Source: Chelatococcus caeni
GTDB lineage: Bacteria > Pseudomonadota > Alphaproteobacteria > Rhizobiales > Beijerinckiaceae
Assembly (NCBI RefSeq): GCF_014196925.1
Contig: NZ_JACIEN010000004.1
Location: 310,001 to 374,000 of the forward strand
Reading direction: 5' to 3'
Length of the DNA: 64,000 bases
In this document: positions 1-64,000 of the stretch, one piece after another
Layout of the letters: each line of letters starts with the position of its first letter
Position numbering within the stretch: the stretch's first letter is position 1
The notes under the pieces: generated by a model
The model's database searches: none
What the model saw: the letters and a program-made list of their open reading frames with translations, nothing else
Told to the model about the DNA's origin: nothing
Program-made: the position numbers and the translations under genes

Positions 1-732
1 CGTCTTCTCCTTGAGATAGGCCGCGGCCGAGAAATGGTCGGCATGGGGATGGGTGTCGAGGATCCACTCGACCTCGTAGCCCTTCTCCCTGATGAAGGCG
101 AGGATGCGATCGGCGTTCTTCGAGGCCGTCTGGCCCGACTTCTCGTCGAAGTCGAAGACGGGATCGACGATCGCGCATTTCCTCGTCTGCGGGTCGGCAA
201 CGACATACTGGACCGACCAGGTGCGAGGATCGAAGAAGCCGGTCACTTCGGGTTGCTGCGCCATGGCTGTTCCTTTCCTGATACGCGTCTGAGGGCCGGT
301 GTCCGGCACGCCCCTTGTCGTCAGCCAGCCGACTGCGGCGGAGAGATCGAAGCCGCGCTCGGCCCCGAAGGGAACAAGATCGCACTTCGCCATCCGGCCA
401 TCGAGTACTTCGCCGATGGCCCAGAGCGTGAGGGAACGCGTCCCCGAGCGGCAGAAGGCGAGGACCGGGCCCCGGCTGGCGGCCAAGGCCCGCTGGAAGG
501 CCCGCACCGTGTCCTCGCCGATGTCGGTGCCGACAACCGGCAGGTGAATGCTGGCGAGCCCGGCCCGCCGCGCCGCCGTGGCGATCGCTTCAGCCTCCGG
601 CTGGCACGGAGCCTCGCCATCCGGCCTGTTGTTGACGATGGCCGCGAAGCCGGCGGCGGCGAGCGTTTCGACGTCCTCGGGCCGGATCTGCTCGCCGACG
701 GCAAGGGCTTCGGTGATCCAGACGCGCTTCAC
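1..732 (-). CDS. blh: Blh-type fusion: DUF442 phosphatase-like domain + MBL-fold persulfide dioxygenase-like domain (3' end cut by window)
   Basis: Reads without a stop from a GTG at 732 to the window edge, at least 244 codons. Residues 1 to about 130 form a DUF442/TIGR01244 domain with the PTP-like loop FCRSGTRS (CxxGxR). A short linker leads to an internal Met at 264, where many single-domain homologues would begin (MAQQPEVTGFF), and then an MBL-fold domain with the metal motif HPHADH. The order DUF442-MBL is that of Blh proteins encoded beside BigR, where the MBL half resembles the ETHE1 persulfide dioxygenase. The GTG overlaps the TGA of the DUF2892 gene (GTGA), so the two should be cotranslated. 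Expected role: cytoplasmic oxidation of glutathione persulfide during sulfide stress. I checked the frame codon by codon across the junction. Family assignment is strong; the missing C-terminus cannot be judged. Confidence 0.85.
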   Translation of the reverse strand, partial: MKRVWITEALAVGEQIRPEDVETLAAAGFAAIVNNRPDGEAPCQPEAEAIATAARRAGLASIHLPVVGTDIGEDTVRAFQRALAASRGPVLAFCRSGTRSLTLWAIGEVLDGRMAKCDLVPFGAERGFDLSAAVGWLTTRGVPDTGPQTRIRKGTAMAQQPEVTGFFDPRTWSVQYVVADPQTRKCAIVDPVFDFDEKSGQTASKNADRILAFIREKGYEVEWILDTHPHADHFSAAAYLKEKT

Positions 733-935
733 CTGCGCTCTCCCGTGACAGGACAGGTGTTGACGCCAAGGATCGTGTAGAGCGGGCAGACCGAGAACAG
801 GCCCGTCAGCAACGGAACGAAACCGAGGAGCCCCCACCAGCGCGCATCGCTTTCGACGAAGGCGGCGAGCGACAGCAGCGCGAGGCCGACGATGATCCGG
901 ACCGCCCGGTCGATGCCTCCGATATTCCTCGTCAT
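729..935 (-). CDS. DUF2892 small inner-membrane protein
   Basis: About 68 residues with two predicted membrane helices (IIVGLALLSLAAFV and WGLLGFVPLLTGLF) followed by CPLYTILGVNTCPV, the usual signature of DUF2892/YgaP-tail proteins. The frame is open back to an ATG at 962, but I prefer the ATG at 935 (MTRNIGG): an AAAGGG lies seven bases upstream and relatives start at this point. It sits between bigR and blh and overlaps blh by four bases. In other bigR loci similar membrane genes accompany blh; a role in handling sulfur species at the membrane is inference. Confidence 0.8.
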   Translation of the reverse strand: MTRNIGGIDRAVRIIVGLALLSLAAFVESDARWWGLLGFVPLLTGLFSVCPLYTILGVNTCPVTGERR

Positions 936-986
936 GATCATGCCCTTTCGCGTGAAGGCCATCGCCTTCGGTTGACACTTTCACGA

Positions 987-1014
987 TAACGATTGCGACT
1001 ATTTGCAATCGTTA
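987..1014. promoter_or_regulatory. Perfect inverted repeat, candidate BigR operator for the DUF2892-blh genes
   Basis: TAACGATTGC and its exact reverse complement GCAATCGTTA are separated by eight bases (GACTATTT). The repeat lies about 50 bases upstream of the DUF2892 start and downstream of bigR, in a locally AT-rich stretch, as expected for a dimeric ArsR-family site over a promoter. Assignment to BigR is inferred from position only. Confidence 0.5.
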
Positions 1015-1020
1015 AGGTAT

Positions 1021-1044
1021 AAAAAACCCCGCGCACCCGAGGGG
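1021..1044 (-). terminator. Weak Rho-independent terminator after bigR
   Basis: On the minus strand a CCCC...GGGG stem with a ten-base loop is followed directly by six T residues. It lies 80 bases beyond the bigR stop and just before the candidate operator, separating bigR from the DUF2892-blh unit. The stem is only four or five pairs, so it may be inefficient. Confidence 0.4.
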
Positions 1045-1123
1045 CGCAGGCCGGCGTCCCGTCTCGACGTCCCGCTCCGGCCGCGGCGGTCAGCACCACC
1101 GTCAGCCCACTCCGCAGTCCCGC

Positions 1124-1456
1124 TCAGCCCTCCGCGCCCGCGGCCTCCGGCACCTGAGGCTCGCAGAAGGACTGGTAGAGGGCGACCAGGATCGCCCGCG
1201 CCGGTTCGCTCTCGATCCGGTACCAGATCGTCTGCCCGTCCCGCCGGCCGGCGATCAGCCGGTCACGGCGCAGGAGCGCCAGGTGCTGCGACACGGTGGA
1301 GTCCCGGATACCCAGGAACTCCGCGAGCTGGCCGACCGACTTCTCCCCGTCGATGAGCTGGCACAGGATCAACAGGCGATGCCGGTTGGCCAGGGCCTTG
1401 AGAAGCTCGCTGGCCTCGTCCGCAGCCCGCTGCATGGTTTGGCTGTCGATGTTCAT
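1124..1456 (-). CDS. bigR: ArsR-family sulfide/persulfide-responsive repressor, BigR-like
   Basis: 110 residues with a winged helix: recognition helix near RDSTVSQHLALLRRD (51-65) and wing RRDGQTIWYR (71-80). Two cysteines, C32 in LLILCQLI and C98 in YQSFCEP, are 66 residues apart, the same spacing as the redox pair reported for BigR (C42/C108), so the persulfide switch is probably kept. There is no ArsR-type metal motif ELCVCDL. It sits upstream of a DUF2892-blh pair that BigR proteins normally control. Its own upstream region holds an AT-rich palindrome core ATTCGAAT at 1475-1482, 19 to 26 bases before the start, a plausible autoregulatory site. Confidence 0.85.
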   Translation of the reverse strand: MNIDSQTMQRAADEASELLKALANRHRLLILCQLIDGEKSVGQLAEFLGIRDSTVSQHLALLRRDRLIAGRRDGQTIWYRIESEPARAILVALYQSFCEPQVPEAAGAEG

Positions 1457-1570
1457 TGCTGCGAATCTACGATAATTCGAATATACGTGTCAAGACGAGA
1501 TTTGCATCGTCCCGATCACGCCGAGGGTAGCATCAGGACTGACGGGCCGGACGTTGTCCGCCCTCAACGT

Positions 1571-2419
1571 TCAGCCGCCTTTCATCGCGATGGGTTCTGC
1601 GAGGGCCGCGCGTGCCATCTCGCCCACGGCGAGCTCGATCGGCGCGCTCTCGCCGTCGCCGATCGCCCAGGCGGCCGACAGGCCGCACCAGGCGAGGATC
1701 CATTTGAGAAGCCTGCGCCGCTCGATCCGCGCAGCCTCGCTGACGATGGCGAGGCGGCGCGCGAAGATGTCGGGCCGCCGGGCGAGATGAATGGCCGGAT
1801 CGCCGAGATCCGGGTCGCAGAAGAGGATGGCATATTCGAAGCTGCGCTCGCCGACGAGGCGCTTGGGATCGATGGCGAGCCAGCCGCGCGCCCCGAAATC
1901 GAGGATATTGTCGTGGTGGAGGTCGCCGTGCAGCGCCGTGATCTCGCGCTCGGACGCCAGCACTGCCTCGGCCGCCGCGGCGGCATGGGCGAAGAAGCCG
2001 CCGTGGGCCCGTGCTGCGGGGAAAAGGGGTGCGAACCACTCCGCGAGCGGCACGAGGCCGTCCGGCAGATTGCCGCGCGGGGCGTGGAGCCTCGCGGCCA
2101 CCGCGCAGATGATCCGCGTCGCCTCATCGTCGCCGCCGTCGACGGCAAGGGGGAGAAGCGACCGGCTGCCCGGCGCCCGCTCCATGAGCAGCGCTCCGTC
2201 GGCGCGCGCCAGCACCCGCGCGGCACCGTCGCCGTCCCACCACTGCATGAGCCTGCCGCCATGCACCTCCTCGGCGTCGCGCGTCAGCTTGAGCATGGCC
2301 GGCACGCCATTCTGCAGCACGGGCAGGAGCAGGCTGGTATGCGTCATGACCGGCGGTCCGTCGGGGACAAGTCGCCAACGTTCGAGATATGCGGCGGGAA
2401 GCGGGGGTTCAGGTGACAT
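1571..2419 (-). CDS. Aminoglycoside/hydroxyurea antibiotic kinase family, APH(6)/StrB-like
   Basis: 282 residues from the chosen ATG (MSPEPPLPAA). The kinase core is visible: the catalytic loop ALHGDLHHDNIL, then GARGWLAIDPKRLVGE carrying the Mg-binding Asp, and a C-terminal CGLSAAWAIGD segment that lines up with StrB/APH(6) (CLSAAWN). The frame extends upstream to an ATG at 2470, but alignment with StrB favours 2419. There are no mobile-element signs, so it looks like a resident chromosomal homologue. True substrate unknown: many such enzymes phosphorylate small molecules other than streptomycin. Confidence 0.8.
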   Translation of the reverse strand: MSPEPPLPAAYLERWRLVPDGPPVMTHTSLLLPVLQNGVPAMLKLTRDAEEVHGGRLMQWWDGDGAARVLARADGALLMERAPGSRSLLPLAVDGGDDEATRIICAVAARLHAPRGNLPDGLVPLAEWFAPLFPAARAHGGFFAHAAAAAEAVLASEREITALHGDLHHDNILDFGARGWLAIDPKRLVGERSFEYAILFCDPDLGDPAIHLARRPDIFARRLAIVSEAARIERRRLLKWILAWCGLSAAWAIGDGESAPIELAVGEMARAALAEPIAMKGG

Positions 2420-2548
2420 CGAGGCAATGCCCATCCATGCAGCGGCCGAACGAGAGGCCGCAAATGGCATATACCCACGGCAAATGCGAGGGCCGGCAGG
2501 CGCGTGGAGCGCCGCCGAGCCCCCGAATCCGGAAGCCCGAACCGACGT

Positions 2549-3562
2549 CTACCAGTGCACCATCGGCAAGCCCGGCACCGGCGAGCGGAAATACGGGATC
2601 CTGTCCGCCCTCAGGCTGCCGATATAGACCGTCGACAGGTCGGGGCCGCCGAAGGTGATGCTGGCGAACCAGGGGGCGATGGTGCCGCCGGCCGCCAGCA
2701 TCAGCTCGGGTGTCGCCTCATCGCGCGCAAAGGCCGCCATCAGCGCCCTGCCCGCGGCGCTGTCGTTGTCGTCGTCGAGGAGGATGCGCAGGTCGCCCCC
2801 GGGCGTGATGGCGAAGATGCGGTCCGTCATCACATGGGTGCCCCAGAGATTGCCGAAGGCGTCGAAGGCGATGCCGTCGATGAAGGCGCCGTGATCGGTC
2901 GGGCCGAAGATCTCGCGGTCGCTGAGGCTGCCGTCGTCGCCGACGCGCAGGCGCGTGACGCGCCGTCCGCAGGTCTCGGCCACGTAGAGCCATTCCTCGC
3001 GCGCATCGAGCCTGATCTCATTGGTGAAATGGAAGCCGTCGGCGACAACACGCAATCGGCCGCGGTCGTAGAGGGCGATGAAGCCGTCGGCGATGTTGGG
3101 GCTGATCGCCCGCATCCAGTTCTTCACCCGTGTCGAGATCGTCAGCCACAGGCGGTCGCGGCTGTCGCGCAGGACGAAATTGACCTTGCCGATGGGCTCG
3201 CCGTCGATGCTGTCGACGAGGGTGCGCGTCTCGCCGTCGCGCGTCATCACCTCGAGGCAGTCGGTGCCGAAGTTGGAGATGACGATGTCGCCGTCGCGGG
3301 CGAAGGCGAGGCCGTTCGGCAGGGTGCCGGCGACGAAGCGGGTCTCCTCGTCGGCCGCCGTGGCGAAGCCCTCCGCGACGCGCTGGGTGACGAGGCGCTG
3401 CGTGCCGTCGGGCCGGATGTGCACGACGCCGCCGCGCGCATCCGCCGACCACAGCGAGCCGTCGCGCTCCGCAAGGATGCATTCGGGCCGCTGCAGCCCT
3501 TCGCCGACATAGCGGATGGCCGCGCGGTCGACGATGAAGCCGTCGATGGGGTTGGGGCGCAT
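2549..3562 (-). CDS. SMP-30/gluconolactonase-like beta-propeller lactonase
   Basis: 337 residues. Propeller motifs typical of SMP-30/LRE proteins occur in order: GEGLQRPECILAERDGSLW near the N-terminus, TLPNGLAFARDGDIVISNFG, LRVVADGFHFTNEIRLD, and GAFIDGIAFDAFGNLWGTH with the metal-binding D/N positions. No signal peptide, so probably cytoplasmic. The start ATG follows the BKACE stop by 11 bases and has a GAGG eight to nine bases upstream. As the last gene of the TRAP-cyclase-BKACE operon it may open a lactone intermediate; the substrate is unknown. Confidence 0.8.
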   Translation of the reverse strand: MRPNPIDGFIVDRAAIRYVGEGLQRPECILAERDGSLWSADARGGVVHIRPDGTQRLVTQRVAEGFATAADEETRFVAGTLPNGLAFARDGDIVISNFGTDCLEVMTRDGETRTLVDSIDGEPIGKVNFVLRDSRDRLWLTISTRVKNWMRAISPNIADGFIALYDRGRLRVVADGFHFTNEIRLDAREEWLYVAETCGRRVTRLRVGDDGSLSDREIFGPTDHGAFIDGIAFDAFGNLWGTHVMTDRIFAITPGGDLRILLDDDNDSAAGRALMAAFARDEATPELMLAAGGTIAPWFASITFGGPDLSTVYIGSLRADRIPYFRSPVPGLPMVHW

Positions 3563-3573
3563 CACGGCCAACC

Positions 3574-4551
3574 TCAGAAGCCGACCCTGTCGCCGCCCTT
3601 CAGCGCGAGCATCTCGCGCGCCTCTGCCGGCGTCGCGATGTCGAGGCCGAGTTCCTCGAGGATGCGGCGGATCTTCGCCACCTGCTCGGCATTGCTCGCG
3701 GCGAGCTTGCCCTTGCCGATATAGAGGCTGTCCTCGAGGCCGACGCGCACCGAGCCGCCGAGCATCGCCGCCTGGGTGGCGAAGGGGATCTGGTGGCGTC
3801 CCGCGGCCAGCACCGACCAGCGGTAGTCGTCGCCGAAGAGCTTGTCCGCCGTGCGCTTCATGAAGGAGAGGTTGTCCGGATCGGCGCCGATGCCGCCGAG
3901 GATGCCGAAGATCATCTGGATGAAGAACGGCGGCTTGAGGAGCCCCCGGTCGACGAAATGAGCGACGTTGTAGAGATGGCCGACGTCGTAGCACTCGTGC
4001 TCGAAGCGCGTGCCGTGCTCCTCGCCGAGCATCTTCAGGATGCGCTCGATATCGCGGAAGGTGTTGCGGAAGATGAAGTCGTCCGTGCCGCGCAGATAGG
4101 GCTCCTCCCAGTCGAACTTCCAGCTCTTGTAGCGGTCGGCGAGCGGATAGATGCCGAAGTTCATCGAGCCCATGTTGAGCGAGCACATCTCGGGCCGTGC
4201 CTGGAGCGGAGCGGCGAGACGCTGCTCGACCGTCATGTTGAGGCCGCCGCCGGTGGTGATATTCACCACCGCGTCCGTCGCCTGCTTGATGCGCGGCAGG
4301 AACTGCATGAACACGGCCGGATCCGGCGTCGGGCGCCCGTCCTCCGGGTCGCGGGCGTGCAGGTGGAGGATGGCGGCGCCCGCCTCTGCCGCGGCGATCG
4401 CCTGTTCGGCGATGTCCTGCGGGCGATACGGCAGGGCGTCCGACATCGTGGGCGTATGAATGCCGCCCGTCACCGCGCAGGTGATGATGACCTTGGCGGC
4501 GGCCTTCTTCGCCGGAGTGGCTGTCTGCTGCGGCGTTGTCTGCTGCGACAT
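3574..4551 (-). CDS. BKACE family beta-keto acid cleavage enzyme (DUF849)
   Basis: 325 residues. After a 20-residue Ala/Thr/Gln-rich leader comes VIITCAVTGGIHTPTMS and the zinc motif ILHLHARDPEDGRPT, both hallmarks of DUF849 enzymes such as 3-keto-5-aminohexanoate cleavage protein. FIQMIFGILGGIG, GRHQIPFATQAAMLGG and VRVGLEDSLYIGKGKLA complete the TIM-barrel signature. Known members condense a beta-keto acid with acetyl-CoA to give acetoacetate plus a new CoA thioester. The start has GAGGA upstream and lies 29 bases after the cyclase stop. The keto acid used here is not evident; neighbours suggest a catabolic operon fed by the TRAP transporter. Confidence 0.9.
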   Translation of the reverse strand: MSQQTTPQQTATPAKKAAAKVIITCAVTGGIHTPTMSDALPYRPQDIAEQAIAAAEAGAAILHLHARDPEDGRPTPDPAVFMQFLPRIKQATDAVVNITTGGGLNMTVEQRLAAPLQARPEMCSLNMGSMNFGIYPLADRYKSWKFDWEEPYLRGTDDFIFRNTFRDIERILKMLGEEHGTRFEHECYDVGHLYNVAHFVDRGLLKPPFFIQMIFGILGGIGADPDNLSFMKRTADKLFGDDYRWSVLAAGRHQIPFATQAAMLGGSVRVGLEDSLYIGKGKLAASNAEQVAKIRRILEELGLDIATPAEAREMLALKGGDRVGF

Positions 4552-4580
4552 GGGACGTGTCCTCGTTCTAGCGGGCCTCA

Positions 4581-5357
4581 TCAGTCCTCGAAGATCGCGA
4601 CGGCGCGCGTGAAACCGGCGGAGGCGCCGCGGATCTTGAAGGGGAAGCAGGCGATGGTGAAACCGGTGGGCGGCAGCTGGTCGAGGTTCGCCAGCTTCTC
4701 GATGTGGCAATAGGCCCGCTCCATCCCGGCGCGGTGCCCCTCCCAGATGATCGAGGGGTCGTGCTCGACGGCGAAGCGCCTTGCCGTGTGCACGAAGGGC
4801 GCATCCCAGCTCCAGGCATCGGTGCCGGTGATGCGCACGCCCCGCTCCGTCAGATAGAGCGTCGCCTCGCGCCCCATGCCGCAGCCGGAGGAGACGTAGT
4901 CCGCCTCGCCGTAGCGCGCGCCGGCCGAGGTGTTGACGACGACGATGTCGAGCGGGCGCAGCCGATGGCCGATGCGGGCGAGCTCCGCCTCCACCTCGGC
5001 GGCGCTGACGACATGGCCGTCCGGCAGGTGGCGGAAGTCGAGCTTCACGCCCGGGTTGAAGCACCATTCGAGCGGCACCTCGTCGATGGTGATGGCCCGC
5101 TTGCCGCCGTCCATGGTCGAATGGAAATGGTAGGGCGCGTCGAGGTGGGTGCCGTTGTGGGTGGAGATCGCGAGCCGCTCGATGGCCCAGCCCTCGCCGC
5201 CCGGCAGGTCGTCGACGGTGGCGCCGGGGAAGAAGCCCGCCATGTCGGCGGCCGTCGCGCGGTGGTCGAGATAGTCGATCGACGGCAGGTGGCCCGGCGG
5301 GTCCGAGGCGATGCCGGTCTCGAGGGCGACGGAAAGGTCGACGATGCGTCGGGCCAT
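4581..5357 (-). CDS. Cyclase family protein (metal-dependent, kynurenine formamidase-like)
   Basis: 258 residues of the PF04199 cyclase family. The metal-binding motif [14 protein letters not shown] (HxGTHxDxPxH) is at about residues 65-78. Later conserved stretches are [21 protein letters not shown]-type RITGTDAW, and IWEGHRAG. Such enzymes hydrolyse amides or cyclic esters (kynurenine formamidase, isatin hydrolase) or act in polyketide cyclisation. Here it sits between TRAP permease genes and BKACE, with 29-base gaps on both sides and AGGGA before the start. A hydrolytic step in breakdown of the imported compound is likely, but the substrate is unknown. Confidence 0.85.
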
Positions 5358-5386
5358 GGCTTGACGTCCCTGGTGCGTTCTTGAGG

Positions 5387-6697
5387 TCAGCGTCCGACGA
5401 GGCCCGTGGCGAGACCCGGAAAGACGAGGATAAGGGCGATGACGGCGAGCATGATCGCCGCGAAGGGCGCCGATCCGGCGAAGATCTCGCCGAGCTTGAG
5501 CGTCCTGTCCGGCGAGGTGCCCTTGATGACGTAGACGGACAGGCCGAAGGGCGGCGTCAGCAGGCCGACCTCGACGGCGAGCACGGTGATGATGCCGAAC
5601 CAGATCGGGTCGATGGCGAGCGCCTTCATGATCGGCATGAAGAGCGGGATGACGATGAGCATGATGGAGGAGCTGTCGAGCAGCATGCCCATGGCGATGA
5701 CGAGGGCGACATAGGCGAGGACGATGCCCCAGTAGCCGATGTCGCTCGCCGCGATCATCCCGCTCAACGCCTCCGGCAGGCCGCTCAGCGACAGCATGCG
5801 CGAATACATGCTGGCGGCGATGATGAGGAAGCAGATGGCCGCCGTCACCTGGCCGGTGTCGGTCAGTACGCGCCAGATGCGCCCGGGCGGCAGGGCGCGG
5901 CGGGCAAAGCCGATGAGGACGGCGCCGAGCGCGCCCACGGCGCCGGCCTCCGTCGGCGTGAAGAAGCCGCCGTAGATGCCGCCGAGCACGAGCGCGATGA
6001 GGAGGACGATGGGCGCCGCCTTGCCCGTCATCGCGATGGCCGAGAGCGGCGTCACCTCCTCCGAGATCTCGCCGCCGGCGAAGGCGGGCCAGCGCCGCGC
6101 CATCACATAGACGCCGATGCCGAAGGCGATGGCGAGAATGATGCCCGGCACCACCCCGGCGAGGAAGAGGTCGCCGACCGACTGTTCCGTCAGCACGCCG
6201 TAGAGGATGAGCAGCAGGCTCGGCGGGATGAGCATGCCGAGCACGGAGCTGCCGGCGACAATGCCGTAGGCGAAGCGCTTAGAATAGCCGTGCCGCAGCA
6301 TCTCCGGCACGGCGACGCGCGTGAACACGGCGGCCGAGGCGATGGAGATGCCCGTGATCGCGGCGAAGATCGCATTGGCGCCGACGGTGGCGATGCCGAG
6401 CCCGCCCTTCACGCGCCCTATCAAACGATTGGCGACGTCGAAGGCGTCGCGCCCGATATCGGCCTGCGAGACGACGAAGCCCATGAGCACGAAGAGCGGC
6501 ACGACGCCGAAGATGTAGGATTCGATCGATTCCGTCGCGGCGAGCGCCAGCATGCGCCCCGACACGGCCATGTTGCCCTTCATGGCGAAGACGCCGAGGA
6601 AGGAGCACAGCGCGAGCGCCATGGCCACGTGCATGCCGGCATAGATGAGGCCGATCATGCCGACGAGCGCGAGGGCGCCGATGGCGAGGTCGCTCAT
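5387..6697 (-). CDS. TRAP transporter large permease, DctM type
   Basis: 436 residues with about twelve hydrophobic segments. Family signatures include [66 protein letters not shown], and [18 protein letters not shown]. The ATG overlaps the dctQ stop by four bases (ATGA), typical of coupled TRAP subunits. It forms the ion-driven import channel with DctQ and DctP; the associated enzymes imply an organic acid or lactone substrate. Confidence 0.95.
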
Positions 6698-7269
6698 GGG
6701 CGCGCCTCCTCGATGCTGCCCAGCCCTGCGGCGAAGAGCGCCGCGCGCCCCGCGCGCATCAGGAACTGCAGGCCGAGCGCCACCGTGCCGACGAGCATGA
6801 CGAGCCGCACCGGCCAGATCGGGGCGGTGAAGTCGCCGATGGCGCCGACGAAGGTGTTGCGGGTGTAGGCGCGCTCGAAGAGCGGCATCAGTCCGTTGAA
6901 GAGCACGATGCACAAGCCGACGGCGAGAAGGCAGTAGATGACCTCGAGCCCGGCCCTGAGGCGCGGGGGCAGGCTTTCGATGAGGATCCCCGCGCGCGTC
7001 AGGCCGCCGAGCCTGAGGGCGTGCGGCACCTGCAGGAAGACGATGGCGACGATGGACATGGCGACGAGTTCCGGCACGCCGGAGATCGGTGCGTTGAACA
7101 ATGCCCGGGAGAGGACGTCGGCATTGATGGCGAGCATGACGGCGACGATGAGCAACGTGCCGGCGGCATTCAGCACGGCAGTCGCCGCATCGAGCATGCG
7201 CACGAGGAATGCCCCGGCAAAGGGCAGGTCCTCGGCCCTGCCCTCGGCCCCTTCGACGGTCTCGGCCAT
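6694..7269 (-). CDS. TRAP transporter small permease, DctQ type
   Basis: 191 residues from the chosen ATG (MAETVEGAEG), which has AGGAGG seven bases upstream; a longer frame to 7320 lacks such a site. An acidic N-terminus of about 25 residues precedes four membrane segments; the stretch NADVLSRALFNAPISGVPELVAMSIVAIVFLQVPHALR is the usual DctQ core. It overlaps dctM by four bases and follows dctP by 60 bases. It bridges DctP and DctM in the inner membrane. Confidence 0.92.
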   Translation of the reverse strand: MAETVEGAEGRAEDLPFAGAFLVRMLDAATAVLNAAGTLLIVAVMLAINADVLSRALFNAPISGVPELVAMSIVAIVFLQVPHALRLGGLTRAGILIESLPPRLRAGLEVIYCLLAVGLCIVLFNGLMPLFERAYTRNTFVGAIGDFTAPIWPVRLVMLVGTVALGLQFLMRAGRAALFAAGLGSIEEARP

Positions 7270-7329
7270 GGATCGACCTCCTTGCGGGCGACAGCCGGCG
7301 CGCTCATCCGCGCCGGCCATCCCGGGCCG

Positions 7330-8385
7330 TCAGTTCTTGCCCCAGTCGCGAGCCGGGGCGGCGCCGCCGTTGCGGACGGCCTGCATGTACCGCTCCAGCA
7401 CCTCGGCAGCCGGCAGCTTCTGCTGTTGCAGCTCCATCACCCAGGCCGTCGTCGGGTTCTCCATCACCTTGACGTAGGCCGCCTTCAGCGCCTCGGAATC
7501 GGCATTGATGATGCCGCCGTTGGCGGCCAGGTCCTTCAGCGCCTGCTCGGTCGCCTTGCGCAGGTCGTCGAGATAGGCCTTCTCGAAGGCATCCGCGCCG
7601 GCGATGAGCGCCTTCTGCAGGGCTTCGGGCTGCGCCTCCCACCAGTCGCGGTTGGCGGCGATGCCGCCGGAATACTGGGCGCCGTAGCCGATACGCGTGA
7701 TGTGCGGCGCCACCTCCTGGATCTTGGCGGGGACAGCGGCCGTGGCGAAGGTGACGACGCCGTCGTAGAGCCCGGTCTGCAAAGCGTTATAATATTCGGT
7801 CAGGTTGCCGGCGACGCCGACGGCGCCTGTGCCCTTCATCCAGTTCACCGAGGGGCCGGGCGTGCCGATCTTGCGGCCCTTGAGATCGTCCACGCTCTTG
7901 ATGGGGAACTTGGTGAAGAGCAGGTAGTCGTCGAGGCCGAAGCCGCCGCCGAGATAGACGAGGTCGTTGTCTTCCCACGCCTTCATCATGGCGGGGACCT
8001 CCTTCTGCACCACCTGCACCGCCTCGGTGACGACGCCGGGGTCGGTGGAGACGAAGGGGGTGTAATAGGTCACGTTCTGCAGGGGCAGCTTGGCCGGCTC
8101 GAAGATGGTCGGCACGAGCGCGATGTCGGCCACGCCCTCCTGGGTCGCCTCCAGCTCCTCGCCCACCTTGGCGAGCGAGCCGCCGTACTGCTGCTTCCAG
8201 TTGACGGTGATGCCGGAGCCTTCGAGCGCCTTGTCGACGGCGGGCACGAAGGTCTGCTGCAGGTGCTTGACCCAGCGGAACACCGGCGGGTGGCCGTTGA
8301 CGAGCGTGATGGTGACGGTCTCGGCCTGCGCCAGCGAGGCGGAGGCGATAAGGGCCGCGAGCGCGGCAGCTGACAACATACGCAC
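7330..8385 (-). CDS. TRAP transporter substrate-binding protein, DctP type
   Basis: 351 residues with a Sec signal peptide (cleavage near SLAQA-ET). The mature part begins with TVTITLVNGHPPVFRWVKHLQQ and has the DctP-family segment LKGRKIGTPGPSVNWMKGTGA plus GLYDGVVTFATAAVPAK. The arginine used for carboxylate contact in many DctPs is probably in KGRKIGTPG, so an acidic ligand is plausible. I chose the GTG at 8385 because GGAGGAG lies nine bases upstream; the ATG at 8379 would be 15 bases away. First structural gene of the operon, downstream of tetR. Confidence 0.92.
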   Translation of the reverse strand: MRMLSAAALAALIASASLAQAETVTITLVNGHPPVFRWVKHLQQTFVPAVDKALEGSGITVNWKQQYGGSLAKVGEELEATQEGVADIALVPTIFEPAKLPLQNVTYYTPFVSTDPGVVTEAVQVVQKEVPAMMKAWEDNDLVYLGGGFGLDDYLLFTKFPIKSVDDLKGRKIGTPGPSVNWMKGTGAVGVAGNLTEYYNALQTGLYDGVVTFATAAVPAKIQEVAPHITRIGYGAQYSGGIAANRDWWEAQPEALQKALIAGADAFEKAYLDDLRKATEQALKDLAANGGIINADSEALKAAYVKVMENPTTAWVMELQQQKLPAAEVLERYMQAVRNGGAAPARDWGKN

Positions 8386-8455
8386 GGTTGACGTCTCCTC
8401 CTGAGGGATGGCGCCGGTTCGATCCGGTCTTCGGTTTGGGCTGAAACGGGTGTGG

Positions 8456-9121
8456 TCAGGCCCTCCCCCCGCGGGGCGGGGAAGGCGCGCCGGCGGTCTC
8501 GACGAGCCCGCGGATGCCGGCGGCGATGAAAGGCACGATGCGGGTCATGATGGCGTCGACATTGCCGTCGTCGCAGGCGCCGCCCGACAGGCGCCCGGCA
8601 CGGCCGGTCGCCGCCATCATGGTCATGCCGACGCCGATGGCGAACATGTAGGCCCAGACCGCATCGGCCTCGCCGAGGCGCGGCTCGACGCGCCGGAAGG
8701 CCTCGATGAAGCGCAGGGCGATCGGGTCGTAGTGGGCGCCGATGAGGCTGCGCGAGCGCTCGTCGTCGGCATTGGCCGTGGCGGCGAGGATGCGCGAGAA
8801 GAGATTGCCGCCCTGCCCGCTGTGTCCTGCTTCCATGGTGGGGCGGAAGAGCGCCTCGATGAGATCCTCGAGCCGAGGCCCGGCATCGTCGCCGAAGAGG
8901 CTGTCCAGCCGCGCCGCCCGCTCGGCGTTGATGGCATCCGAGCGACGGGCGAACACCGCCTCGAACAGCTTTTCCTTCGAGCCGAAATGATAGTGCAGCA
9001 GGGCCTGGGCGACGCCCGCCCCGGTCGCGATCTGGCGCATGCTCGCCCCGTCGAAGCCGTGCAGCGCGAAGACCCGCTCGGCGGCGTCGAGAATGGCTGT
9101 GCTGGCGTTCGGTGCGGACAT
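8456..9121 (-). CDS. TetR-family regulator of the TRAP/BKACE operon
   Basis: 221 residues. The N-terminal helix-turn-helix is clear: AAERVFALHGFDGASMRQIATGAGVAQALLHYHFGSKEKLFEAVFARR. The C-terminal ligand domain is unspecific but rich in Ala/Gly near the end. The gene is co-oriented with and 70 bases upstream of dctP, and the operator at 9157-9174 lies just ahead of its own start. It probably represses itself and the transport/catabolic genes, with the imported compound or a CoA derivative as inducer; the latter is inference. Confidence 0.88.
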   Translation of the reverse strand: MSAPNASTAILDAAERVFALHGFDGASMRQIATGAGVAQALLHYHFGSKEKLFEAVFARRSDAINAERAARLDSLFGDDAGPRLEDLIEALFRPTMEAGHSGQGGNLFSRILAATANADDERSRSLIGAHYDPIALRFIEAFRRVEPRLGEADAVWAYMFAIGVGMTMMAATGRAGRLSGGACDDGNVDAIMTRIVPFIAAGIRGLVETAGAPSPPRGGRA

Positions 9122-9156
9122 TGAGGCTCCCGGCGGAAAGTGCGCTCAGCATGCAC

Positions 9157-9174
9157 TGACTGATCGAACAGTCA
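9157..9174. promoter_or_regulatory. TetR operator candidate
   Basis: TGACTG-ATCGAA-CAGTCA: six-base arms are perfectly complementary and the centre contains TCGA, leaving one A/A mismatch pair in 18 bp. It lies 36-53 bases upstream of the tetR start, and TGACTG/CAGTCA half-sites are common for TetR repressors. No second copy is seen before dctP. Confidence 0.6.
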
Positions 9175-9295
9175 AGATGCCGAAAGAGCGATGCAGCCTC
9201 GCCTGCGGCTTCGCCGGGGTTCCGATCGGTGATAGAATTGAACATTCGCCCGATGGGCAGAAGCCACCGGGCGTCAACCGCTGCCGGAGGCTGCC

Positions 9296-9490
9296 ATGGA
9301 GACGATCGTCCGCTGCAGCGAGGCCATGCGGACCTGCCCGCCCCGTCTGGTGCCGGCGCTGGCCGGCTGCCCGCGCTGCCGCACCATGGGCATGATCGCG
9401 TCGCCCGCTCCCGCTGCCTGCCCGACCTGCGGCAGCCCGTGGGTCGAGGTGAATGCCGACGGCAGCGAACGGAAGGGCCTGCGGCCTTAG
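9296..9490 (+). CDS. Small double-CxxC protein, hypothetical
   Basis: 64 residues, start ATG with CGGAGG seven bases upstream. Two CxxC pairs, CPRC and CPTC, are 16-17 residues apart and flank MGMIASPAPAA, as in a minimal zinc ribbon. An additional Cys pair near the N-terminus (RCSEAMRTC) may contribute. It is divergent from tetR and convergent with the next gene, with no operon partner. I do not recognise a named family; a structural zinc site is inferred from spacing. Confidence 0.5.
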   Translation: METIVRCSEAMRTCPPRLVPALAGCPRCRTMGMIASPAPAACPTCGSPWVEVNADGSERKGLRP

Positions 9491-9497
9491 AGCCGGT

Positions 9498-9523
9498 TCC
9501 GATCAGGTTGGAGCCCGATCGGA
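9498..9523. repeat. Short inverted repeat after the CxxC gene
   Basis: TCCGATC and GATCGGA flank a 12-base loop (AGGTTGGAGCCC), starting eight bases after the CxxC ORF stop and between convergent genes. There is no T tract. The sequence resembles GATCAGGTTGG-type palindromes I recall as dispersed in some Rhizobiales genomes; that cannot be tested here. Confidence 0.35.
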
Positions 9524-9563
9524 GAATCCGTCCCAACCATCAAGAGAGCCCGGCGGCCCTCGG

Positions 9564-10541
9564 CTAACCGGCGTCGGCAGGAACGTCCGGTCCCCTCACC
9601 TCCACCGGCGCCGAATCGGTTGCGGCGAGTGCCGCCTCGATGAGGCCGGTGCAATGGACCATCTGCCATGAGGCCCATTGCTCGAATTCCTCGACGAGAT
9701 CGGGGGCGATGCCGCCAAGCCGGCCGCGTCCATCGGTGTGGAACCAGCCTTCGCGCTGGGCCTCGTTCATCAGGCTGCCGATGTGGGCAGCCGAGACCTG
9801 GAAGCGCCGCGCGAGTTGCCGGTAGCTCAGCGAGCCCTCCACGGGGGACGGGGACAGGCCATCGAAATGGGCCGCGAACACCGCCGTCAGCAACAGGTAG
9901 CCGCTGTCGCGTTCCGCGAAATGCAGAACGCGCGGAAAGGGGTGGATGATGGTGCCGTGCGCAAGCACATAGGCGGCGGACCGGCGGATCACATCCCCGA
10001 GGAGATCGTGATTGTCCGCGAGCAGCGCAGCGCGCGCCTCGCCCCTGCCCGCAAGGGCATCCGAGGCAGCGATGAACAGCCGCGCCGAGCGGCCGATTTC
10101 CGCGATCATCGGCGGAGCCGGCCGCAGGTGCTTGACCCGGCGATCGTTCGGTGAGGGCTCGGTGAGGATGAGGCGGCCGGACTTCAGGGCGGCCACGAAC
10201 CCGGCCGTCTGCCGCTCACTGGCGCCGGAAACCTTCTGCAGGGCGGTGAGCGTCGGCGCCGGCCCCGCGCCCCAGATCCACGCGTAGTAGTTGTGGATCA
10301 GCATGTAGCAGACGATATAGCGGCCGATCTGGTCGAAGAGCTTGTAGACCGGCCAGTCGATGCGCGCCGGGCTGCTCATCCCCCGGCAATATGCGGCGAG
10401 CGCCGCGCGAAAGCCGGGATGCCGGCGCAGGCGCGCGGCAGCTTCCTCCAGCGCTGCGAGCTCTGCGGCGTCGGCGAGCGCCTCCCCCGAGAGCGGTCCC
10501 CGTTCGTCCTGCGATACAGCGCTCAAGCGTACCCCCGCCAC
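9564..10541 (-). CDS. Putative regulator with two winged-helix-like segments
   Basis: 325 residues, no named family recognised. Segment 1 (about 98-143) reads LTALQKVSGASERQTAGFVAALKSGRLI then PSPNDRRVKHLRPA, the recognition helix and wing of a MarR-like domain. Segment 2 (near 240-290) reads LSYRQLARRFQVSAAHIGSLMNEAQREGWF, a second HTH ending in a wing (TDGRGRLGGI). Between them is a helical part with an aromatic N-terminal flank (YKLFDQIGRYIVCYMLIHNYYAWIWG). No membrane or signal sequence. The start is not fixed by a strong Shine-Dalgarno. It diverges from the carbonic anhydrase gene across a 250-base region, which it may control. Regulatory function is inferred from the HTH patterns. Confidence 0.65.
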   Translation of the reverse strand: MAGVRLSAVSQDERGPLSGEALADAAELAALEEAAARLRRHPGFRAALAAYCRGMSSPARIDWPVYKLFDQIGRYIVCYMLIHNYYAWIWGAGPAPTLTALQKVSGASERQTAGFVAALKSGRLILTEPSPNDRRVKHLRPAPPMIAEIGRSARLFIAASDALAGRGEARAALLADNHDLLGDVIRRSAAYVLAHGTIIHPFPRVLHFAERDSGYLLLTAVFAAHFDGLSPSPVEGSLSYRQLARRFQVSAAHIGSLMNEAQREGWFHTDGRGRLGGIAPDLVEEFEQWASWQMVHCTGLIEAALAATDSAPVEVRGPDVPADAG

Positions 10542-10598
10542 CTACGGCACCTATGCTCAAAGTTTCTTAAAATATTCCATAAATGCAGCAACGATGAA

Positions 10599-10614
10599 CG
10601 CAATATTATTTGCG
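10599..10614. promoter_or_regulatory. Palindrome in the divergent promoter region
   Basis: CGCAA-TATTAT-TTGCG lies in the AT-rich part (10555-10665) of the 250-base gap between the two-wHTH gene and the carbonic anhydrase gene. It is a candidate binding site for the adjacent regulator. No clear -35/-10 pair can be assigned; the rest of the gap shows no gene. Confidence 0.35.
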
Positions 10615-10791
10615 ATCCCGTCACTACATGCAAAGTTTGGGCATTCCAAGCCTGCACGCAACGTATAACAATCCGGCTATTGCCGGGTGCGATGCCGCGT
10701 CGATGCGGAGCCATGCGTGAGCGGGCCCCGCAGGCGCGGCGTGTCATGGCGGTCGCCTGGCGCAGGATCTCGGATCAATAGGGGGCGGAAC

Positions 10792-11508
10792 ATGTGCAAT
10801 GATCCACGATGCGGGCACCGCCTGCACCTGTCGCGGCGGGGACTTTTGGCCGCCGGCGCCGCGACCTGGCTCGGCATGCAACTCGGCCCGGCCGTGGCCC
10901 AGACGGGCGCACCGCCCAATGCCATCGGGCCTGACGAGGCGCTGAAGCGGCTCGTCGACGGCAATGCCCGCTATGCGGCGAACACGGCCGCGAACAAGGA
11001 CTTTTCCGCCGGCCGGGCGGCGCGGGCGGAGAGCCAGCACCCCTTCGCCGCCATCGTGAGCTGCGCCGATTCCCGCGTCGCGCCCGAGCTTGCCTTCGAC
11101 CAGGGACCGGGCGAGCTCTTCGTCGTCCGCGTCGCCGGTAATTTCGTCAACACCGACGGGCTCGCCAGCCTGGAATACGGGGTGAAGTTCCTCGGCATTC
11201 CGCTCGTCATGGTCCTCGGCCACACCAATTGCGGCGCCGTCGACGCCACCATCAAGGTGCTGAAGGACAATGCCGAGCTGCCCGGCCACCTGCCGGAGCT
11301 CGTCAATTCCATCAAGCCGGCGGTGGAGGCGGCCAAGAAGGCAGGCTCCGACGACCTGCTCAACCGCGCCATCATCGAGAACGTGCGCCACAACGTGGCC
11401 GAGCTGAACAAGGCCGAGCCGATCGTCTCGCGCCTCGTCAGCGACGGCAAGGTCAAGGTCGTCGGCGGGCTCTACGATCTGGCGACCGGCAAGGTGGAAC
11501 TCGTATAG
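10792..11508 (+). CDS. Tat-exported beta-class carbonic anhydrase
   Basis: 238 residues from the ATG at 10792 (MCNDPRCGHRLH), preceded by GGGGGCGGA. An upstream in-frame extension to 10687 is unlikely. The leader has a twin-arginine motif, LSRRGLLAAG, then a hydrophobic core ending PAVAQ, so export by Tat is expected. Zinc ligands of beta-CA are present: CADSR (C, D/R dyad) and GHTNCGAV (H and C). The core LASLEYGVKFLGIPLVMVLGHTNCG is canonical. It would interconvert CO2 and bicarbonate in the periplasm. Monocistronic, ending in a strong hairpin. Confidence 0.92.
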   Translation: MCNDPRCGHRLHLSRRGLLAAGAATWLGMQLGPAVAQTGAPPNAIGPDEALKRLVDGNARYAANTAANKDFSAGRAARAESQHPFAAIVSCADSRVAPELAFDQGPGELFVVRVAGNFVNTDGLASLEYGVKFLGIPLVMVLGHTNCGAVDATIKVLKDNAELPGHLPELVNSIKPAVEAAKKAGSDDLLNRAIIENVRHNVAELNKAEPIVSRLVSDGKVKVVGGLYDLATGKVELV

Positions 11509-11521
11509 GGGCGCCTGCGAC

Positions 11522-11558
11522 GCCGCGGCTGCCGCACCTGTCGGGCGGCAGCCGCGGC
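11522..11558. terminator. Strong hairpin between convergent genes
   Basis: GCCGCGGCTGCCGC and its exact reverse complement are separated by nine bases, giving a 14-bp GC stem 13 bases after the carbonic anhydrase stop. Without a T tract it is not a classic intrinsic terminator, but it lies between converging transcripts and may serve both. Confidence 0.5.
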
Positions 11559-11608
11559 CGTCCTCTCGCGCATGAAGGACCGCCCTGCCCCGATGCGGCC
11601 GGGGCGGA

Positions 11609-12544
11609 TCATTCGCAGGCGCCGCCGCTGGCGCGGTGTCGAACGCTGCTGGGAGGCCCTCCGAAGCGCGCCCGGAACAGGCGGTTGAAGTGCGACAGGT
11701 CGGAAAACCCGACTTCAAACGCGATGTCCGAAATCAGCCGGCGGCTATTGCAGGGGTCCGCGAGCATCGAGAAGGCCTTCTGCAGCCGCAATTCGTTCAC
11801 TCGCTCACTGAAGGAGGCACCCGTCATCTCCAGCAGTCGGTGCAGGTATCGTGGCGAGATTCCGAGCGTTCGCGCGACCAGGCCGACGCTGAGTTCCGGC
11901 TTCTGGAAGGAGGCCGCGATTTCCTGAAGCACGGATGCGGTGCGTGCCGCCACGATGGCGCTCTGGCTGCTCTCGCCCACCTTGCCAACCTGTGTCAGTG
12001 CCAGCGACATCAGGTCGATGATATGCCCCCTGACGAGTTCTCGACCTTCCGCTGAACCGTTGAAGCGGCTCTTTTCCAGCGAATGGATGTAGTGGCGCAG
12101 CAACTGCAGAGCTTCGGAGCTCCGCGGCAGGCGTCGCATCACAGCGTCGTCAGGATGAGCCACCCGCGCACGCAATTCCGCGCTCGGAACCAGTACGGCG
12201 ATGAATGCGAAATCCTCGGAAGACCCGACGGTCCCCGTCTCGCAGACATGCATGGGAACGGCCTCGCCTCGCCCCAGGCGGACTTCGCGCCCCTGGTGCG
12301 TAACATGGAGGCTTCTCGACGGGCAGATCACCAGGCTGAAGGCGTCGTCGCCATCCTTGACGAGTTCATCGTCTCGGAAGGTGATGCCGGGGCTGAACCG
12401 CGTACGTGCCACCCGAAGGTCATCATAGATCGGCTCGAAGGAGGTGCTGAACGGTGCGTCCGTCAACGGCCTGAAGTCGATGCGGAGGGAGCGCCGGGCG
12501 TACTGCTCGCGCCATCGACGGATCGCATCGCGTTGCATTGTCAT
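11609..12544 (-). CDS. AraC-family transcriptional regulator
   Basis: 311 residues. The C-terminal 100 residues carry two HTH motifs: LSVGLVARTLGISPRYLHRLLEMTGASFSERV and RLISDIAFEVGFSDLSHFNRLFRARFGGPPSSVR, the usual AraC signature. The N-terminal part (about 1-190) resembles the AraC-binding-like domain seen in FeaR-type regulators (ICPSRSLHVTHQGREVRLGRGEA). It is divergent from the secreted HExxH gene (243 bases), with no obvious enzyme partner. Target and effector unknown. Confidence 0.88.
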   Translation of the reverse strand: MTMQRDAIRRWREQYARRSLRIDFRPLTDAPFSTSFEPIYDDLRVARTRFSPGITFRDDELVKDGDDAFSLVICPSRSLHVTHQGREVRLGRGEAVPMHVCETGTVGSSEDFAFIAVLVPSAELRARVAHPDDAVMRRLPRSSEALQLLRHYIHSLEKSRFNGSAEGRELVRGHIIDLMSLALTQVGKVGESSQSAIVAARTASVLQEIAASFQKPELSVGLVARTLGISPRYLHRLLEMTGASFSERVNELRLQKAFSMLADPCNSRRLISDIAFEVGFSDLSHFNRLFRARFGGPPSSVRHRASGGACE

Positions 12545-12787
12545 GGCGCAACGCCCCTTGCCGAATTTCTGTCTACGGCATCAGGCTCAGCACCCCCTTT
12601 ATACCACACCGCGCCGGCTATCGGCCAATTGCGCACATCCCGGTCCGGCCGCAGTGCGCCGCTGACCAAGACGGCTTCACCTGAATGAGCGCAGCCTCCG
12701 CACGAGAGACCCATTCAAGCGACGCAGCCATCAGGCGCAGGTGACGGATTGATCTGCACCGGCGGCGGCTTGCCGGGCGCGACGAGC

Positions 12788-13462
12788 ATGGTGGCACAGA
12801 TGACTTGTGTAACCAGACGGCTCATAGCGGGCGTGATTTTCGGGATCGCTGCACCGCTCGCATGCTCTGCCTCCGAAGGCGAGTTGCCGGAACGTCCGGC
12901 CCACCGTGCCGGCGTCGGAACCACCCCCGGGCCGGTCGTCTTGCCGGGAACAGGATTTGTTGTCGAACCGGGCGCCCCTGTCGTGACGGGGTCCGGCCAT
13001 TCGCCGACAGCTCTGCTGCAGGCGATCGCGGCGTGGCTCTCGTCCGAGTTCGGTCTGCCGCCGGTCGAGGAGCTGCCGGCTGTCAACCTGGCGTCCAGAC
13101 GCCACATGCGCAGCCTTCACCATCGCGAGGTGTCGCCCAGCACCGGAGCCGGCTACACGGCTTCTCGTCTTCCCATCGAGACTAGCGAGGATGTCCTCGC
13201 CATCTACGACACCGTGGCGAGGACGATCTATCTGCCGGAGAGATGGTCGGGAAAGACCCCGGCAGATCTTTCCATGCTGGTGCACGAGATGGTCCACCAC
13301 CTCCAGCACATGGGCGGCTTGAAATTCGCCTGTCCCGGGGAACGGGAGAAGATGGCTTTTGAAGCGCAGGAGCGCTGGCTGCAGCTCTTCGGCAGGAGCC
13401 TCGAAGCCGATTTCGAGCTGGACCCGTTCACGATCCTCGCCCGCACCAACTGCTTCCATTAG
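12788..13462 (+). CDS. Secreted HExxH protein, DUF6647-like putative metallopeptidase
   Basis: 224 residues from the ATG at 12788; another at 12800 (MTCVTRRL) is equally plausible. A signal peptide (RRLIAGVIFGIAAPLACSAS) is followed by a Pro/Gly-rich segment (AGVGTTPGPVVLPGTGFVVEPG). The C-terminal half has VHEMVHHLQHM (HExxH with a further His) and an Ala/Glu-rich helix, MAFEAQERWLQLFG, which may give the third ligand. I recall similar proteins as DUF6647; catalytic activity is inferred only from HExxH. Isolated between the AraC gene and the enolase-family gene. Confidence 0.7.
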   Translation: MVAQMTCVTRRLIAGVIFGIAAPLACSASEGELPERPAHRAGVGTTPGPVVLPGTGFVVEPGAPVVTGSGHSPTALLQAIAAWLSSEFGLPPVEELPAVNLASRRHMRSLHHREVSPSTGAGYTASRLPIETSEDVLAIYDTVARTIYLPERWSGKTPADLSMLVHEMVHHLQHMGGLKFACPGEREKMAFEAQERWLQLFGRSLEADFELDPFTILARTNCFH

Positions 13463-13503
13463 CACCTGGGGCCACGCGGCCATCCCGCGCCGAGAGCGCA
13501 GGC

Positions 13504-14703
13504 TCAGTCCGGCCGGCTGATCCTGACCACGGCATCGGGGCGCGCTGCGAGGTCGGGCAGCAGCTCGATGCCGAGGCCCGGCGCATCCGACACGGTGATC
13601 TCGCCGCGCTCGACACGCGGCAGGTCCGTCACCAGTTCCCGATACCAGCCCGTGTAGAAGGCGCGCACGCTCTCCTGGATCATGGCGTTGCGCGCGTGCA
13701 GCGAGAAATGGCAGGAAGCCATGAAGACGACCGGCCCCGTGCAGTCATGCGGGGCGACGGGAATGTGGTGCGCCTCCGCCATGCCGGCGATCTTGCGCGC
13801 CTCGGAGAGGCCCCCGCACCAGGAGAGGTCGAGCATGGCGACGCCCGCCACGCCGGTGGCGAGATAGTCGCGGAAGGCGTGAGGATAGGCGAGCGTCTCG
13901 GAAGCGCAGATCATGGCGCGCGAGTGCGGGGCGTAGGCCTTCAGCGTCTCCAGCGAGTCCATCCGCACGGGATCTTCGTGCCAGAACGTGTCGTAGGGGG
14001 CGAGCGCCCGCGCGATGCGCTGCGCCGCCGGGAGCTGCCACAGCGAGTGGAACTCCACCATGATGTCCATACGCTCGCCCACCGCCTTGCGGATCTTTTC
14101 GAACGGCTCGAGCGCCCGTTTCAGCTCCTCCGCCGAGATGTCGAGCCCGCCCGTGCGCTCGGCCGCGATGTCGAAGGGCCAGATCTTCATGCCCGTGATG
14201 CCCTGCTCGAGGAGCGAGAGCGCGAGCTCATCGGCGTTGTTCAGAAAGGCGTCGAGATCCTCGTAGGGGCCTTCGGACTCGCCGGTGCCCCAGTTGGCGA
14301 CCGCCTGGGCGCGGGCATCGCGGATGTAGCGATAGCCGGCGCAGGTGTTGTAGGTACGCACCCGCTCGCGCGAGCGCCCGCCGAGCGCGACCGAGACCGG
14401 CACCCCGAGCGTCTTGCCGAACAGGTCCCACAGCGCGATGTCGACGGCCGAGTTGCCGCGCGTCTCGACGCCGGCGCCGCGCCAGCCCAGATAGCCGATA
14501 AGGTCGCGGTTGATGGCCTCGATCTGCCGGGGATCGCGGCCGAGGAGCCTCGGGGCCACCGTCTCGTGCACGTAGGCTTCCACCGCGGCCGCGCCCATGA
14601 AGGTCTCGCCCAGCCCGACGAGCCCCTCGTCCGTATGCAGGCGGATCCAGACGATGTTGGCGAACTCTCCGAGCCGCAGCGTCTCGACGGCAGTGATCTT
14701 CAT
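13504..14703 (-). CDS. Enolase-superfamily (mandelate racemase/muconate lactonizing) sugar-acid dehydratase-like enzyme
   Basis: 399 residues. The N-terminal capping domain starts MKITAVETLRLG; the barrel has GITGMKIWPFD (second-strand Lys), MVEFHSLW, WHEDPV and ICASET (the metal ligands), and VAPHDCTGPV with the catalytic His. This matches the mandelate-racemase subgroup, which includes galactonate, gluconate and mannonate dehydratases. It is the last gene of the gntR-dctQMP operon (82 bases after dctP), so it most likely dehydrates or isomerises the sugar acid taken up by the TRAP system. The exact acid cannot be inferred. Confidence 0.88.
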   Translation of the reverse strand: MKITAVETLRLGEFANIVWIRLHTDEGLVGLGETFMGAAAVEAYVHETVAPRLLGRDPRQIEAINRDLIGYLGWRGAGVETRGNSAVDIALWDLFGKTLGVPVSVALGGRSRERVRTYNTCAGYRYIRDARAQAVANWGTGESEGPYEDLDAFLNNADELALSLLEQGITGMKIWPFDIAAERTGGLDISAEELKRALEPFEKIRKAVGERMDIMVEFHSLWQLPAAQRIARALAPYDTFWHEDPVRMDSLETLKAYAPHSRAMICASETLAYPHAFRDYLATGVAGVAMLDLSWCGGLSEARKIAGMAEAHHIPVAPHDCTGPVVFMASCHFSLHARNAMIQESVRAFYTGWYRELVTDLPRVERGEITVSDAPGLGIELLPDLAARPDAVVRISRPD

Positions 14704-14785
14704 CGCGACATTCCCGGTCGTGGTGTGTGATCGGCCCCGGCAGGGAGGGCGGCTCGCCGCCCTCCCCGTCCGATTCAGAGGCCAG

Positions 14786-15790
14786 TCAGTTCTTGCGCAC
14801 TTCCGCGAGCGCGTCCTGGATACGCTTCACCACGTCCGCGCCGATCGAGCCTGCGTGCTTTTCGTAGACGACCTGCGCCTTCTCGCGCATGCGGTTCTGC
14901 TCGTCCGGCGACAGCTCGTTCACCTTCATGCCCGCCTCCTTCAGCTTGGCGAGCGACTTCTCGGAGAGCTCCCGGCTCGCCTTGCGCTGCGCATCGCGGC
15001 CGACCACGGCGCATTCGCTGAGGATCGTCTGCTCCTCCGGGGAATAGGTGTCCCAGATCGGCTTCGAGAACAGCACCATGAAGGGCGTGTAGGCGTGGCG
15101 CGTCACGGAGAGGTAGTTCTGCACCTCGTAGAACTTGGAGGTGTCGATCGTGACGAAGGGGTTTTCCTGGGCGTCGATCGCCTTGGTCTCGAGCGCGGCG
15201 AACACCTCGCCGAAGGCCATCGGCGTCGCGTTGGCGCCCATGTTCTTGAAGGTATCGAGGAAGATGTTGTTCTGCATCACCCGAACCTTCATCCCGTTGA
15301 GATCTTCCCACTTCTCGACGGGCACCTTCGAGTTCGTCAGGTTGCGGAAGCCGTTCTCCCAATAGGCGAGGTTCACGAGGCCGTAGTTCGGCAGCATGTC
15401 GCTGACGTGCTTGCCGAACTCGCCGTCGAGGACGGCATCCGCCTCCTTCTCGTTGGCGAACAGGAAGGGCAGGTCGAACACGCCGAGCGCCGGCGCGATG
15501 CCGACGAGCGGCGAGGTCGAGGTGATGACCATTTCCTGCGTGCCGGAGCGCAGGGCCTGGGTCGCCTGCAGGTCGCCGCCGAGCGCGCCGCCCCAGAAGG
15601 CGGTGAGCTTGATCTTGCCGCCGGACTTATCGGTCACGCACTGCGTCATGGCCTTGACGCCGTCACCGACGGGATGGTCGGCATTGACGCCGTTGGACAC
15701 GCGGATGTTGCGGTCCTTGATCTCGGCTGTCGCAGGCAGGGCGAGCGCCAGAAGGCTGACGGCCGCGAGGGCGAGGATACGCGTCTTCAT
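14786..15790 (-). CDS. TRAP transporter substrate-binding protein, DctP type (second system)
   Basis: 334 residues from the ATG at 15790 (MKTRILALAAVS), preceded by GGGAGGAAG. Signal peptide with cleavage near LPATA-EI. DctP features: DLNGMKVRVMQNNIFLDTFKNMGANATPMAFGEVFAALETKAIDAQENP, including the carboxylate-binding Arg in KVRVMQ, and QNYLSVTRHAYTPF. DctP of sugar-acid systems look like this. It lies 49 bases after dctM. Confidence 0.93.
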   Translation of the reverse strand: MKTRILALAAVSLLALALPATAEIKDRNIRVSNGVNADHPVGDGVKAMTQCVTDKSGGKIKLTAFWGGALGGDLQATQALRSGTQEMVITSTSPLVGIAPALGVFDLPFLFANEKEADAVLDGEFGKHVSDMLPNYGLVNLAYWENGFRNLTNSKVPVEKWEDLNGMKVRVMQNNIFLDTFKNMGANATPMAFGEVFAALETKAIDAQENPFVTIDTSKFYEVQNYLSVTRHAYTPFMVLFSKPIWDTYSPEEQTILSECAVVGRDAQRKASRELSEKSLAKLKEAGMKVNELSPDEQNRMREKAQVVYEKHAGSIGADVVKRIQDALAEVRKN

Positions 15791-15839
15791 TTTCTTCCTC
15801 CCGATAGGGTTACAGACAATGTCTCGCACCGACCCGGGC

Positions 15840-17117
15840 CTACCTCAGCCAGGACAGGGGAACGAGCACGAGCTCAGGGAACATGACGAGCAGGAACAGC
15901 ACGGCGACCTGCGCCAGGAGGAACGGCGCCACGCCGCCGATCACCTGGCCGAGGGGCACGCGCGAGACGCCGCTCACCACGTTGAGGACAATGCCCACCG
16001 GCGGCGTGATGAGGCCGATGCAGGTGTTCATCACGAAGAGGATGCCGAAATAGACCGGATCGATCCCCGCCTGCTTGATGATGGGCATGAGCACCGGCGA
16101 CAGGATGAGGATCGTCGGTGCAAGGTCGAGCGCCGTGCCCACCACGAGCACGAGCAGCATGATGACGAAGAGCAGCAGCTTCGGCCGGTCGATGAGCGGC
16201 TGGATCAATTCGCCGATCTCCGCCGGGATGTTGGCGCTCGTGATGAGCCAGGCGGAGACGAGCGCCGAGGCGACGAGGAAGAGGACGACCGAGGTCGTCT
16301 TCGCCGCGCGCAGCAGCACGCCGTAGAGATCGCGCGGCTTGAGCTCGCGGTAGATCACCATGCCGACGAAGAGCGCATAGACGGCGGCGACGACGGCCGC
16401 CTCCGTCGGCGTGAAGACGCCGAAGCGGATGCCGCCGAGCACGATGAGCGGCATGACGAGCGCCCAGCCGGCGCGGGCGGTCGCCCTGAGGCGCGCCGCG
16501 GCAGGCTGGCGCGGCAGCACCGCAACCTTCTCCCGACGCACGAGGATGTTCCACGTGATGAGGAGCGCGATCGCCATCATGAGCCCAGGCACGATGCCGC
16601 CCATGAAAAGCTGGATGATCGAGACGTTGGCGGCGACCCCGAAGATGATGAAGGCGATCGACGGCGGGATGACGGGGGCGATGATGCCGCCGGAGGCCAT
16701 GAGGCCGGCGGCGCGCGGCACGTTGTAGCCGGCGTCGCGCATCATCGGGATGAGGACGGCCGCCAGCGCCGCCGTATCGGCGGCGGCCGACCCGGAGAGG
16801 CTCGCCATGATGACGGCCGCGATGACGGCGACGATGCCGAGCCCGCCGCGGATGTGCCCGACGCAGGAGACGGCGAAATCGATGATGCGTTTCGACAAGC
16901 CGCCCGTGTTCATGAGCTCGCCGGCGAGCAGGAAGAAGGGGATGGCGAGCAGCGTGAACGTATCCGCGCCCATGATCATGTTCTGGGCGACGATCTGCGT
17001 GTTGAAGATGCCCATGTAGGTCATGAGCACGATGCCGCAGAAGATGAGCGCGAAGGCGACCGGGGTGCCGATCGCCATGGAGCCGAGGAGCGAGGCGAGG
17101 AAGACGACGATGGTCAT
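15840..17117 (-). CDS. TRAP transporter large permease, DctM type (second system)
   Basis: 425 residues, hydrophobic throughout. Signatures: LLGSMAIGTPVAFALIF, LAIPFFLLAGELMNTGG, SGSAAADTAALAAVLIPMM, IPPSIAFIIFGV, and TPTEAAVVAAVYALFVGM. Its ATG overlaps the dctQ stop (ATGA). It is only distantly similar to the first DctM of the window, so the two TRAP systems are independent, not a recent duplication. Confidence 0.95.
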   Translation of the reverse strand: MTIVVFLASLLGSMAIGTPVAFALIFCGIVLMTYMGIFNTQIVAQNMIMGADTFTLLAIPFFLLAGELMNTGGLSKRIIDFAVSCVGHIRGGLGIVAVIAAVIMASLSGSAAADTAALAAVLIPMMRDAGYNVPRAAGLMASGGIIAPVIPPSIAFIIFGVAANVSIIQLFMGGIVPGLMMAIALLITWNILVRREKVAVLPRQPAAARLRATARAGWALVMPLIVLGGIRFGVFTPTEAAVVAAVYALFVGMVIYRELKPRDLYGVLLRAAKTTSVVLFLVASALVSAWLITSANIPAEIGELIQPLIDRPKLLLFVIMLLVLVVGTALDLAPTILILSPVLMPIIKQAGIDPVYFGILFVMNTCIGLITPPVGIVLNVVSGVSRVPLGQVIGGVAPFLLAQVAVLFLLVMFPELVLVPLSWLR

Positions 17118-17644
17118 TCGGCGTGCTCCCGGATCTCGCTGGTGCCGTGGCCGGCGAAGAGGCGGATCTCGTCCTCGGTGATGCGGCCGGTCAGCGCGCG
17201 CAGGATGCGCGCCAGCGTGATGAGCCCGATGCCGCCCGCCGTGAAGAAGCCGATGCCGAAGACGTAGCTGAGGGGCAGCCCCGTGACGGGCGCGGTCATC
17301 GTGGCGTTGATCGGATACTGCTTCCAGGTGCCCCAGAAGAAGACGACGCAGCACAGGAGGATGATGAGGTCCGACAGGATCATCGAGATGAGCTGGCCAG
17401 CGCGCGGAAAGATACCGACCAAGGTCTCGACGCCGAGATGGGCGCGCTCACGAAAGGTGACGACGGCGCCGATGAAGGTCAGCCACACGAAGAAGTAGCG
17501 CGACAGCTCCTCCGACACCGTGATGCCGGAGTTGAAGCCGTAGCGCAGCACCACGTTGCCGAACACCATGACGACCATGCAGACGAGAAGCCCTACGAGG
17601 AGGACTTCAAGCAGCCGGAACGTCCGGTCGATCAATCCTTGCAT
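17114..17644 (-). CDS. TRAP transporter small permease, DctQ type (second system)
   Basis: 176 residues with four membrane segments and the DctQ core VMVFGNVVLRYGFNSGITVSEELSRYFFVWLTFIGAVVTFRERAHLGVETL. It overlaps dctM by four bases, and its 5' end lies inside the last 38 bases of gntR, so regulator and transporter are translationally linked. Confidence 0.93.
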   Translation of the reverse strand: MQGLIDRTFRLLEVLLVGLLVCMVVMVFGNVVLRYGFNSGITVSEELSRYFFVWLTFIGAVVTFRERAHLGVETLVGIFPRAGQLISMILSDLIILLCCVVFFWGTWKQYPINATMTAPVTGLPLSYVFGIGFFTAGGIGLITLARILRALTGRITEDEIRLFAGHGTSEIREHAE

Positions 17645-18434
17645 GGACGATATTCTCCAGATGTCGTGTCGAGAGTGCGACGTAGATGTCCTGCCGCGCC
17701 GATTCGATGAGTTGCGTCAGTGCCCGGCGGGCACCTTCGCCGTCGTGGCCGATGATGGCGTCGGCCACGGCCCGGTGCAGGGGCAGCGCCCTGCGCGCGC
17801 TTTCCATGTCCACCACCGAGAGATGGAACGAGAGCTTGAGAGCGTTGGCGACGATCGGCACGAGATGGCGCAGGAACTGGTTCCGCGAGCCGTTGAGGAT
17901 GGTCTCGTGAAAGACGAGGTCCGCCGCGTGATAATCCCCCTCGCCGTGGACGGCGGCTGCCGTCATCTGCTTGAAGGCCTCATCGAGGGCCGCCGCGGGG
18001 AAATCGGGATTGCGCGCCGCGAGCTCCGCCGCATAGGGCTCGATGCCGAGCCTAAAATCGATTAGATCATTGACGAATTCGCGGGTGACCCCGGACTCGA
18101 GTCGCCAGGCGATCACCTGCGGGTCGAACAGGTGCCAGCGGTCGAGCGGCTCGATGCGCGTGCCGTGTCGGCGCCGCACGCTGACGATGCCCTTGGCGGC
18201 GAGCGTCCGCATGGCCTCGCGCACCACCGTGCGGCTGACGCCGAGCTCGGCGCCGATCTCCGTCTCGTTCGGGAGGGGATCGTGAACGTCGAACCGGCCG
18301 GCGACGATCCAGCCGGCGAGCCGGTCCACGGCGTCCTGGTGCAGGGAGCGCATGGCGGGGATGCGACGAGGCTCTTCGGCCTTCACGCCGACAGCCGCCT
18401 TGAGCGCGCTTCGCCCCGGATCTCGCTCATCCAT
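17607..18434 (-). CDS. FadR-subfamily GntR regulator of the second TRAP operon
   Basis: 275 residues from the ATG at 18434 (MDERDPGRS), which follows GGAGGA very closely; the ATG at 18353 (MRSLHQDAV) gives a family-typical 248 residues and may be the real start. N-terminal winged helix: DPLPNETEIGAELGVSRTVVREAMRTLAAKGIVSVRRRHGTRI. The C-terminal FCD helical domain has FRLGIEPYAAELAARN and the metal-type residues in DLVFHETILNGSRN and PLHRAVADAI. It probably responds to a sugar acid and represses itself plus dctQMP and the dehydratase gene. The 3' end overlaps dctQ by 38 bases. Confidence 0.9.
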   Translation of the reverse strand: MDERDPGRSALKAAVGVKAEEPRRIPAMRSLHQDAVDRLAGWIVAGRFDVHDPLPNETEIGAELGVSRTVVREAMRTLAAKGIVSVRRRHGTRIEPLDRWHLFDPQVIAWRLESGVTREFVNDLIDFRLGIEPYAAELAARNPDFPAAALDEAFKQMTAAAVHGEGDYHAADLVFHETILNGSRNQFLRHLVPIVANALKLSFHLSVVDMESARRALPLHRAVADAIIGHDGEGARRALTQLIESARQDIYVALSTRHLENIVHARIDRPDVPAA

Positions 18435-18477
18435 TCCTCCCACGCGTTGAATGCGGCCACCTGTGCGGCCTTGGCTA

Positions 18478-18493
18478 CATAATACGTATGATG
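18478..18493. promoter_or_regulatory. GntR operator candidate
   Basis: CATnATACGTATnATG: a 16-bp palindrome with only one mismatched pair, lying 44-59 bases upstream of the gntR start in the AT-rich leader. The ATACGTAT core is consistent with FadR-type sites. It is the only strong palindrome in the leader, so control of the whole operon from here is likely. Confidence 0.55.
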
Positions 18494-18839
18494 AATAGAG
18501 TGCCAAGTTGAATCGTTGCTGCAGCGCACAATGGAGCCCGTGCGGTTGCACCGTTCTGCTGAACACAAGCGATCGCTTCGTCTTCCGGAGGGGGCGCGAG
18601 GCCAGGATCGCCAGCGATCCGCCTGCAAACCGAGCGCCAGCGAGTTTCTCCACCCGAACCGGAGTGGAGAGATCATCACACACGATCGCGGCGGCGTCGT
18701 TTATGCGGTCGGCAGCCGCTCGGACCTGCGGGCTTGCCGCAACAGCCAGCCGCGAAGCAGGACCAACAGCGATCCCGATGCCCTGGATCGCTGCTTTGAT
18801 GAAGCAGGATGCGCGGTGCCGCGATCCTCATGGATATGC

Positions 18840-18972
18840 CGACAGGCCACGGGCGTCGAGGTCATCTTCGGCGTGCCGGACGATACCAATGTCCCCTTCT
18901 ATGAGGCATCGCAGCTTCGCGAGAGACGAGATTCGCCATGTGATGGCCCGTGACGAACGGTCGGCGGGCTAC
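18840..18972 (+). pseudogene. Remnant of a thiamine-diphosphate enzyme gene (N-terminal PYR domain), frameshifted
   Basis: One frame gives ATGVEVIFGVPDDTNVPFYEA; after a +1 shift near 18915-18925 the next frame gives [18 protein letters not shown]. Together these match the start of acetolactate-synthase-like TPP enzymes (GVEVIFGxPGDTNxPFYEAL ... [19 protein letters not shown]), including the conserved [15 protein letters not shown] beginning. Nothing further matches: the RND gene's stop on the other strand cuts in at 18969. The rest of the 534-base gap 18435-18968 holds only the GntR leader and unrecognised sequence, perhaps more decayed DNA. Confidence 0.7.
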
Positions 18973-21900
18973 GTGGAAGTGGTATCCGCGGCGGGCGGCC
19001 GGGCCTCTTCGATGATGACATGGTCATCGTCCTTCTCAGCCTCCTCGCGCGGCGCCTTCCAGGCGATCAGGCGGTAGAACATCGGGATGAGGAAGGTGGC
19101 GAGGAAGGTCGCCGCCAGCATGCCGCCGATGACGCCGGTGCCGATGGAGTGCCGGCTGGCCGAACCGGCGCCGGAGCTGACGGCGAGCGGCACGACGCCG
19201 AGGATGAAGGCGAGCGAGGTCATGATGATGGGCCGGAAGCGCAGGCGCGCCGCGGCGATGGCCGCCTCCGCCGCGCTCATCCCCTCCTCGCGCTTCAGGA
19301 CGGCGAATTCCACGATGAGGATGGCGTTCTTCGCCGCGAGGCCGATGAGCGTCACGAGGCCGATCTGGAAATAGACGTCGTTCGTCAGCCCGCGCAGCCA
19401 CACCGCAAGCAGCGCGCCGAGCAGCGCGAAGGGCACGGCGGTGATGACCGCGAACGGCAGGCTCCAGCGCTCGTACTGCGCGGCGAGGATCAGGAAGACC
19501 ATGATGATGCCGAAGATCATGGCCTGCGCGCCGGTGCCGCTCGTCGCCAGCTCCTGGTAGGCCGATCCGGTCCAGGCCACCTGGAAGCCGCTCGGCAGCG
19601 CTTCCTGCGACGCGGCCAGCATCGCCGCAATGGCCTCGCCCGAGGTATGGCCCGGCGCCGGATCGCCCGTCACCTTGGCCGCATTGAAGGCGTTGAAGCG
19701 CTCGAGCTGGTCCGGCCCGATGATGCGCTCCGCCCGGGCAAGGGCGCTCAGCGGCACCATGCTGCCGTTGTCGCCCCGCAGGAAGACGTGGCGCATGTCG
19801 TCCGGCGACTGGCGGAACGGCGCCTCCGACTGCAGGTTGACCTGGTAGTTGCGGCCGTAGAGCGTGAAGTCGTTGACGTAGAGGCTGCCGAAGGTCGCCT
19901 GCATCGCCTCGAACACGGAGCTGATCGGCACGCCGAGGGCCTTCGCCTTCTCCCGGTCGAGGTCGATGCGATATTGCGGCACGCTGGTGCTGAAGGTGGT
20001 GCGCACGTTGGTGAGCTCCGGCCGCTGCGCAGCCGCCTCGACGAGCTTCGAGGTCGCGGCCGCCAGCGCGTCGATGCCGCCGCCGGTTCGATCCTGGACA
20101 TAGAGCTCGAAGCCGCCGGTCGTGCTGAGCCCCATGATCGGCGGCGGGTTGAAGGCGAGCACCATCGCATCCTTGATGCCGGCATTCATGCCCATGAAGG
20201 GGCCAGCGAGGTTGCGCGCGTCGAGCTCCGGCGTCCTGCGCTCGCTCCAGTCCTTGAGCGTGACGAAGGCGGTGCCGGCGCTCGTCTTGCTGCCGGACGA
20301 CAGGAGGTCGAAGCCGGCGACCGAGAAGACGTTCTCCACCGCCGGATGGTTGCCGATATTGGTCGTCGCGGCCTCCATGGCCGCCTCCGTGCGGGCAAGC
20401 GAGGCCGCCGGCGGCAGGATGGCGACGCTGAAGAGCATGCCCTGGTCCTCGTCCGGCACCAGCGAGCCCGGCACCGTCGCGAAGAGATAGGCCGCCCCGC
20501 CGCACACACCCGCGAAGATGAGGAGGCCGATGACGAAGCGCTTCACGAGGAAAGTGACGCCCGCCGCGTAGCCGTCCGTCAGCCGCTCGAAGGCGCGGTT
20601 GAACAGGCGGAAGGGCAGCGCCGGCTCGTGATGCCCCGGCTTCAGGATGAGGGCGCAGAGCGCCGGCGTCAGCGTCAGCGCCACGATGCCGGAGATCGTC
20701 ACCGACATGGCGATGGTCACGGCGAACTGCTTGTACATCTCGCCGGCGAGCCCGCCCATGAAGGAGACGGGCACGAAGACCGCGCAGAGGACGAGCACGA
20801 TGGCGATGACCGGCCCGGTCACCTCGCCCATGGCCTTGATGGCGGCCTGGCGCGGCTTCAGGCCCTCGCTCGTCATGATGCGCTCGACGTTCTCCAGCAC
20901 CACGATGGCGTCGTCGACGACGATGCCGATGGCGAGCACGAGGCCGAAGAGCGTGAGCAGGTTGATGGAGAAGCCGAGCAGATACATGCCGGCGAAGGTG
21001 CCGATGATCGAGATCGGCACGGCGATGACGGGAATGAGCGTCGCCCGCCAGTTCTGCAGGAAGAGGAAGACGACGAGCACCACGAGCACGATGGCCTCGA
21101 CGAAGGTGTGGATCACCTCCTCGATCGAGCCCTCGATGAACTTCGTCGTGTCATAGGGAATGCGATAGGTGATGCCGTCGGGGAACCCCTGCTGCAACTC
21201 GTCGAGCCGCGTCTTGATCGCCGACATGGTGTCGAGCGCATTGGCGCCGGGCTGCAGGTAGACGGCGATCGGCACCGCCGGCGTGCCGTTGAGCTTGCCT
21301 TGAACGGCATAGCTCTCCGCGCCGAGCTCGACGCGCGCCACGTCCTTCAGCCTGAGCGCCGCACCGTTCGCGTCCGCGCGCAGGATGATGTTCTCGAAGG
21401 CGGTGGCGTCCGGCAGGCGCCCGGCCGTGGTCGCCGAATAGGTGAAGGCCACCGTCTTGTCGTTGGGCTCGTCGCCGAAGCGGCCGGCGGCGAACTGGGC
21501 GTTCTGCTCGCGGATGGCGGCGGCGACGTCGGACGGTGTCAGGTTGTACTGAGCGAGCTTGTCCGGCCGCAGCCACACGCGCATCGAATAGTCGAGCTGG
21601 CCGAGGAGCGAGGCATCGCCGACGCCGGGAATGCGCTTCAGATCGTCGATGACGTTGAGCAGCGCATAATTGCCGACATAGGTGGAATCGTAGCGGCCAT
21701 CCTCGGAATACATGGCGACGAGGCCGAGGATCGAGGTCGAGCGCTTGGCGACCGTGACGCCAAGGCGCGTCACCGCCTCGGGCAGCGAGGAGGTCGCCCG
21801 TTGCACGCGGTTGTTGACGTCGATGGTGGCCTGGTCCGGATCCGTCCCCTGCGCGAAGGTGACGGTGAGCTGCATCTGGCCGCTCGAGGAGTTCGAGGAC

Positions 21901-22136
21901 TGCATGTAGAGCATGCCCTCGACGCCGTTGATCTGCTGCTCCAGCGGTGCGGCGACCGTCTGGGCGACGGTTTCCGCGCTCGCGCCCGGATAGGTCGCGG
22001 AGACGACGACCTGTGGCGGCAGCAGCTCGGGATATTGCGCGATCGGCAGGACGCGGATGGCGACGATGCCGGCGAGCACGATGACGATGGAGATGACGGC
22101 CGCGAAGACCGGCCGGTCGACGAAGAAGCGGTTCAT
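18969..22136 (-). CDS. RND efflux pump permease, HAE1 (AcrB/MexB) family
   Basis: 1055 residues, full length for the family. Starts [25 protein letters not shown]4 carries the proton-relay pair in [23 protein letters not shown]; other hallmarks are [36 protein letters not shown] and [25 protein letters not shown]. It exports hydrophobic drugs or lipids through the periplasm. Its start overlaps the adaptor stop by four bases. No outer-membrane channel gene is in the window, so it must recruit one encoded elsewhere. Confidence 0.96.
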
Positions 22137-23311
22137 TGTCTTGCTGCCAGATCGGCCTTGGTCACGGGCGGGGTCGCGGCGACGGCCGCGCCGGGACGCA
22201 CCTTGATGACGCCTTCGGTGATGAGCCTGTCGCCCGCCGCAAGGCCCGAGAGGATGACGAAGCCGCCCTCGACCTGCGCGCCGGTCGTGACCGGACGCGC
22301 CTGCGCCTTGCCCTCGGTGTCGACGGTATAGACGAACTGCCCCTTCGGCCCCTGCATCAGGGCGCCCTCCGGCACGACGATGGCCCCGTCCAGGGTGAGC
22401 CCCTTGATCGTCGCGCGCACGAACTGGCCGGGGATGAGCCGGCCCTCGGGATTGGCGACGACGGCGCGGGCGCGCAGCGTCCCCGTGGAGACGTCGATGC
22501 TGCTCGCGGTGAAGTCGATGGTGCCCTCGCGCTCGTAGGCCGTTCCGTCGCGGAAGGCGATGGCGACCTTGAGCTCCGTGGAATGCCCGCCCCTCTCCTC
22601 CTGCCGCGCGAGCAGGCGACGAATGTCGGCCGCCTCCGCATCGGAGAAGGAGAAGTTGACGTAGACCGGATCGAGCTGGGTGATGGAGGTCAGAAGGCTC
22701 GCATCCGACCCGGTGCCGATGAGGCTGCCTTCCGGCACCTCCTCAAGGCTCGTGACGCCACTGATCGGCGCCGTCACCTGCGTATAGTCGAGGTTGAGCT
22801 GCGCCGTCTTGACCGCCGCCTCGGCCGCAGCCATGGCGGCGCGCGTCAGCTCCTCGTTGGAGACGGCATCATCGCGCGCCTTCTCGCTGCCGATGTTCTT
22901 CTCGTAAAGGCTCGCCGCCCGCTCGGCGTCGCGCACCGCCTGGTTATGCTGCGCGACAGCCTGCTGCAGGCGCGCCTTAGCCTCGGCCAATGCCGCCTCG
23001 TAGCGGTCCGGATCGATGACGAAGAGGATGTCGCCGGCCTTAACACGGGCGCCCTCGGTGAACTTGCGCTCGAGCAGGATGCCGCCGACGCGCGCCCGCA
23101 CCTGCACCTCGCGGAAGGCGGAGATGCGGGCGGCGTACTGGAAGGTGAGCGGCACATCCCGCGCCGCGAGCTCGACCACGGTGACCTGCGGCGGCGGCGC
23201 GCCCTGCTGGGCCCCCGCCTGCCCGATCGGCGCGGCCGCGAGAAGCGCAGCCACCAGGGTCGCTGCGAGCGGCTTTGCGATTGACGAGGGAAAAGCTGTA
23301 GGAATGGCCAT
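22133..23311 (-). CDS. RND periplasmic adaptor (AcrA/MexA family)
   Basis: 392 residues with a signal peptide (cleavage after IGQAGA). Lipoyl/barrel-sandwich parts: [37 protein letters not shown] and [28 protein letters not shown], flanking a helical hairpin ([26 protein letters not shown]). No lipobox Cys, unlike AcrA, so it is probably not lipid-anchored. Operon with the RND permease (4-base overlap), divergent from tetR. Confidence 0.94.
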
Positions 23312-23353
23312 GGCGGATCACCGGACGGAGCTGGTCGACATTGCGGTGCAGCA

Positions 23354-23377
23354 TATATACATTCATGAATGTCTGTA
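23354..23377. promoter_or_regulatory. AcrR-like operator between the pump and its repressor
   Basis: A perfect 14-bp palindrome ACATTCATGAATGT (23359-23372) sits inside a 24-base element resembling the E. coli AcrR site (TACATACATTTATGAATG...). It lies 43-66 bases before the adaptor start and 33-56 before tetR, so one bound repressor could cover both promoters. Confidence 0.65.
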
Positions 23378-23409
23378 AAGAGGCCGAAGGTCGGATCAGG
23401 GGATTATGA

Positions 23410-24021
23410 ATGCGCAGGACGAAGGCCGAAGCGGAACAGACGCGCGAGGCGGTGCTCGATGCGGCTGCCGAGGTTTTCTTCGAGCACGGTGCCGAACGCG
23501 CGACGCTGGAGCAGATCGCACGTCGCGCCGGCGTGACGCGCGGCGCCATCTACTGGCACTTCAAGGACAAGGCCGAGGTGCTGAAGGCCCTGCGCGAGAG
23601 CACGCGCCTGCCGCAGGAGGACCTTTTGGAGCACGCGCTGGCGCACGGGCACGAGGATCCGCTCGGCCTCCTGGAGACCGCCGGTGTCGCCATCCTGGAG
23701 ATCGTTGCCGCCGACGAGCGCCGCCAGCGCATCCACGCCATCCTCTCGCGCACCTATGCGACGAGCGGCCCGATGGCGGAGGTCGCCGCGCAGGTGGAGG
23801 AGATCAACCGGGACGTCGCCGACCGGCTGCTGCGCATCATGCAGCTCGCCGAGCGCGGTGGCACGCTGGCGCCCGGCTGGCAGCCGGAGACGGCCGCCCG
23901 CGCCCTGCAATGCGTCTTCGGCGGCCTTCTCAACGAGTGGCTGCGCAGCAACCGCGCCTTTTCTCTGGTCGAGGTCGGCGCCAAGCTGGTCCGAACCCTG
24001 ATCGCGGGGATGCGCGCCTGA
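23410..24021 (+). CDS. TetR-family repressor of the RND pump (AcrR/TtgR-like)
   Basis: 203 residues. N-terminal HTH: REAVLDAAAEVFFEHGAERATLEQIARRAGVTRGAIYWHFKDKAEVLKALRE, strikingly close to AcrR/TtgR (GVTRGAIYWHFKDK). The C-terminal TetR_C_2-type domain has QRIHAILSRTYATSG and ALQCVFGGLLNEWL. Divergent from the acrAB-like operon with a shared palindromic site; it should release on binding pump substrates. Convergent with the first glycosyltransferase of the glycan island (22 bases). Confidence 0.92.
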   Translation: MRRTKAEAEQTREAVLDAAAEVFFEHGAERATLEQIARRAGVTRGAIYWHFKDKAEVLKALRESTRLPQEDLLEHALAHGHEDPLGLLETAGVAILEIVAADERRQRIHAILSRTYATSGPMAEVAAQVEEINRDVADRLLRIMQLAERGGTLAPGWQPETAARALQCVFGGLLNEWLRSNRAFSLVEVGAKLVRTLIAGMRA

Positions 24022-24042
24022 AACCGCCTCCCACGAGGTTCG

Positions 24043-24951
24043 TCAGCGCGGCATCGTGCCGAGGCATTTGCGCCTGAGGAACGGCCACAGGATGATGCGG
24101 AAGGCCTCGTTGCGCACCGGGGCGAGCACGAAGCTCTCCATCAGGTGCCCGACCGCCGCCAGGTATCGGCCGCGCGAGGTCTCGTTGGACGAGCGCGCGA
24201 AGGCGATGGCGGCCCGGAAGGACCGGCCGAGCGCCCCTTCCCGCCGGGACAGGCGCTCGAGGTGGTCGTCCACCATCGGGTCGAGGCCCTTGTCGACGAG
24301 GGCGGTGTTGGCCGAGGAGTCGCGCCAGACATCGGCGAGATAGTCGTTGAGGAAGCCGAGCACGACTTGCGGATGGTCGGCGAGGCGCAGGAACAGGTCC
24401 CAGTCCTCGTAGCGCGGATAGCGCAGGTCGTAGCCGCCGACGGCCGCGATGAGGTCGCGCCGCGCGATCAGCGTCGATCCCGGGCAGGTGAAGCATCCCC
24501 AGACGTAGTGACCGATCTCCATGCGCGGCGGATAGGGCCGGTAGGCCGGCTCCACCTGCCCGTCGGGCCAGATGAGATCACAATTGGTGCAGCAGACGTT
24601 GATGCCGTGGGCGGCCATGAACGCGAGCTGGCGCGCGAGCTTGTCCGGCCGCCACGCGTCGTCGCTGTCGAGAAACGCCACCCACGTGCCTTGCGCCGCG
24701 GCGATCCCCGTGTTGCGCGCCGCCGAGGCCCCGGCGTTCGTCTCGTGCCGGATGACGCGGATCCGCCCGGCATAGGGCGCGAGCACCGCCGCCGTGTCGT
24801 CGTGCGAGGCATCGTCCACCACGATGATCTCCCCGGGCGCGAGCGACTGCGCAAAGACGCTCTCGAGCGCCCGCACGATGCAGTGCGCCCGGTTGTAGGT
24901 GGGGATGACGACGCTGATCTCGGAGGGATGCATCGGTTTGAAAGGTTCCAT
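24043..24951 (-). CDS. Glycosyltransferase family 2
   Basis: 302 residues. The GT-A fold is complete: ISVVIPTYNRAHCIVRALESVFAQS, IIVVDDASHDDT, NAGASAARNTGIAAAQGTWVAFLDSDDAW (DxD) and RYPRYEDWDLFLRLA (ED acceptor motif). No membrane segment. Start chosen at MEPFKPMHP, with AAGG three bases upstream; MHPSEIS at 24933 is possible. It is the last gene of the minus-strand glycan operon and adds one sugar of unknown identity to the repeat unit. Confidence 0.88.
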   Translation of the reverse strand: MEPFKPMHPSEISVVIPTYNRAHCIVRALESVFAQSLAPGEIIVVDDASHDDTAAVLAPYAGRIRVIRHETNAGASAARNTGIAAAQGTWVAFLDSDDAWRPDKLARQLAFMAAHGINVCCTNCDLIWPDGQVEPAYRPYPPRMEIGHYVWGCFTCPGSTLIARRDLIAAVGGYDLRYPRYEDWDLFLRLADHPQVVLGFLNDYLADVWRDSSANTALVDKGLDPMVDDHLERLSRREGALGRSFRAAIAFARSSNETSRGRYLAAVGHLMESFVLAPVRNEAFRIILWPFLRRKCLGTMPR

Positions 24952-25000
24952 CAGCCTTGCGAGGCTACTAAGCCAGCCCTGCCCCGATGCCAAGGCCGGG

Positions 25001-26083
25001 CTAGCGGCCGCCCCTGGAAATAGCGCTTGCCCCGGCCCGCTGCAATTTTCCATGCAGGAGCTGCAGCGCGACGCTCGGATGCCGCACGAGCGCACGCACC
25101 AGCAGCCCGAGCGAAGCCCCCCGCCGCCGCTGCGCCCACAAACCGCGCGCAGCACGCATCAGGAAATGCGCCAGACGCGGATCCCGCCGTGCTTCGACAG
25201 GCAATTCAGCATAGTCGCGCAGGGCCTGCTCGATCGTCGCGAGGTCGGCAAGGGAGAGCATGTTGTGTTTGTGCGTAAACAGTTCCGCTTCGATGTCGCT
25301 GCGCAGATGCGGCGGGATCAGCTCGATCGTAGTGTCATCGATGACGTCGACATCGTTGGTGGGATCGGCGAGGCCGGCAGCGCGTGTCCGGTGGGCGAGA
25401 CGGGCAATGATGGTCGCGAGAGCCTGCTGGCGCCGATGCACGAAGGAGACATTCGCGTCGTGCTGCCGGTAATCGAGGACCGGAACCGGAACGTTCTCGA
25501 TGGAATAGCCCGCATCGTGGATGCGCAACCAGAGATCGTAGTCTTCCGCATGCTTGTATTGCGGACGGTAGCCGCCAAGCTGAACAACGACATCACGGCG
25601 CATGACGACTGTGGGATGGGCGAGCGGCGGCGCATCCGACGTGAGGAAGCGCGTCAGTGTCTCGCCGCCGGTGGGATAATCCCCAACCCGCAGAAGCAGG
25701 CCTTCAGCGTCGACGATGTTGACGAAGCCACCGACGACGGCAAGCTCCGGCCGTCCCTCGAACCGCGCGAGCTGGAGCTCGAAGCGGCGCGGCAGGGCCA
25801 CGTCGTCGGCGTCCATGCGCGCGATGAAAGGCGCGACGGCGAGCTCGATCCCGCGATTGAGCGTCGCGACAAGCCCCCGGTTCTCCTGATGAAAGGCGCG
25901 GATCCGCCCGTCACGCGCGGCATAGCCGTCGATGATCTCTCCGCTGCCATCCCCCGAGCCATCGTTGATGATGATGAACTCGAAATCCTCGAAGGTCTGG
26001 CCAAGTACGCTCTCGATGGCGGCGGCCAGGAAGCGCTCGCCATTGTAGACCGGCAGGAGCACGCTCAGCGCGGGGCTGCTCAT
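25001..26083 (-). CDS. Glycosyltransferase family 2
   Basis: 360 residues. LSVLLPVYNGERFLAAAIESVLGQTF, FIIINDGSGDGSGEIIDGYAARDGRI, LNRGIELAVAPFIARMDADDVALPRRFELQ (DADD) and YKHAEDYDLWLRI mark a GT2 of the WfgS/SpsA type. Its ATG overlaps the GT11 stop (ATGA). The C-terminal 120 residues are helical and basic and may contact membrane or acceptor lipid. Acts in the cytoplasm on undecaprenyl-linked glycan. Confidence 0.88.
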   Translation of the reverse strand: MSSPALSVLLPVYNGERFLAAAIESVLGQTFEDFEFIIINDGSGDGSGEIIDGYAARDGRIRAFHQENRGLVATLNRGIELAVAPFIARMDADDVALPRRFELQLARFEGRPELAVVGGFVNIVDAEGLLLRVGDYPTGGETLTRFLTSDAPPLAHPTVVMRRDVVVQLGGYRPQYKHAEDYDLWLRIHDAGYSIENVPVPVLDYRQHDANVSFVHRRQQALATIIARLAHRTRAAGLADPTNDVDVIDDTTIELIPPHLRSDIEAELFTHKHNMLSLADLATIEQALRDYAELPVEARRDPRLAHFLMRAARGLWAQRRRGASLGLLVRALVRHPSVALQLLHGKLQRAGASAISRGGR

Positions 26084-26976
26084 TTGAGGATGATCCAGCC
26101 TTCGGGGAAGAGATCCATCACATTGGTCGTCGCCAGCCGCGAGCGCGTGAACCACTGTCCGGGCGCGATCGTCACCTTGTCCGGCGAAGGGTTCAGCCAC
26201 GCTCCCCACCAGGAATAGGAGCTGTTGGCAATGATGTGATGATGGCAGCCCGCCATCAGGAACATGTCCTCCCAGCTCCGCTCCGGGTCGGTACGCACGA
26301 CATGGGCGCGCGGCAGATCGGCGAAGGCCTGCTGCACGAAATCTGGCTCGTCGGAAAACAGGAAGAAATCGACGTCCTCGCCGAAGATGCGGCGAATGAC
26401 GGCAATGGCGCGACCGTAATAGCCCTCGCCAAGCGCGGCGTGCACGGCCGCGGCATCAGGGTTCGTCACATAGTCTCCGCGCCGCACGTGCAGAGACACG
26501 CTGCAGCGCGACGCCGCGATGCGCTGCGACCACTCCTGTGCGGCGGGGCCGAAGGGCTCGATCGGCTGGAAGTGCCTGCGCAGCACATCCTGACAACCGG
26601 CAAAATAGAGGGGGCTCTGGAAATAGCCCTCGAGCCTGATCTCGTCACCCGTGAGCGTGAAGAACGCCTCGTCGAAATGGAAATGGGGTTCGACATAGAG
26701 GCCATTCGCCTTCACGCCCCCACCCGTCAGGCGCCGGACGACCCTTGCCGGCAGGGACCGGCCGGCCGGTCGGCGCAACGGCTGCTCCGCAGAGATATCC
26801 TGCGGCACCTGCAACCTGTCGAGCTGATAGGGCCAGGTCGCGTAGGCAGAGAAAGCGGAGAGGTCGAGCGTAACCCGCGCCTCCCGCCGCACCGCGAGGC
26901 CCAGCGCAGCCGCATATTGAAACATCTGGTTGCCGAGACCGCCGACAAGGCGGATCGTGATGGTCGGGCTACTCAA
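26080..26976 (-). CDS. GT11 family alpha-1,2-fucosyl/colitosyltransferase-like enzyme
   Basis: 298 residues with the GT11 motifs: IRLVGGLGNQMFQYAAALGLA at the N-terminus, SVSLHVRRGDYVTNP (the HxRRxDY donor motif) and FLMAGCHHHIIANSSYSWWGAWLNPSPDKV. Family members transfer GDP-L-fucose, or GDP-colitose in E. coli O55 (WbgN). Because the cluster contains gmd, an fcl/colC homologue and a ColD-like dehydratase, either donor is possible. Overlaps neighbours by four and eight bases. Confidence 0.93.
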   Translation of the reverse strand: MSSPTITIRLVGGLGNQMFQYAAALGLAVRREARVTLDLSAFSAYATWPYQLDRLQVPQDISAEQPLRRPAGRSLPARVVRRLTGGGVKANGLYVEPHFHFDEAFFTLTGDEIRLEGYFQSPLYFAGCQDVLRRHFQPIEPFGPAAQEWSQRIAASRCSVSLHVRRGDYVTNPDAAAVHAALGEGYYGRAIAVIRRIFGEDVDFFLFSDEPDFVQQAFADLPRAHVVRTDPERSWEDMFLMAGCHHHIIANSSYSWWGAWLNPSPDKVTIAPGQWFTRSRLATTNVMDLFPEGWIILK

Positions 26977-27958
26977 AAAAACGTCTCCGGTCGTTCAGCA
27001 GGTGCCTGCGCAGGCGCCAGACCCCGTACCGCCCCAGCATTCCCCCGAGCGCAAGCCACAGATCGCCACGGCTCTTGAACAAGGAGCGGGCGAGAGGACT
27101 ATCATGGCTCTCAAGCGCCCGATAGAACGCATCGATCCGCTGCGGTTCCAGGATGCTTGGCAACAGCAGCAACAAGGCCCGCCTGCGCAAATTCGAGCGG
27201 AAGGCGGGGCTCGAAGCGACGACATCGTCCCATTTGCCGAAAATGATCAGATGCTGGAGGAAAAAATCGAGCGCTCTGCGCTTGGCATTCTGTCGCTGGA
27301 TACTGTTCCCGTGAATCCGTATCTGGACCACAGGCTCTTCAGTAAAGTCGAAATCTGCGACAGACGCCAGACGGATCCACATATCCCAGTCGGCGCCGTG
27401 GAACAGGCGCTCATCAAAGCGCCCCACCCGATCGAGCACGTCGCGTCTCACGACAACCGACGAAGCCGATCCCGAGACGACATAATTCTCCAGCAGCACC
27501 TGGTGAAAGATGTTGCCACGCCTCTTCGGTGGCACGACCAGAGCGTCTTTGAGAAGATCGCCGTTCTCGTCAATGTGCACATAGGCGCTGTGTACGACGC
27601 CGACACGATCGTCAGCCTCCGCAAAGACTCGCATCTGCGCCTCGAGTTTGCGCGGCAGCCAGATGTCGTCAGCGTCCAGGAAAGCGATGTAGGGGGCATT
27701 CGACGCGTCGATGCCGCCGTTGCGGGCCGACGACTCGCCCCCATGCGGCAGCCGCAGATGCTCGACAGTGTCGAACTCCCGGGCGAGCCGTTCGGCGATG
27801 GCCGGAGTGGCGTCGGTCGAACCGTCATCCGCTATGATGATCCGCGCCGCCGGCAGTGATTGTCCGGCCGCCGAGCGAACGGCCGCCTCGAGATACTTCG
27901 CCCCATTGTAAACCGGGATGACCACATCGACGTCGCGACTTCCGGCGGCACCAGCCAT
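26969..27958 (-). CDS. Glycosyltransferase family 2, sister of the next gene
   Basis: 329 residues from the ATG at 27958 (MAGAAGSRD); a TTG at 27973 right after GGAAGG is an alternative. Motifs: VDVVIPVYNGAKYLEAAVRSAAGQ, RIIIADDGSTDATP, NGGIDASNAPYIAFLDADDIWLPRKLE, and HGADWDMWIRLASV. By eye it is about half identical to the GT2 at 28007-29014 along its whole length, including VSGSAS and RVHG-type segments, so the two arose by tandem duplication. It overlaps the GT11 gene by eight bases. Confidence 0.88.
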   Translation of the reverse strand: MAGAAGSRDVDVVIPVYNGAKYLEAAVRSAAGQSLPAARIIIADDGSTDATPAIAERLAREFDTVEHLRLPHGGESSARNGGIDASNAPYIAFLDADDIWLPRKLEAQMRVFAEADDRVGVVHSAYVHIDENGDLLKDALVVPPKRRGNIFHQVLLENYVVSGSASSVVVRRDVLDRVGRFDERLFHGADWDMWIRLASVADFDFTEEPVVQIRIHGNSIQRQNAKRRALDFFLQHLIIFGKWDDVVASSPAFRSNLRRRALLLLLPSILEPQRIDAFYRALESHDSPLARSLFKSRGDLWLALGGMLGRYGVWRLRRHLLNDRRRFFE

Positions 27959-28006
27959 GACCGTTATATCCAACCTTCCGTAAAGCCCGCCCGAGGGCGA
28001 TCAGAC

Positions 28007-29014
28007 CTAAGAGATACCGGGTTCTTTTCCCGTCCCGCCCGGACGCAACAGCTTCGACACCCCAGTCTGCCACGCGGCATGCCTGGCCAGAGCCATACAA
28101 AATTCCTTGGCGAAATCCGCCCACCCACTGAAGAGCGGTCCCTGGGCACCGATTCTCGATTCCCGGACCACACGCATGAAGGCAGCAATTTCTCGAGGGT
28201 ACTGCCAGGCTTGGACAGCCAGAAGTGCCGCGCGACGGCGCAACGTTCGAGGGAGTTGCGGTAGAAGCGCGACCTCCGCCGGCCATTTCGAATAGATCAT
28301 CAGATGCTGCGCAAGAAACCCCAGCTGCCGACGTCGAAACAGCCTGTTCTGTGCACTCCTGCCGTGGACCCGCACATGCACCAGTTCCTCCGCCACATAA
28401 TCAAAGGTGCCGACAGCGGCAAGCCGCAGCCAGAGGTCCCAATCTTCCCCATAATAAAGACGCTCGTCGAACCGACCCACGAGGTCCAGACTGCTCCGCC
28501 GGATCAGAACCGCCGAGGCTGATCCTGACACCGCGTTGTCTCCGGCCAGCAATTCGCGGAATATTCCGCCCCGTAAGCTCGGTGGTGTAATCGCTATTCC
28601 GGATATACGTGACCCCGCAGCGTCAATGCATTCATAGGCACAATAGACAAGTGCCAGATCGACATTTGATGATGCGAATACCGCTGCCTGCCTGGCCAGC
28701 TTCTCTGCTGCCCAGAGGTCGTCCGCATCCAGGAAAGCAATGAACGGGGAGGACGATTCCCCTATGCCAGCGTTCCTTGCCGCCGACACGCCCCCATGCG
28801 GCAGCCTCAGATACGTGACGAACGCCAATTCCGATGCGAGCTTTCTGGCGATGGACGGCGTCTCATCCTGCGATCCATCATCGGCAATGATAATTCTGGC
28901 CGGCCTCAACGTCTGAGCGGCAGCAGAACGGACGGCCTGTTCAAGATAGGATGCGCCATTGAACACCGGAATGATGACATCTATCTCCGGGCCGGCCTGC
29001 GGTCTGCCGCTCAA
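28007..29014 (-). CDS. Glycosyltransferase family 2, sister of the previous gene
   Basis: 335 residues. Begins at a TTG that overlaps the upstream TGA (TTGA) and has GGAGGAG a few bases upstream; no ATG fits. Motifs: IDVIIPVFNGASYLEQAVRSAAAQT, RIIIADDGSQDETPS, NAGIGESSSPFIAFLDADDLWAAEKLA, YYGEDWDLWLRLAAV. Translation is presumably coupled to the GT10-FkbM gene. The paralogue lies 48 bases downstream; they may add similar sugars at successive positions. Confidence 0.87.
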   Translation of the reverse strand: MSGRPQAGPEIDVIIPVFNGASYLEQAVRSAAAQTLRPARIIIADDGSQDETPSIARKLASELAFVTYLRLPHGGVSAARNAGIGESSSPFIAFLDADDLWAAEKLARQAAVFASSNVDLALVYCAYECIDAAGSRISGIAITPPSLRGGIFRELLAGDNAVSGSASAVLIRRSSLDLVGRFDERLYYGEDWDLWLRLAAVGTFDYVAEELVHVRVHGRSAQNRLFRRRQLGFLAQHLMIYSKWPAEVALLPQLPRTLRRRAALLAVQAWQYPREIAAFMRVVRESRIGAQGPLFSGWADFAKEFCMALARHAAWQTGVSKLLRPGGTGKEPGIS

Positions 29015-30693
29015 TCACTCCTCCTCGTCCAACCTTCCCACACAAAAGGATATCGCCACGCAAGCCGATGCGTCCTGCGCAGCTCTCTTGCAAGAGAACG
29101 GTAGCGGCGACGGGCATTGGGTACATTCAGATGAAACTGGATCTGCAGGTCTTTGATACGCTTGATATGCCCCGTCGCTACAAGTCGCTCCAGCAGGGCA
29201 TACTCGCCTCCCTCGATATTCAGCTTCGCCAAATCGAACTCTCTTGTCGGGCTCTCGTCGAGATAACGTGCAGCATCAATCAACCTTACGTCGACCAGGG
29301 CTCCCGGCTCGCATACGAATGCGCCGGACGCGTCGTCATCGATACTGAACTTTGCTTCGCCGTCGCGCTCGGCCAGCGCAGCTTCTATCACGTTCACCCG
29401 GGGGTCGCCTGAAAAGCGCGACCGGATGATGTCCGCAAACTGCGGGATGGGCTCGAAAACAGTAACGTTGGCCCCGAAGTCTCCGATCAGCCGGGCTGCG
29501 AAGTCACCTCTGAACCCACCAACGTCGAGAACATGGCTGGTGGCGTTCAGCTTATACGCATAGCGGATCCGTTCTTCGGGTTCGTCCCTCAGCCAAGCCT
29601 GATGCGATCGATAATGAATGTCGCGCATCTTGCGCGCGAAATCTTTCGAACGCACCCAGCTCGATTTCCAGCCATCGCGAGCGCCTTTGGCTGCTCTATG
29701 GAGCGCGGGGGCCCGCTTCAGAAGCTGGACCAGCCGGCGGCGCGCCCGCATCTTCGCGGACTGGAAATGTTCTTCCGGAAGAACGGAAATCGGCACACCC
29801 GCTGTCAACGGCTCCTGAGCCACGTCCCTCGCCACCCGCGCCAGCAAAGCGAACAGATTGTGCTCGTAGAGCACGCGCCGGCGCGCCTCCTCGAGCAACG
29901 GCTGCGCCCGCTCGGCTTCGTCGGATTGGATGACACGCTTGATCGTTTCGATAGCCTTGGCCGGATCGTAGATGTCGATCGCCGTGAAGCTCCCTTCCGG
30001 GAAGTATTCCCCGATGTTCCGGCAGCCATGATAGATCGGATAGGTCAGCGTCAGGAACGGGTCGGCAAGCTTCTCCGTCCAGTAATCGTCGATGGCGCAA
30101 TTCTCCAGCGCGATATGATACCAGTACGGCGCAAGCACCTGCAGCTTGTCACCAAAGTCGTTGATGCCCCGTCCGAATACGTCCATCTGATCGCCGAAAT
30201 GTTCCTTCAATTCGGCAACGAAACGCAGGCGGGCGCGATGCTCCTCGGTGAAGGCCTTGTTCGATGAGACGACGGAAACGAGCTTCGTCTTCTCTGGGCG
30301 GAACGTCTCGAAATCCCGGACGGTCAGCGGCTCGGCGAGCAATGATCCATCGGCGCTCCAAGCCCCGACATGCCAGGGCAGACCGACCTGGGTGAAGCGG
30401 CGGCCGCCGTGGGCGGTGTCGCGATCAGTCGTCAGCACCGTTCCGAACTGGTCGAGGAAAGCGGCGTTGTATCGCTTCACGTTCTGCGGCTCGGAGGCCA
30501 CGAAGACGAGACGGCAGCGGTCGAGCGGCACCTCGACCGCCTGCGGCAGTGCGTCGAAGACGAAACAGCAATCGCAGCCGGCAAGATCGCCGCCGAAGAC
30601 GAACTGCACGCCGTCCCAAACGAGATCCTCCTCCGGGAACTGGCGCCACCACGCCCATTCAGGAGCCGAGGAAACAAAACCAGCCTTGATCAC
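29011..30693 (-). CDS. Fusion of a GT10-like fucosyltransferase and an FkbM methyltransferase
   Basis: 560 residues. Residues 1-300 resemble GT10 alpha-1,3-fucosyltransferases: WYHIALENCAIDDYWTEKLADPF followed by PIYHGCRNIGEYFPEGSFTAIDIYD (190-242) is the conserved donor site (ENxxxxxYxTEKxxD...PxYxG). A basic linker (315-365) leads to an FkbM-type SAM-dependent methyltransferase: VLDVGGFRGDFAARL (388-402), TVFEPIPQF, and LNIEGGEYALLERL (491-504). The protein could transfer a fucose-like sugar and O-methylate it, as NoeI-type enzymes do for rhizobial Nod factors. No frameshift: one continuous frame. It overlaps both neighbours by four bases. Confidence 0.82.
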   Translation of the reverse strand: MIKAGFVSSAPEWAWWRQFPEEDLVWDGVQFVFGGDLAGCDCCFVFDALPQAVEVPLDRCRLVFVASEPQNVKRYNAAFLDQFGTVLTTDRDTAHGGRRFTQVGLPWHVGAWSADGSLLAEPLTVRDFETFRPEKTKLVSVVSSNKAFTEEHRARLRFVAELKEHFGDQMDVFGRGINDFGDKLQVLAPYWYHIALENCAIDDYWTEKLADPFLTLTYPIYHGCRNIGEYFPEGSFTAIDIYDPAKAIETIKRVIQSDEAERAQPLLEEARRRVLYEHNLFALLARVARDVAQEPLTAGVPISVLPEEHFQSAKMRARRRLVQLLKRAPALHRAAKGARDGWKSSWVRSKDFARKMRDIHYRSHQAWLRDEPEERIRYAYKLNATSHVLDVGGFRGDFAARLIGDFGANVTVFEPIPQFADIIRSRFSGDPRVNVIEAALAERDGEAKFSIDDDASGAFVCEPGALVDVRLIDAARYLDESPTREFDLAKLNIEGGEYALLERLVATGHIKRIKDLQIQFHLNVPNARRRYRSLARELRRTHRLAWRYPFVWEGWTRRSD

Positions 30694-32192
30694 ATACGCC
30701 CCCTGACAGCCCGGATGGCGGAACGCCCGGTCCGGAAAACGTATCGCACGCCGCGGAACAACGGCGGAGGCAGTGTCTGGCGCAACGTTTCCGCCGTCTT
30801 CCCCGGCAGTTGCGGCAGCCAGGCGCGCAGTTCACCGTAAGACGCCCGTACCGACCTGCGCACGCGGTCCCCCACGGGCTCCCGCGGGCGCGCCTCCATG
30901 ATCAAACGGCAATCCCGCAGGTCTTTCTTGGCGCCGCGGAAGCTCTTGAACAGGAGAACGGTCTCGAGGGAGAGATATTTGACGCCCTTGTAGCTGAAAT
31001 GGTACGCAGGATTGAAGACGAGCTCATCGACCGGGATCTGGAACTCCCGATACTCATCGTTGTGGCAGGCAAGCTCGCCGCCCCCAAGAAGCGGAAAGCT
31101 TTGCTGAGGGACGATATAGTCGACATCATTACAGTCCCGCAGCCCGAAAGCCGCCAGAACCGCCCCGGAGTCGATGCAATAGGCCGCCGGATTGGCCACG
31201 GCGCCCAGGCCGGCCTCGTATTCCGCCAGGAGCTTGCGGAATCGCTTCGGCTGGAACGTCGGCCGCAGGTTCAGGAACTTCACGCCATTGGGATTGAGGA
31301 CGAGGTCCCCGATCCAGCGCGTCTCCCGATGCGTGTCGTTCATGTGCACGTAGTGCAGTTCGGGAAAAGCCTGCCGCACATGTTCCTTCGTGGGGCGCGA
31401 GCCTTCGCCCGGCGGCGTCTTGACAAAGACGACCTTGGCATCGCCCCCGTTGGGAAAGCGCAACCGCACGAATCGATCGAGCAGGTCCATGTTCCACCAG
31501 GGCTCGTGCCCGTACAGCAGCTCGATGAGGTTACGGCGCCCCTGCTCGGTCAGGGAAATGTCCTTGGCATGGATAATCTGCGTCTTCTCCGCGAGCCGGC
31601 TCAGGGCCGCATCGACCTCGGCCCAAGGGGCGGGAAAGAAAACCGCCGCATAGCAATCCTCGTCGAGCGCCAGGTATTCGTTGACGAGTTGCTCGACGAC
31701 CGCCGCGCTCATGCCGATGCGCAACAGGGCTGCCGCATCCTGTTTCTGCAGCGGACCCTCGAGTCGGACCGCGTCGACAGGTTGCTTGAAATAGAGCGCC
31801 GTCGCCAGCCGGTGGGCGCCGTCGACAACCGTATTGCCCGTATAGGGTACGAGACCCCGCGCCTGGTCGTAGCCGTTCAGCGACACATCGTCGATGAGTG
31901 CCGTGAAATGCCGGAGATAGTCGGTAAAACTGCTCTTCCGGCCATCACCGTCCCGGAACTCGGCGTTCCAGCTCTCCAGCAGATGGCGATAGACACTCGT
32001 GCCCCAGCCGACGGCCCAGCCCTGTTCGCGCTGGCGCACGAAAACGTACCGGGCCATGAGATCCAGCCTATCCGGAGAAACCAGCGCGAGAGGATCGCAA
32101 CGTTCGATGCGCGCCTCGGCCGGCACGCGGTAATAGTTGAAGACGTTTGCGTCGATGCGTGTCCTGATCGGATCTCGCGCTGCGCGACTCAT
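30690..32192 (-). CDS. Unclassified 500-residue protein: ParB-like DGAHR motif plus nucleotidyltransferase-like C-terminal part
   Basis: Start ATG with GGGGAGGAA upstream. Residues 118-145 (NTVVDGAHRLATALYFKQPV) look like the DGxHR loop of ParB/sulfiredoxin-type folds. A middle part (180-300) has no match I recognise. Residues 338-361 (YCIDSGAVLAAFGLRDCNDVDYIV) with 405-431 (KYLSLETVLLFKSFRGAKKDLRDCRLI) resemble a nucleotidyltransferase-like core (GLR..xDVD plus the KxxR.KD..D helix). The last 65 residues are basic. No signal or membrane segment. It lies inside the O-antigen operon, after wzt and overlapping the GT10-FkbM gene (ATGA), so a role in glycan modification or control is likely. Function unknown; domains inferred from short motifs. 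Confidence 0.7.
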   Translation of the reverse strand: MSRAARDPIRTRIDANVFNYYRVPAEARIERCDPLALVSPDRLDLMARYVFVRQREQGWAVGWGTSVYRHLLESWNAEFRDGDGRKSSFTDYLRHFTALIDDVSLNGYDQARGLVPYTGNTVVDGAHRLATALYFKQPVDAVRLEGPLQKQDAAALLRIGMSAAVVEQLVNEYLALDEDCYAAVFFPAPWAEVDAALSRLAEKTQIIHAKDISLTEQGRRNLIELLYGHEPWWNMDLLDRFVRLRFPNGGDAKVVFVKTPPGEGSRPTKEHVRQAFPELHYVHMNDTHRETRWIGDLVLNPNGVKFLNLRPTFQPKRFRKLLAEYEAGLGAVANPAAYCIDSGAVLAAFGLRDCNDVDYIVPQQSFPLLGGGELACHNDEYREFQIPVDELVFNPAYHFSYKGVKYLSLETVLLFKSFRGAKKDLRDCRLIMEARPREPVGDRVRRSVRASYGELRAWLPQLPGKTAETLRQTLPPPLFRGVRYVFRTGRSAIRAVRGRM

Positions 32193-32286
32193 ACTTTCCT
32201 CCCCGCCGCAGATACGCCGATCGGCGAAGGGGCCATCCGGAACCCCCGGCAAATGGATGCACACTTTAGGAACATGATAAAGAACG

Positions 32287-33579
32287 TTAATCCGATTCCC
32301 GTGTGGATCCTGCATGCCAGGTGAGGACAGGCGCAGCGCTGCCGGGCCGGCGAGAACGCCAGTAGGGCGAAGGGCTCAATCCTCCCGCAATCTGAAGCTG
32401 AACGTGGGCGGAAGTACTTCCAGGCTCCGAGAACCATCCCTGGCCGTGCAGGGATGCGAAGAAGTCGACCCGATACTTTCCTTCATTGAGCAGATGGGGT
32501 GGAATTTGCGCGTAGAGCTTGTTTCGTCCCAAGCTCAAGCTGGGCCATTCATGTTCCGCCCGGTCCGTCGTCACCGACCAGAAAACCTGCTGGCCCTGTT
32601 CGTCGATGACAGCGAAGCCGAAGTTCAGCAACGGGCTCAAGCGGTGGATATCCACCTCGATCTCGACCGTGGCGGGTCGATCGTTTGGCGTCGGCTGATC
32701 AAGGGTGCTGCCCTCCGCATCGACTACGCGGAACGAGCGCAGGCTGAAATATTCGCTATCGAGAGGGCTGTCCTCCGCTGTGATATAGGCGCCTTTCAGG
32801 GCACCGCCGCTGCCGAGCAGATAGCGCCCGCAAACCTCGTGCACCGCGCGCGTGTCTTCGCGAATGCTGCCACGCTCCAGCCACAGGACGCGCGAGCACA
32901 GCTGCATCACCGCATTCATGTTGTGCGATACGAACAGCACGGTGCGGCCGGAATTCGCCACGTCCTTCATCTTGCCGAGGCACTTCTTCTGGAAATCGGC
33001 ATCGCCGACCGCCAGCACCTCGTCGACGACCATGATCTCGGGTTCGAGATGCGCCGCCACGGAGAAGGCGAGGCGCATCTTCATCCCGCTCGAATAGCGC
33101 TTGATCGGGATGTCGAGGAAATCGCCGACGCCCGAGAATTCCACGATCTCGTCGAAGCGGGCGCGAATCTCGTGCTTGCGCAGGCCGAGAATGGCGCCGT
33201 TGAAATAGATGTTCTCCCGCCCCGACAACTCGGGATGGAAGCCCGTGCCGACCTCGAGGAGCGAGCCCACCCGCCCGCGGATGCGGGCCGTGCCTTCGCT
33301 CGGCGCCGTGATCCGCGACAGCACCTTCAGCAAGGTGCTTTTTCCCGCCCCGTTGCGGCCGACGATGCCCACGACCTCGCCTTCGGCGACGTCGAAACTG
33401 ACATTGCGCAGCGCCCAGAAGGACCGTGCGGCCTCCTTCTGCTCTGTTGCCGGCGCACGTGAGAACAGCCGGCGGGCGGCATCGGCCAGGCTCTCACGCA
33501 AGGTGGCATAGGCCGGCGCGCCGGTGCCGCTCAATGCATATTGCTTGCCGAGGTTGTCGACGGTGATGATGGCGGACAT
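32287..33579 (-). CDS. wzt: O-antigen ABC exporter ATPase, long Wzt with C-terminal carbohydrate-binding domain
   Basis: 430 residues. ABC domain 1-255: Walker A VGRNGAGKSTLL, signature KRYSSGMKMRLAF, Walker B EIMVVDEVLAVGDADF, H-loop LFVSHN. Residues 280-400 (DSEYFSLRSFRVVDAEGSTL ... VEIEVDIHRLSP) form the beta-sandwich Wzt C-terminal domain that binds the finished polymer in E. coli O8/O9a-type systems. That implies export recognises a capped or otherwise specific chain end; an FkbM methyltransferase in the same operon could make the cap. It starts three bases after wzm. Confidence 0.93.
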   Translation of the reverse strand: MSAIITVDNLGKQYALSGTGAPAYATLRESLADAARRLFSRAPATEQKEAARSFWALRNVSFDVAEGEVVGIVGRNGAGKSTLLKVLSRITAPSEGTARIRGRVGSLLEVGTGFHPELSGRENIYFNGAILGLRKHEIRARFDEIVEFSGVGDFLDIPIKRYSSGMKMRLAFSVAAHLEPEIMVVDEVLAVGDADFQKKCLGKMKDVANSGRTVLFVSHNMNAVMQLCSRVLWLERGSIREDTRAVHEVCGRYLLGSGGALKGAYITAEDSPLDSEYFSLRSFRVVDAEGSTLDQPTPNDRPATVEIEVDIHRLSPLLNFGFAVIDEQGQQVFWSVTTDRAEHEWPSLSLGRNKLYAQIPPHLLNEGKYRVDFFASLHGQGWFSEPGSTSAHVQLQIAGGLSPSPYWRSRRPGSAAPVLTWHAGSTRESD

Positions 33580-33582
33580 CGC

Positions 33583-34443
33583 TCAGATCCTGTCGACGAT
33601 GGCCGGCTCGAGCTTGCGGAACGTGCCGAGCCCGAGCGCCGTAAGGCCGATGACCCATGCGGCAAGGACCGCATAGCTGAGGAGACCGGGCCACGGCGCG
33701 GCAATGATGATGGCGCGCATCGTGTCGATGAGCGTCGCCACCGGGTTGAGCGCATAGAGCCACTGATACTGCGGCGGCACGAAGGTGACCGGATAGATCA
33801 CCGGCGTCAGATACATGGCGATCTGAACGAAGAACGGCAGGGCAATGCCGACATCGCGATAGATCGCGTTGAGCGGCGAGAGCACGAGCCCGATGCCATA
33901 GCCGAGGAGCCCTGCGGCAAGAAGGATGAGCGGCAAAAGGACGATCAGCGGCGACGGCACCATGCCATAGGCGAGCATCATCGCGACGAGCACGACGAGC
34001 GCGATGAGGAACTCGACGGCCGCCGACAGAGTCGGCACGAGCGGCAGGAGCAGGCGCGGGAAGAAGACCTTGGTGATGATGGCCTCGTTCTTCACCAGCG
34101 AGCCCGACGCCTCGACGACGACGCGGCTGAAGTACTGCCACATCAGGAGGCCGGAGAAGACGAAGATCGGATAGGGAATCCCGTCCGTCGGAATGCGGGC
34201 CAGATAGCTGAACACGAAGGTGAAGATCGCCGTCGTCAGCACGGGCTGCAGCAGGGCCCAGGCGATGCCGATCAGCGACTGCTTGTAGCGGATCTGGATC
34301 TCGCGCAGCGCCAGCGTCCAGGCGATATCACGGTTCGTCCACACGTCCGCGATGTCGTGTATCAGGTGGTGATCGGCGCGTGCGCGGATCACCACTTCCG
34401 TCTGCTGCGGCGACGCGGGCGTATCCATGGGAGCAACTGTCAT
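33583..34443 (-). CDS. wzm: O-antigen ABC exporter permease Wzm
   Basis: 286 residues, six membrane segments of the ABC-2 type. The family segment VWTNRDIAWTLALREIQIRYKQSLIGIAWALLQPVLTTAIFTFVFS at 33-79 is characteristic. Start ATG with GGAAAGG upstream. Pairs with the Wzt encoded three bases downstream; exports undecaprenyl-linked polysaccharide. Follows the ColD-like gene by 24 bases. Confidence 0.94.
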   Translation of the reverse strand: MTVAPMDTPASPQQTEVVIRARADHHLIHDIADVWTNRDIAWTLALREIQIRYKQSLIGIAWALLQPVLTTAIFTFVFSYLARIPTDGIPYPIFVFSGLLMWQYFSRVVVEASGSLVKNEAIITKVFFPRLLLPLVPTLSAAVEFLIALVVLVAMMLAYGMVPSPLIVLLPLILLAAGLLGYGIGLVLSPLNAIYRDVGIALPFFVQIAMYLTPVIYPVTFVPPQYQWLYALNPVATLIDTMRAIIIAAPWPGLLSYAVLAAWVIGLTALGLGTFRKLEPAIVDRI

Positions 34444-34467
34444 TCCAACCTTTCCATCCGCGCCGTC

Positions 34468-35661
34468 TTACGCGGAGACGGGCGCGCGAGACGAAACCGC
34501 ATCCTCGATGGCGGCACGCAGGACCGTGAACTCCTCCTCGAGCGGATAGTGGTGGTTACCGATGAAGAAGCCCGCCTCGTCGATGCGTTCGGCGTTCGGC
34601 AAATTGTCGCTGATCGTGTAGTCGAACCAGCGCAGCACCTCGTTCTTGGCGAAGTTGCCGGCGACGATCGGCCTTACATCGATCCCGGCGCGCGTGAATG
34701 CGGCGATAAGATCGGCCCGTGAAACCGGTGCATCCGACTCCACGATCATGCTGAACCCGAACCAGCTGCTTTCGCCGATCTCCCGCTGAGGCCGCAGGAA
34801 GGGATAGTCCCGCACGAGTTCGAGGAAGCGTTCCGCATTCCTGCGGCGCTCGGCGACGAGATTGGGCAATTTGCGCAATTGCGCGAGGCCTATGGCGCCG
34901 CTCATCTCAAGGGGGCGCAGGTTGTAGCCCGGCAGGATGAAGCGGAACGATTCGGTGAAGGGGTCGTCGCTCTTGGGCGTCGAGACATGATTGAACTTGG
35001 GCAGGTTGCGCGTCCAACCATGCGCCCTGAGGGCGAGGAGGATGTGGTAGAGCTCCTCGTCGTCCGTCACCACCATTCCGCCTTCCATCGTCGAGATATG
35101 GTGACTGAAGAAGGCGCTGAAGCTGCCCATCACGCCGAAGGTGCCCGTCTGGCGCCCTTCGAATGTCGCGCCCATGGATTCGCAGTTGTCCTCGATGAGG
35201 GCGATGTCGCGGTCGCCGACGATCCTTGCGATCTCGGCAAAATCATTCGGATTGCCGAGCAGATTGACGATCATGATCGCCCGGGTCTGCGGCCCCACGG
35301 CGCGGGCGAGCTTGCCGAGGTCATAGTTCAGCGTGTCGCGGTCGACATCGACGAAGCGCAGCTTCAGGCCATACTGGTAAAGCGGATAGTAGGTCGTGCT
35401 CCAGGAGACGGCAGGCACGATCACCTCGGCGCCGGGCTCCAGCGCACCCTGCTTGCGATAGCGCAGAGCCGCCACCATGAGCAGGTTGGCCGAGGATCCG
35501 GAATTGACCATCACGCAATGGCGGCTGCCGGTGTAATCGGCAAAGGCGCGTTCGAATTCGGCGACGCGCGCGCCCATCGTGAACATGCCGGAATCGACGA
35601 CGGTCTGGATGGCCGCGATCTCCTCGTGGTCCCAGCTTGAATTAGCGAGCGGATAACGCAT
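34468..35661 (-). CDS. ColD-like PLP-dependent GDP-4-keto-6-deoxymannose 3-dehydratase (His in place of Lys)
   Basis: 397 residues of the DegT/DnrJ/EryC1 fold. The start ([30 protein letters not shown]), preceded by GGGAG, resembles ColD. The PLP-site motif reads FSAFFSHHISTMEGGMVVTD: aligning F-S-x-x-x-x-K-N with it puts H187 where aminotransferases have Lys. This substitution is the mark of 3-dehydratases (ColD, RfbH) that make 3-deoxy sugars, not amino sugars. With Gmd and the fcl/colC homologue upstream, the expected product is GDP-4-keto-3,6-dideoxymannose on the way to GDP-L-colitose. Its 5' end overlaps the previous gene by 20 bases. I checked the two His codons in the DNA. Confidence 0.82.
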   Translation of the reverse strand: MRYPLANSSWDHEEIAAIQTVVDSGMFTMGARVAEFERAFADYTGSRHCVMVNSGSSANLLMVAALRYRKQGALEPGAEVIVPAVSWSTTYYPLYQYGLKLRFVDVDRDTLNYDLGKLARAVGPQTRAIMIVNLLGNPNDFAEIARIVGDRDIALIEDNCESMGATFEGRQTGTFGVMGSFSAFFSHHISTMEGGMVVTDDEELYHILLALRAHGWTRNLPKFNHVSTPKSDDPFTESFRFILPGYNLRPLEMSGAIGLAQLRKLPNLVAERRRNAERFLELVRDYPFLRPQREIGESSWFGFSMIVESDAPVSRADLIAAFTRAGIDVRPIVAGNFAKNEVLRWFDYTISDNLPNAERIDEAGFFIGNHHYPLEEEFTVLRAAIEDAVSSRAPVSA

Positions 35662-36586
35662 CAGCAGCTCCCGAGGAGAGATAGAAATCGTAGGTGGCAC
35701 GCAGGCCTTCGCGCAGGGACGTCTGCGCCTGCCAGCCGAAAGCCTTCTGCCGTGAGACGTCGAGCAGCTTGCGCATCATGCCGACGGGCTTCGTCGTGTC
35801 ATGCACGAAGCTGCCCGTGTAGCCGACGACCTCGGCGGCAACCGCGTAATATTCGTTGACGCTGTAGTCCTCGCCGAGGCCGACGTTCAGCACATCCGGC
35901 ATTTCAGCAAAGCGGTCCACGGCGAACAGGATGGCGTCGGCGAGATCACCGGAATACATGAACTCGCGACGCGCCGTGCCGTCCCCCCAGATCTCCACCT
36001 CCGGAAGACCGTCGCGCTTGGCCACGTGGAGCTTGTGGATCACCGCCGGCACCAGGTGCGACACGGCCGGATCGAACTTGTCGTGCCGCCCGTAGAGGTT
36101 GCACGGGATCATCGTCTTGTAGAGCAGCGAGGGATCTTCCCGATGCACATAGCTGCACAGCCGGGCGATGGCGCATTTGGCCAGCGCATAGCCTTCATTG
36201 GTCGGCTCCAGCGTGCCGCTGAGGACATCCTCCTCCTTCAGCGGATCCGGACTGTTGCGTGGAAACATGCAGGAGCTGCCGAGGTTGAGGAGCCGCGTGA
36301 CACCCGCCTCGCGCGCGGCGAGCACGATGTTGCGGCCGATGTCCCAGTTCTCCGTCAGGAAGCGGACAGGCTCGCGGATGTTCGCCTGGATGCCGCCGAC
36401 GCGCCCTGCCGCGTGCACGACGATGTCGGGACGCACCTCACGCAGGACGCGGAGCGTCGACGCATGATCCGTCAGGTCGAGCTCGGTGCGCCGGGGCGCA
36501 ACAACCTCGATCCCGCGCTCGCGGCACAGGTCGATGATGTTGCGGCCGACCATGCCGCCTCCGCCCGTCAGGAGAATGGTCGTCAT
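35642..36586 (-). CDS. GDP-fucose/GDP-colitose synthase-type epimerase-reductase (Fcl/ColC)
   Basis: 314 residues, extended SDR. NADP motif [11 protein letters not shown] at the N-terminus; catalytic Ser in [10 protein letters not shown] and YALAK dyad; [25 protein letters not shown] and [20 protein letters not shown] are Fcl/ColC signatures. With Gmd alone it would make GDP-L-fucose; with the ColD-like dehydratase it would act as ColC and make GDP-L-colitose. Sequence does not decide between them, and it could serve both. Overlaps gmd by four bases. Confidence 0.9.
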
Positions 36587-37689
36587 TCGCCGGCGGCTCC
36601 ATTGCGCACGGCGGTGTTGCTGAGCGCGCGCATCTGTTCCTCGCGACGGGCCTCGGCGAGATCGCTCTCCACCATCTCCTTCACGAGCTCCCGGAAGCTG
36701 ATGCGGTGCTGCCAGCCGAGCTTTTCGCGGGCCTTGGAGGGGTCGCCGAGGAGGAGGTCGACTTCGGTGGGGCGGAAATAGCGCGGGTCGATGCGCACGA
36801 GGGTCTTGCCGCTCGCCTCGTCGATGCCGACCTCGTCGACGCCCTCACCCCGCCAGGCGATGGTGCGGCCCAGCTCGGCGAAGGCGAGCTCAACGAATTC
36901 GCGCACCGAGTGGGTCTCGCCGGTGGCGAGCACATAGTCCTCGGGCGTGTCCTGCTGCACGATGCGCCACATGCCCTCGACATAGTCGCGCGCATGGCCC
37001 CAGTCGCGCTTGGCGTCGAGATTGCCGAGGTAGAGCGCCTCCTGCAGGCCGCATTCGATGGCCGCGACGGCGCGGGTGATCTTGCGGGTGACGAAGGTCT
37101 CGCCGCGGATCGGGCTCTCGTGGTTGAAGAGAATGCCGTTCGAGGCGTGCATGCCGTAGGCCTCGCGGTAGTTCACCGTGATCCAGTAGGCATAGAGCTT
37201 GGCCGCGGCATAGGGGCTACGCGGGTAGAAGGGCGTCGTCTCGCGCTGCGGCGTCTCCTGCACCTTGCCGTAAAGCTCGGAGGTGGAGGCCTGATAGAAG
37301 CGCGTCTTGCCCTCGAGCTTCAGCAGGCGGATCGCCTCGAGCAGGCGCAAGGTGCCGATGGCGTCGGCATTGGCCGTGTATTCCGGCGTCTCGAAGCTCA
37401 CCTGCACATGGCTCTGGGCGGCGAGGTTGTAGATCTCGTCCGGCTGGATCTCCTGCACGATGCGGATGAGATTGGTCGCATCCGTCATGTCGCCGTAGAT
37501 CATGCGGAAGCGCGGATCGCCCTCGTGCACGTCCTGATAGAGATGGTCGACGCGCGCCGTGTTGAAGGACGAGGAACGGCGCTTCACGCCCCAGACGCGG
37601 TAGCCCTTGGCAAGGAGCAGCTCCGCCAGATAGGCGCCGTCCTGGCCGGTCACGCCGGTGATGAGTGCACGTTTAGACAAGTTGCTCAT
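36583..37689 (-). CDS. gmd: GDP-mannose 4,6-dehydratase
   Basis: 368 residues. [104 protein letters not shown] (YxxxK) and [20 protein letters not shown] are diagnostic for Gmd. It turns GDP-D-mannose into GDP-4-keto-6-deoxymannose, the branch point to fucose, colitose or perosamine. Overlaps the regulator gene and fcl/colC by four bases each. Confidence 0.97.
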
Positions 37690-38393
37690 CCTTCCATTGC
37701 TGGCGCGCGCTGCGCGCCGGTATCCGGTCGATCCTCGCCGCGGGCAAGGGTCTCGTCAGCCATCGCCTCAGTGCCGGCTCCGGCGGAGGCGGCGGCCACG
37801 GAGACATGCAGCAGCGGCGGGGTCACGATGCGGTTGCTGTCGACCTGCCCGCCGAGGCGGTCATAGGTCGCCTGCGGCGTGCGCGCATCCGTCACCACCA
37901 CGGCGTCAAAGGCGGGCGCCTCTCTCAACGCCCGCACCACCGGCACGCCCGCGACGCGGCCGCGGTTGGTCTCGGCATCGAGCACCGCAACGACCTCGAT
38001 CGCGTTATCGCGGGCCGCGAGAATGGCGATCTCGGCAAGCTCGCCGGCCCCCGCCAGGACGACGCGGCGCAGGCCGACGACATCGAGGCGGCGGAAGCCG
38101 TCCGCATATTGCTCGCGCGCATCGCGGAAAAAGCGCAGGGAAATGTCGAGATAATCGGCCACGAGCCGGCTCTTCTCGGAAAAGCCGCTCGGCGTCAGGT
38201 AATAGGCGTAGCGCTTGTAGGGAGCGGCCCTGGCCTTCACATAGCCCTTGCGGATGGCGCGCTTGAGCAGCGCATTGACGAGGCCGATGGAGACGCCGAT
38301 GCGCTGCGACAGCGACATCTGCGTCACCACTTCCCCGCTTTCCAGCGAAGCGAGCAACTCGAGGTCGACCTCGGTCGGGAGCTTGTCCGCCAT
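37686..38393 (-). CDS. Winged-helix regulator with C-terminal Rossmann-like sensor domain
   Basis: 235 residues from the ATG at 38393 (MADKLPTEV). N-terminal winged [56 protein letters not shown], like the EPS-associated MarR-type regulators. The second half has a glycine-rich nucleotide loop, [17 protein letters not shown], and [21 protein letters not shown], resembling the CoA/nucleotide-sugar-binding Rossmann domains of PglD-type proteins. It may sense a nucleotide sugar or NAD(H). It is embedded between manC and gmd and follows the 47-bp double palindrome. An acidic/Ala-rich tail ends the protein. Confidence 0.8.
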
Positions 38394-38430
38394 CTGCCCT
38401 GCGTCTCGTGCGATCCGGCGGTTCGAATAG

Positions 38431-38477
38431 TCGTTCACGGCGTGAACGTCAAGGCGTGACGTTCACGCCGTGAACGA
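38431..38477. promoter_or_regulatory. 47-bp perfect inverted repeat made of two palindromes, probable operator
   Basis: Arms of 21 bp (38431-38451 and 38457-38477) are exact reverse complements around AGGCG. Each arm contains its own palindrome CGTTCACG-n-CGTGAACG (38432-38448 and 38460-38476), so the site holds two head-to-tail dimer sites 28 bp apart. It lies 38-84 bases upstream of the regulator start and 14 bases after the manC stop. In RNA it would form a 21-bp hairpin, but there is no T tract, so an operator is more likely than a terminator. Confidence 0.7.
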
Positions 38478-38491
38478 AGCGCGGACCTCTG

Positions 38492-39922
38492 TCAGACCCG
38501 CTTGTAGATGTCCTCGATGCGGACGATGTCGTCCTCGCCGAGATAGGGGCCGGACTGCACCTCGATGAGGTTGAGCGGCAGCTTGCCCGGGTTCTCGAGC
38601 CGGTGCACGCAGCCGAGCGGCAGGAAGATCGATTCGTTCTCGCGCAGCAGGATCTGCTCCTCGTCCCGGGTGACGAGGGCCGTGCCGTTGACGACGACCC
38701 AGTGCTCGGCGCGGTGGAAATGCTTCTGCAGCGACAGCTTGGCGCCGGGATTGACGGTGATGCGCTTGACCTGAAAGCGCTCGCCGTCGTGCACGGACTG
38801 GTAGAAGCCCCACGGGCGATAGACGCGCTGCGTCTGCGTGGCCGCGGCGTGGCCGTCCTTCTTCAGCGTCGCGACGAGCTGCGAGACCTTCTGGTCGCTG
38901 TCGCGCCGCGTCACGAGCACGACGTCGGGCGTCGCCACGACGACGAGGTCCTCGACCCCGAGGGCCGCGACGAGGCGGCCTTCGCCGCGCAGATAGGAGC
39001 CGCGCGTCTCGAGCGCCACCACGTCGCCGACGCACAGGTTGTCGTCCGTGTCCCGGCTGCCGATCTCCCACAGGGCCGACCAGCTGCCGATGTCGCTCCA
39101 GCCGAATTCGGACGGCACTACGGCGGCCTTGTCGGTCTTCTCCATCACGGCATAGTCGATCGAGATCGACGGTCCGGCGGCGAAGGGGGCCTCCGCGAGG
39201 CGCAGGAAGTCGAGGTCGCGCGCGGCGCCCTTCAGTGCCTCCCCCGCCGCGGCGAGCACTGCGGGCGCATGGCGCTCGAGTTCGGCGACGAAGACGGCAG
39301 CGGGCAGGAGGAAGATGCCGCTGTTCCAGAAATAGTCGCCCCCGGCGACATAGCCCTCGGCCGTCGGCCGGTCGGGCTTCTCGACGAAGGCGGCGACGGC
39401 GTTGATGCCAGGGGTCCCCGGCAGCGGATCGCCGCGGCGGATGTAGCCGTAGCCGGTGGCTGGCTTGTCCGGGCGCATGCCGAAGAGCACGAGGCGGCCG
39501 GCCGAGGCCGCGGCCGCGCCGGTGGCCACCGCGGCGCGGAAGGCGGCGGCGTCCTGCACCACGTGGTCGGCCGGCATGATGAGGATCAGCGCATCGGGGT
39601 CGCTCTCAGCCGCCATCAGCGCCGCGACCGCCGCCGCCGGCGCGGTATTGCGGCCGACCGGCTCCAGCACGATGGTGACGCCCGCGATGCCCGCCTGGCG
39701 TGCCTGTTCGGCGATGACGAAGCGATGCTCCGCATTGGCGATGACGACGGGCGCGGCAAAGCCCGGCTCGCCGGCGACACGCGCCAGCGTCTGCTGCAGC
39801 AGGCTCTCCTCGCCGGCGAGCGCCAGGAGCTGCTTGGGAAAGGATTCGCGCGACAGCGGCCACAGGCGCGTGCCAGTGCCCCCGGACAGAACGACCGGGA
39901 CAATCCGCGGATGCTTCGCCAT
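38492..39922 (-). CDS. manC: Mannose-1-phosphate guanylyltransferase / mannose-6-phosphate isomerase, type II
   Basis: 476 residues. Guanylyltransferase domain: VVLSGGTGTRLWPLSRESFPKQLLAL at the N-terminus, FVEKPD (FVEKP motif), NSGIFLLPA, SIDYAVMEK. C-terminal cupin: RPWGFYQSVHDGERFQVKRITVNPGAKLSLQKHFHRAEHWVVVNGTA, the isomerase/epimerase-like part of type II enzymes. Supplies GDP-mannose to Gmd. First gene of the minus-strand operon; the upstream gap 39923-40066 holds no gene. Confidence 0.96.
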   Translation of the reverse strand: MAKHPRIVPVVLSGGTGTRLWPLSRESFPKQLLALAGEESLLQQTLARVAGEPGFAAPVVIANAEHRFVIAEQARQAGIAGVTIVLEPVGRNTAPAAAVAALMAAESDPDALILIMPADHVVQDAAAFRAAVATGAAAASAGRLVLFGMRPDKPATGYGYIRRGDPLPGTPGINAVAAFVEKPDRPTAEGYVAGGDYFWNSGIFLLPAAVFVAELERHAPAVLAAAGEALKGAARDLDFLRLAEAPFAAGPSISIDYAVMEKTDKAAVVPSEFGWSDIGSWSALWEIGSRDTDDNLCVGDVVALETRGSYLRGEGRLVAALGVEDLVVVATPDVVLVTRRDSDQKVSQLVATLKKDGHAAATQTQRVYRPWGFYQSVHDGERFQVKRITVNPGAKLSLQKHFHRAEHWVVVNGTALVTRDEEQILLRENESIFLPLGCVHRLENPGKLPLNLIEVQSGPYLGEDDIVRIEDIYKRV

Positions 39923-40066
39923 GTGGGCCCTCCCGTCAGCCGACGAGAGGCGCCGGCGCCACGCGCCCTTCCCCCGTCGAGTGTCGTCGTGCGAGTCGCG
40001 CTCGATGCCGCTTCCTAGCGCAAAGCGACAATCATGGAAATGCCGGTCGCACAGCTCCGGGCCGGC

Positions 40067-40810
40067 TCAGGCGGCCTGCTCCTTGTACCGCGCCAGGATC
40101 GCCTCGATCGGCCCTTCACCCACGATCCGCCCCTCGTGCAGCAGCAGCGCGCGGTTGCAATAGGCCCTGAGCGTCTGCGGGGAGTGCGAGGCGAGCACGA
40201 GGATATGCGCCTTGTCGATCATCCGCTCCAGGCGCTCGCGCGTCTTGCGGACGAAGCTCTCGTCGCCGACGCTGATGAATTCGTCGAGCAGCAGGATGTC
40301 CGGCGTGCGCACCGTGGAGATGGCGAAGGCGAGCCGCAGGCGCATGCCGCTCGAATAGGTGCGCATGGGCAGGTGCATGAAGCCGCCGAGCTCGGAGAAC
40401 TCCGCCACTTCGGGAATGTAGCTGCGGGCCTCCGCGATGCTCATGCCGAGGAAGACGCCGCGCAGCACCACGTTGTCCGCCCCCGTCAGTTCGGCGTCCA
40501 TGCCCATCGTCAGGTCGAAGAGCGAGGACACCCGCCCGTCGATGACGGCCGAGCCAGAGGTCGGCTCATAGGCGCCGGCGAGCACGCGCAGCAGGGTGGA
40601 CTTGCCCGCCCCGTTGCGGCCGACCAGCGCCAGCCGGTCGCCGGGATTGAGCGTGAGCGAGATATCCTCGAGCGCGCGCACGGTGACGAGGTCGCCCGCC
40701 TCCTCCAGCCGGCCGCCCACCCGCGCCAGCAGGGCGTTGCGGAGCGACCGGTTGCGCGAGTTGTAGATGGGGAAGTCGACCGAGGCGCGGTGCAGGGCGA
40801 TGGAGGGCAT
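40067..40810 (-). CDS. Polysaccharide ABC exporter ATPase, short type
   Basis: 247 residues: Walker A LVGRNGAGKSTLLRVLAG, signature RTYSSGMRLRLAFAIS, Walker B ILLLDEFISVGDESF, H-loop LVLASHS. The N-terminus has the KpsT/Wzt-type segment VDFPIYNSRNRSLRNALL. Unlike the other ATPase it lacks the C-terminal sugar-binding domain. The permease gene is nine bases upstream. A second, separate export system for a capsule-like or O-antigen chain. Confidence 0.9.
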   Translation of the reverse strand: MPSIALHRASVDFPIYNSRNRSLRNALLARVGGRLEEAGDLVTVRALEDISLTLNPGDRLALVGRNGAGKSTLLRVLAGAYEPTSGSAVIDGRVSSLFDLTMGMDAELTGADNVVLRGVFLGMSIAEARSYIPEVAEFSELGGFMHLPMRTYSSGMRLRLAFAISTVRTPDILLLDEFISVGDESFVRKTRERLERMIDKAHILVLASHSPQTLRAYCNRALLLHEGRIVGEGPIEAILARYKEQAA

Positions 40811-40819
40811 GCCGGCTCC

Positions 40820-41629
40820 TTACAGCCAGTAGACGATGCGCGCCCGGAACCGCGCGAAGAGCGGCGCCGCCACGAGCCCCATCAGAACGATGACGGCGAG
40901 CGCCTGCAGGTAGCGCTCCACGCCCGGCCATTGCCCGTGCAGGGGGTCGGCGACGATGAGGAGGAAGACGGCGAAGGGATTGAAATCGACGATGTAGGAT
41001 GCCTGGCCGCCGAGCTGATCGGTGTGCCACATCACCGGCGTCAGGAAGAAGGCGACCTGCAGCAGGCTCTGGATGATCTGGGGCAGGTCGCGGAAGCGCG
41101 TGCACAGGAGGCCGATCGCCATCGCCGTGAGCAGCGAGGCGACGAGGGCGAGCAGCAGTCCCGGAACGACCATGACGACGGCCGGGGTCGGGACGATGCC
41201 GAAGAGCATGAACACGAGCGCGATGATGACCAGGTTGTGCGCCAGGATGATGAGCTGGCGAACGATGACCCGCATGACGAAGATCGTCTTCGGCATCGCC
41301 TGCTGCCCGAGGATATGGCCGGCCTGCGTGAAGACGCCCGTGCTGTCGGTGACGATGCCGGCGAGCAGCGTCCAGATGACGATGTTGACGGACAGGTAGG
41401 GCACGTAGGTCTCGATCGGGCGATCGAACAGATAGGAATAGACGATGCCGATGCCGGCGATGAAGATGCCGGTGCTCAGCGTGATCCAGAACTGGCCGAA
41501 GCGGGAGCGCTTGTAGCGCTGCCTGATGTCGTTGAAGGCGAGCAGCGACCAGATATGCCAGGCTGCGAGGCCCTGGGTGAGGTCCTCGGCGGCGCGCCGC
41601 CAGTCTGCTCTCGTCGGGAAAAGGGACAT
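40820..41629 (-). CDS. Polysaccharide ABC exporter permease (second system)
   Basis: 269 residues from the ATG at 41629 (MSLFPTRADWRRA); the frame extends upstream without support. Six membrane segments; the ABC-2 signature DIRQRYKRSRFGQFWITLSTGIFIAGIGIVYSYLF lies at about 34-70. Partner of the short ATPase. It shares the general fold, but not close sequence, with Wzm at 33583-34443. Confidence 0.9.
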   Translation of the reverse strand: MSLFPTRADWRRAAEDLTQGLAAWHIWSLLAFNDIRQRYKRSRFGQFWITLSTGIFIAGIGIVYSYLFDRPIETYVPYLSVNIVIWTLLAGIVTDSTGVFTQAGHILGQQAMPKTIFVMRVIVRQLIILAHNLVIIALVFMLFGIVPTPAVVMVVPGLLLALVASLLTAMAIGLLCTRFRDLPQIIQSLLQVAFFLTPVMWHTDQLGGQASYIVDFNPFAVFLLIVADPLHGQWPGVERYLQALAVIVLMGLVAAPLFARFRARIVYWL

Positions 41630-41797
41630 CTGCTGGTTTCTTGCTGTTTGCGTGGCACCGCATGGGACGGACCGCTGCGGCATTGTGCGCCGGACGCGGC
41701 CGCCCTCATCCGCTTCGGTGCTCGTGCCTGCAGCCCGCGCGATGGCGCACAGCGCCCTCAAGGAGCGGGACGAGCGCCGCATCTTTCCGGATCGGCG

Positions 41798-42778
41798 TCA
41801 TTGCTCGGCCGTGCTGCCGGGAGGCTCCGGCGGGGATATCTCGTCAACGAACCGCGGCAGCGCCGGCTGTTGGGCGGGCGCGGACATGGTCCGCAACCCG
41901 TCCCACACGCCGCGGGCGATCGCCGTCAGCGCATAGGAGCGGCGCCGCCCCTTCAAGGCGTAGACGATGGCCTGGAGGCCGATGTAGGGGAGCATCTTGG
42001 CTTTCCAGCGCAACGGCACATGGCGCATGGCGAGCATGCGCACCTGGTTGCGGACGTAGGTGTAGAGCCTCGTCGGGGGCTGCACGGGCAGCGTGAGCCG
42101 CAGCAGCGGCACCGCAATGGACCCTCGCCCCAGCCGGTGCTCCATCCGGGCGTCGCGCGCGACCCAGCAGGAGAAGCCCCGGTGCCAGGCGCGGAAGCAC
42201 CATTCGATGTCGACGGCATCGATGAAGAAATCATCGCGGAAAGGCCCGACCGCCTGATAGGCGGCGATCGAGACGAGCGAACCCGACGAGATCACGAAAT
42301 CCACGGCCCGGAAGCGAGCGGCCCCGTCGCGGCCTGGCCGCAGGAAGATGCGCACGTCCTTGAAAGCCGGCGTCGCCTGCCGGGGGCCGACGGGCTGGAC
42401 CCCCACCGCGGCCACCTGCTGCCCCGCCGCGGCAAGCTCCACCATCAGATCGGCGAGGTGCCGGACCACCTGCGGCCGCAATGTCGAATCCTGGTCGACG
42501 AGCAGCACCGCATCGCCACCATACTGGCCGGCGCGCCGCAGAATCTCATTATAGGCACTGCCGAGCCCGACGTTCTCGCGCGATTGGATGATCTCGATGC
42601 GAGCACTGCCGCCGACGGCCAGTAACTCTTCCCGATGAACCTGCGACAACGGGGAATTCGCGAATATCAATACGCATTCAGTTGTCTGGGCCAATACCGA
42701 CACCAGATCCAGCAGCAATGCCTGCTCAGGTCGATACGTGACGACCCCTGAATAGATGCGCAATGATAAGGTTAACAC
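41798..42778 (-). CDS. Rhamnosyltransferase-like GT2
   Basis: 326 residues if the GTG at 42778 is used; a TTG at 42763 is an alternative, and neither has a good ribosome site. YSGVVTYRPEQALLLDLVSVL, ENVGLGSAYNEILRRAG, VLLVDQDSTLRP (DQD) and FFIDAVDIEWCFRAWHRGF are typical of WbbL/RfbF-type rhamnosyltransferases. Followed by the second ABC exporter after 168 bases, so it may build that exporter's glycan. The 5' end is AT-rich. Confidence 0.82.
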   Translation of the reverse strand: MLTLSLRIYSGVVTYRPEQALLLDLVSVLAQTTECVLIFANSPLSQVHREELLAVGGSARIEIIQSRENVGLGSAYNEILRRAGQYGGDAVLLVDQDSTLRPQVVRHLADLMVELAAAGQQVAAVGVQPVGPRQATPAFKDVRIFLRPGRDGAARFRAVDFVISSGSLVSIAAYQAVGPFRDDFFIDAVDIEWCFRAWHRGFSCWVARDARMEHRLGRGSIAVPLLRLTLPVQPPTRLYTYVRNQVRMLAMRHVPLRWKAKMLPYIGLQAIVYALKGRRRSYALTAIARGVWDGLRTMSAPAQQPALPRFVDEISPPEPPGSTAEQ

Positions 42779-43801
42779 AATACCCGCGCCAATAAGACAA
42801 GTAGAAAATATACGCGAAACGTGGCATTCAGATTTTTAAAATTCAACTAGATTTTTATGCGTTTTGCATCCTCAGGCATCCCCGAACCCCTGTCAAGACG
42901 GGCCCGCCCGGCAAGGTGAAGGCGCGGCCGCCCTGCTCATGCGGCAGTCCGCCGCAGCACGCGCGCCACCGCTGCCGTCGCAGCCAACTCCCGAGAAACC
43001 CAGCGACAGGCGCGCCGGGCGGACGCGCTCCGTACCGGCCCGTGATCCGGATCACTTGCCGTCCGACCATGCAACGGAGCGCGCGGGCCTTTCGCACACA
43101 TCAACCGGGCGGCGACCACGTCGTCCGTGCAGCGGCCACGGCAACGCGAGGAGCAGGCCGGCCGGCGCCACTTGACTGCAAACAAACGTGACAATAAGCT
43201 ATTTTGTATAGTGCCGGTTTAGTTTGATTACGGCCCCTGATCCCGTTTCATTGGAAGATTGCCCATGACATATTCTTATCAGCACCACCTCCCCTGAAGC
43301 ACCGCCATGTAATCGCTTGCTGCGAGGGACCTGCCCTCCGGCGGAAACGCTCATGCCAGCTCCGGCCGACGGCTGCGATCCGGCGGGATAGCCGGATCCT
43401 TCGAAGGTCGAGGTCGGGTTGTCGCATGTGCTCCGGAAGGAAGACGTGCGCCAGCCGGGCTGCGGGCGACGAGCGCGCCGAGCACAGCGCCTAGCGCCTG
43501 CCCGGATCCGCCACCCGGAGCCCGGGGCATTCACGTCCTGCAAGGGACCGATCCTCGGTCAGCCTTGCCGCGCAGGCGCCTTCGAGCGGCCGGCATCCGC
43601 CGGCGGTGAAGAGCGCGGCCTCGCGGACGAAAGGCTGGTGCGGGCGATCCGGCGGCGTGCCCGAGCAGCAGCGACGGCAGGCTCATGTCCCGGCGGAGCG
43701 AGCGGCAGAGAGCGGCCCCGTTCCCGCGGCTCGGATAGCCGGCCGTGAGGCGCGGGATACGGGAGCGAGTCCCGGCGCAGGACCAAAACCGAACCGATAC
43801 T
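42779..43801. other. 1.0-kb stretch without a recognisable gene
   Basis: No frame here gives a protein I recognise; the long open frames are high-GC shadows. Two AT-rich patches stand out: 42779-42870 (upstream of the GT2 gene, likely its promoter) and 43185-43290. The latter has ACAATA-AGC-TATTTTGT and a weak TTGACT-17-TAAGCT at about 43172-43200, possibly promoter or silencer sequence for the plus-strand glycan genes 500 bases downstream. The rest is GC-rich with no repeats I can see. Confidence 0.5.
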
Positions 43802-46147
43802 ATGCGACAGCTTCATATGGACATCGCAACGCCCTCTCTTCCTGCCGGCGATGCTGCCCCGGCGATGTGTGCGCCGCAGCCTGCCCCCTGGCGCACGGTC
43901 GCCGTCGTCACGCGCACGCGGAGCCGGCCGCTCCTGCTGCGCCGCGCGGCCCGGAGCATCGGCCGCCAGACCTTCCGGGACTTTGTCTGGGTGGTCGTCA
44001 ACGACGGCGGCGACGAGGAGGCGGCGCGGTCCATCGTCGAAGGGGCCGGGCTCGACCGGGACCGTGTCCTCTTTCTCTCCCTGGCGCAGAGCCGCGGCAT
44101 GGAGGCCGCATCCAATGCGGGCATCGCGGCGAGCCGATCGGAATTCGTGGTGATCCATGACGACGACGACAGCTGGGCGCCTGATTTCCTGGAGAAGACC
44201 GTCGCCTTCCTCTCGGGCCCGCGGGGCCGGCGCTACGGCGGCGTCATCACCCATTCGATCCACGTCTCCGAGGACATCCGCGACGATCAGGTGATCGAAC
44301 GTCAGCGCCGTCCCTTCCAGACCGCGGTGCGCGACGTGCAACTGGCGCAGATGCTCCGCGGCAATTTCTTTCCGCCGATCTCCTTCCTGTTTCGCCGCCC
44401 CGTGTGGGACGAGATCGGCGGCTTCAACGAGGACCTGCCGGTTCTGGGCGACTGGTTCTTCAACCTGGAGTTCCTGCTGAAGGCCGACATCGGCGTCCTG
44501 CCGGAGCCGCTGGCCTTCTACCACCACAGGGACCAGGCCCCGGTCGCGAACGTCTATGCCAATTCGGTCATTGCGGCAGGGCACCGGCACGGCGAACTTG
44601 CGGCGGTCGTGCGCAACGCGTTCCTGCGCCGCCACATGGACAAGGCCGCGGTAGCACTCAGCCTCGTCCTCGGCCACATCGACGACATGCGCCCCGGCGA
44701 GGTGGCGGCCGCGGCAGACACCGCGCAGCGGCCGGCGAGCGCCCCGGACACGGCCGGCGACGAAGACCGGGCGGATCTCGAATGGATCATCGGCAGCGTC
44801 AACCGGAGCCTGGCCAGAAGGTCCCTCAAGACCTTCGTGAGATCGCTGCGCATCCGGCCGCTCGAGCCCGATGCCGGATGGAACCAGGCGCTGTCGGCCC
44901 TGCAGAAGCTGAAGGCCGCCGTCCCCGTCCCCGATCATTTCGACGAGGCCGCCTATCTTGCCGACAACCCGGACGTGGCGGACGCCGTGCAGAAGGGAGA
45001 GCTCCACTCGGGCTACCTGCATTTCCTGCTGTTCGGCCGCTTCGAGGGCCGGCGCCGCCCGGGCCGTCACGCCGGCAACGTCGCGGAGGCGCGCGACAAC
45101 GCCCGCCCGGCCCCGAGCGCGCAACACGTTCTGAAGCCGGTCTTCGACACGCCCGCCATGCTGCGCGCGGCGCATCGCATTGCCGGTTTCGAACGGGTCC
45201 TGCACGTCGCGCACCACGAATGGCACGGCATCCGCCAGGCCACGGCCTATTGCCCCGGGCACAAGCTGCTCATCCCCGCCGACGGGACGCTGGAAGAAGC
45301 CGACAAGGCCCAGATCGCAGAGGAGATCCAGGCCCTCGGCATCACGCATGTCATCTTCCAAGGCTATTCCGAAAATGCCGACCAGCTGCTCCTGTCCCTG
45401 AAGTCACGCTTCGGCGCGGGGCTGCGCTGCCATGCGATCACCCACGTCACCACGGCGCAGTTCGAGCATCATTTCGAGATGGTCATGCAGGCGCGCCTGC
45501 TGATCCGTCTCCGCATGGGCTCCCTCCAGGGCCTCGCCTCGGTCAAGCCCGATTTCGGCGCCGTCTTCGAGAATTACTGGCCGGGCCTCATCGTCAATTT
45601 CGCGCCCGACCTGCCGTCGCAGGGCTCTCGGCAGCCGCCCGACCTGCGCTCGGTCTATGCGCCGCTCGACGCGGGCTGGCGCAAGAACATGTATACCAAC
45701 GTGCTCGGCGCGCTCACGGCCGGCAATGTCGAGCAGGTCAAGACCGCCAATTTCCCCAACGGCCTCGAAAGTCTCGTCAATCTCGACCGGCTGCGGCTCG
45801 TCGGCTATCTGCGCGGGCGCGACCTCTTCGAGGAGATGGCGCGCAGCTCGCTCGTGCTTCTGGCGACCCTCGCCGAATGCCAGCCCATGACCCAGCTCGA
45901 GAGCCTGGCCGTCGGCACGCCCGCCATGACGGGGCCGCTGGCGATCCGCGAGTTCGACGACGATCCGCTGATACGGCTCTGCACCACGCCGCATCTCGAC
46001 AACCCGGCCCTGCTGGCGCGCGACATCGAACGGCTGGTCGCGGCCCGGCACGACGACCCTCCGGCCATGCAGGAGATGATCACCAGTCATCTCGCCCGGC
46101 GCCATGCCCTGGCGGCGCAGCGCTATGCCGACTTCCTGGCGCTGTGA
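43802..46147 (+). CDS. Large two-domain glycosyltransferase: GT2 + spacer motif + C-terminal glycosyltransferase-like domain
   Basis: 781 residues from the ATG at 43802; a GTG at 43745 would add 19. GT2 domain: RTVAVVTRTRSRPLLLRRAARSIGRQTF, WVVVNDGGDEEAAR, SNAGIAASRSEFVVIHDDDDSWAPDF (DDD), ENFNEDLPVLGDWFFNLEFLLKA-type acceptor site. Next comes DHFDEAAYLADNPDVADAVQKGELHSGYLHFLLFGRFEGRRRP, the NPDV/SGYxHFxxFGxxEGR motif common in surface-glycan proteins. The last 330 residues have a GT-B-like ending: LVGYLRGRDLFEEMARSSLVLLATLAECQPMTQLESLAVGTPAMTGP. It overlaps nothing and ends one base before the next start. Confidence 0.82.
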   Translation: MRQLHMDIATPSLPAGDAAPAMCAPQPAPWRTVAVVTRTRSRPLLLRRAARSIGRQTFRDFVWVVVNDGGDEEAARSIVEGAGLDRDRVLFLSLAQSRGMEAASNAGIAASRSEFVVIHDDDDSWAPDFLEKTVAFLSGPRGRRYGGVITHSIHVSEDIRDDQVIERQRRPFQTAVRDVQLAQMLRGNFFPPISFLFRRPVWDEIGGFNEDLPVLGDWFFNLEFLLKADIGVLPEPLAFYHHRDQAPVANVYANSVIAAGHRHGELAAVVRNAFLRRHMDKAAVALSLVLGHIDDMRPGEVAAAADTAQRPASAPDTAGDEDRADLEWIIGSVNRSLARRSLKTFVRSLRIRPLEPDAGWNQALSALQKLKAAVPVPDHFDEAAYLADNPDVADAVQKGELHSGYLHFLLFGRFEGRRRPGRHAGNVAEARDNARPAPSAQHVLKPVFDTPAMLRAAHRIAGFERVLHVAHHEWHGIRQATAYCPGHKLLIPADGTLEEADKAQIAEEIQALGITHVIFQGYSENADQLLLSLKSRFGAGLRCHAITHVTTAQFEHHFEMVMQARLLIRLRMGSLQGLASVKPDFGAVFENYWPGLIVNFAPDLPSQGSRQPPDLRSVYAPLDAGWRKNMYTNVLGALTAGNVEQVKTANFPNGLESLVNLDRLRLVGYLRGRDLFEEMARSSLVLLATLAECQPMTQLESLAVGTPAMTGPLAIREFDDDPLIRLCTTPHLDNPALLARDIERLVAARHDDPPAMQEMITSHLARRHALAAQRYADFLAL

Positions 46148-46148
46148 C

Positions 46149-48659
46149 ATGCCAAAGCCCGCGATCTGCTTCGTGACCAACGAGCTCTATCCGCTGGGCC
46201 CCGGCGGCATCGGGCGCATGCTGCACAATTTCGCCCGCCACAACGAGGCGATGGGCTGTCCGGCTGAGATCCACTTCCTCGTGCCGCCCGAACTCCTGGC
46301 GAGCCGGCCCGATGCGTCGATGCTGCTCGCCGGCACGTTCGACGGGCTGGCGCAGGTACACGTCTGCCCGGACCTCGCGAGCCGGCCGGACCTGACGGCC
46401 CAGCTGCTCGCCCGCGCCGGCGCCCATCCCTGGACGCTGGAATGGCACCAAGCCCAGTCCTATCGGTACTATCAGGGCCTCCTCGCCGCCGAGCGCAGGC
46501 GCGGCGCGCCGTTCGACATCATCGAATTCCCCGACTTCGGCGGCTGGGCCGTGGCGAGCATCGAAGCTAAGCGCGCCGGCCTCGCCTTCACGCAGACGCT
46601 CATCGCCGCCCGCATCCATTCCACGCAGGGGGTGATCTACCGGGCGGAGCGCTTCACCCACCACCCCGGCCATTCCCTCGGCATCTTCTTCGATGCCGAG
46701 CGCCATTTGCTCGCCCATGCCGATCTCGTCGTGGGGCACGAGCGCGCGGTGCTGGCCTTCAACGAGGACCATTACGGCCTCGCGGAACGCTGGCGGGGGC
46801 GCTCTCTGCTGGAATTCCCGCCCATCCTCCTCGACGATGGCGACCGCCCGGTGCAGGCGGAGCGCAAGCCGGCGGACTTCATCTTCTCCTCGCGCCTGCA
46901 GCCCTTCAAGCGCCCGGACCTCTTCATCCGCGCCGCGGTCCTCTTCCTGGAGAACCATCCGGACCACGAGGGCTGCTTCCGGCTCGTGTCCTACGGATGG
47001 GACGAGGCCTATATCGCCGGCCTGCGGGCGCTGGTGCCGGAGGCGCTCAGGGAGAAGATCCTGTTCGTCTTCGGCGCCAGCGCCGCCGAGCGCGAGAGCC
47101 ATCTCGCCCGCTCGATCGTGGTCGTGCCGTCCGACTACGAGAGCCTGTGCCTGTTCGCCTTCGAGGCGAGCCGGATGGATTGCAAGGTCATCCTCAACGG
47201 GCGCTGCCCCGCCTTCGGCGAGACCTCGCGCTGGCGGGACGGGGAGAACTGCCTCCTGTTCGATGGTTCCGTCGCGGGCCTCGCGGCCGCGATGGAAAAG
47301 GCCCTGGGCTGGGCACCGTCGGCCCCGGCCAGCGTGACGCCCGACACCCCCTACTGGCTGCGGCCGGCGTCCTGGCCTGTTCCGCGATCCGCCGCGGCAG
47401 CGAAGGAGCGCCCGGGCGTGACGGTCGTCTGCCACGGCGTTCGCTCGCCCGCCGAGTTCGAACGGCATTTCGACACCGTGCTCCACCTCGATGCCGAGCT
47501 TGACGTCGCGGGCGGCCGGGATGCGGTGCATGTCCTGCTGCCGCGGGGGCACTTCGCTCCGGACGGGCCGGAGGCGCGCCGTGTCGAGGCCCGCGGCTGG
47601 CAGGCCATGTTCACCTCCGGCAAGAGCGAATGCCCCGAGATGCTGGCGCGCCGGCTCGCCGCGCTGGAGCGGGAGGCGGTGCTGCTCTATCCCTTCGGCT
47701 TCGAGGCCGCGCCGGGCTTTCTTGCCCACGCGCTCAACGCGATGGCCCGGGATGCGGAACTCGCCCTCGTCTGCGGCCATGTGGAGCTCGTCGATCCGCA
47801 TACGGCGAGAAGCGACTATCTGCGCGCCTATGCCGGCGAGGCGCCGTCGATGGCGCTCGTCTCGAGCCGCATCGCGTCGCCGTTCTGTCTGCTGCGACGC
47901 GACCTGCCGGCCCGGGTGCCGTTCGATCCGCGGGCCGGCGACCTCTGGTTCGAGGTCTTCGCCCGGGAATGTGCGCTGAAGGGCGAGGGCATCCTCGTCA
48001 TGCCCGTGATCGCGGCCACCATGGACGCCTTTCTGGCGGGGCGACGCGAGACGACCAAGAAGATCTCCGGCGGGCTCACCGATGCGGCAGGCATCGCGGC
48101 CGGGCTGCCTGCCCGCCTCTTGAGCCTCGACCCCGTCCAGCCGCCCGGCGACGGGCCCGACCGGCCGCTGGCGTTGCATGGCGAGCAATTGCGGCCGGTC
48201 TCGCGCGTCCATCCGCCGGGGCGCGTGCGGGAGTGGGAGCCGGTGCAATGGCATGGCGGCGCCCAGGGCATCGTCGTCCACCCGCTCGCGGGGGAGGTGA
48301 CGATCGGCGAATTGCGCGGCCCGCACCGCCGGGTCGGCCGCATCGTCGCCCATGTGCGCAACCTCAACGAGAACAACGGCGGGGTCGAGGCTGCCGTCGC
48401 CCTGGCGCGCGGCAACGCGGAGACGCAACGCATCCTGGCCCATCTCAACGGGGGTGGCGCCGCGGACGACATCGCCCTCAGCGCCTGGCAGACTGTCGGA
48501 CCCGGCCGGCAGGCGCTGATCGAGCTCTCCGCCTATGGCACGAGCCGGGGCAACGACCGGCTGCTCCTCATCACGCGGCTGCCGCCACGCGGTGAGGAGA
48601 GCGACTGCCACCTCGCCTTCGAGCGCGTGGAGCTCTGGTTCAACGAGAACACCCTCTGA
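46149..48659 (+). CDS. Large multidomain glycosyltransferase: GT4 + GT2-like + C-terminal domain
   Basis: 836 residues. The N-terminal 390 residues form a GT4: ICFVTNELYPLGPGGIGRMLHNFARH, FIFSSRLQPFKRPDLFIRAAVLFLE and SIVVVPSDYESLCLFAFEASRMDCKVIL (E-x7-E region). Residues 430-650 look like a GT2-type stretch (RPGVTVVCHGVRSPAEFERHFDTVLHL, LVCGHVELVDPHTARSDYL, SSRIASPFCLLRRDL). The last 180 (VREWEPVQWHGGAQGIVVHPLAGEVTIGELRGP) may be a lectin-like beta domain. One start codon after the previous stop (spacing 1), so cotranslated with it. Confidence 0.78.
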   Translation: MPKPAICFVTNELYPLGPGGIGRMLHNFARHNEAMGCPAEIHFLVPPELLASRPDASMLLAGTFDGLAQVHVCPDLASRPDLTAQLLARAGAHPWTLEWHQAQSYRYYQGLLAAERRRGAPFDIIEFPDFGGWAVASIEAKRAGLAFTQTLIAARIHSTQGVIYRAERFTHHPGHSLGIFFDAERHLLAHADLVVGHERAVLAFNEDHYGLAERWRGRSLLEFPPILLDDGDRPVQAERKPADFIFSSRLQPFKRPDLFIRAAVLFLENHPDHEGCFRLVSYGWDEAYIAGLRALVPEALREKILFVFGASAAERESHLARSIVVVPSDYESLCLFAFEASRMDCKVILNGRCPAFGETSRWRDGENCLLFDGSVAGLAAAMEKALGWAPSAPASVTPDTPYWLRPASWPVPRSAAAAKERPGVTVVCHGVRSPAEFERHFDTVLHLDAELDVAGGRDAVHVLLPRGHFAPDGPEARRVEARGWQAMFTSGKSECPEMLARRLAALEREAVLLYPFGFEAAPGFLAHALNAMARDAELALVCGHVELVDPHTARSDYLRAYAGEAPSMALVSSRIASPFCLLRRDLPARVPFDPRAGDLWFEVFARECALKGEGILVMPVIAATMDAFLAGRRETTKKISGGLTDAAGIAAGLPARLLSLDPVQPPGDGPDRPLALHGEQLRPVSRVHPPGRVREWEPVQWHGGAQGIVVHPLAGEVTIGELRGPHRRVGRIVAHVRNLNENNGGVEAAVALARGNAETQRILAHLNGGGAADDIALSAWQTVGPGRQALIELSAYGTSRGNDRLLLITRLPPRGEESDCHLAFERVELWFNENTL

Positions 48660-48748
48660 CGGCGCGAAGAATGCCGCTCATCCTGCGGCGTCGGCGCGCC
48701 CGCCTTCAGCCTCCCGCCGAGCCCCGCCGCCTCATAGAAGGAACAATC

Positions 48749-50461
48749 ATGGTCCCTCCCTTCGGCCTTCTCGTCGCCCGCCAGAGATCGGGAACCGGCG
48801 CGCTGGGCAGCCTCCTCGACCGGCAAAACCATCCGCAGTTCTATTATCTCGGCGAGATCTTCCACCCCGAAGGCCTGGGCGATCGCCACAACTATTTCAC
48901 GCACCTCGTGGACTACGTCCGGGAGGATCCGCTGAATGCAATGGCGCAGAACGCGCCGCAGAATTTCCGGAGATTTCTCGCGACCTTCGCCGGAGAAGGC
49001 CGCACGCTCCTGCCGGACGTCAAGTACGACAGCCTGCACAGCCTCAACGGGCCCTGGCATGCGCCGCTCGCCCGGCCGTGGCTCCTGGAACTCGCGCGGG
49101 CCGAGGGTGCGCCGATCATCCACCTCACGCGCAAGAACCTGCTGGAGGTCTTCGTCTCCGGCCTGCTCGCCGCCGCCAACAAAATCTGGCACACGGCCGA
49201 TGCGGCAGACGTGAGGATCCGCTCGGCCGTCGTCGACATCGCCAAGCTGCTGCGCTTCATCGACGGCATGCAACGCGAGCGGGAGGTGATCGAGCAGTGG
49301 CTCGACGGGCACCGGCCCCTCGTGACGCTCGACTATCAGGAGATGTTCGACGCGGAAGGGCTGCTGGCACGCGAAAAGGCTGACGAGATCGCGCGCGCCT
49401 TCGCGGCGGATCCGATCACGCAGCGCAAGCCCTCCTTCGTCAAGCAGGCGCCGCGCAGCCTCGCTGAATCCATCCGGAACTACGATGAGGTGGAAAGGGC
49501 GCTCGCCGGCACGCCCCATGCCTGGATGCTCACCGAAGACGGCGCCCCGCCGGCCCCGCCCGCCCCTGCCGCCATCAAGGGATCTCCCGTGAAGAAATTC
49601 GTCTTCCAGAACTCCGCCCTCACCATCAACGGGCACGGCGTGACGATGCACAGCATCACCGCACCGTGGGGAGAGGACGACAACCTGCTCGGCGCCATGC
49701 GGCAGGGCTCCTTCGACGAGCCGAGGTCCCTCGCCTACTGGCTCTTCCTGGTGGAGAGCGCACCGCAGAACGCGATGGTCCTCGACGTCGGAGCCTATAC
49801 GGGCCTGTTCTCGCTGCTGACGGCGCGGGCCCGGCGGGACGTCCTGTCCATCGCCTTCGAGCCGTCGTCGGTGACCTTCGGGCGGCTCGTCTACAACATC
49901 CAGCTCAACGGCTTCAATCCGCGCATCGTGCCCTGCCATCTCGCAGCCTGGAAGCAGGAGGAAATCCTGACCCTGCCGCACAGATACGGCTTCTTCAGCC
50001 TCTGCTCGGGCGAGAAGATCACGCAGACCCAGGCGGTTGACCACACGGAGACGGTCAAGGCCGTGCCGCTGGACAGCATCCTGCAGCCGGCACGGCCCGA
50101 CTATCTCAATGCGCCGCAGCTCGCGGCGATCGCCGAGCGCCCCGTCGCCGCCGTCAAGATCGACGTGGAGGGCGTGGAACCCGAGGTGCTGGAAGGCGCG
50201 AGGCACCTCATTGCCGCCTACCGGCCCGCCTTCATCTGCGAGACGCTCGACGCTGCGGCGCAGGAGAGGCTCACCGCCTTCTTCACCTCCGTCGGCTATG
50301 CGGTGATCCCGATCGCGGGTGAGCGCAACGTGCTCGCCGTGTCCGAAGGCCGCCATGCCGCTTTCGAGCGCGAATTCGCCGCCTGGGCGGAGCGGAGCGG
50401 CACGGCGGCCACGATCGGCGGGCATGTCATCGAAGGCTCACGCTTCGAGACGGAACTCTGA
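48749..50461 (+). CDS. Fusion of a sulfotransferase and an FkbM methyltransferase
   Basis: 570 residues from the ATG at 48749, with GAAGGA seven bases upstream (a longer frame from 48671 lacks support). Residues 1-255: a PAPS-binding 5' loop FGLLVARQRSGTGALGSLLD and a 3'-phosphate loop APIIHLTRKNLLEVFVSGLLA (121-141), as in Stf0/glycan sulfotransferases. A Pro/Ala linker (264-276) leads to an FkbM domain: NAMVLDVGAYTGLFSLLTAR (341-360), IAFEPSSVTFGRLVYNIQLNG, AAVKIDVEGVEPEVLEGARHLI. It could sulfate and methylate the same glycan. PAPS would come from cysD-cysNC encoded 1.7 kb downstream. Confidence 0.85.
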   Translation: MVPPFGLLVARQRSGTGALGSLLDRQNHPQFYYLGEIFHPEGLGDRHNYFTHLVDYVREDPLNAMAQNAPQNFRRFLATFAGEGRTLLPDVKYDSLHSLNGPWHAPLARPWLLELARAEGAPIIHLTRKNLLEVFVSGLLAAANKIWHTADAADVRIRSAVVDIAKLLRFIDGMQREREVIEQWLDGHRPLVTLDYQEMFDAEGLLAREKADEIARAFAADPITQRKPSFVKQAPRSLAESIRNYDEVERALAGTPHAWMLTEDGAPPAPPAPAAIKGSPVKKFVFQNSALTINGHGVTMHSITAPWGEDDNLLGAMRQGSFDEPRSLAYWLFLVESAPQNAMVLDVGAYTGLFSLLTARARRDVLSIAFEPSSVTFGRLVYNIQLNGFNPRIVPCHLAAWKQEEILTLPHRYGFFSLCSGEKITQTQAVDHTETVKAVPLDSILQPARPDYLNAPQLAAIAERPVAAVKIDVEGVEPEVLEGARHLIAAYRPAFICETLDAAAQERLTAFFTSVGYAVIPIAGERNVLAVSEGRHAAFEREFAAWAERSGTAATIGGHVIEGSRFETEL

Positions 50462-50515
50462 AGCAGGCGCATGTCGCAGCCGAGAGCGACCCGGCCGGGC
50501 GGACCGTCCGCCGCA

Positions 50516-51970
50516 TCAGAGCTCGGCCTCGGCCGCCCAGTGCCAGTAGACGGCCTGGGTCGTGGCGGTCGTGACGAAGTCGATCATGCAGCCGGCCCCG
50601 CCGGGCACGTAGATGCCGCCGATGGTGATGTCGGCATCCGGCTGGGCGCGGACCTGCCCCGCGGCGCCGGTGCTCGGGTTGTAGATGGTCACCGTGGGCG
50701 CCGCGCGCTTGATGACGCGGAAGGGAATGTCGGCCCGGTGGTTGGCGGCGATCTGGAAGGTGTTCTGGTTGCGCCGGCCCATCTGGCTCGCCGTGCCCGG
50801 CGCCACCTCGAGGTTGTAGGATTTCTCGTAGTAGCGCTGGCACATGATCAGCTCCTGGCTGAACGGCCGCACCTCGAAGGCCGACGGCACCGCGCCGCGC
50901 TCCAGCTGCGGCAAGGCGAAGGTGCCGCCCGAAAAGCGCACGGTGACATTCGCGCCGCCGGCAAGCGACATGGTACCGCCCTTCGCCACGGCCACGCCGT
51001 TGATGCTGGCGCTCGCCGTGCCGGTCCACGACAGCACGTAGGTGCCGGCCACGACGTCGAGGCCCTCGATCACCTGCTCGACGCCGCCGGCCGGCGCGGT
51101 GAAGGTGCGATAGCCGTTGGCCTCGGTCCAGGACAGCGCCTGCCCCGCGGCCACCACCCGCCAGCGGTCGAGCGTGTATCGACCGGCAGCCGCCGTCGCC
51201 GTGCCCGAGACATAGCCGCGCTGGTTCACGAGGCCGCGGGCGTTGATGAGGAGATTGCGCAGGCCGCATTCCTGCCGCGTCTGCGGAAGCGTGACCGCGC
51301 CGCTCGCGGGATCGATCCGCAGGGCCTGCATCCAGAGCGAACCGTCGGCCGAGACCTTGATCTCGAAATTGTCGCTGCCGGCGAGGCCGACCTCGGCACG
51401 GCTCGACCAGTCGGTCTTGAAGATGAGCGAGACGGTGTCGGCGGGGCCTTCCTTGTTGAGCGCCATGCGCAGGGCGCCGCTGCCGCCTTCGCCCGCGTAT
51501 TTCGCCGACCACACGGCATTCTCGAGCCTGGCGGCGAAGGCATTGACCTCGTCCGCCTGGGTACCGATGCCGAGCCCGACGAGATCGTGCAGCTCGGTCG
51601 CCGCTCCGCCCTCGACGCCCTCCCATTGCGTTCCGGTCCAGACGCAGAGGCGCCCTTCGCCCGCCACATAGGCCGTCCAGCCCGGCGCCGGCGGGAAGGT
51701 GAACCAGCCTCCGTCCATGAAGGCGGCGACATGGTGGTCCCTGCCCGCCCAGGCACCCGTCGCGCCTGCGGCGACGATGTGGCGCGCGCCCTCGGCGGGG
51801 TCGGCCGGCGGCACGGACCGGTCCCTGTCCGCGACGGCGAGCTGCACCAGCGCATCGAGCATGCGCAGCGCCTCGTTGTGGGTCACGTGCTTCTGCGCCT
51901 GTCCGGCGGCGATATAGGGCAGTTTCAGATTGGCGGTGGTTTCGGGAGCGATGGCCACGGCAGTCCCCAT
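50516..51970 (-). CDS. DUF2793 phage-type tail/host-specificity-like protein
   Basis: 484 residues from the ATG at 51970 (MGTAVAIAPE). The N-terminus ETTANLKLPYIAAGQAQKHVTHNEALRMLDALVQLAVADRDR and the module AEGARHIVAAGATGAWAGRDHHVAAFMDGGWFTFPP are the DUF2793 signature found in prophages and gene-transfer-agent neighbourhoods. The rest is beta-rich, with a carbohydrate-type VRPFSQELIMCQRYYEKSYNLEVAPGT ending as in tail fibres. No other phage gene is nearby, and it points against the glycan genes. Its AT-rich leader (51971-52010) could hold a promoter. Possibly a domesticated receptor-binding protein. Confidence 0.75.
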   Translation of the reverse strand: MGTAVAIAPETTANLKLPYIAAGQAQKHVTHNEALRMLDALVQLAVADRDRSVPPADPAEGARHIVAAGATGAWAGRDHHVAAFMDGGWFTFPPAPGWTAYVAGEGRLCVWTGTQWEGVEGGAATELHDLVGLGIGTQADEVNAFAARLENAVWSAKYAGEGGSGALRMALNKEGPADTVSLIFKTDWSSRAEVGLAGSDNFEIKVSADGSLWMQALRIDPASGAVTLPQTRQECGLRNLLINARGLVNQRGYVSGTATAAAGRYTLDRWRVVAAGQALSWTEANGYRTFTAPAGGVEQVIEGLDVVAGTYVLSWTGTASASINGVAVAKGGTMSLAGGANVTVRFSGGTFALPQLERGAVPSAFEVRPFSQELIMCQRYYEKSYNLEVAPGTASQMGRRNQNTFQIAANHRADIPFRVIKRAAPTVTIYNPSTGAAGQVRAQPDADITIGGIYVPGGAGCMIDFVTTATTQAVYWHWAAEAEL

Positions 51971-52137
51971 GAATGATCCGATATAGGATATTAAACCTAT
52001 CATGGGACATTATGTCAACCGCCATCGCCTTGGCGCGCGTGTCGCGGGCTTGCCAGCCGCCACGCCGACGGCTACATGTTCCGCTTGTTTGTTTGCGTTA
52101 TTTGCAATTCCTTCTTTTTTGATCCGATTGCCGAGCC

Positions 52138-53091
52138 ATGCAGGACGCGACCAGCGCCGCCCCGTCTTCAAGCCGTTCGACCGCCCGCCCCATGCTGAGC
52201 GCCCATCAGCGCATGCTGGAGGCGGAGGCCATCCACATCCTGCGCGAGACCGAGGCCGTGTTCCGCCGGCCGGTTCTGCTCTATTCGATCGGAAAAGATT
52301 CCTCCATCCTGCTGCACCTGGCGCGCAAGGCCTTTCACCCGGGCCCCATTCCCTTCAAGGTCGTGCATGTCGACACCACCTGGAAATTCCGGGAGATGAT
52401 CGCCTTCCGGGACGCGCAGGCGCGGGCGCTCGGCCTTGACCTCGTCGTCCACACCAACCATGAGGGGCTCGCGGCCGGCATATCGCCCGTCAGCCACGGC
52501 GCCGGCCCCTACACCCATGCGATGAAGACGGTGGCGCTGCGGCAGATCCTCGACCGCCTCGGCGCCGATGCTGCCATCGGCGGGGCGCGGCGCGACGAGG
52601 AGAAGAGCCGCGCCAAGGAGCGCATCTTCTCGGTGCGAGCACCCGGCCACCGCTGGGATCCGAAGATGCAGCGCCCCGAGCCGTGGGGGATCGCCAACAC
52701 CCGGCTCCTCGAGGGCGAGACCATGCGCGTCTTCCCCCTCTCGAACTGGACCGAGCACGATGTGTGGGCCTATGTCCGCGCCGAGGCGATCCCGGTCGTG
52801 CCGCTCTATTTCGCGCGCGAACGGCCCGTCGTGCGCCGCGGCGACAGCCTGATCATGGTGGACGACGCCCGCCTGCCGCTCGCACCGGGCGAGACGCCGC
52901 AGCCGATGCGGGTGCGCTTTCGCACGCTCGGCTGCTACCCGCTGACGGCGGCGGTCGTATCCGAAGCTGCGACCCTCGATGCCGTCATCGACGAATTGCG
53001 CGGCTCGCGCCGGTCGGAGCGCGCCGGCCGCCTCATCGACGGCGAGCGGGCGGATTCCATCGAGGCCAAGAAGGCGGAAGGATATTTCTGA
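52138..53091 (+). CDS. cysD: Sulfate adenylyltransferase small subunit
   Basis: 317 residues. ATP-PPase loop [21 protein letters not shown] (SGGKDS-like), [33 protein letters not shown] and [11 protein letters not shown] are CysD hallmarks. The start is uncertain: ATG at 52138 adds a Ser/Thr-rich leader; the ATG at 52192 (MLSAHQRM) is nearer the family start. Makes APS from sulfate and ATP with CysN. The TGA is immediately followed by the GTG of cysNC. The 134-base leader is AT-rich (promoter likely). Confidence 0.95.
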
Positions 53092-54963
53092 GTGCGCATC
53101 ATCGATCCCTCCGCGACGAGCGCCGCACCGATTGAGGAACCCGGCCTGCTGAGGGTCCTCGCCTGCGGCGCGGTCGATGACGGCAAGTCGACCCTGCTCG
53201 GGCGGCTGATGGCCGATGCCGGCCTCGTGCCGGAGGACCAGATGGCGGCCGTCGCCTGCGCCAGCGGCGAGGATGGCTTCGACTACGCCCTGCTGCTCGA
53301 CGGCCTCGCCGCCGAGCGCGAGCAGGGCATCACCATCGACGTCGCCTACCGCTATTTCGCGACCGCGCGGCGCAGCTTCATCGTCGTCGACGCCCCCGGA
53401 CACGAGCAGTTCACCCGCAACATGGCGACCGGCGCCTCGGTCTGCGACGTCGCGGTGCTCTTGGTCGATGCGCGCAAGGGGCTGCTGCCGCAGACGCGGC
53501 GGCATGCGGCCATCGCCAGCCTCATGGGCATCCGCGACGTCATACTCGCCGTCAACAAGATGGACCTCGTCAGCCATGAGGAGAGCGTGTTCGGGGCCAT
53601 CGTGGCGGCATTCCGCACCCATGCCGACAGCCTCGGCCTCGATGTCCGTCCCGTGCCGGTCTCGGCGGCCCTCGGCGAGAACATCGTCCATCCCGCCGCT
53701 GCGATGCCCTGGCACGCGGGCCCGCCCCTCCTCGGCCTCCTCGAAACGCTCACGCTCGCGCCGCCGCGCATCGGCAGCCTGCGCTTCCCCGTCCAGCGCG
53801 TCAGCCGGCCGGATGCGGACTTTCGCGGCTACCAGGGCACGGTCGCCGGCGGCCGCGTTCGGCGCGACGATCCCGTGGTCGCTCTGCCCGGCGGGCAGCC
53901 GAGCCGCGTCACGCAGATCGTCACCTTCGACGGCGAGGTGGAGGAAGCGGGGCCAGGCGAAGCCGTGACGCTGGTGCTCGACCGCGAGATCGAGGCCGGC
54001 CGCGGCACCGTCTTCGCCTCTCCGGACAACGCGCCGGCCTGCGTCGACCACGTGGTCGCGCGCCTCGTCTGGCTGTCCGAGACGCCACTCGCCACGGGCC
54101 GGGAGCTGCTCATGCGGCACGGCACGGACCTCGTGCCGTGCCGCATCACCGCCCTGCGCAACCGGCTGGACATCGTGCGCATGGCGGAGGACCCGGCAAC
54201 CACGCTCGGCGCGAACGACATCGGCACCGTCACCATCGAGACGGCCCGTCCCGTGGTCGTGGAGCGCTATGGCGACAACCGCGCGCTCGGCTCCTTCCTG
54301 CTCATCGACCGGCTGACCAACCAGACGCTCGCCGCGGGCATGGTGGTCGAGGCCGTGAACGCCGCCGCCAACCTCTACTGGCAGCGCTTCGACACAGACA
54401 CGGCGGACCGGCCGACGGCGGGGCGGCAGACCCCCGCCATCCTCTGGCTCACCGGCCCCTCCGGCGCCGGCAAGTCGACCGTGGCGAACGCGCTGGAGCG
54501 CCAGCTCACCGCGGCCGGATGCCACGCCTATGTGCTCGATGGCGACAACGTGCGCCACGGCCTCAACCGCGATCTCGGCTTCTCGCCGCCCGAGCGCGCC
54601 GAGAACGTGCGGCGCCTCGCCGAGGTGGCGCATATCCTCGCCGATGCCGGCCTCATCGCCATCGTGGCGGCCATCGCCCCCTATGCCCAGGACCGGGCGA
54701 ACGCCCGCGCCATCGCGAAGGACGTGCCGTTCTACGAGATCTTCGTCGACACGCCGCTCGATGTCTGCGCCTCGCGCGACCCCAAGGGGCTCTACAGGCG
54801 GGCCCGACAGGGCCTCGTCAGCGACTTCACCGGCGTCGGCGCCCCCTACGAGCGGCCGCAGGCGCCCGACCTTCGCCTCGACGGCACGGCCGAGACGCCG
54901 CAGCAGGAAGCCGGGCGCATCGTCGATCTCCTCACCGCGCGAGGCCACGTGCCTGCCACCTGA
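53092..54963 (+). CDS. cysNC: Bifunctional sulfate adenylyltransferase large subunit / APS kinase
   Basis: 623 residues from a GTG directly after the cysD stop. GTPase part: LACGAVDDGKSTLLGRL (G1), EREQGITIDVAYRYF, VDAPGHEQFTRNM (G3), VNKMDLV (G4). APS kinase part from about residue 440: LTGPSGAGKSTVANALE, LDGDNVRHGLNRDLGFSPPERAENVRR, FVDTPLDVCASRDPKGLYRRA. Fused CysNC equals rhizobial NodQ. With cysD and the sulfotransferase gene nearby, it should supply PAPS for glycan sulfation; it could equally serve cysteine synthesis. Confidence 0.95.
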   Translation: MRIIDPSATSAAPIEEPGLLRVLACGAVDDGKSTLLGRLMADAGLVPEDQMAAVACASGEDGFDYALLLDGLAAEREQGITIDVAYRYFATARRSFIVVDAPGHEQFTRNMATGASVCDVAVLLVDARKGLLPQTRRHAAIASLMGIRDVILAVNKMDLVSHEESVFGAIVAAFRTHADSLGLDVRPVPVSAALGENIVHPAAAMPWHAGPPLLGLLETLTLAPPRIGSLRFPVQRVSRPDADFRGYQGTVAGGRVRRDDPVVALPGGQPSRVTQIVTFDGEVEEAGPGEAVTLVLDREIEAGRGTVFASPDNAPACVDHVVARLVWLSETPLATGRELLMRHGTDLVPCRITALRNRLDIVRMAEDPATTLGANDIGTVTIETARPVVVERYGDNRALGSFLLIDRLTNQTLAAGMVVEAVNAAANLYWQRFDTDTADRPTAGRQTPAILWLTGPSGAGKSTVANALERQLTAAGCHAYVLDGDNVRHGLNRDLGFSPPERAENVRRLAEVAHILADAGLIAIVAAIAPYAQDRANARAIAKDVPFYEIFVDTPLDVCASRDPKGLYRRARQGLVSDFTGVGAPYERPQAPDLRLDGTAETPQQEAGRIVDLLTARGHVPAT

Positions 54964-55089
54964 CAAAAGAGGCTCCGCCGCAGCCCCCGGCCGGAAAGTG
55001 GCCGTCTTTTCCGGGCACGATTGCGCTTCATCAAGGACGCGGTCCACCGCGCGCGCAAGCATGGATTCTCCGACAGGGAGGGAGAGACG

Positions 55090-55410
55090 ATGACCCCGGA
55101 CAAGCAAGCCACGCATCCGCGCCGTCCGAACGCCGGCGACATGCAATTGCCGCTCGAGGCATTTCCGCTCTGGTTCAAGGCCTCGACATTCGACCTGCCG
55201 GTCGCCCTCGGCACGGAGATGCTGCACTTCATGGCCCGCCGCCTCGAGGCCCAGGCCTCCTTCTGGCAGGATCTCGGCCGCTGCCGGGACGTTCCGGAGG
55301 CGGTGGAGCGGCAGACGGCCTTTGCGCAACAGGCGGTCACGGACTATACGCAGGAATTCGCGACGCTCGTGCGCAAGGCCGAGGACAAGGTCATCCATAC
55401 GGAGCACTGA
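55090..55410 (+). CDS. Phasin-family protein
   Basis: 106 residues from the ATG at 55090 (MTPDKQATH), preceded by GGAGGGAGAGA. The helical stretch LHFMARRLEAQASFWQDLGRCRDVPEAVERQTAFAQQAVTDYTQEFATLVRKAED matches the phasin (PF09361) helix pattern. It may coat PHB granules or act as a general stress protein. Followed by the APH/AAA gene after 33 bases. Confidence 0.75.
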   Translation: MTPDKQATHPRRPNAGDMQLPLEAFPLWFKASTFDLPVALGTEMLHFMARRLEAQASFWQDLGRCRDVPEAVERQTAFAQQAVTDYTQEFATLVRKAEDKVIHTEH

Positions 55411-55443
55411 GCGCGCGGCTCCACGCCGGTCCTTCGAGGCAGG

Positions 55444-57009
55444 ATGACGCCGATCTCCCACGTCACCGAAGACCAGGACGAGATCCTGCGCTTCCTCGCC
55501 TCGTCGGACAGCCGTGGCGCGGACGGCCCCGTCAAGCGCATCGACACGCACGGGGCGATCGTCTTCCTCACCGGCGCGGACGCCTACAAGGTGAAGCGCG
55601 CCGTGCGCTTCCCCTACATGGATTTCTCCAGCCTGGAGAAGCGGCGCGCCGCCTGCGAGCGCGAGATTGCGATCAACCGACCCGGCGCGCCGGATATCTA
55701 TCTCGGCCTCGTCCCGATCGTGCGCCGGGACGGTACGCTCAATCTCGGCGGCCCGGGCACGATCGTGGAATGGGCGGTGCACATGCGCCGCTTCGACGAG
55801 ACCTGCACGCTCGACCGCCTCGCGGCCGAGGGGGCGCTGACGCCCGCCATCGTCGCCGCCATGGCGCGGGCCGTCGCCGAGGCTCACGCGCGTGCGCCCG
55901 TCCGCCACGACGTGGATTTCGCCGGCGCGCTCGCAGCCATCATCGTCGAGAACGGCACGAGCCTCGCCGAGCAGCCCGCCCTCTTTCCCCCGCAGCGGAG
56001 GGAGCGGTTGACGCGCCAGTCGCTCGCCGCACGCGAGCGCGTGGCCGCGCGCCTGGCACAGCGCGCCCGGGACGGCCACGTCCGCCGCTGCCACGGCGAT
56101 CTTCACCTGTGCAACCTCGTGCTCATCGACGGGGCGCCGCGCCTGTTCGACGCCCTCGAATTCGACGAGGCGCTGGCGACGACGGACGTGCTCTACGACC
56201 TTGCCTTCCTGCTGATGGACCTGATCGAGCGGGACCTGCAGGGCGAGGCCAACCTCCTCCTCAACCGCTACCTCGTCGAGAGCCGAGAGCCGGCGCACCT
56301 TGCCGGGCTCGCCGCGCTGCCGCTCTTCATCAGCGTCCGCGCCGCGATCCGGGCCAAGGTCACAGCGGCCGGGCTTGCCCATCTCGACGAGGAGGCGCGC
56401 GAGCGGGCGAGCGCCGAGTGCCGGCGCTATTTTAGCCTCGCCGAAGCTGTCCTCGACCCCGGACCGCCGCGGCTCGTCGCCATCGGCGGCCTCTCGGGCA
56501 CCGGCAAGAGCACCCTTGCCGCCGCCCTCGCCCCGCTGGTCGGCCGCGCGCCCGGCGCCGTTCACCTGCGCAGCGACGTCATCCGCAAAGAGCTCAGCGG
56601 CGTGGCGGAAACGGAGCGCCTGCCGGACAGCGCCTATGATGCAGCGGCGGCCGCCGTGGTCTACGACAGGCTGTGCCGCGATGCCCGGGCGGCGCTCGAA
56701 GCCGGCCGGCCGGTCATCGTCGATGCCGTGCACCAGCGCCCGGGCGAGCGCGCCGCCGTCGCAGCGCTCGCCGCCGACCTCGGCATCCCCTTCACCGGGC
56801 TGTGGCTCTCGGCGCCGCTCGACAGGCTTCTCGCGCGGGTCGAGGCCCGCCACGGCGATGCATCGGATGCGGATGCCGCAGTCGTCGCGATCCAGGCCAC
56901 GCGTGAAACGGGCGACGTCGCCGCCGAGCCGGACTGGAGGACCGTCGACACGGACGGCACGCCGGACGAGGTTCTCGCGCGGGCCCGCCTTGTCCTGGCA
57001 CAGAACTGA
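55444..57009 (+). CDS. Fused APH-like kinase and AAA/P-loop kinase
   Basis: 521 residues. N-terminal part (1-330): VFLTGADAYKVKRAVRFPYMDFSSLEKRRAACEREIAIN and the catalytic loop VRRCHGDLHLCNLVLIDGAPRLFDALEFD, as in APH-like domains. C-terminal part (340-521): LVAIGGLSGTGKSTLAAALAP (Walker A), HLRSDVIRKELSG, VIVDAVHQRPGERAAV, as in AAA_33 polynucleotide-kinase-like proteins. This combination is common in proteobacteria and often lies near PHB, phosphoribosyltransferase or universal-stress genes; substrate unknown. Confidence 0.85.
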   Translation: MTPISHVTEDQDEILRFLASSDSRGADGPVKRIDTHGAIVFLTGADAYKVKRAVRFPYMDFSSLEKRRAACEREIAINRPGAPDIYLGLVPIVRRDGTLNLGGPGTIVEWAVHMRRFDETCTLDRLAAEGALTPAIVAAMARAVAEAHARAPVRHDVDFAGALAAIIVENGTSLAEQPALFPPQRRERLTRQSLAARERVAARLAQRARDGHVRRCHGDLHLCNLVLIDGAPRLFDALEFDEALATTDVLYDLAFLLMDLIERDLQGEANLLLNRYLVESREPAHLAGLAALPLFISVRAAIRAKVTAAGLAHLDEEARERASAECRRYFSLAEAVLDPGPPRLVAIGGLSGTGKSTLAAALAPLVGRAPGAVHLRSDVIRKELSGVAETERLPDSAYDAAAAAVVYDRLCRDARAALEAGRPVIVDAVHQRPGERAAVAALAADLGIPFTGLWLSAPLDRLLARVEARHGDASDADAAVVAIQATRETGDVAAEPDWRTVDTDGTPDEVLARARLVLAQN

Positions 57010-57015
57010 CGGGCC

Positions 57016-57693
57016 TCACGGCTGCGGCGCGGACGACCGGGCGCTGCCCTCGTCCGGCGGGAAGCGCGCCAGCGTCGCGATCACCGCCTCGTCCTCCACC
57101 TGGTCGAAATCGAGATAGGCGGCGCCGACGGCCCAGAACGGCTCCGGCGTCTCGAGGCAGACGACGGCATCGGCCTCGTCGCTGAGATCGGCGACGACGT
57201 CGCGCGGCGCGACCGGCGTCGCCAGCACGAGCCGCGCCGGCGCGCGGCGGCGGATGGCCCGCAGGGCCGCCCTGACGGTCGCGCCCGTCGCGATGCCGTC
57301 GTCGACCACGATGGCGCAGCGGCCTTCCACCCGCACCGGCGGGCGCGATCCGAGGTAGAAGCGCCGCCGGCGCTCGATCTCGACGAGTTCGCGCGCCCGC
57401 ACCGCCTCGAAGTCCGCAGGCGCAATCTGCGCGCCCGCGATGACATCCTCGTTGCGCACGGTGATGGGCTCGGCCCCGTCGACGACGGCACCCATCGCGA
57501 GCTCCGGCTGTCGCGGCACGCCGAGCTTGCGCACGAGCACGAGATCGAGCGGCGCGGCGAAGGCGGCGGCGATCTCGGCGGCGACCGGCACGCCGCCGCG
57601 CGGCAAGGCGAGGATGACGGGATCTTCGCCCCTCCATTCCGTCAGGGCCCTGGCGAGCCGCCGTCCCGCCTCGACGCGGTTGAGAAAAGGCAT
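57016..57693 (-). CDS. Phosphoribosyltransferase family protein
   Basis: 225 residues. PRPP motif CAIVVDDGIATGATVRAALRAIR; N-terminal LPRGGVPVAAEIAAAF and LVLVRKLGVPRQPELAMGAV are typical of the PRTase set often next to phasins and universal-stress genes. The reaction is not assigned. It converges with the APH/AAA gene (six-base gap). The upstream gap to the RpiR gene, 57694-57817, shows nothing. Confidence 0.88.
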   Translation of the reverse strand: MPFLNRVEAGRRLARALTEWRGEDPVILALPRGGVPVAAEIAAAFAAPLDLVLVRKLGVPRQPELAMGAVVDGAEPITVRNEDVIAGAQIAPADFEAVRARELVEIERRRRFYLGSRPPVRVEGRCAIVVDDGIATGATVRAALRAIRRRAPARLVLATPVAPRDVVADLSDEADAVVCLETPEPFWAVGAAYLDFDQVEDEAVIATLARFPPDEGSARSSAPQP

Positions 57694-57817
57694 GGCCCAC
57701 TCCTGTCCGCCCGTGGCGCTGTTGCGCAGAGCGGCGCGACGGCCATCCTACCGCCGGAACCCGGGCGCGTCATGGGGCCGCCCGCCACAACACGGGCTCC
57801 GCGGACGGATCGCGTCG

Positions 57818-58720
57818 CTAGACCCGCTTGTCGGTCAGCACCTCGAAGGTCTTCGCGATGGTCGCCACGGACCGGTCGTGGTCGGCGAGCGCAAGGCCGG
57901 CGATGAGCGCGTCGATGACGGCGAGCTGGGCGATGCGGCTCGTCATCGCCTCGGTACGGAACTGGGTCTCGCGCGCCAGCGTGTGCAGGACGATGTCGGC
58001 ATGGGCGTGGAGAGGCGACTTGCCGAAATTGGTGACGCAGATTGTCGTCGCCCCCGCTTCCTTGGCGAGGCGCGTCGCCGTCAGGGTCTCCACCGTGCTG
58101 CCCGAATGGGAGATGGTGAGCGTCGCCACGTCCGGCCCCGCGAGCGAGGCCGTGATGGCCTGCACATGGCTGTCGACGCTGACGCGCGACGGGATGCCGA
58201 TGCGCATCAGCCGGTAATGCGCGTCCTCGGCGATGGGCGCGGCGCTGCCGATGCCGAACACCTCGACGCGGCTTGCCTTGCGGATCGCGCCGATCGCGGC
58301 GCGCATGGCGGCGACGTCGAGCGCCTTCTGCGTGTCCCGCAAAGCCTGAAGGTCCGACTTGAAGACCTTGTCGATGACGGCCTCGACCGTATCGGTCTCG
58401 GCGAGATCCTCGTGGATGAACTGCACCGGCTGCACGAATTCGCGGGCGAGCGCGATCTTGACCTGCTGGAAGCCGCGTGCACCGAGCATCTGGCAGAAGC
58501 CGATGACGCTGCCCTCGCTGGCGCCGGCGCGCTCGGCCACCTCCGTCACCGACATGTGGATGACGTCGCCGGCGTTGTCCCTGATGAAGTCGGCGATGCG
58601 CGCCGCCGTCGGCGGCAGGTCCGGGCGCAGCACCGCGACGCGGTCGAGCACGCCGTTGAACTCGCCCGCGCGCAGCGCCGCCTGCCGATCCTTCTGCTGA
58701 CCGTTTGCCGGACCCGCCAT
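57818..58720 (-). CDS. RpiR/MurR-family transcriptional regulator
   Basis: 300 residues from the ATG at 58720, sharing an A with the HAD stop (TGATG). N-terminal HTH_6: LPPTAARIADFIRDNAGDVIHMSVTEVAERAGASEGSVIGFCQMLGARGFQQVKIALARE. C-terminal SIS domain: VEVFGIGSAAPIAEDAHYRLMRIG and VATLTISHSGSTVETLTATRLAKEAGATTICVTN, which binds a phosphosugar or sugar-like ligand. Divergent from the ABC operon (876 bases with hadA between); likely controls it and the HAD gene. Confidence 0.88.
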   Translation of the reverse strand: MAGPANGQQKDRQAALRAGEFNGVLDRVAVLRPDLPPTAARIADFIRDNAGDVIHMSVTEVAERAGASEGSVIGFCQMLGARGFQQVKIALAREFVQPVQFIHEDLAETDTVEAVIDKVFKSDLQALRDTQKALDVAAMRAAIGAIRKASRVEVFGIGSAAPIAEDAHYRLMRIGIPSRVSVDSHVQAITASLAGPDVATLTISHSGSTVETLTATRLAKEAGATTICVTNFGKSPLHAHADIVLHTLARETQFRTEAMTSRIAQLAVIDALIAGLALADHDRSVATIAKTFEVLTDKRV

Positions 58721-59445
58721 CAGGCCACCTTCCTTTCCATCGCGCCGAGGCCTTCCACGAAATCGCCGGGCCGGACGTGCAGGAAGCGCATGCCCGCCCG
58801 CATGGCACCCTTGCCGTCGGTGGCCGGATTGTCGCCGATCATGACCACCTCCTGCGGCGGAAGGCCGAGCCGCTCGCAGCCGAGGCGGAAGAGCAGCGGC
58901 TCGGGCTTGCCCACCACCTCGCACTCGCCCGCCCCGGCGCAGGAGAGGATGGAAGCCGCCAGCGCGCCGACTTCCGGAACGGGCTCGCCGAGCGGCCCGC
59001 GGTGGTGCGTGTCCGGACAGGCGAGAACGAGCTTCGCCCCGAGAGAGACGGCATGCGCCGCCGCCGCGAGGCGCCGGTAGCTGAAGCGCCGGTCGCGTCC
59101 GACGATGATGATGTCGCAGGCGCCGGTCGACAGCCGCAGCCCGCGCCGGCGCGCATAGCGCTCCAGCGCCGGCCCCGCGAGCAGCATCACCCGGGCGCCC
59201 GGATGGCGCTGCGCCACAAGGTCGATTGCCGTCGTGCCGGCGAGGACGATGCGTTCGGCGGCGACGACAAGGCCGAGCCGCCCGAGCAGGCGCGCCAGCT
59301 CGTGCGGCGTGTGCTCGGCGTCGTTGGAGACGATGGCGAAGCGCCCGCCGGTTTCGGCGACGAGCGCGGCCACGCCCGGCAGGAGCCTGCGGCCGCTGAT
59401 GAGGGTGCCGTCGAGGTCGAGGAGATAGCCGCGGGGGCGGGACAT
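58720..59445 (-). CDS. HAD-superfamily IIA (NagD-like) phosphatase
   Basis: 241 residues from the ATG at 59445 (MSRPRGYLLDLDGTLIS); a GTG at 59451 is possible. HAD motif I DLDGTLISG, motif II SNDAEHTPHE, and IIIVGRDRRFSYRRL plus MIGDNPATDGKGAMRAGM (motif III/IV, GDN) give a NagD-type cap. It dephosphorylates an unknown sugar-phosphate or nucleotide. Operon with RpiR; divergent from the ABC transporter. Confidence 0.88.
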   Translation of the reverse strand: MSRPRGYLLDLDGTLISGRRLLPGVAALVAETGGRFAIVSNDAEHTPHELARLLGRLGLVVAAERIVLAGTTAIDLVAQRHPGARVMLLAGPALERYARRRGLRLSTGACDIIIVGRDRRFSYRRLAAAAHAVSLGAKLVLACPDTHHRGPLGEPVPEVGALAASILSCAGAGECEVVGKPEPLLFRLGCERLGLPPQEVVMIGDNPATDGKGAMRAGMRFLHVRPGDFVEGLGAMERKVA

Positions 59446-59486
59446 GGACACCTGATTTGCCGTCGTCGAATTCCTTGCGGAGGCTT

Positions 59487-59525
59487 CATTGATATATTCT
59501 CAATGTCAATATGATTTTTGATTGA
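59487..59525. promoter_or_regulatory. Clustered ATTGA/TCAAT half-sites in the divergent region
   Basis: Four half-sites: ATTGA (59488-59492), TCAAT (59500-59504), TCAAT (59506-59510), ATTGA (59521-59525). The first two extend to CATTGA-N7-TCAATG, a perfect inverted repeat. The segment is strongly AT-rich in a GC-rich region and lies 42-80 bases before the HAD start and 71-109 before the permease GTG. Probable RpiR operator region and promoters. Confidence 0.5.
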
Positions 59526-59595
59526 GCAACATTCATTCGACTGTCACACGACGGCGCTAGGTGTGCTGCCGAACCCGAACGGCGGAGACCGGCCC

Positions 59596-60522
59596 GTGCT
59601 CGAATATGCCCTGGCGAGATTGCTGCGCATGGTCGTGACGATGCTCGTCATCGTCACCGGCGTGTTCTTCGCCACCCGGCTCTCGGGCAATGCGGTCGAC
59701 TTCATCGGCGGCGAAGGCCTCAGCGCGGCGGACCGGGCGACCCTCGTCGCCTATTACGGCCTCGACGCCTCCTGGCTCGAGCAGTACTGGCGCTACCTGC
59801 GTGCCCTCGCGGAGGGCAATTTCGGCATTTCGCTCGTCGAGCGCCGGCCGGTCTCGACCATCGCCCTGGAGCGGGTCGGCCCCTCCCTGCAGCTCCTCGT
59901 CGGTGCCGTGCTGCTGACGCTCGCGGTTGCCGTGCCGGCGGGCACGCTCGCCGCGGTCTACCGCAAGTCCTGGGCGGGCAGCATGATCATGGGCGCGGCC
60001 TTCCTCGGCTACGCCATCCCCAATTTCGTCCTCGCCGTCCTGCTCATCCTCACCCTCTCCTTCTGGCTCGGCTGGCTGCCGAGCTCCGGCAACGGCTCGC
60101 TCGCCCATTTCGTGATGCCGGTCGTCGCGCTGTCGGCCTTCTACATCGCGAGCCTGACGCGCTTCACCCGCAACGCCATGCTCGACGTCCTGAGCCAGGA
60201 CTACCTGCGCACCGCCCGCGCCAAGGGTCTCGCCGAACCGCGGGTCATCTTCAAGCACGCGCTGCGCAATGCGCTCATCACCATTCTGTCCGTGCTCGGC
60301 CTGCAGATCGCCGGCCTCGCCGCGGCCGGCAACGTCGTCATCGAGACGATCTTCGCCTGGCGCGGCATCGGCGAGATGCTGGTCTCCGCCGCGCTCCGGC
60401 GCGACTACCCGGTGCTGCAGTTCGGCGTCATCGCCGTGGCGCTCGCCGTCATCCTCATCAACACGCTCGTCGATCTCGCCTACGGCGCCGCCGATCCGCG
60501 CGTGCGCCTGGCAAGGTCGTGA
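59596..60522 (+). CDS. ABC transporter permease, DppB family
   Basis: 308 residues from the GTG at 59596 (VLEYALARLLRMVV), with GGAGA nine bases upstream; the frame is open to 59518 but that part is not hydrophobic or family-like. Six TMs, conserved DppB segments (FFATRLSGNAVDF; YGLDASWLEQYWRYL) and the EAA loop TARAKGLAEPRVIFKHALRNALI. Part of a peptide/nickel/opine-type importer. Confidence 0.93.
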   Translation: MLEYALARLLRMVVTMLVIVTGVFFATRLSGNAVDFIGGEGLSAADRATLVAYYGLDASWLEQYWRYLRALAEGNFGISLVERRPVSTIALERVGPSLQLLVGAVLLTLAVAVPAGTLAAVYRKSWAGSMIMGAAFLGYAIPNFVLAVLLILTLSFWLGWLPSSGNGSLAHFVMPVVALSAFYIASLTRFTRNAMLDVLSQDYLRTARAKGLAEPRVIFKHALRNALITILSVLGLQIAGLAAAGNVVIETIFAWRGIGEMLVSAALRRDYPVLQFGVIAVALAVILINTLVDLAYGAADPRVRLARS

Positions 60523-60536
60523 GGGAGGCAAGGCCG

Positions 60537-61457
60537 ATGGTCCACACCACGCTTTCCGCGCCGCCCGCCGCGCCGTCGCTCCTCCACCGCGCCACGCGCC
60601 TCGGCGCCGGGCTCGCCGACGTCTGGGCGGACATGAACTGGATCGTGCGGTTCACAGCGGTGCTCGGCCTCGTCCTCGTCGTGCTGGCGCTCGCCGCCCC
60701 GCTCATCGCGCCCTTCGATCCCAATGCCCAGAGCCTGCTGTCGCGGCTGAAGCCGCCGATGGGCCTTGCCGGGGCAAAGGACGGTTATCTCCTGGGCACG
60801 GACGAGCTCGGCCGCGACATCCTCTCGCGCTGCCTCCACGGCCTGCGCCTGACGCTCGGGGTCGCGCTTCTCGGCGCGGTCATCGGGCTTCTCCTCGGCG
60901 GCAGCCTCGGGCTTTTCGCCGGCATCGCCGGCGGCCGGGTGGACGACCTCATCATGAGCCTCGTCGACATCCAGATCGCCGTGCCCTTCACCCTCGTCGC
61001 GCTGCTGACGGTGGCGCTCCTCGGCGGCGACCTCACCGTGCTCATCGCCGTGCTCGGCATCGCCTATTGGGAGCAATACGCCCGCATCACCCGCGGCGAG
61101 GTGCTGCGCCTGCGCGAGATGCCCTTCATCGAGGCGGCACGCGCCGCCGGGGCCTCGGGCTGGCGCATCGCGGTCAAGCACATCCTGCCCAATCTCGTCT
61201 CGCCGCTGGTCGTCGTCTTCACGGTCAACATCTCCAACATCGTGCTGCTGGAATCGACGCTGTCCTTCCTCGGGCTCGGCCTGCGCCCGCCGACGGCGAC
61301 GCTCGGCGCCATGGTGGGGATGGGGCGCGACTACCTGCCCTCGGCGCCCTGGATCGTCGCCGCGCCGGCGCTCCTCATCCTCCTCGTGACCTTCGTCATC
61401 CAGATGCTCGGCGACTTCCTGCGCGACCGCACCGACGTGCGCCTGCGCGAGCGCTGA
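60537..61457 (+). CDS. ABC transporter permease, DppC family
   Basis: 306 residues, ATG at 60537 with GGGAGG upstream, 14 bases after the DppB stop. Contains the DppC features PLIAPFDPNAQ, LLGTDELGRDILSR, and the EAA loop EAARAAGASGWRIAVKHILPNLVSPLVV. Second membrane subunit of the importer; the ATPase genes are not in the window and may follow beyond 64000. Confidence 0.94.
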   Translation: MVHTTLSAPPAAPSLLHRATRLGAGLADVWADMNWIVRFTAVLGLVLVVLALAAPLIAPFDPNAQSLLSRLKPPMGLAGAKDGYLLGTDELGRDILSRCLHGLRLTLGVALLGAVIGLLLGGSLGLFAGIAGGRVDDLIMSLVDIQIAVPFTLVALLTVALLGGDLTVLIAVLGIAYWEQYARITRGEVLRLREMPFIEAARAAGASGWRIAVKHILPNLVSPLVVVFTVNISNIVLLESTLSFLGLGLRPPTATLGAMVGMGRDYLPSAPWIVAAPALLILLVTFVIQMLGDFLRDRTDVRLRER

Positions 61458-61552
61458 GCGCCAATCGAGAGACCGGAGGCGGACAGCCGCCGCCTCCCAG
61501 CAAGCAACGGCGGGCCGCACGGCGCGACCGCCACAACGGAGGCCTTCACGCC

Positions 61553-63121
61553 ATGATGACCCGCTCGCTCGTCCTCGCCCTCGCGGCGACGTCGCTCGCA
61601 AGCCTCGCCCCGCTCACCCCCGCGCTGGCGGCCGAACTGAAGGTCGGCGCCTCCAACATGCCGCCCTATCTCGATCCGGGCCGCGACCATTCCAACGTCG
61701 GCTCGCAGTTCTACTACAACAGCTTCGACACCCTGATCGAGAAGGACCACTCGACCGCCGAGGCGAAGTTCCTGCCCGGCCTCGCCACGCAATGGAACCG
61801 CATCGACGACCTGACGATGGAGTTCAAGCTGCGGCCGGGCGTCGTCTTCCACAACGGCGAGCCGCTCACCGCCGACGATGTCGTCTTCTCCTTCAACCGC
61901 ATGTTCCAGGCGAGCTTCCCGCCCTATGCGGTGCGCTCGAAGGACCGGCTGAACAACTTCGACGTGGCCGAGAAGGTCGACGACCTCACGGTGCGGGTGC
62001 GCACGAAGAAGCCGGAGCCGCTCTGGGAAACGCTCATCAACATGCAGCAGCTGATGATCGTGCCCGAGGACTATGTGAAGGGGCTGACCGGCGACCCCAA
62101 GGTCGCCGAGAATTCCGACTTCGAGGCCTTCGCGCTCGCCCCGGTCGGCTCCGGCCCCTACCGCATCGCCGAGTTCATTCCCGGCGAGCGCATCGTCTGG
62201 CAGCGCCATGACGCGTTCTGGGGCGACAAGGCCCCGTTCGAGCGCGTCACCGTGCGCTCCATCCCCGAGATGGCGACCCGCATCACGGCGCTGAAGAACG
62301 GCGAGGTCGACATCATCACCAACCTGCCGCCGGACCAGCTCGCCACCGTCGAGGCCGACCCGAACCTCAAGACGGCCGGCATGGTGACGCCGCTCTTCCA
62401 CGTGCTCATCTACAACACGCTCAACGAGAAGATGGCGAGCCCGAAGCTGCGCCAGGCGCTCAACCACGCCATCGACCGGCAGACCCTGAGCGAGGCCCTG
62501 TGGCAGGGCAAGGCCGTCGTGCCGGCGAGCCATACCATGGAGCCCTTCGGCGCCCTCTACATGCCGGAGCTCAAGACCTTCGAATACGACATCGAGAAGG
62601 CCAAGGAGCTGCTCGCCGAGAGCGGCTACAAGGGCGAGGAGATCCGCATCGACACCTCGGCCACCTATTACACCAACGGCCTCCTCGCCATGCAGGCCGT
62701 CGCCGAGATGTGGGGCGCCATCGGCGTCAAGACGCGCATCAATGTCGACGACAAGTGGACGGGCAACGACCCGACGATGAACGCCCGCAACTGGTCGAAC
62801 CCGATGTACTTCCCCGACCCCTTCGGCTCCTTCGGCGTGATGTGGGCGCCGGGCGGCCCCTCCGAAGGCGAGGGCCGCTTCAAGACGGACGCCGACTATG
62901 CCGAGAAGTGGGACCGCTTCCGCTTTTCCACCGACGTCGCGGCGCGCCGGCAGGCCTATGGCGAATTGATGGAGCGCATCAAGAACGACCCGCCCTTCCT
63001 CGTGCTCTACCAGCCCTACGAGAGCTGGGGCATGCGCAAGACCGTCGACTGGGCGCCGGCGCCGGGCCACATCCCCTACGTGCTCGACTTCCGCGCCGGC
63101 TCCATCCGGGTCGACGGCTGA
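61553..63121 (+). CDS. ABC transporter substrate-binding protein, DppA/OppA family
   Basis: 522 residues with a signal peptide (cleavage after TPALAA). SBP_bac_5 motifs: KVGASNMPPYLDPG near the N-terminus, TMEFKLRPGVVFHNGEPLTADDVVFSFNRM, PVGSGPYRIAEFIPGERIVWQRHDAFWG, and KLRQALNHAIDRQTL. It binds a peptide-, opine- or sugar-derivative ligand outside the membrane. 95 bases after DppC; ribosome site GGAGG. Confidence 0.94.
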   Translation: MMTRSLVLALAATSLASLAPLTPALAAELKVGASNMPPYLDPGRDHSNVGSQFYYNSFDTLIEKDHSTAEAKFLPGLATQWNRIDDLTMEFKLRPGVVFHNGEPLTADDVVFSFNRMFQASFPPYAVRSKDRLNNFDVAEKVDDLTVRVRTKKPEPLWETLINMQQLMIVPEDYVKGLTGDPKVAENSDFEAFALAPVGSGPYRIAEFIPGERIVWQRHDAFWGDKAPFERVTVRSIPEMATRITALKNGEVDIITNLPPDQLATVEADPNLKTAGMVTPLFHVLIYNTLNEKMASPKLRQALNHAIDRQTLSEALWQGKAVVPASHTMEPFGALYMPELKTFEYDIEKAKELLAESGYKGEEIRIDTSATYYTNGLLAMQAVAEMWGAIGVKTRINVDDKWTGNDPTMNARNWSNPMYFPDPFGSFGVMWAPGGPSEGEGRFKTDADYAEKWDRFRFSTDVAARRQAYGELMERIKNDPPFLVLYQPYESWGMRKTVDWAPAPGHIPYVLDFRAGSIRVDG

Positions 63122-63191
63122 CCTCCTGCGGGAGCCGGACACGCCCTGCTCCCCTCATCCCGATCCTCCATCCGCCCGCCGCGAGACTTTC

Positions 63192-64000
63192 ATGACCGCG
63201 CTCCGCCTCTGCCTCGTCGCCGACATCCACCACGGTGCCGACAGCTTCACCAAGAAGGGCACGGCCGCGCTGCCGCTGCTCGCCGAATTCGCCCGCTTCG
63301 CCAACAAGACGCGGCCGGACGCCGTGATCGACCTCGGCGACCGCATCTCCGACGTCGACACGGAAACCGACAGGCGCCTGGAACGCGAGGTCGCCGACGG
63401 CTTTCGCGCCGTAGCCGCACCGGTCTTCCACATCTGCGGCAACCACGACCGCGACCATCTCACCGTCGCCGACAATGCCGAGATCCTCGGCCAGGCGCTC
63501 GGCAATCAGGTCGTCGATCTCGGCGCCTGGCAGCTCGTCATCTGGCGGGCGGACACGAAGATCCATCGCCCGGGCGGCTTCGTGCTGCCCGAAGCGGACC
63601 TCTTGTGGCTCGCCGGCGTGGTGCGCACGGCGACGAAGCCGATCGCCCTCTTCAGCCACGTGCCGGTGTCCGGCCATGCGCAGGACGGCAACTATTACTT
63701 CGAGCGCAACCCCGACGCCTCGACCTATCCCGGCGGGGCCGAGCGGGCGCGGGCCGTTCTGGCGGCGGCGCGCGTGCCGGTCGCCTGCTTCGCCGGCCAC
63801 GTGCACTGGAACACGCTGACCATGGTGAACGGCCAGCCGCATTTCACCCTGCAGTCGCTGACCGAGAGCTTCACCACCCATCCCGAGCCCGCCGGCAGCT
63901 TCGCCCTCGTCGAACTGTCGGACCGCATCGACTGGCGTGTCTTCGGCAAGGACAGTTTTGCCGTCTCGCTCGACGCCGCCGAGACCGCACGGCGCTGGGT
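63192..64000 (+). CDS. Metallophosphoesterase (3' end cut by window)
   Basis: At least 269 residues. Calcineurin-like motifs in order: DIHHGAD, DLGDRISD (GDxx), ICGNHDRDH (GNHD) and CFAGHVHWN (GHVH). It follows the binding-protein gene by 70 bases in the same direction, so it probably acts on a phospho- or cyclic-phosphate form of the imported compound; together with the HAD phosphatase this points to a phosphorylated substrate. Cytoplasmic, no signal peptide. Confidence 0.9.
   Translation, partial: MTALRLCLVADIHHGADSFTKKGTAALPLLAEFARFANKTRPDAVIDLGDRISDVDTETDRRLEREVADGFRAVAAPVFHICGNHDRDHLTVADNAEILGQALGNQVVDLGAWQLVIWRADTKIHRPGGFVLPEADLLWLAGVVRTATKPIALFSHVPVSGHAQDGNYYFERNPDASTYPGGAERARAVLAAARVPVACFAGHVHWNTLTMVNGQPHFTLQSLTESFTTHPEPAGSFALVELSDRIDWRVFGKDSFAVSLDAAETARRW

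Follow-up and report, generated by a model that had tools for sequence, protein, structure and literature searches.

SerK, SbnI and sulfiredoxin (Srx) are ParB-CTPase-fold enzymes; a GxxR/GxHR phosphate loop is the motif of the ParB/Srx/SerK superfamily, and its GxHR-type form belongs to Srx and SerK. The canonical NDK site includes the lysine of KPD and a glutamate partner of the catalytic histidine, while MNT/Pol-beta nucleotidyltransferases are recognized by G[GS]-x(9-13)-DxD with two acidic residues. Among glycan-modifying enzymes, WbdD, a chain terminator of O-antigen type, and LicD carry out phosphate chemistry on surface glycans. As described in PMC5120207, SerK phosphorylates free serine with ADP, and the ParB fold is now regarded, in the account given by PMC12704722, as a general NTP module. 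FKP is presented in PMC11982464 as an L-fucokinase and GDP-fucose pyrophosphorylase that unites a kinase and a nucleotidyltransferase in one chain and serves fucosyl transfer. Features of several of these systems meet in a single protein encoded in the 64,000-nucleotide stretch of Chelatococcus caeni DNA analyzed here (the window), in which all features described below lie on the minus strand. We read this protein, hereafter the module, as a putative nucleotide-dependent phosphotransfer enzyme serving surface-glycan glycosyltransferases, with a probability of about 0.5. Literature searches turned up no description of a ParB-NDK-nucleotidyltransferase combination.

The module gene and its operon

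The module gene occupies positions 30690-32192 and comprises 500 codons plus a stop, the frame given in the original prediction, with DGAHR at residues 124-128 and both GLRDCNDVD and KKDLRDCRLI present. Directly 5' of its start ATG at 32192 lies GGGGAGGAAAGT, where a Shine-Dalgarno-like GGGGAGG can be read at 32198-32204. Its homologues share 18-31% identity, align across most of its length and retain 16 invariant columns (n = 43 sequences). The gene is confirmed as genuine, beyond chance. Searches of Pfam and NCBIfam with the window protein and 43 members returned no family that names it.

At its 3' end, the module stop codon overlaps, in a GTGA at 30690-30693, the GTG that opens its neighbor (29011-30693), a GT10-FkbM fusion. 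The GT10 half of this partner matches Pfam above the cut-off; the FkbM half falls under the Pfam cut-off and over that of NCBIfam TIGR01444. Further genes on this side encode two GT2 glycosyltransferases (28007-29014 and 26969-27973) and a GT11 glycosyltransferase (26080-26976). On the other side, Pfam and NCBIfam indicate an ABC ATPase (32287-33579) and an ABC-2 permease (33583-34443). Because the Wzt_C match of the former and the NCBIfam Wzt and Wzm matches of both lie below their cut-offs, the labels wzt and wzm denote resemblance only. These genes are followed by a DegT/DnrJ/EryC1 family protein (34468-35700; nearest NCBIfam model RfbH, below its cut-off), a GDP-L-fucose synthase-like epimerase (35642-36586; below the NCBIfam cut-off), a GDP-mannose 4,6-dehydratase, gmd (36583-37689; above the NCBIfam cut-off), and a ManC-type nucleotidyltransferase/mannose-6-phosphate isomerase (38492-39922).

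A widespread but sporadic family

The module family is wide but sporadic. Its 83 copies above 200 bits group into 56 clusters, of which 41 are cellular and 15 are viral. Relatives occur in many bacterial phyla and in tailed phages. Residue counts out of 43 come from an alignment, A3, which represents this many of the 83 modules and leaves out near-copies, members lacking the nucleotidyltransferase region and two plasmid records, among others; the tree contains 55 of the 56 cluster representatives, the incomplete L088 being omitted. A second viral scan produced 66 loci, which stand outside the analysis. A phage record collection gave no module match with three queries, and the viral members are therefore known from IMG/VR contigs only.

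Three predicted domains

The best-supported of the three domains is an NDK-like center that the original prediction overlooked (residues about 172-312; 31257-31679). In the AF2 model of the module protein (pLDDT 88.1, pTM 0.85), 43 among the best 50 PDB matches listed carry NDK, NDPK or NME titles, at probabilities of 0.95-1.00; no match reaches E 1e-3, and the best NDK-titled one among those listed stands at 6.1e-3. When aligned by hhalign with 25 NDKs, the middle domain was covered over 111 columns with H283 paired to the catalytic histidine, and none of 300 column shuffles scored as high; hhalign's own probability was low (9.9%). The histidine lies in VHMNDT (residues 282-287; 31332-31349), an instance of an [IV]H-x-x-D motif, and H283 and D286, together with Y227, K269 and R273, are invariant in 83/83 copies. 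The module thus shares with NDK (PF00334) the order of elements and a histidine at the catalytic position. However, unlike NDK, it is embedded in a glycan-associated protein and lacks several site residues: in the hhalign pairing, the KPD-lysine position corresponds to residue 186, which is F/W/H/Y in 43/43, and that of the glutamate partner to residue 294, hydrophobic in 42/43, while the alignment lacks the loop that follows helix 4 of NDK. Given these missing elements, the module may not be an NDP kinase. PF00334 itself is matched by only one of the 43 members (E 0.081), and profile HMM searches of the PDB with the whole module and with each domain found no relevant chain.

Toward the N-terminus, residues of about 30-165 (31698-32105) form a candidate ParB/Srx/SerK-like domain, backed by moderate evidence, that carries the GxHR loop, DGAHR at 31809-31823. 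H127 and R128 are retained in 81 of the 83 copies, the exceptions being one with E/T and one with a gap. The ParB/sulfiredoxin-type loop of the original prediction gains from an hhalign comparison with ParB (E 0.0098; probability 4.2%; 2/300 column shuffles equaling the score) and from two weak single matches, a ParB-like PHROG matched by one phage member (E 0.0076) and the SerK model NF053625, matched by 1/43 members (E 0.05). PF02195, from which the domain search of the survey in PMC12704722 is stated to have begun, gives no match to the family here and is absent among the Pfam matches of the 43 members. For the whole-protein model, the best 50 PDB matches listed are mostly NDK, and viral structural matches named ParB or Srx appear at E 0.013 and weaker. 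The module thus has the GxHR-type loop of SerK, SbnI and sulfiredoxin, but differs from them in escaping PF02195, in having two additional helices ahead of the ParB-like core (by eye) and in joining this domain to NDK-like and nucleotidyltransferase domains. ParBc_2 (PF08857) was dropped as a model for the N-terminus, its readable rows having DHHH rather than GxHR; no conclusion was drawn from it.

The same loop and the weak PHROG match could also suggest that the module binds DNA or acts in partition in the manner of ParB and sits in the operon by chance. This is extremely improbable, as Pfam searches of the 43 members, carried to E 1, gave no HTH family and relatives are fused to glycosyltransferases and FkbM.

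The C-terminal region (residues about 313-436; 30885-31256), modeled separately at pLDDT 93.1, appears consistent with a nucleotidyltransferase fold. Its first 12 PDB matches comprise 11 nucleotidyltransferase-type chains and one AbiE-system entry, mutually consistent and individually weak (E 0.1-2.6). Like the MNT/Pol-beta types among its fold matches (ANT(2''), TM1012, JHP933, MenT, AbiE), it contains a [GS]-x-G-x-R-x3-DxD core, SG...GLR...DVD at residues 342-358 (31119-31169), and a KxxR...KDxxD helix at residues 416-427 (30912-30947); unlike theirs, the domain sits behind two others. D356 is found in 42/43 and D/E358 in 43/43 sequences of the alignment, and D424 and D427 are kept in all 77 copies having the C-terminal region. 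The predicted nucleotidyltransferase-like core gains support from its motifs and from a coherent list of individually weak fold matches, but not from Pfam, in which no nucleotidyltransferase model matches the window protein or the 43 members. LicD (PF04991) is likewise absent from the Pfam matches of these members at E up to 1. The original interpretation is supported in part, and neither of the outcomes named as refuting it, homologues in a known named family or a predicted fold showing neither domain, was obtained.

The aligned nucleotidyltransferase core is absent in 6/83 copies, four of which retain apparent remnants. Together with the partial loss of NDK active-site residues, this would suit a regulatory or scaffolding protein that performs no chemistry of its own, its domains holding or adjusting the glycosyltransferases while binding nucleotides or no ligand at all. 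We consider this unlikely in view of the near-invariance of the polar residues (H283, H127, R128, D424 and D427). Returning to the phosphotransfer enzyme, its core is probably ParB-NDK, because the nucleotidyltransferase motif has been lost in some relatives.

Association with glycan genes

Glycosyltransferases, GT10 in particular, and FkbM methyltransferases are frequent fusion partners or neighbors of the module. Pfam identifies fusions with GT10, FkbM and GT2 among the relatives; in one of these, L085, a single GT10-FkbM-module-GT2 chain parallels the gene pair of the window. Of the 41 cellular clusters, 12 have GT10 within the stretch retrieved, which spans about 4-21 kb, compared with 12/150 whole genomes of the phylum. 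The GT10 argument leans on these 12 clusters, each with the motif or a Pfam match. In the 10 of 34 GT10-less clusters whose upstream neighbor was scanned, seven had a glycosyltransferase there. Neither GT10 nor FkbM occurs in the fetched stretch of 23 of the 41 cellular and 5 of the 15 viral clusters. Viral GT10 calls (10 clusters) were made with a five-sequence HMM, and five of them show the GT10 motif, exactly or nearly; among the other five, L007 has no Pfam match at 1e-4. The ParB-like domain of this family seems to work in glycan assembly.

Coupling to GT10 also raises the question of donor supply, in which the module would make or regenerate a nucleotide sugar such as GDP-6-deoxyhexose for its partner, the NDK-like domain re-phosphorylating released NDP and the nucleotidyltransferase re-activating the sugar. 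This would resemble FKP built from unrelated folds, an analogy only. The gmd, fcl-like and ManC-type genes of the window operon and the gmd-like genes in 13/55 other clusters (six viral) speak for it. However, no gmd-like gene was seen in the fetched stretch of 42/55 clusters, the window already encodes de novo GDP-sugar genes, canonical NDP kinase residues are partly missing and some members lack the nucleotidyltransferase motif, so that we hold donor supply or recycling to be rather unlikely.

The wzm-wzt setting of the original prediction is true of the window and is shared by two Clostridia loci (L064 and L077), but these are only 2/55 other clusters, with none among the 15 viral ones; being based on one-sequence phmmer searches of short stretches, the count is a lower bound. 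A WbdD-like O-antigen chain terminator or chain-length regulator of a wzm-wzt pathway would explain why the module gene adjoins a wzt-like gene, with an FkbM methyltransferase as partner. As the link is so inconstant in the stretches searched, chain-length control, one of the functions first suggested, is disfavored and this reading very unlikely.

Proposed phosphotransfer

For the phosphotransfer enzyme favored here, the proposed likeness to WbdD and LicD lies in phosphate chemistry on surface glycans. Transfer of a phospho- or nucleotidyl group, the other function first suggested, stays a plausible role. The ParB/SerK-like domain would transfer phosphate from an NTP or NDP to a small acceptor, either a sugar or a sugar substituent, and the NDK-like domain would pass a phosphoryl group via H283. 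The nucleotidyltransferase domain may then activate the phosphorylated product or place an NMP on a sugar hydroxyl, after which the coupled glycosyltransferase would add or decorate a glycan residue. A bolder version, which we advance only tentatively, is an undescribed three-step phosphotransfer machine of ParB/SerK-like kinase, phosphohistidine NDK-like relay and nucleotidyltransferase, building a novel phosphorylated or nucleotidylated sugar and delivering it directly to fused glycosyltransferases in bacteria of many phyla, tailed phages and, from structural matches, giant viruses. Should this chemistry prove real, it would constitute a new route for bringing phosphate or nucleotide onto surface glycans, including in phages, and scattered proteins now labeled hypothetical would gain a function. 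In both plasmid records, the module homologues are annotated in this way.

Reading frame and operon of the module gene

The original prediction described a 500-residue reading frame at 30690-32192, translationally coupled to a GT10-FkbM fusion. This frame stands, on the minus strand; its ATG at 32192 follows GGGGAGG by five bases and agrees with the N-termini of three homologues, and a longer alternative frame starts at 32315. The stop codon of the module overlaps the GTG start of the next gene (29011-30693, minus strand) as GTGA. In the protein encoded by that gene, GT10 exceeds the Pfam cut-off, and FkbM exceeds the NCBIfam cut-off only. A search of the genome itself yielded one match, the module gene, and the G+C content is 0.62-0.63 at 26-35 kb of the window versus 0.66-0.69 around it. 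The glycan operon is adjoined by an AcrB-type RND pump with an HlyD-type partner (18969-23311, minus strand).

Domain architecture and conserved residues

For the module protein, neither Pfam nor NCBIfam gave a match at E up to 1. In A3, an alignment of 43 members drawn from the 83 kept modules, there were weak matches, each confined to a single member, to 16 Pfam models (threshold E 1) and five NCBIfam models (threshold E 0.1). The kept modules scored above 200 bits and formed 56 clusters at 70% identity (41 cellular, 15 viral); L043-L045 and L084 were left out for low score; L001 and L005, also set aside, are the window's own locus.

An AlphaFold2 model built from A3 reached a mean pLDDT of 88.1 and a pTM of 0.85, with the last ~65 residues poorly modelled. 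Among the 50 PDB matches listed for this model, 43 were titled NDK, NDPK or NME and none reached E 1e-3; radial-spoke entries took ranks 1 and 3. Aligning the middle slice with 25 NDK sequences in hhalign paired 111 columns and placed VHInDT on VHGSDA (E 0.0032, nominal probability 9.9%); none of 300 column-shuffled NDK alignments reached the score of 24.0 (best shuffle, 20.3), and the reversed alignment scored 9.3. H283, D286, Y227, K269 and R273 are conserved in all 83 modules, and W232 in 82. Two other NDK positions differ in the hhalign pairing: the KPD lysine pairs with position 186, occupied by F/W/H/Y in 43/43 A3 members, and the glutamate partner of the catalytic histidine with position 294, hydrophobic in 42/43. 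The label "NDK-like" is thus justified for the middle domain, and the label "NDP kinase" is not.

With moderate confidence, the N-terminal domain can be regarded as ParB-like. H127 and R128 are kept in 81/83 modules, and K86 in all 81 having that position. Alignment with 22 ParB_N sequences in hhalign placed GAHR on the GERR site (E 0.0098, probability 4.2%), a score reached by 2 of 300 shuffles. A PHROGs scan of six members returned one ParB-like family (0.0076), one nuclease family (0.0038) and one unnamed family (1e-5); ParB-named entries appeared in the viral structure search at E 0.013 and weaker, and a SerK model was matched by 1/43 A3 members (E 0.05). No HTH family was present among the Pfam matches of the 43 A3 members.

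The C-terminal nucleotidyltransferase-like domain, modelled alone, reached a pLDDT of 93.1. Its first 12 PDB matches (E 0.1-2.6) included an AbiE-system entry, ANT(2''), Mimivirus and Megavirus polyadenylate synthases, JHP933, another H. pylori nucleotidyltransferase, TM1012 and MenT1; the remaining 24 had a probability of 0.15 or less. D424 and D427 are kept in all 77 modules having this region. Since the other six of the 83 (L077, L081-L083, L086, L087) have no aligned nucleotidyltransferase core, ParB-NDK is probably the core of the module. Four of these six end in what we read as domain remnants; of the other two, one has a tail weakly matching hexapeptide repeats and the other merely a short tail.

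Distribution across cellular and viral genomes

Relatives of the module were found at 43 loci in public genomes of many phyla and on 40 viral contigs. Near its own lineage the module is rare: 2 of 199 relatives' genomes matched, one being its own, and a four-sequence profile matched its own genome alone among 398 genomes of the phylum. Two plasmid records were found with the window query and three with a relative's query. Many viral carriers are tailed phages, as terminase matches occurred in 11 of the 20 viral records tested (10 above the curated cut-off). In a structure search of predicted viral proteins, the seven matches that reached E 1e-3 (the strongest at 9.2e-14) all came from giant viruses, and three of them carry the name glycosyltransferase; TM-scores by query length are at most 0.48, and the resemblance is one of structure.

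In a quick tree built with 55 of the 56 cluster representatives, taxa were mixed, which fits horizontal transfer. The window copy, whose branch is long, was placed next to L052 and L054 (SH-aLRT 82), with L046 as the next neighbour (SH-aLRT 88); neither branch earned the tree program's star. Among these homologous loci, Pfam identifies L046 and L054 as FkbM fusions, whereas L052 is one by our own HMM only. In L052 (2178 aa) and L054 (2066 aa), one chain combines stretches of FkbM-type, module, GT2-type, weak GDSL-like and methyltransferase character.

Association with glycosyltransferases

The domains hold conserved polar residues, and the module is fused or close to glycosyltransferases. By Pfam, L085 joins GT10-FkbM-module-GT2 in a single chain, three of its four parts being present in the window as two genes, the module gene followed by the GT10-FkbM gene. 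Pfam also assigns GT10-module-GT2-GT2-FkbM-GT1 to L051, GT10-module-GT2 and repeats to L048, FkbM-module-GT2-type to L046, L054 and L070, and GT2-module to the phage loci L006 and L030.

Within fetched stretches of about 4-21 kb, our five-sequence HMM detected GT10 in 12/41 cellular and 10/15 viral clusters; FkbM was present in 11/41 and 2/15, and either in 18/41 and 10/15. For scale, 12/150 whole genomes of the phylum contain GT10. A GT10 motif or Pfam match was present in all 12 cellular GT10 clusters, and the motif or a near form in five of the 10 viral ones. The minimum number of changes in GT10 linkage over the tree is 11, or 10 under a stricter GT10 list, indicating repeated gain or loss. 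For the 34 GT10-less clusters, 10 scanned upstream neighbours comprised seven glycosyltransferases, a flippase-type protein, an epimerase and one without a match; six downstream neighbours at such loci comprised three glycosyltransferases and three without a match.

Of the 55 other clusters, at least 2 contain genes resembling wzm and wzt and at least 13 contain a gmd-like gene, both lower bounds because single-sequence phmmer was used. Control of chain length, also put forward originally, is disfavoured, since wzm-wzt is not a constant partner. Donor supply, by analogy with FKP, and a regulatory role would be less likely alternatives. We favour a nucleotide-dependent phosphotransfer module serving surface-glycan glycosyltransferases, which would involve phosphotransfer chemistry by the module, a putative histidine relay within it and a presumed product.

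The folds and context of the module are already known; their combination is apparently undescribed, and no description of ParB-NDK-NTase was found in the openly accessible literature searched. The domain search in a 2025 survey of the ParB-CTPase fold was based on PF02195, and the survey reports fusions of other kinds; the terms "nucleoside diphosphate", "nucleotidyltransferase" and "polysaccharide" are absent from its main text (PMC12704722).

Other features of the window

A second pair of ABC ATPase and ABC-2 permease genes (40067-41782, minus strand) lies close to the first O-antigen-type operon and adjoins a GT2-type gene (41798-42778). Antisense to this pair runs an 863-aa open frame (40034-42625, plus strand) with no Pfam match, which is probably not a gene. 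The 250-aa protein at 37686-38438 (minus strand) oddly pairs an N-terminal winged helix like MarR_EPS with a second half that is weakly NeuD/PglB-like; neither match reaches its NCBIfam cut-off. At 43745-46147 (plus strand), an 800-aa protein combines a GT2 domain with a GT1/GT4-type C-terminal match.
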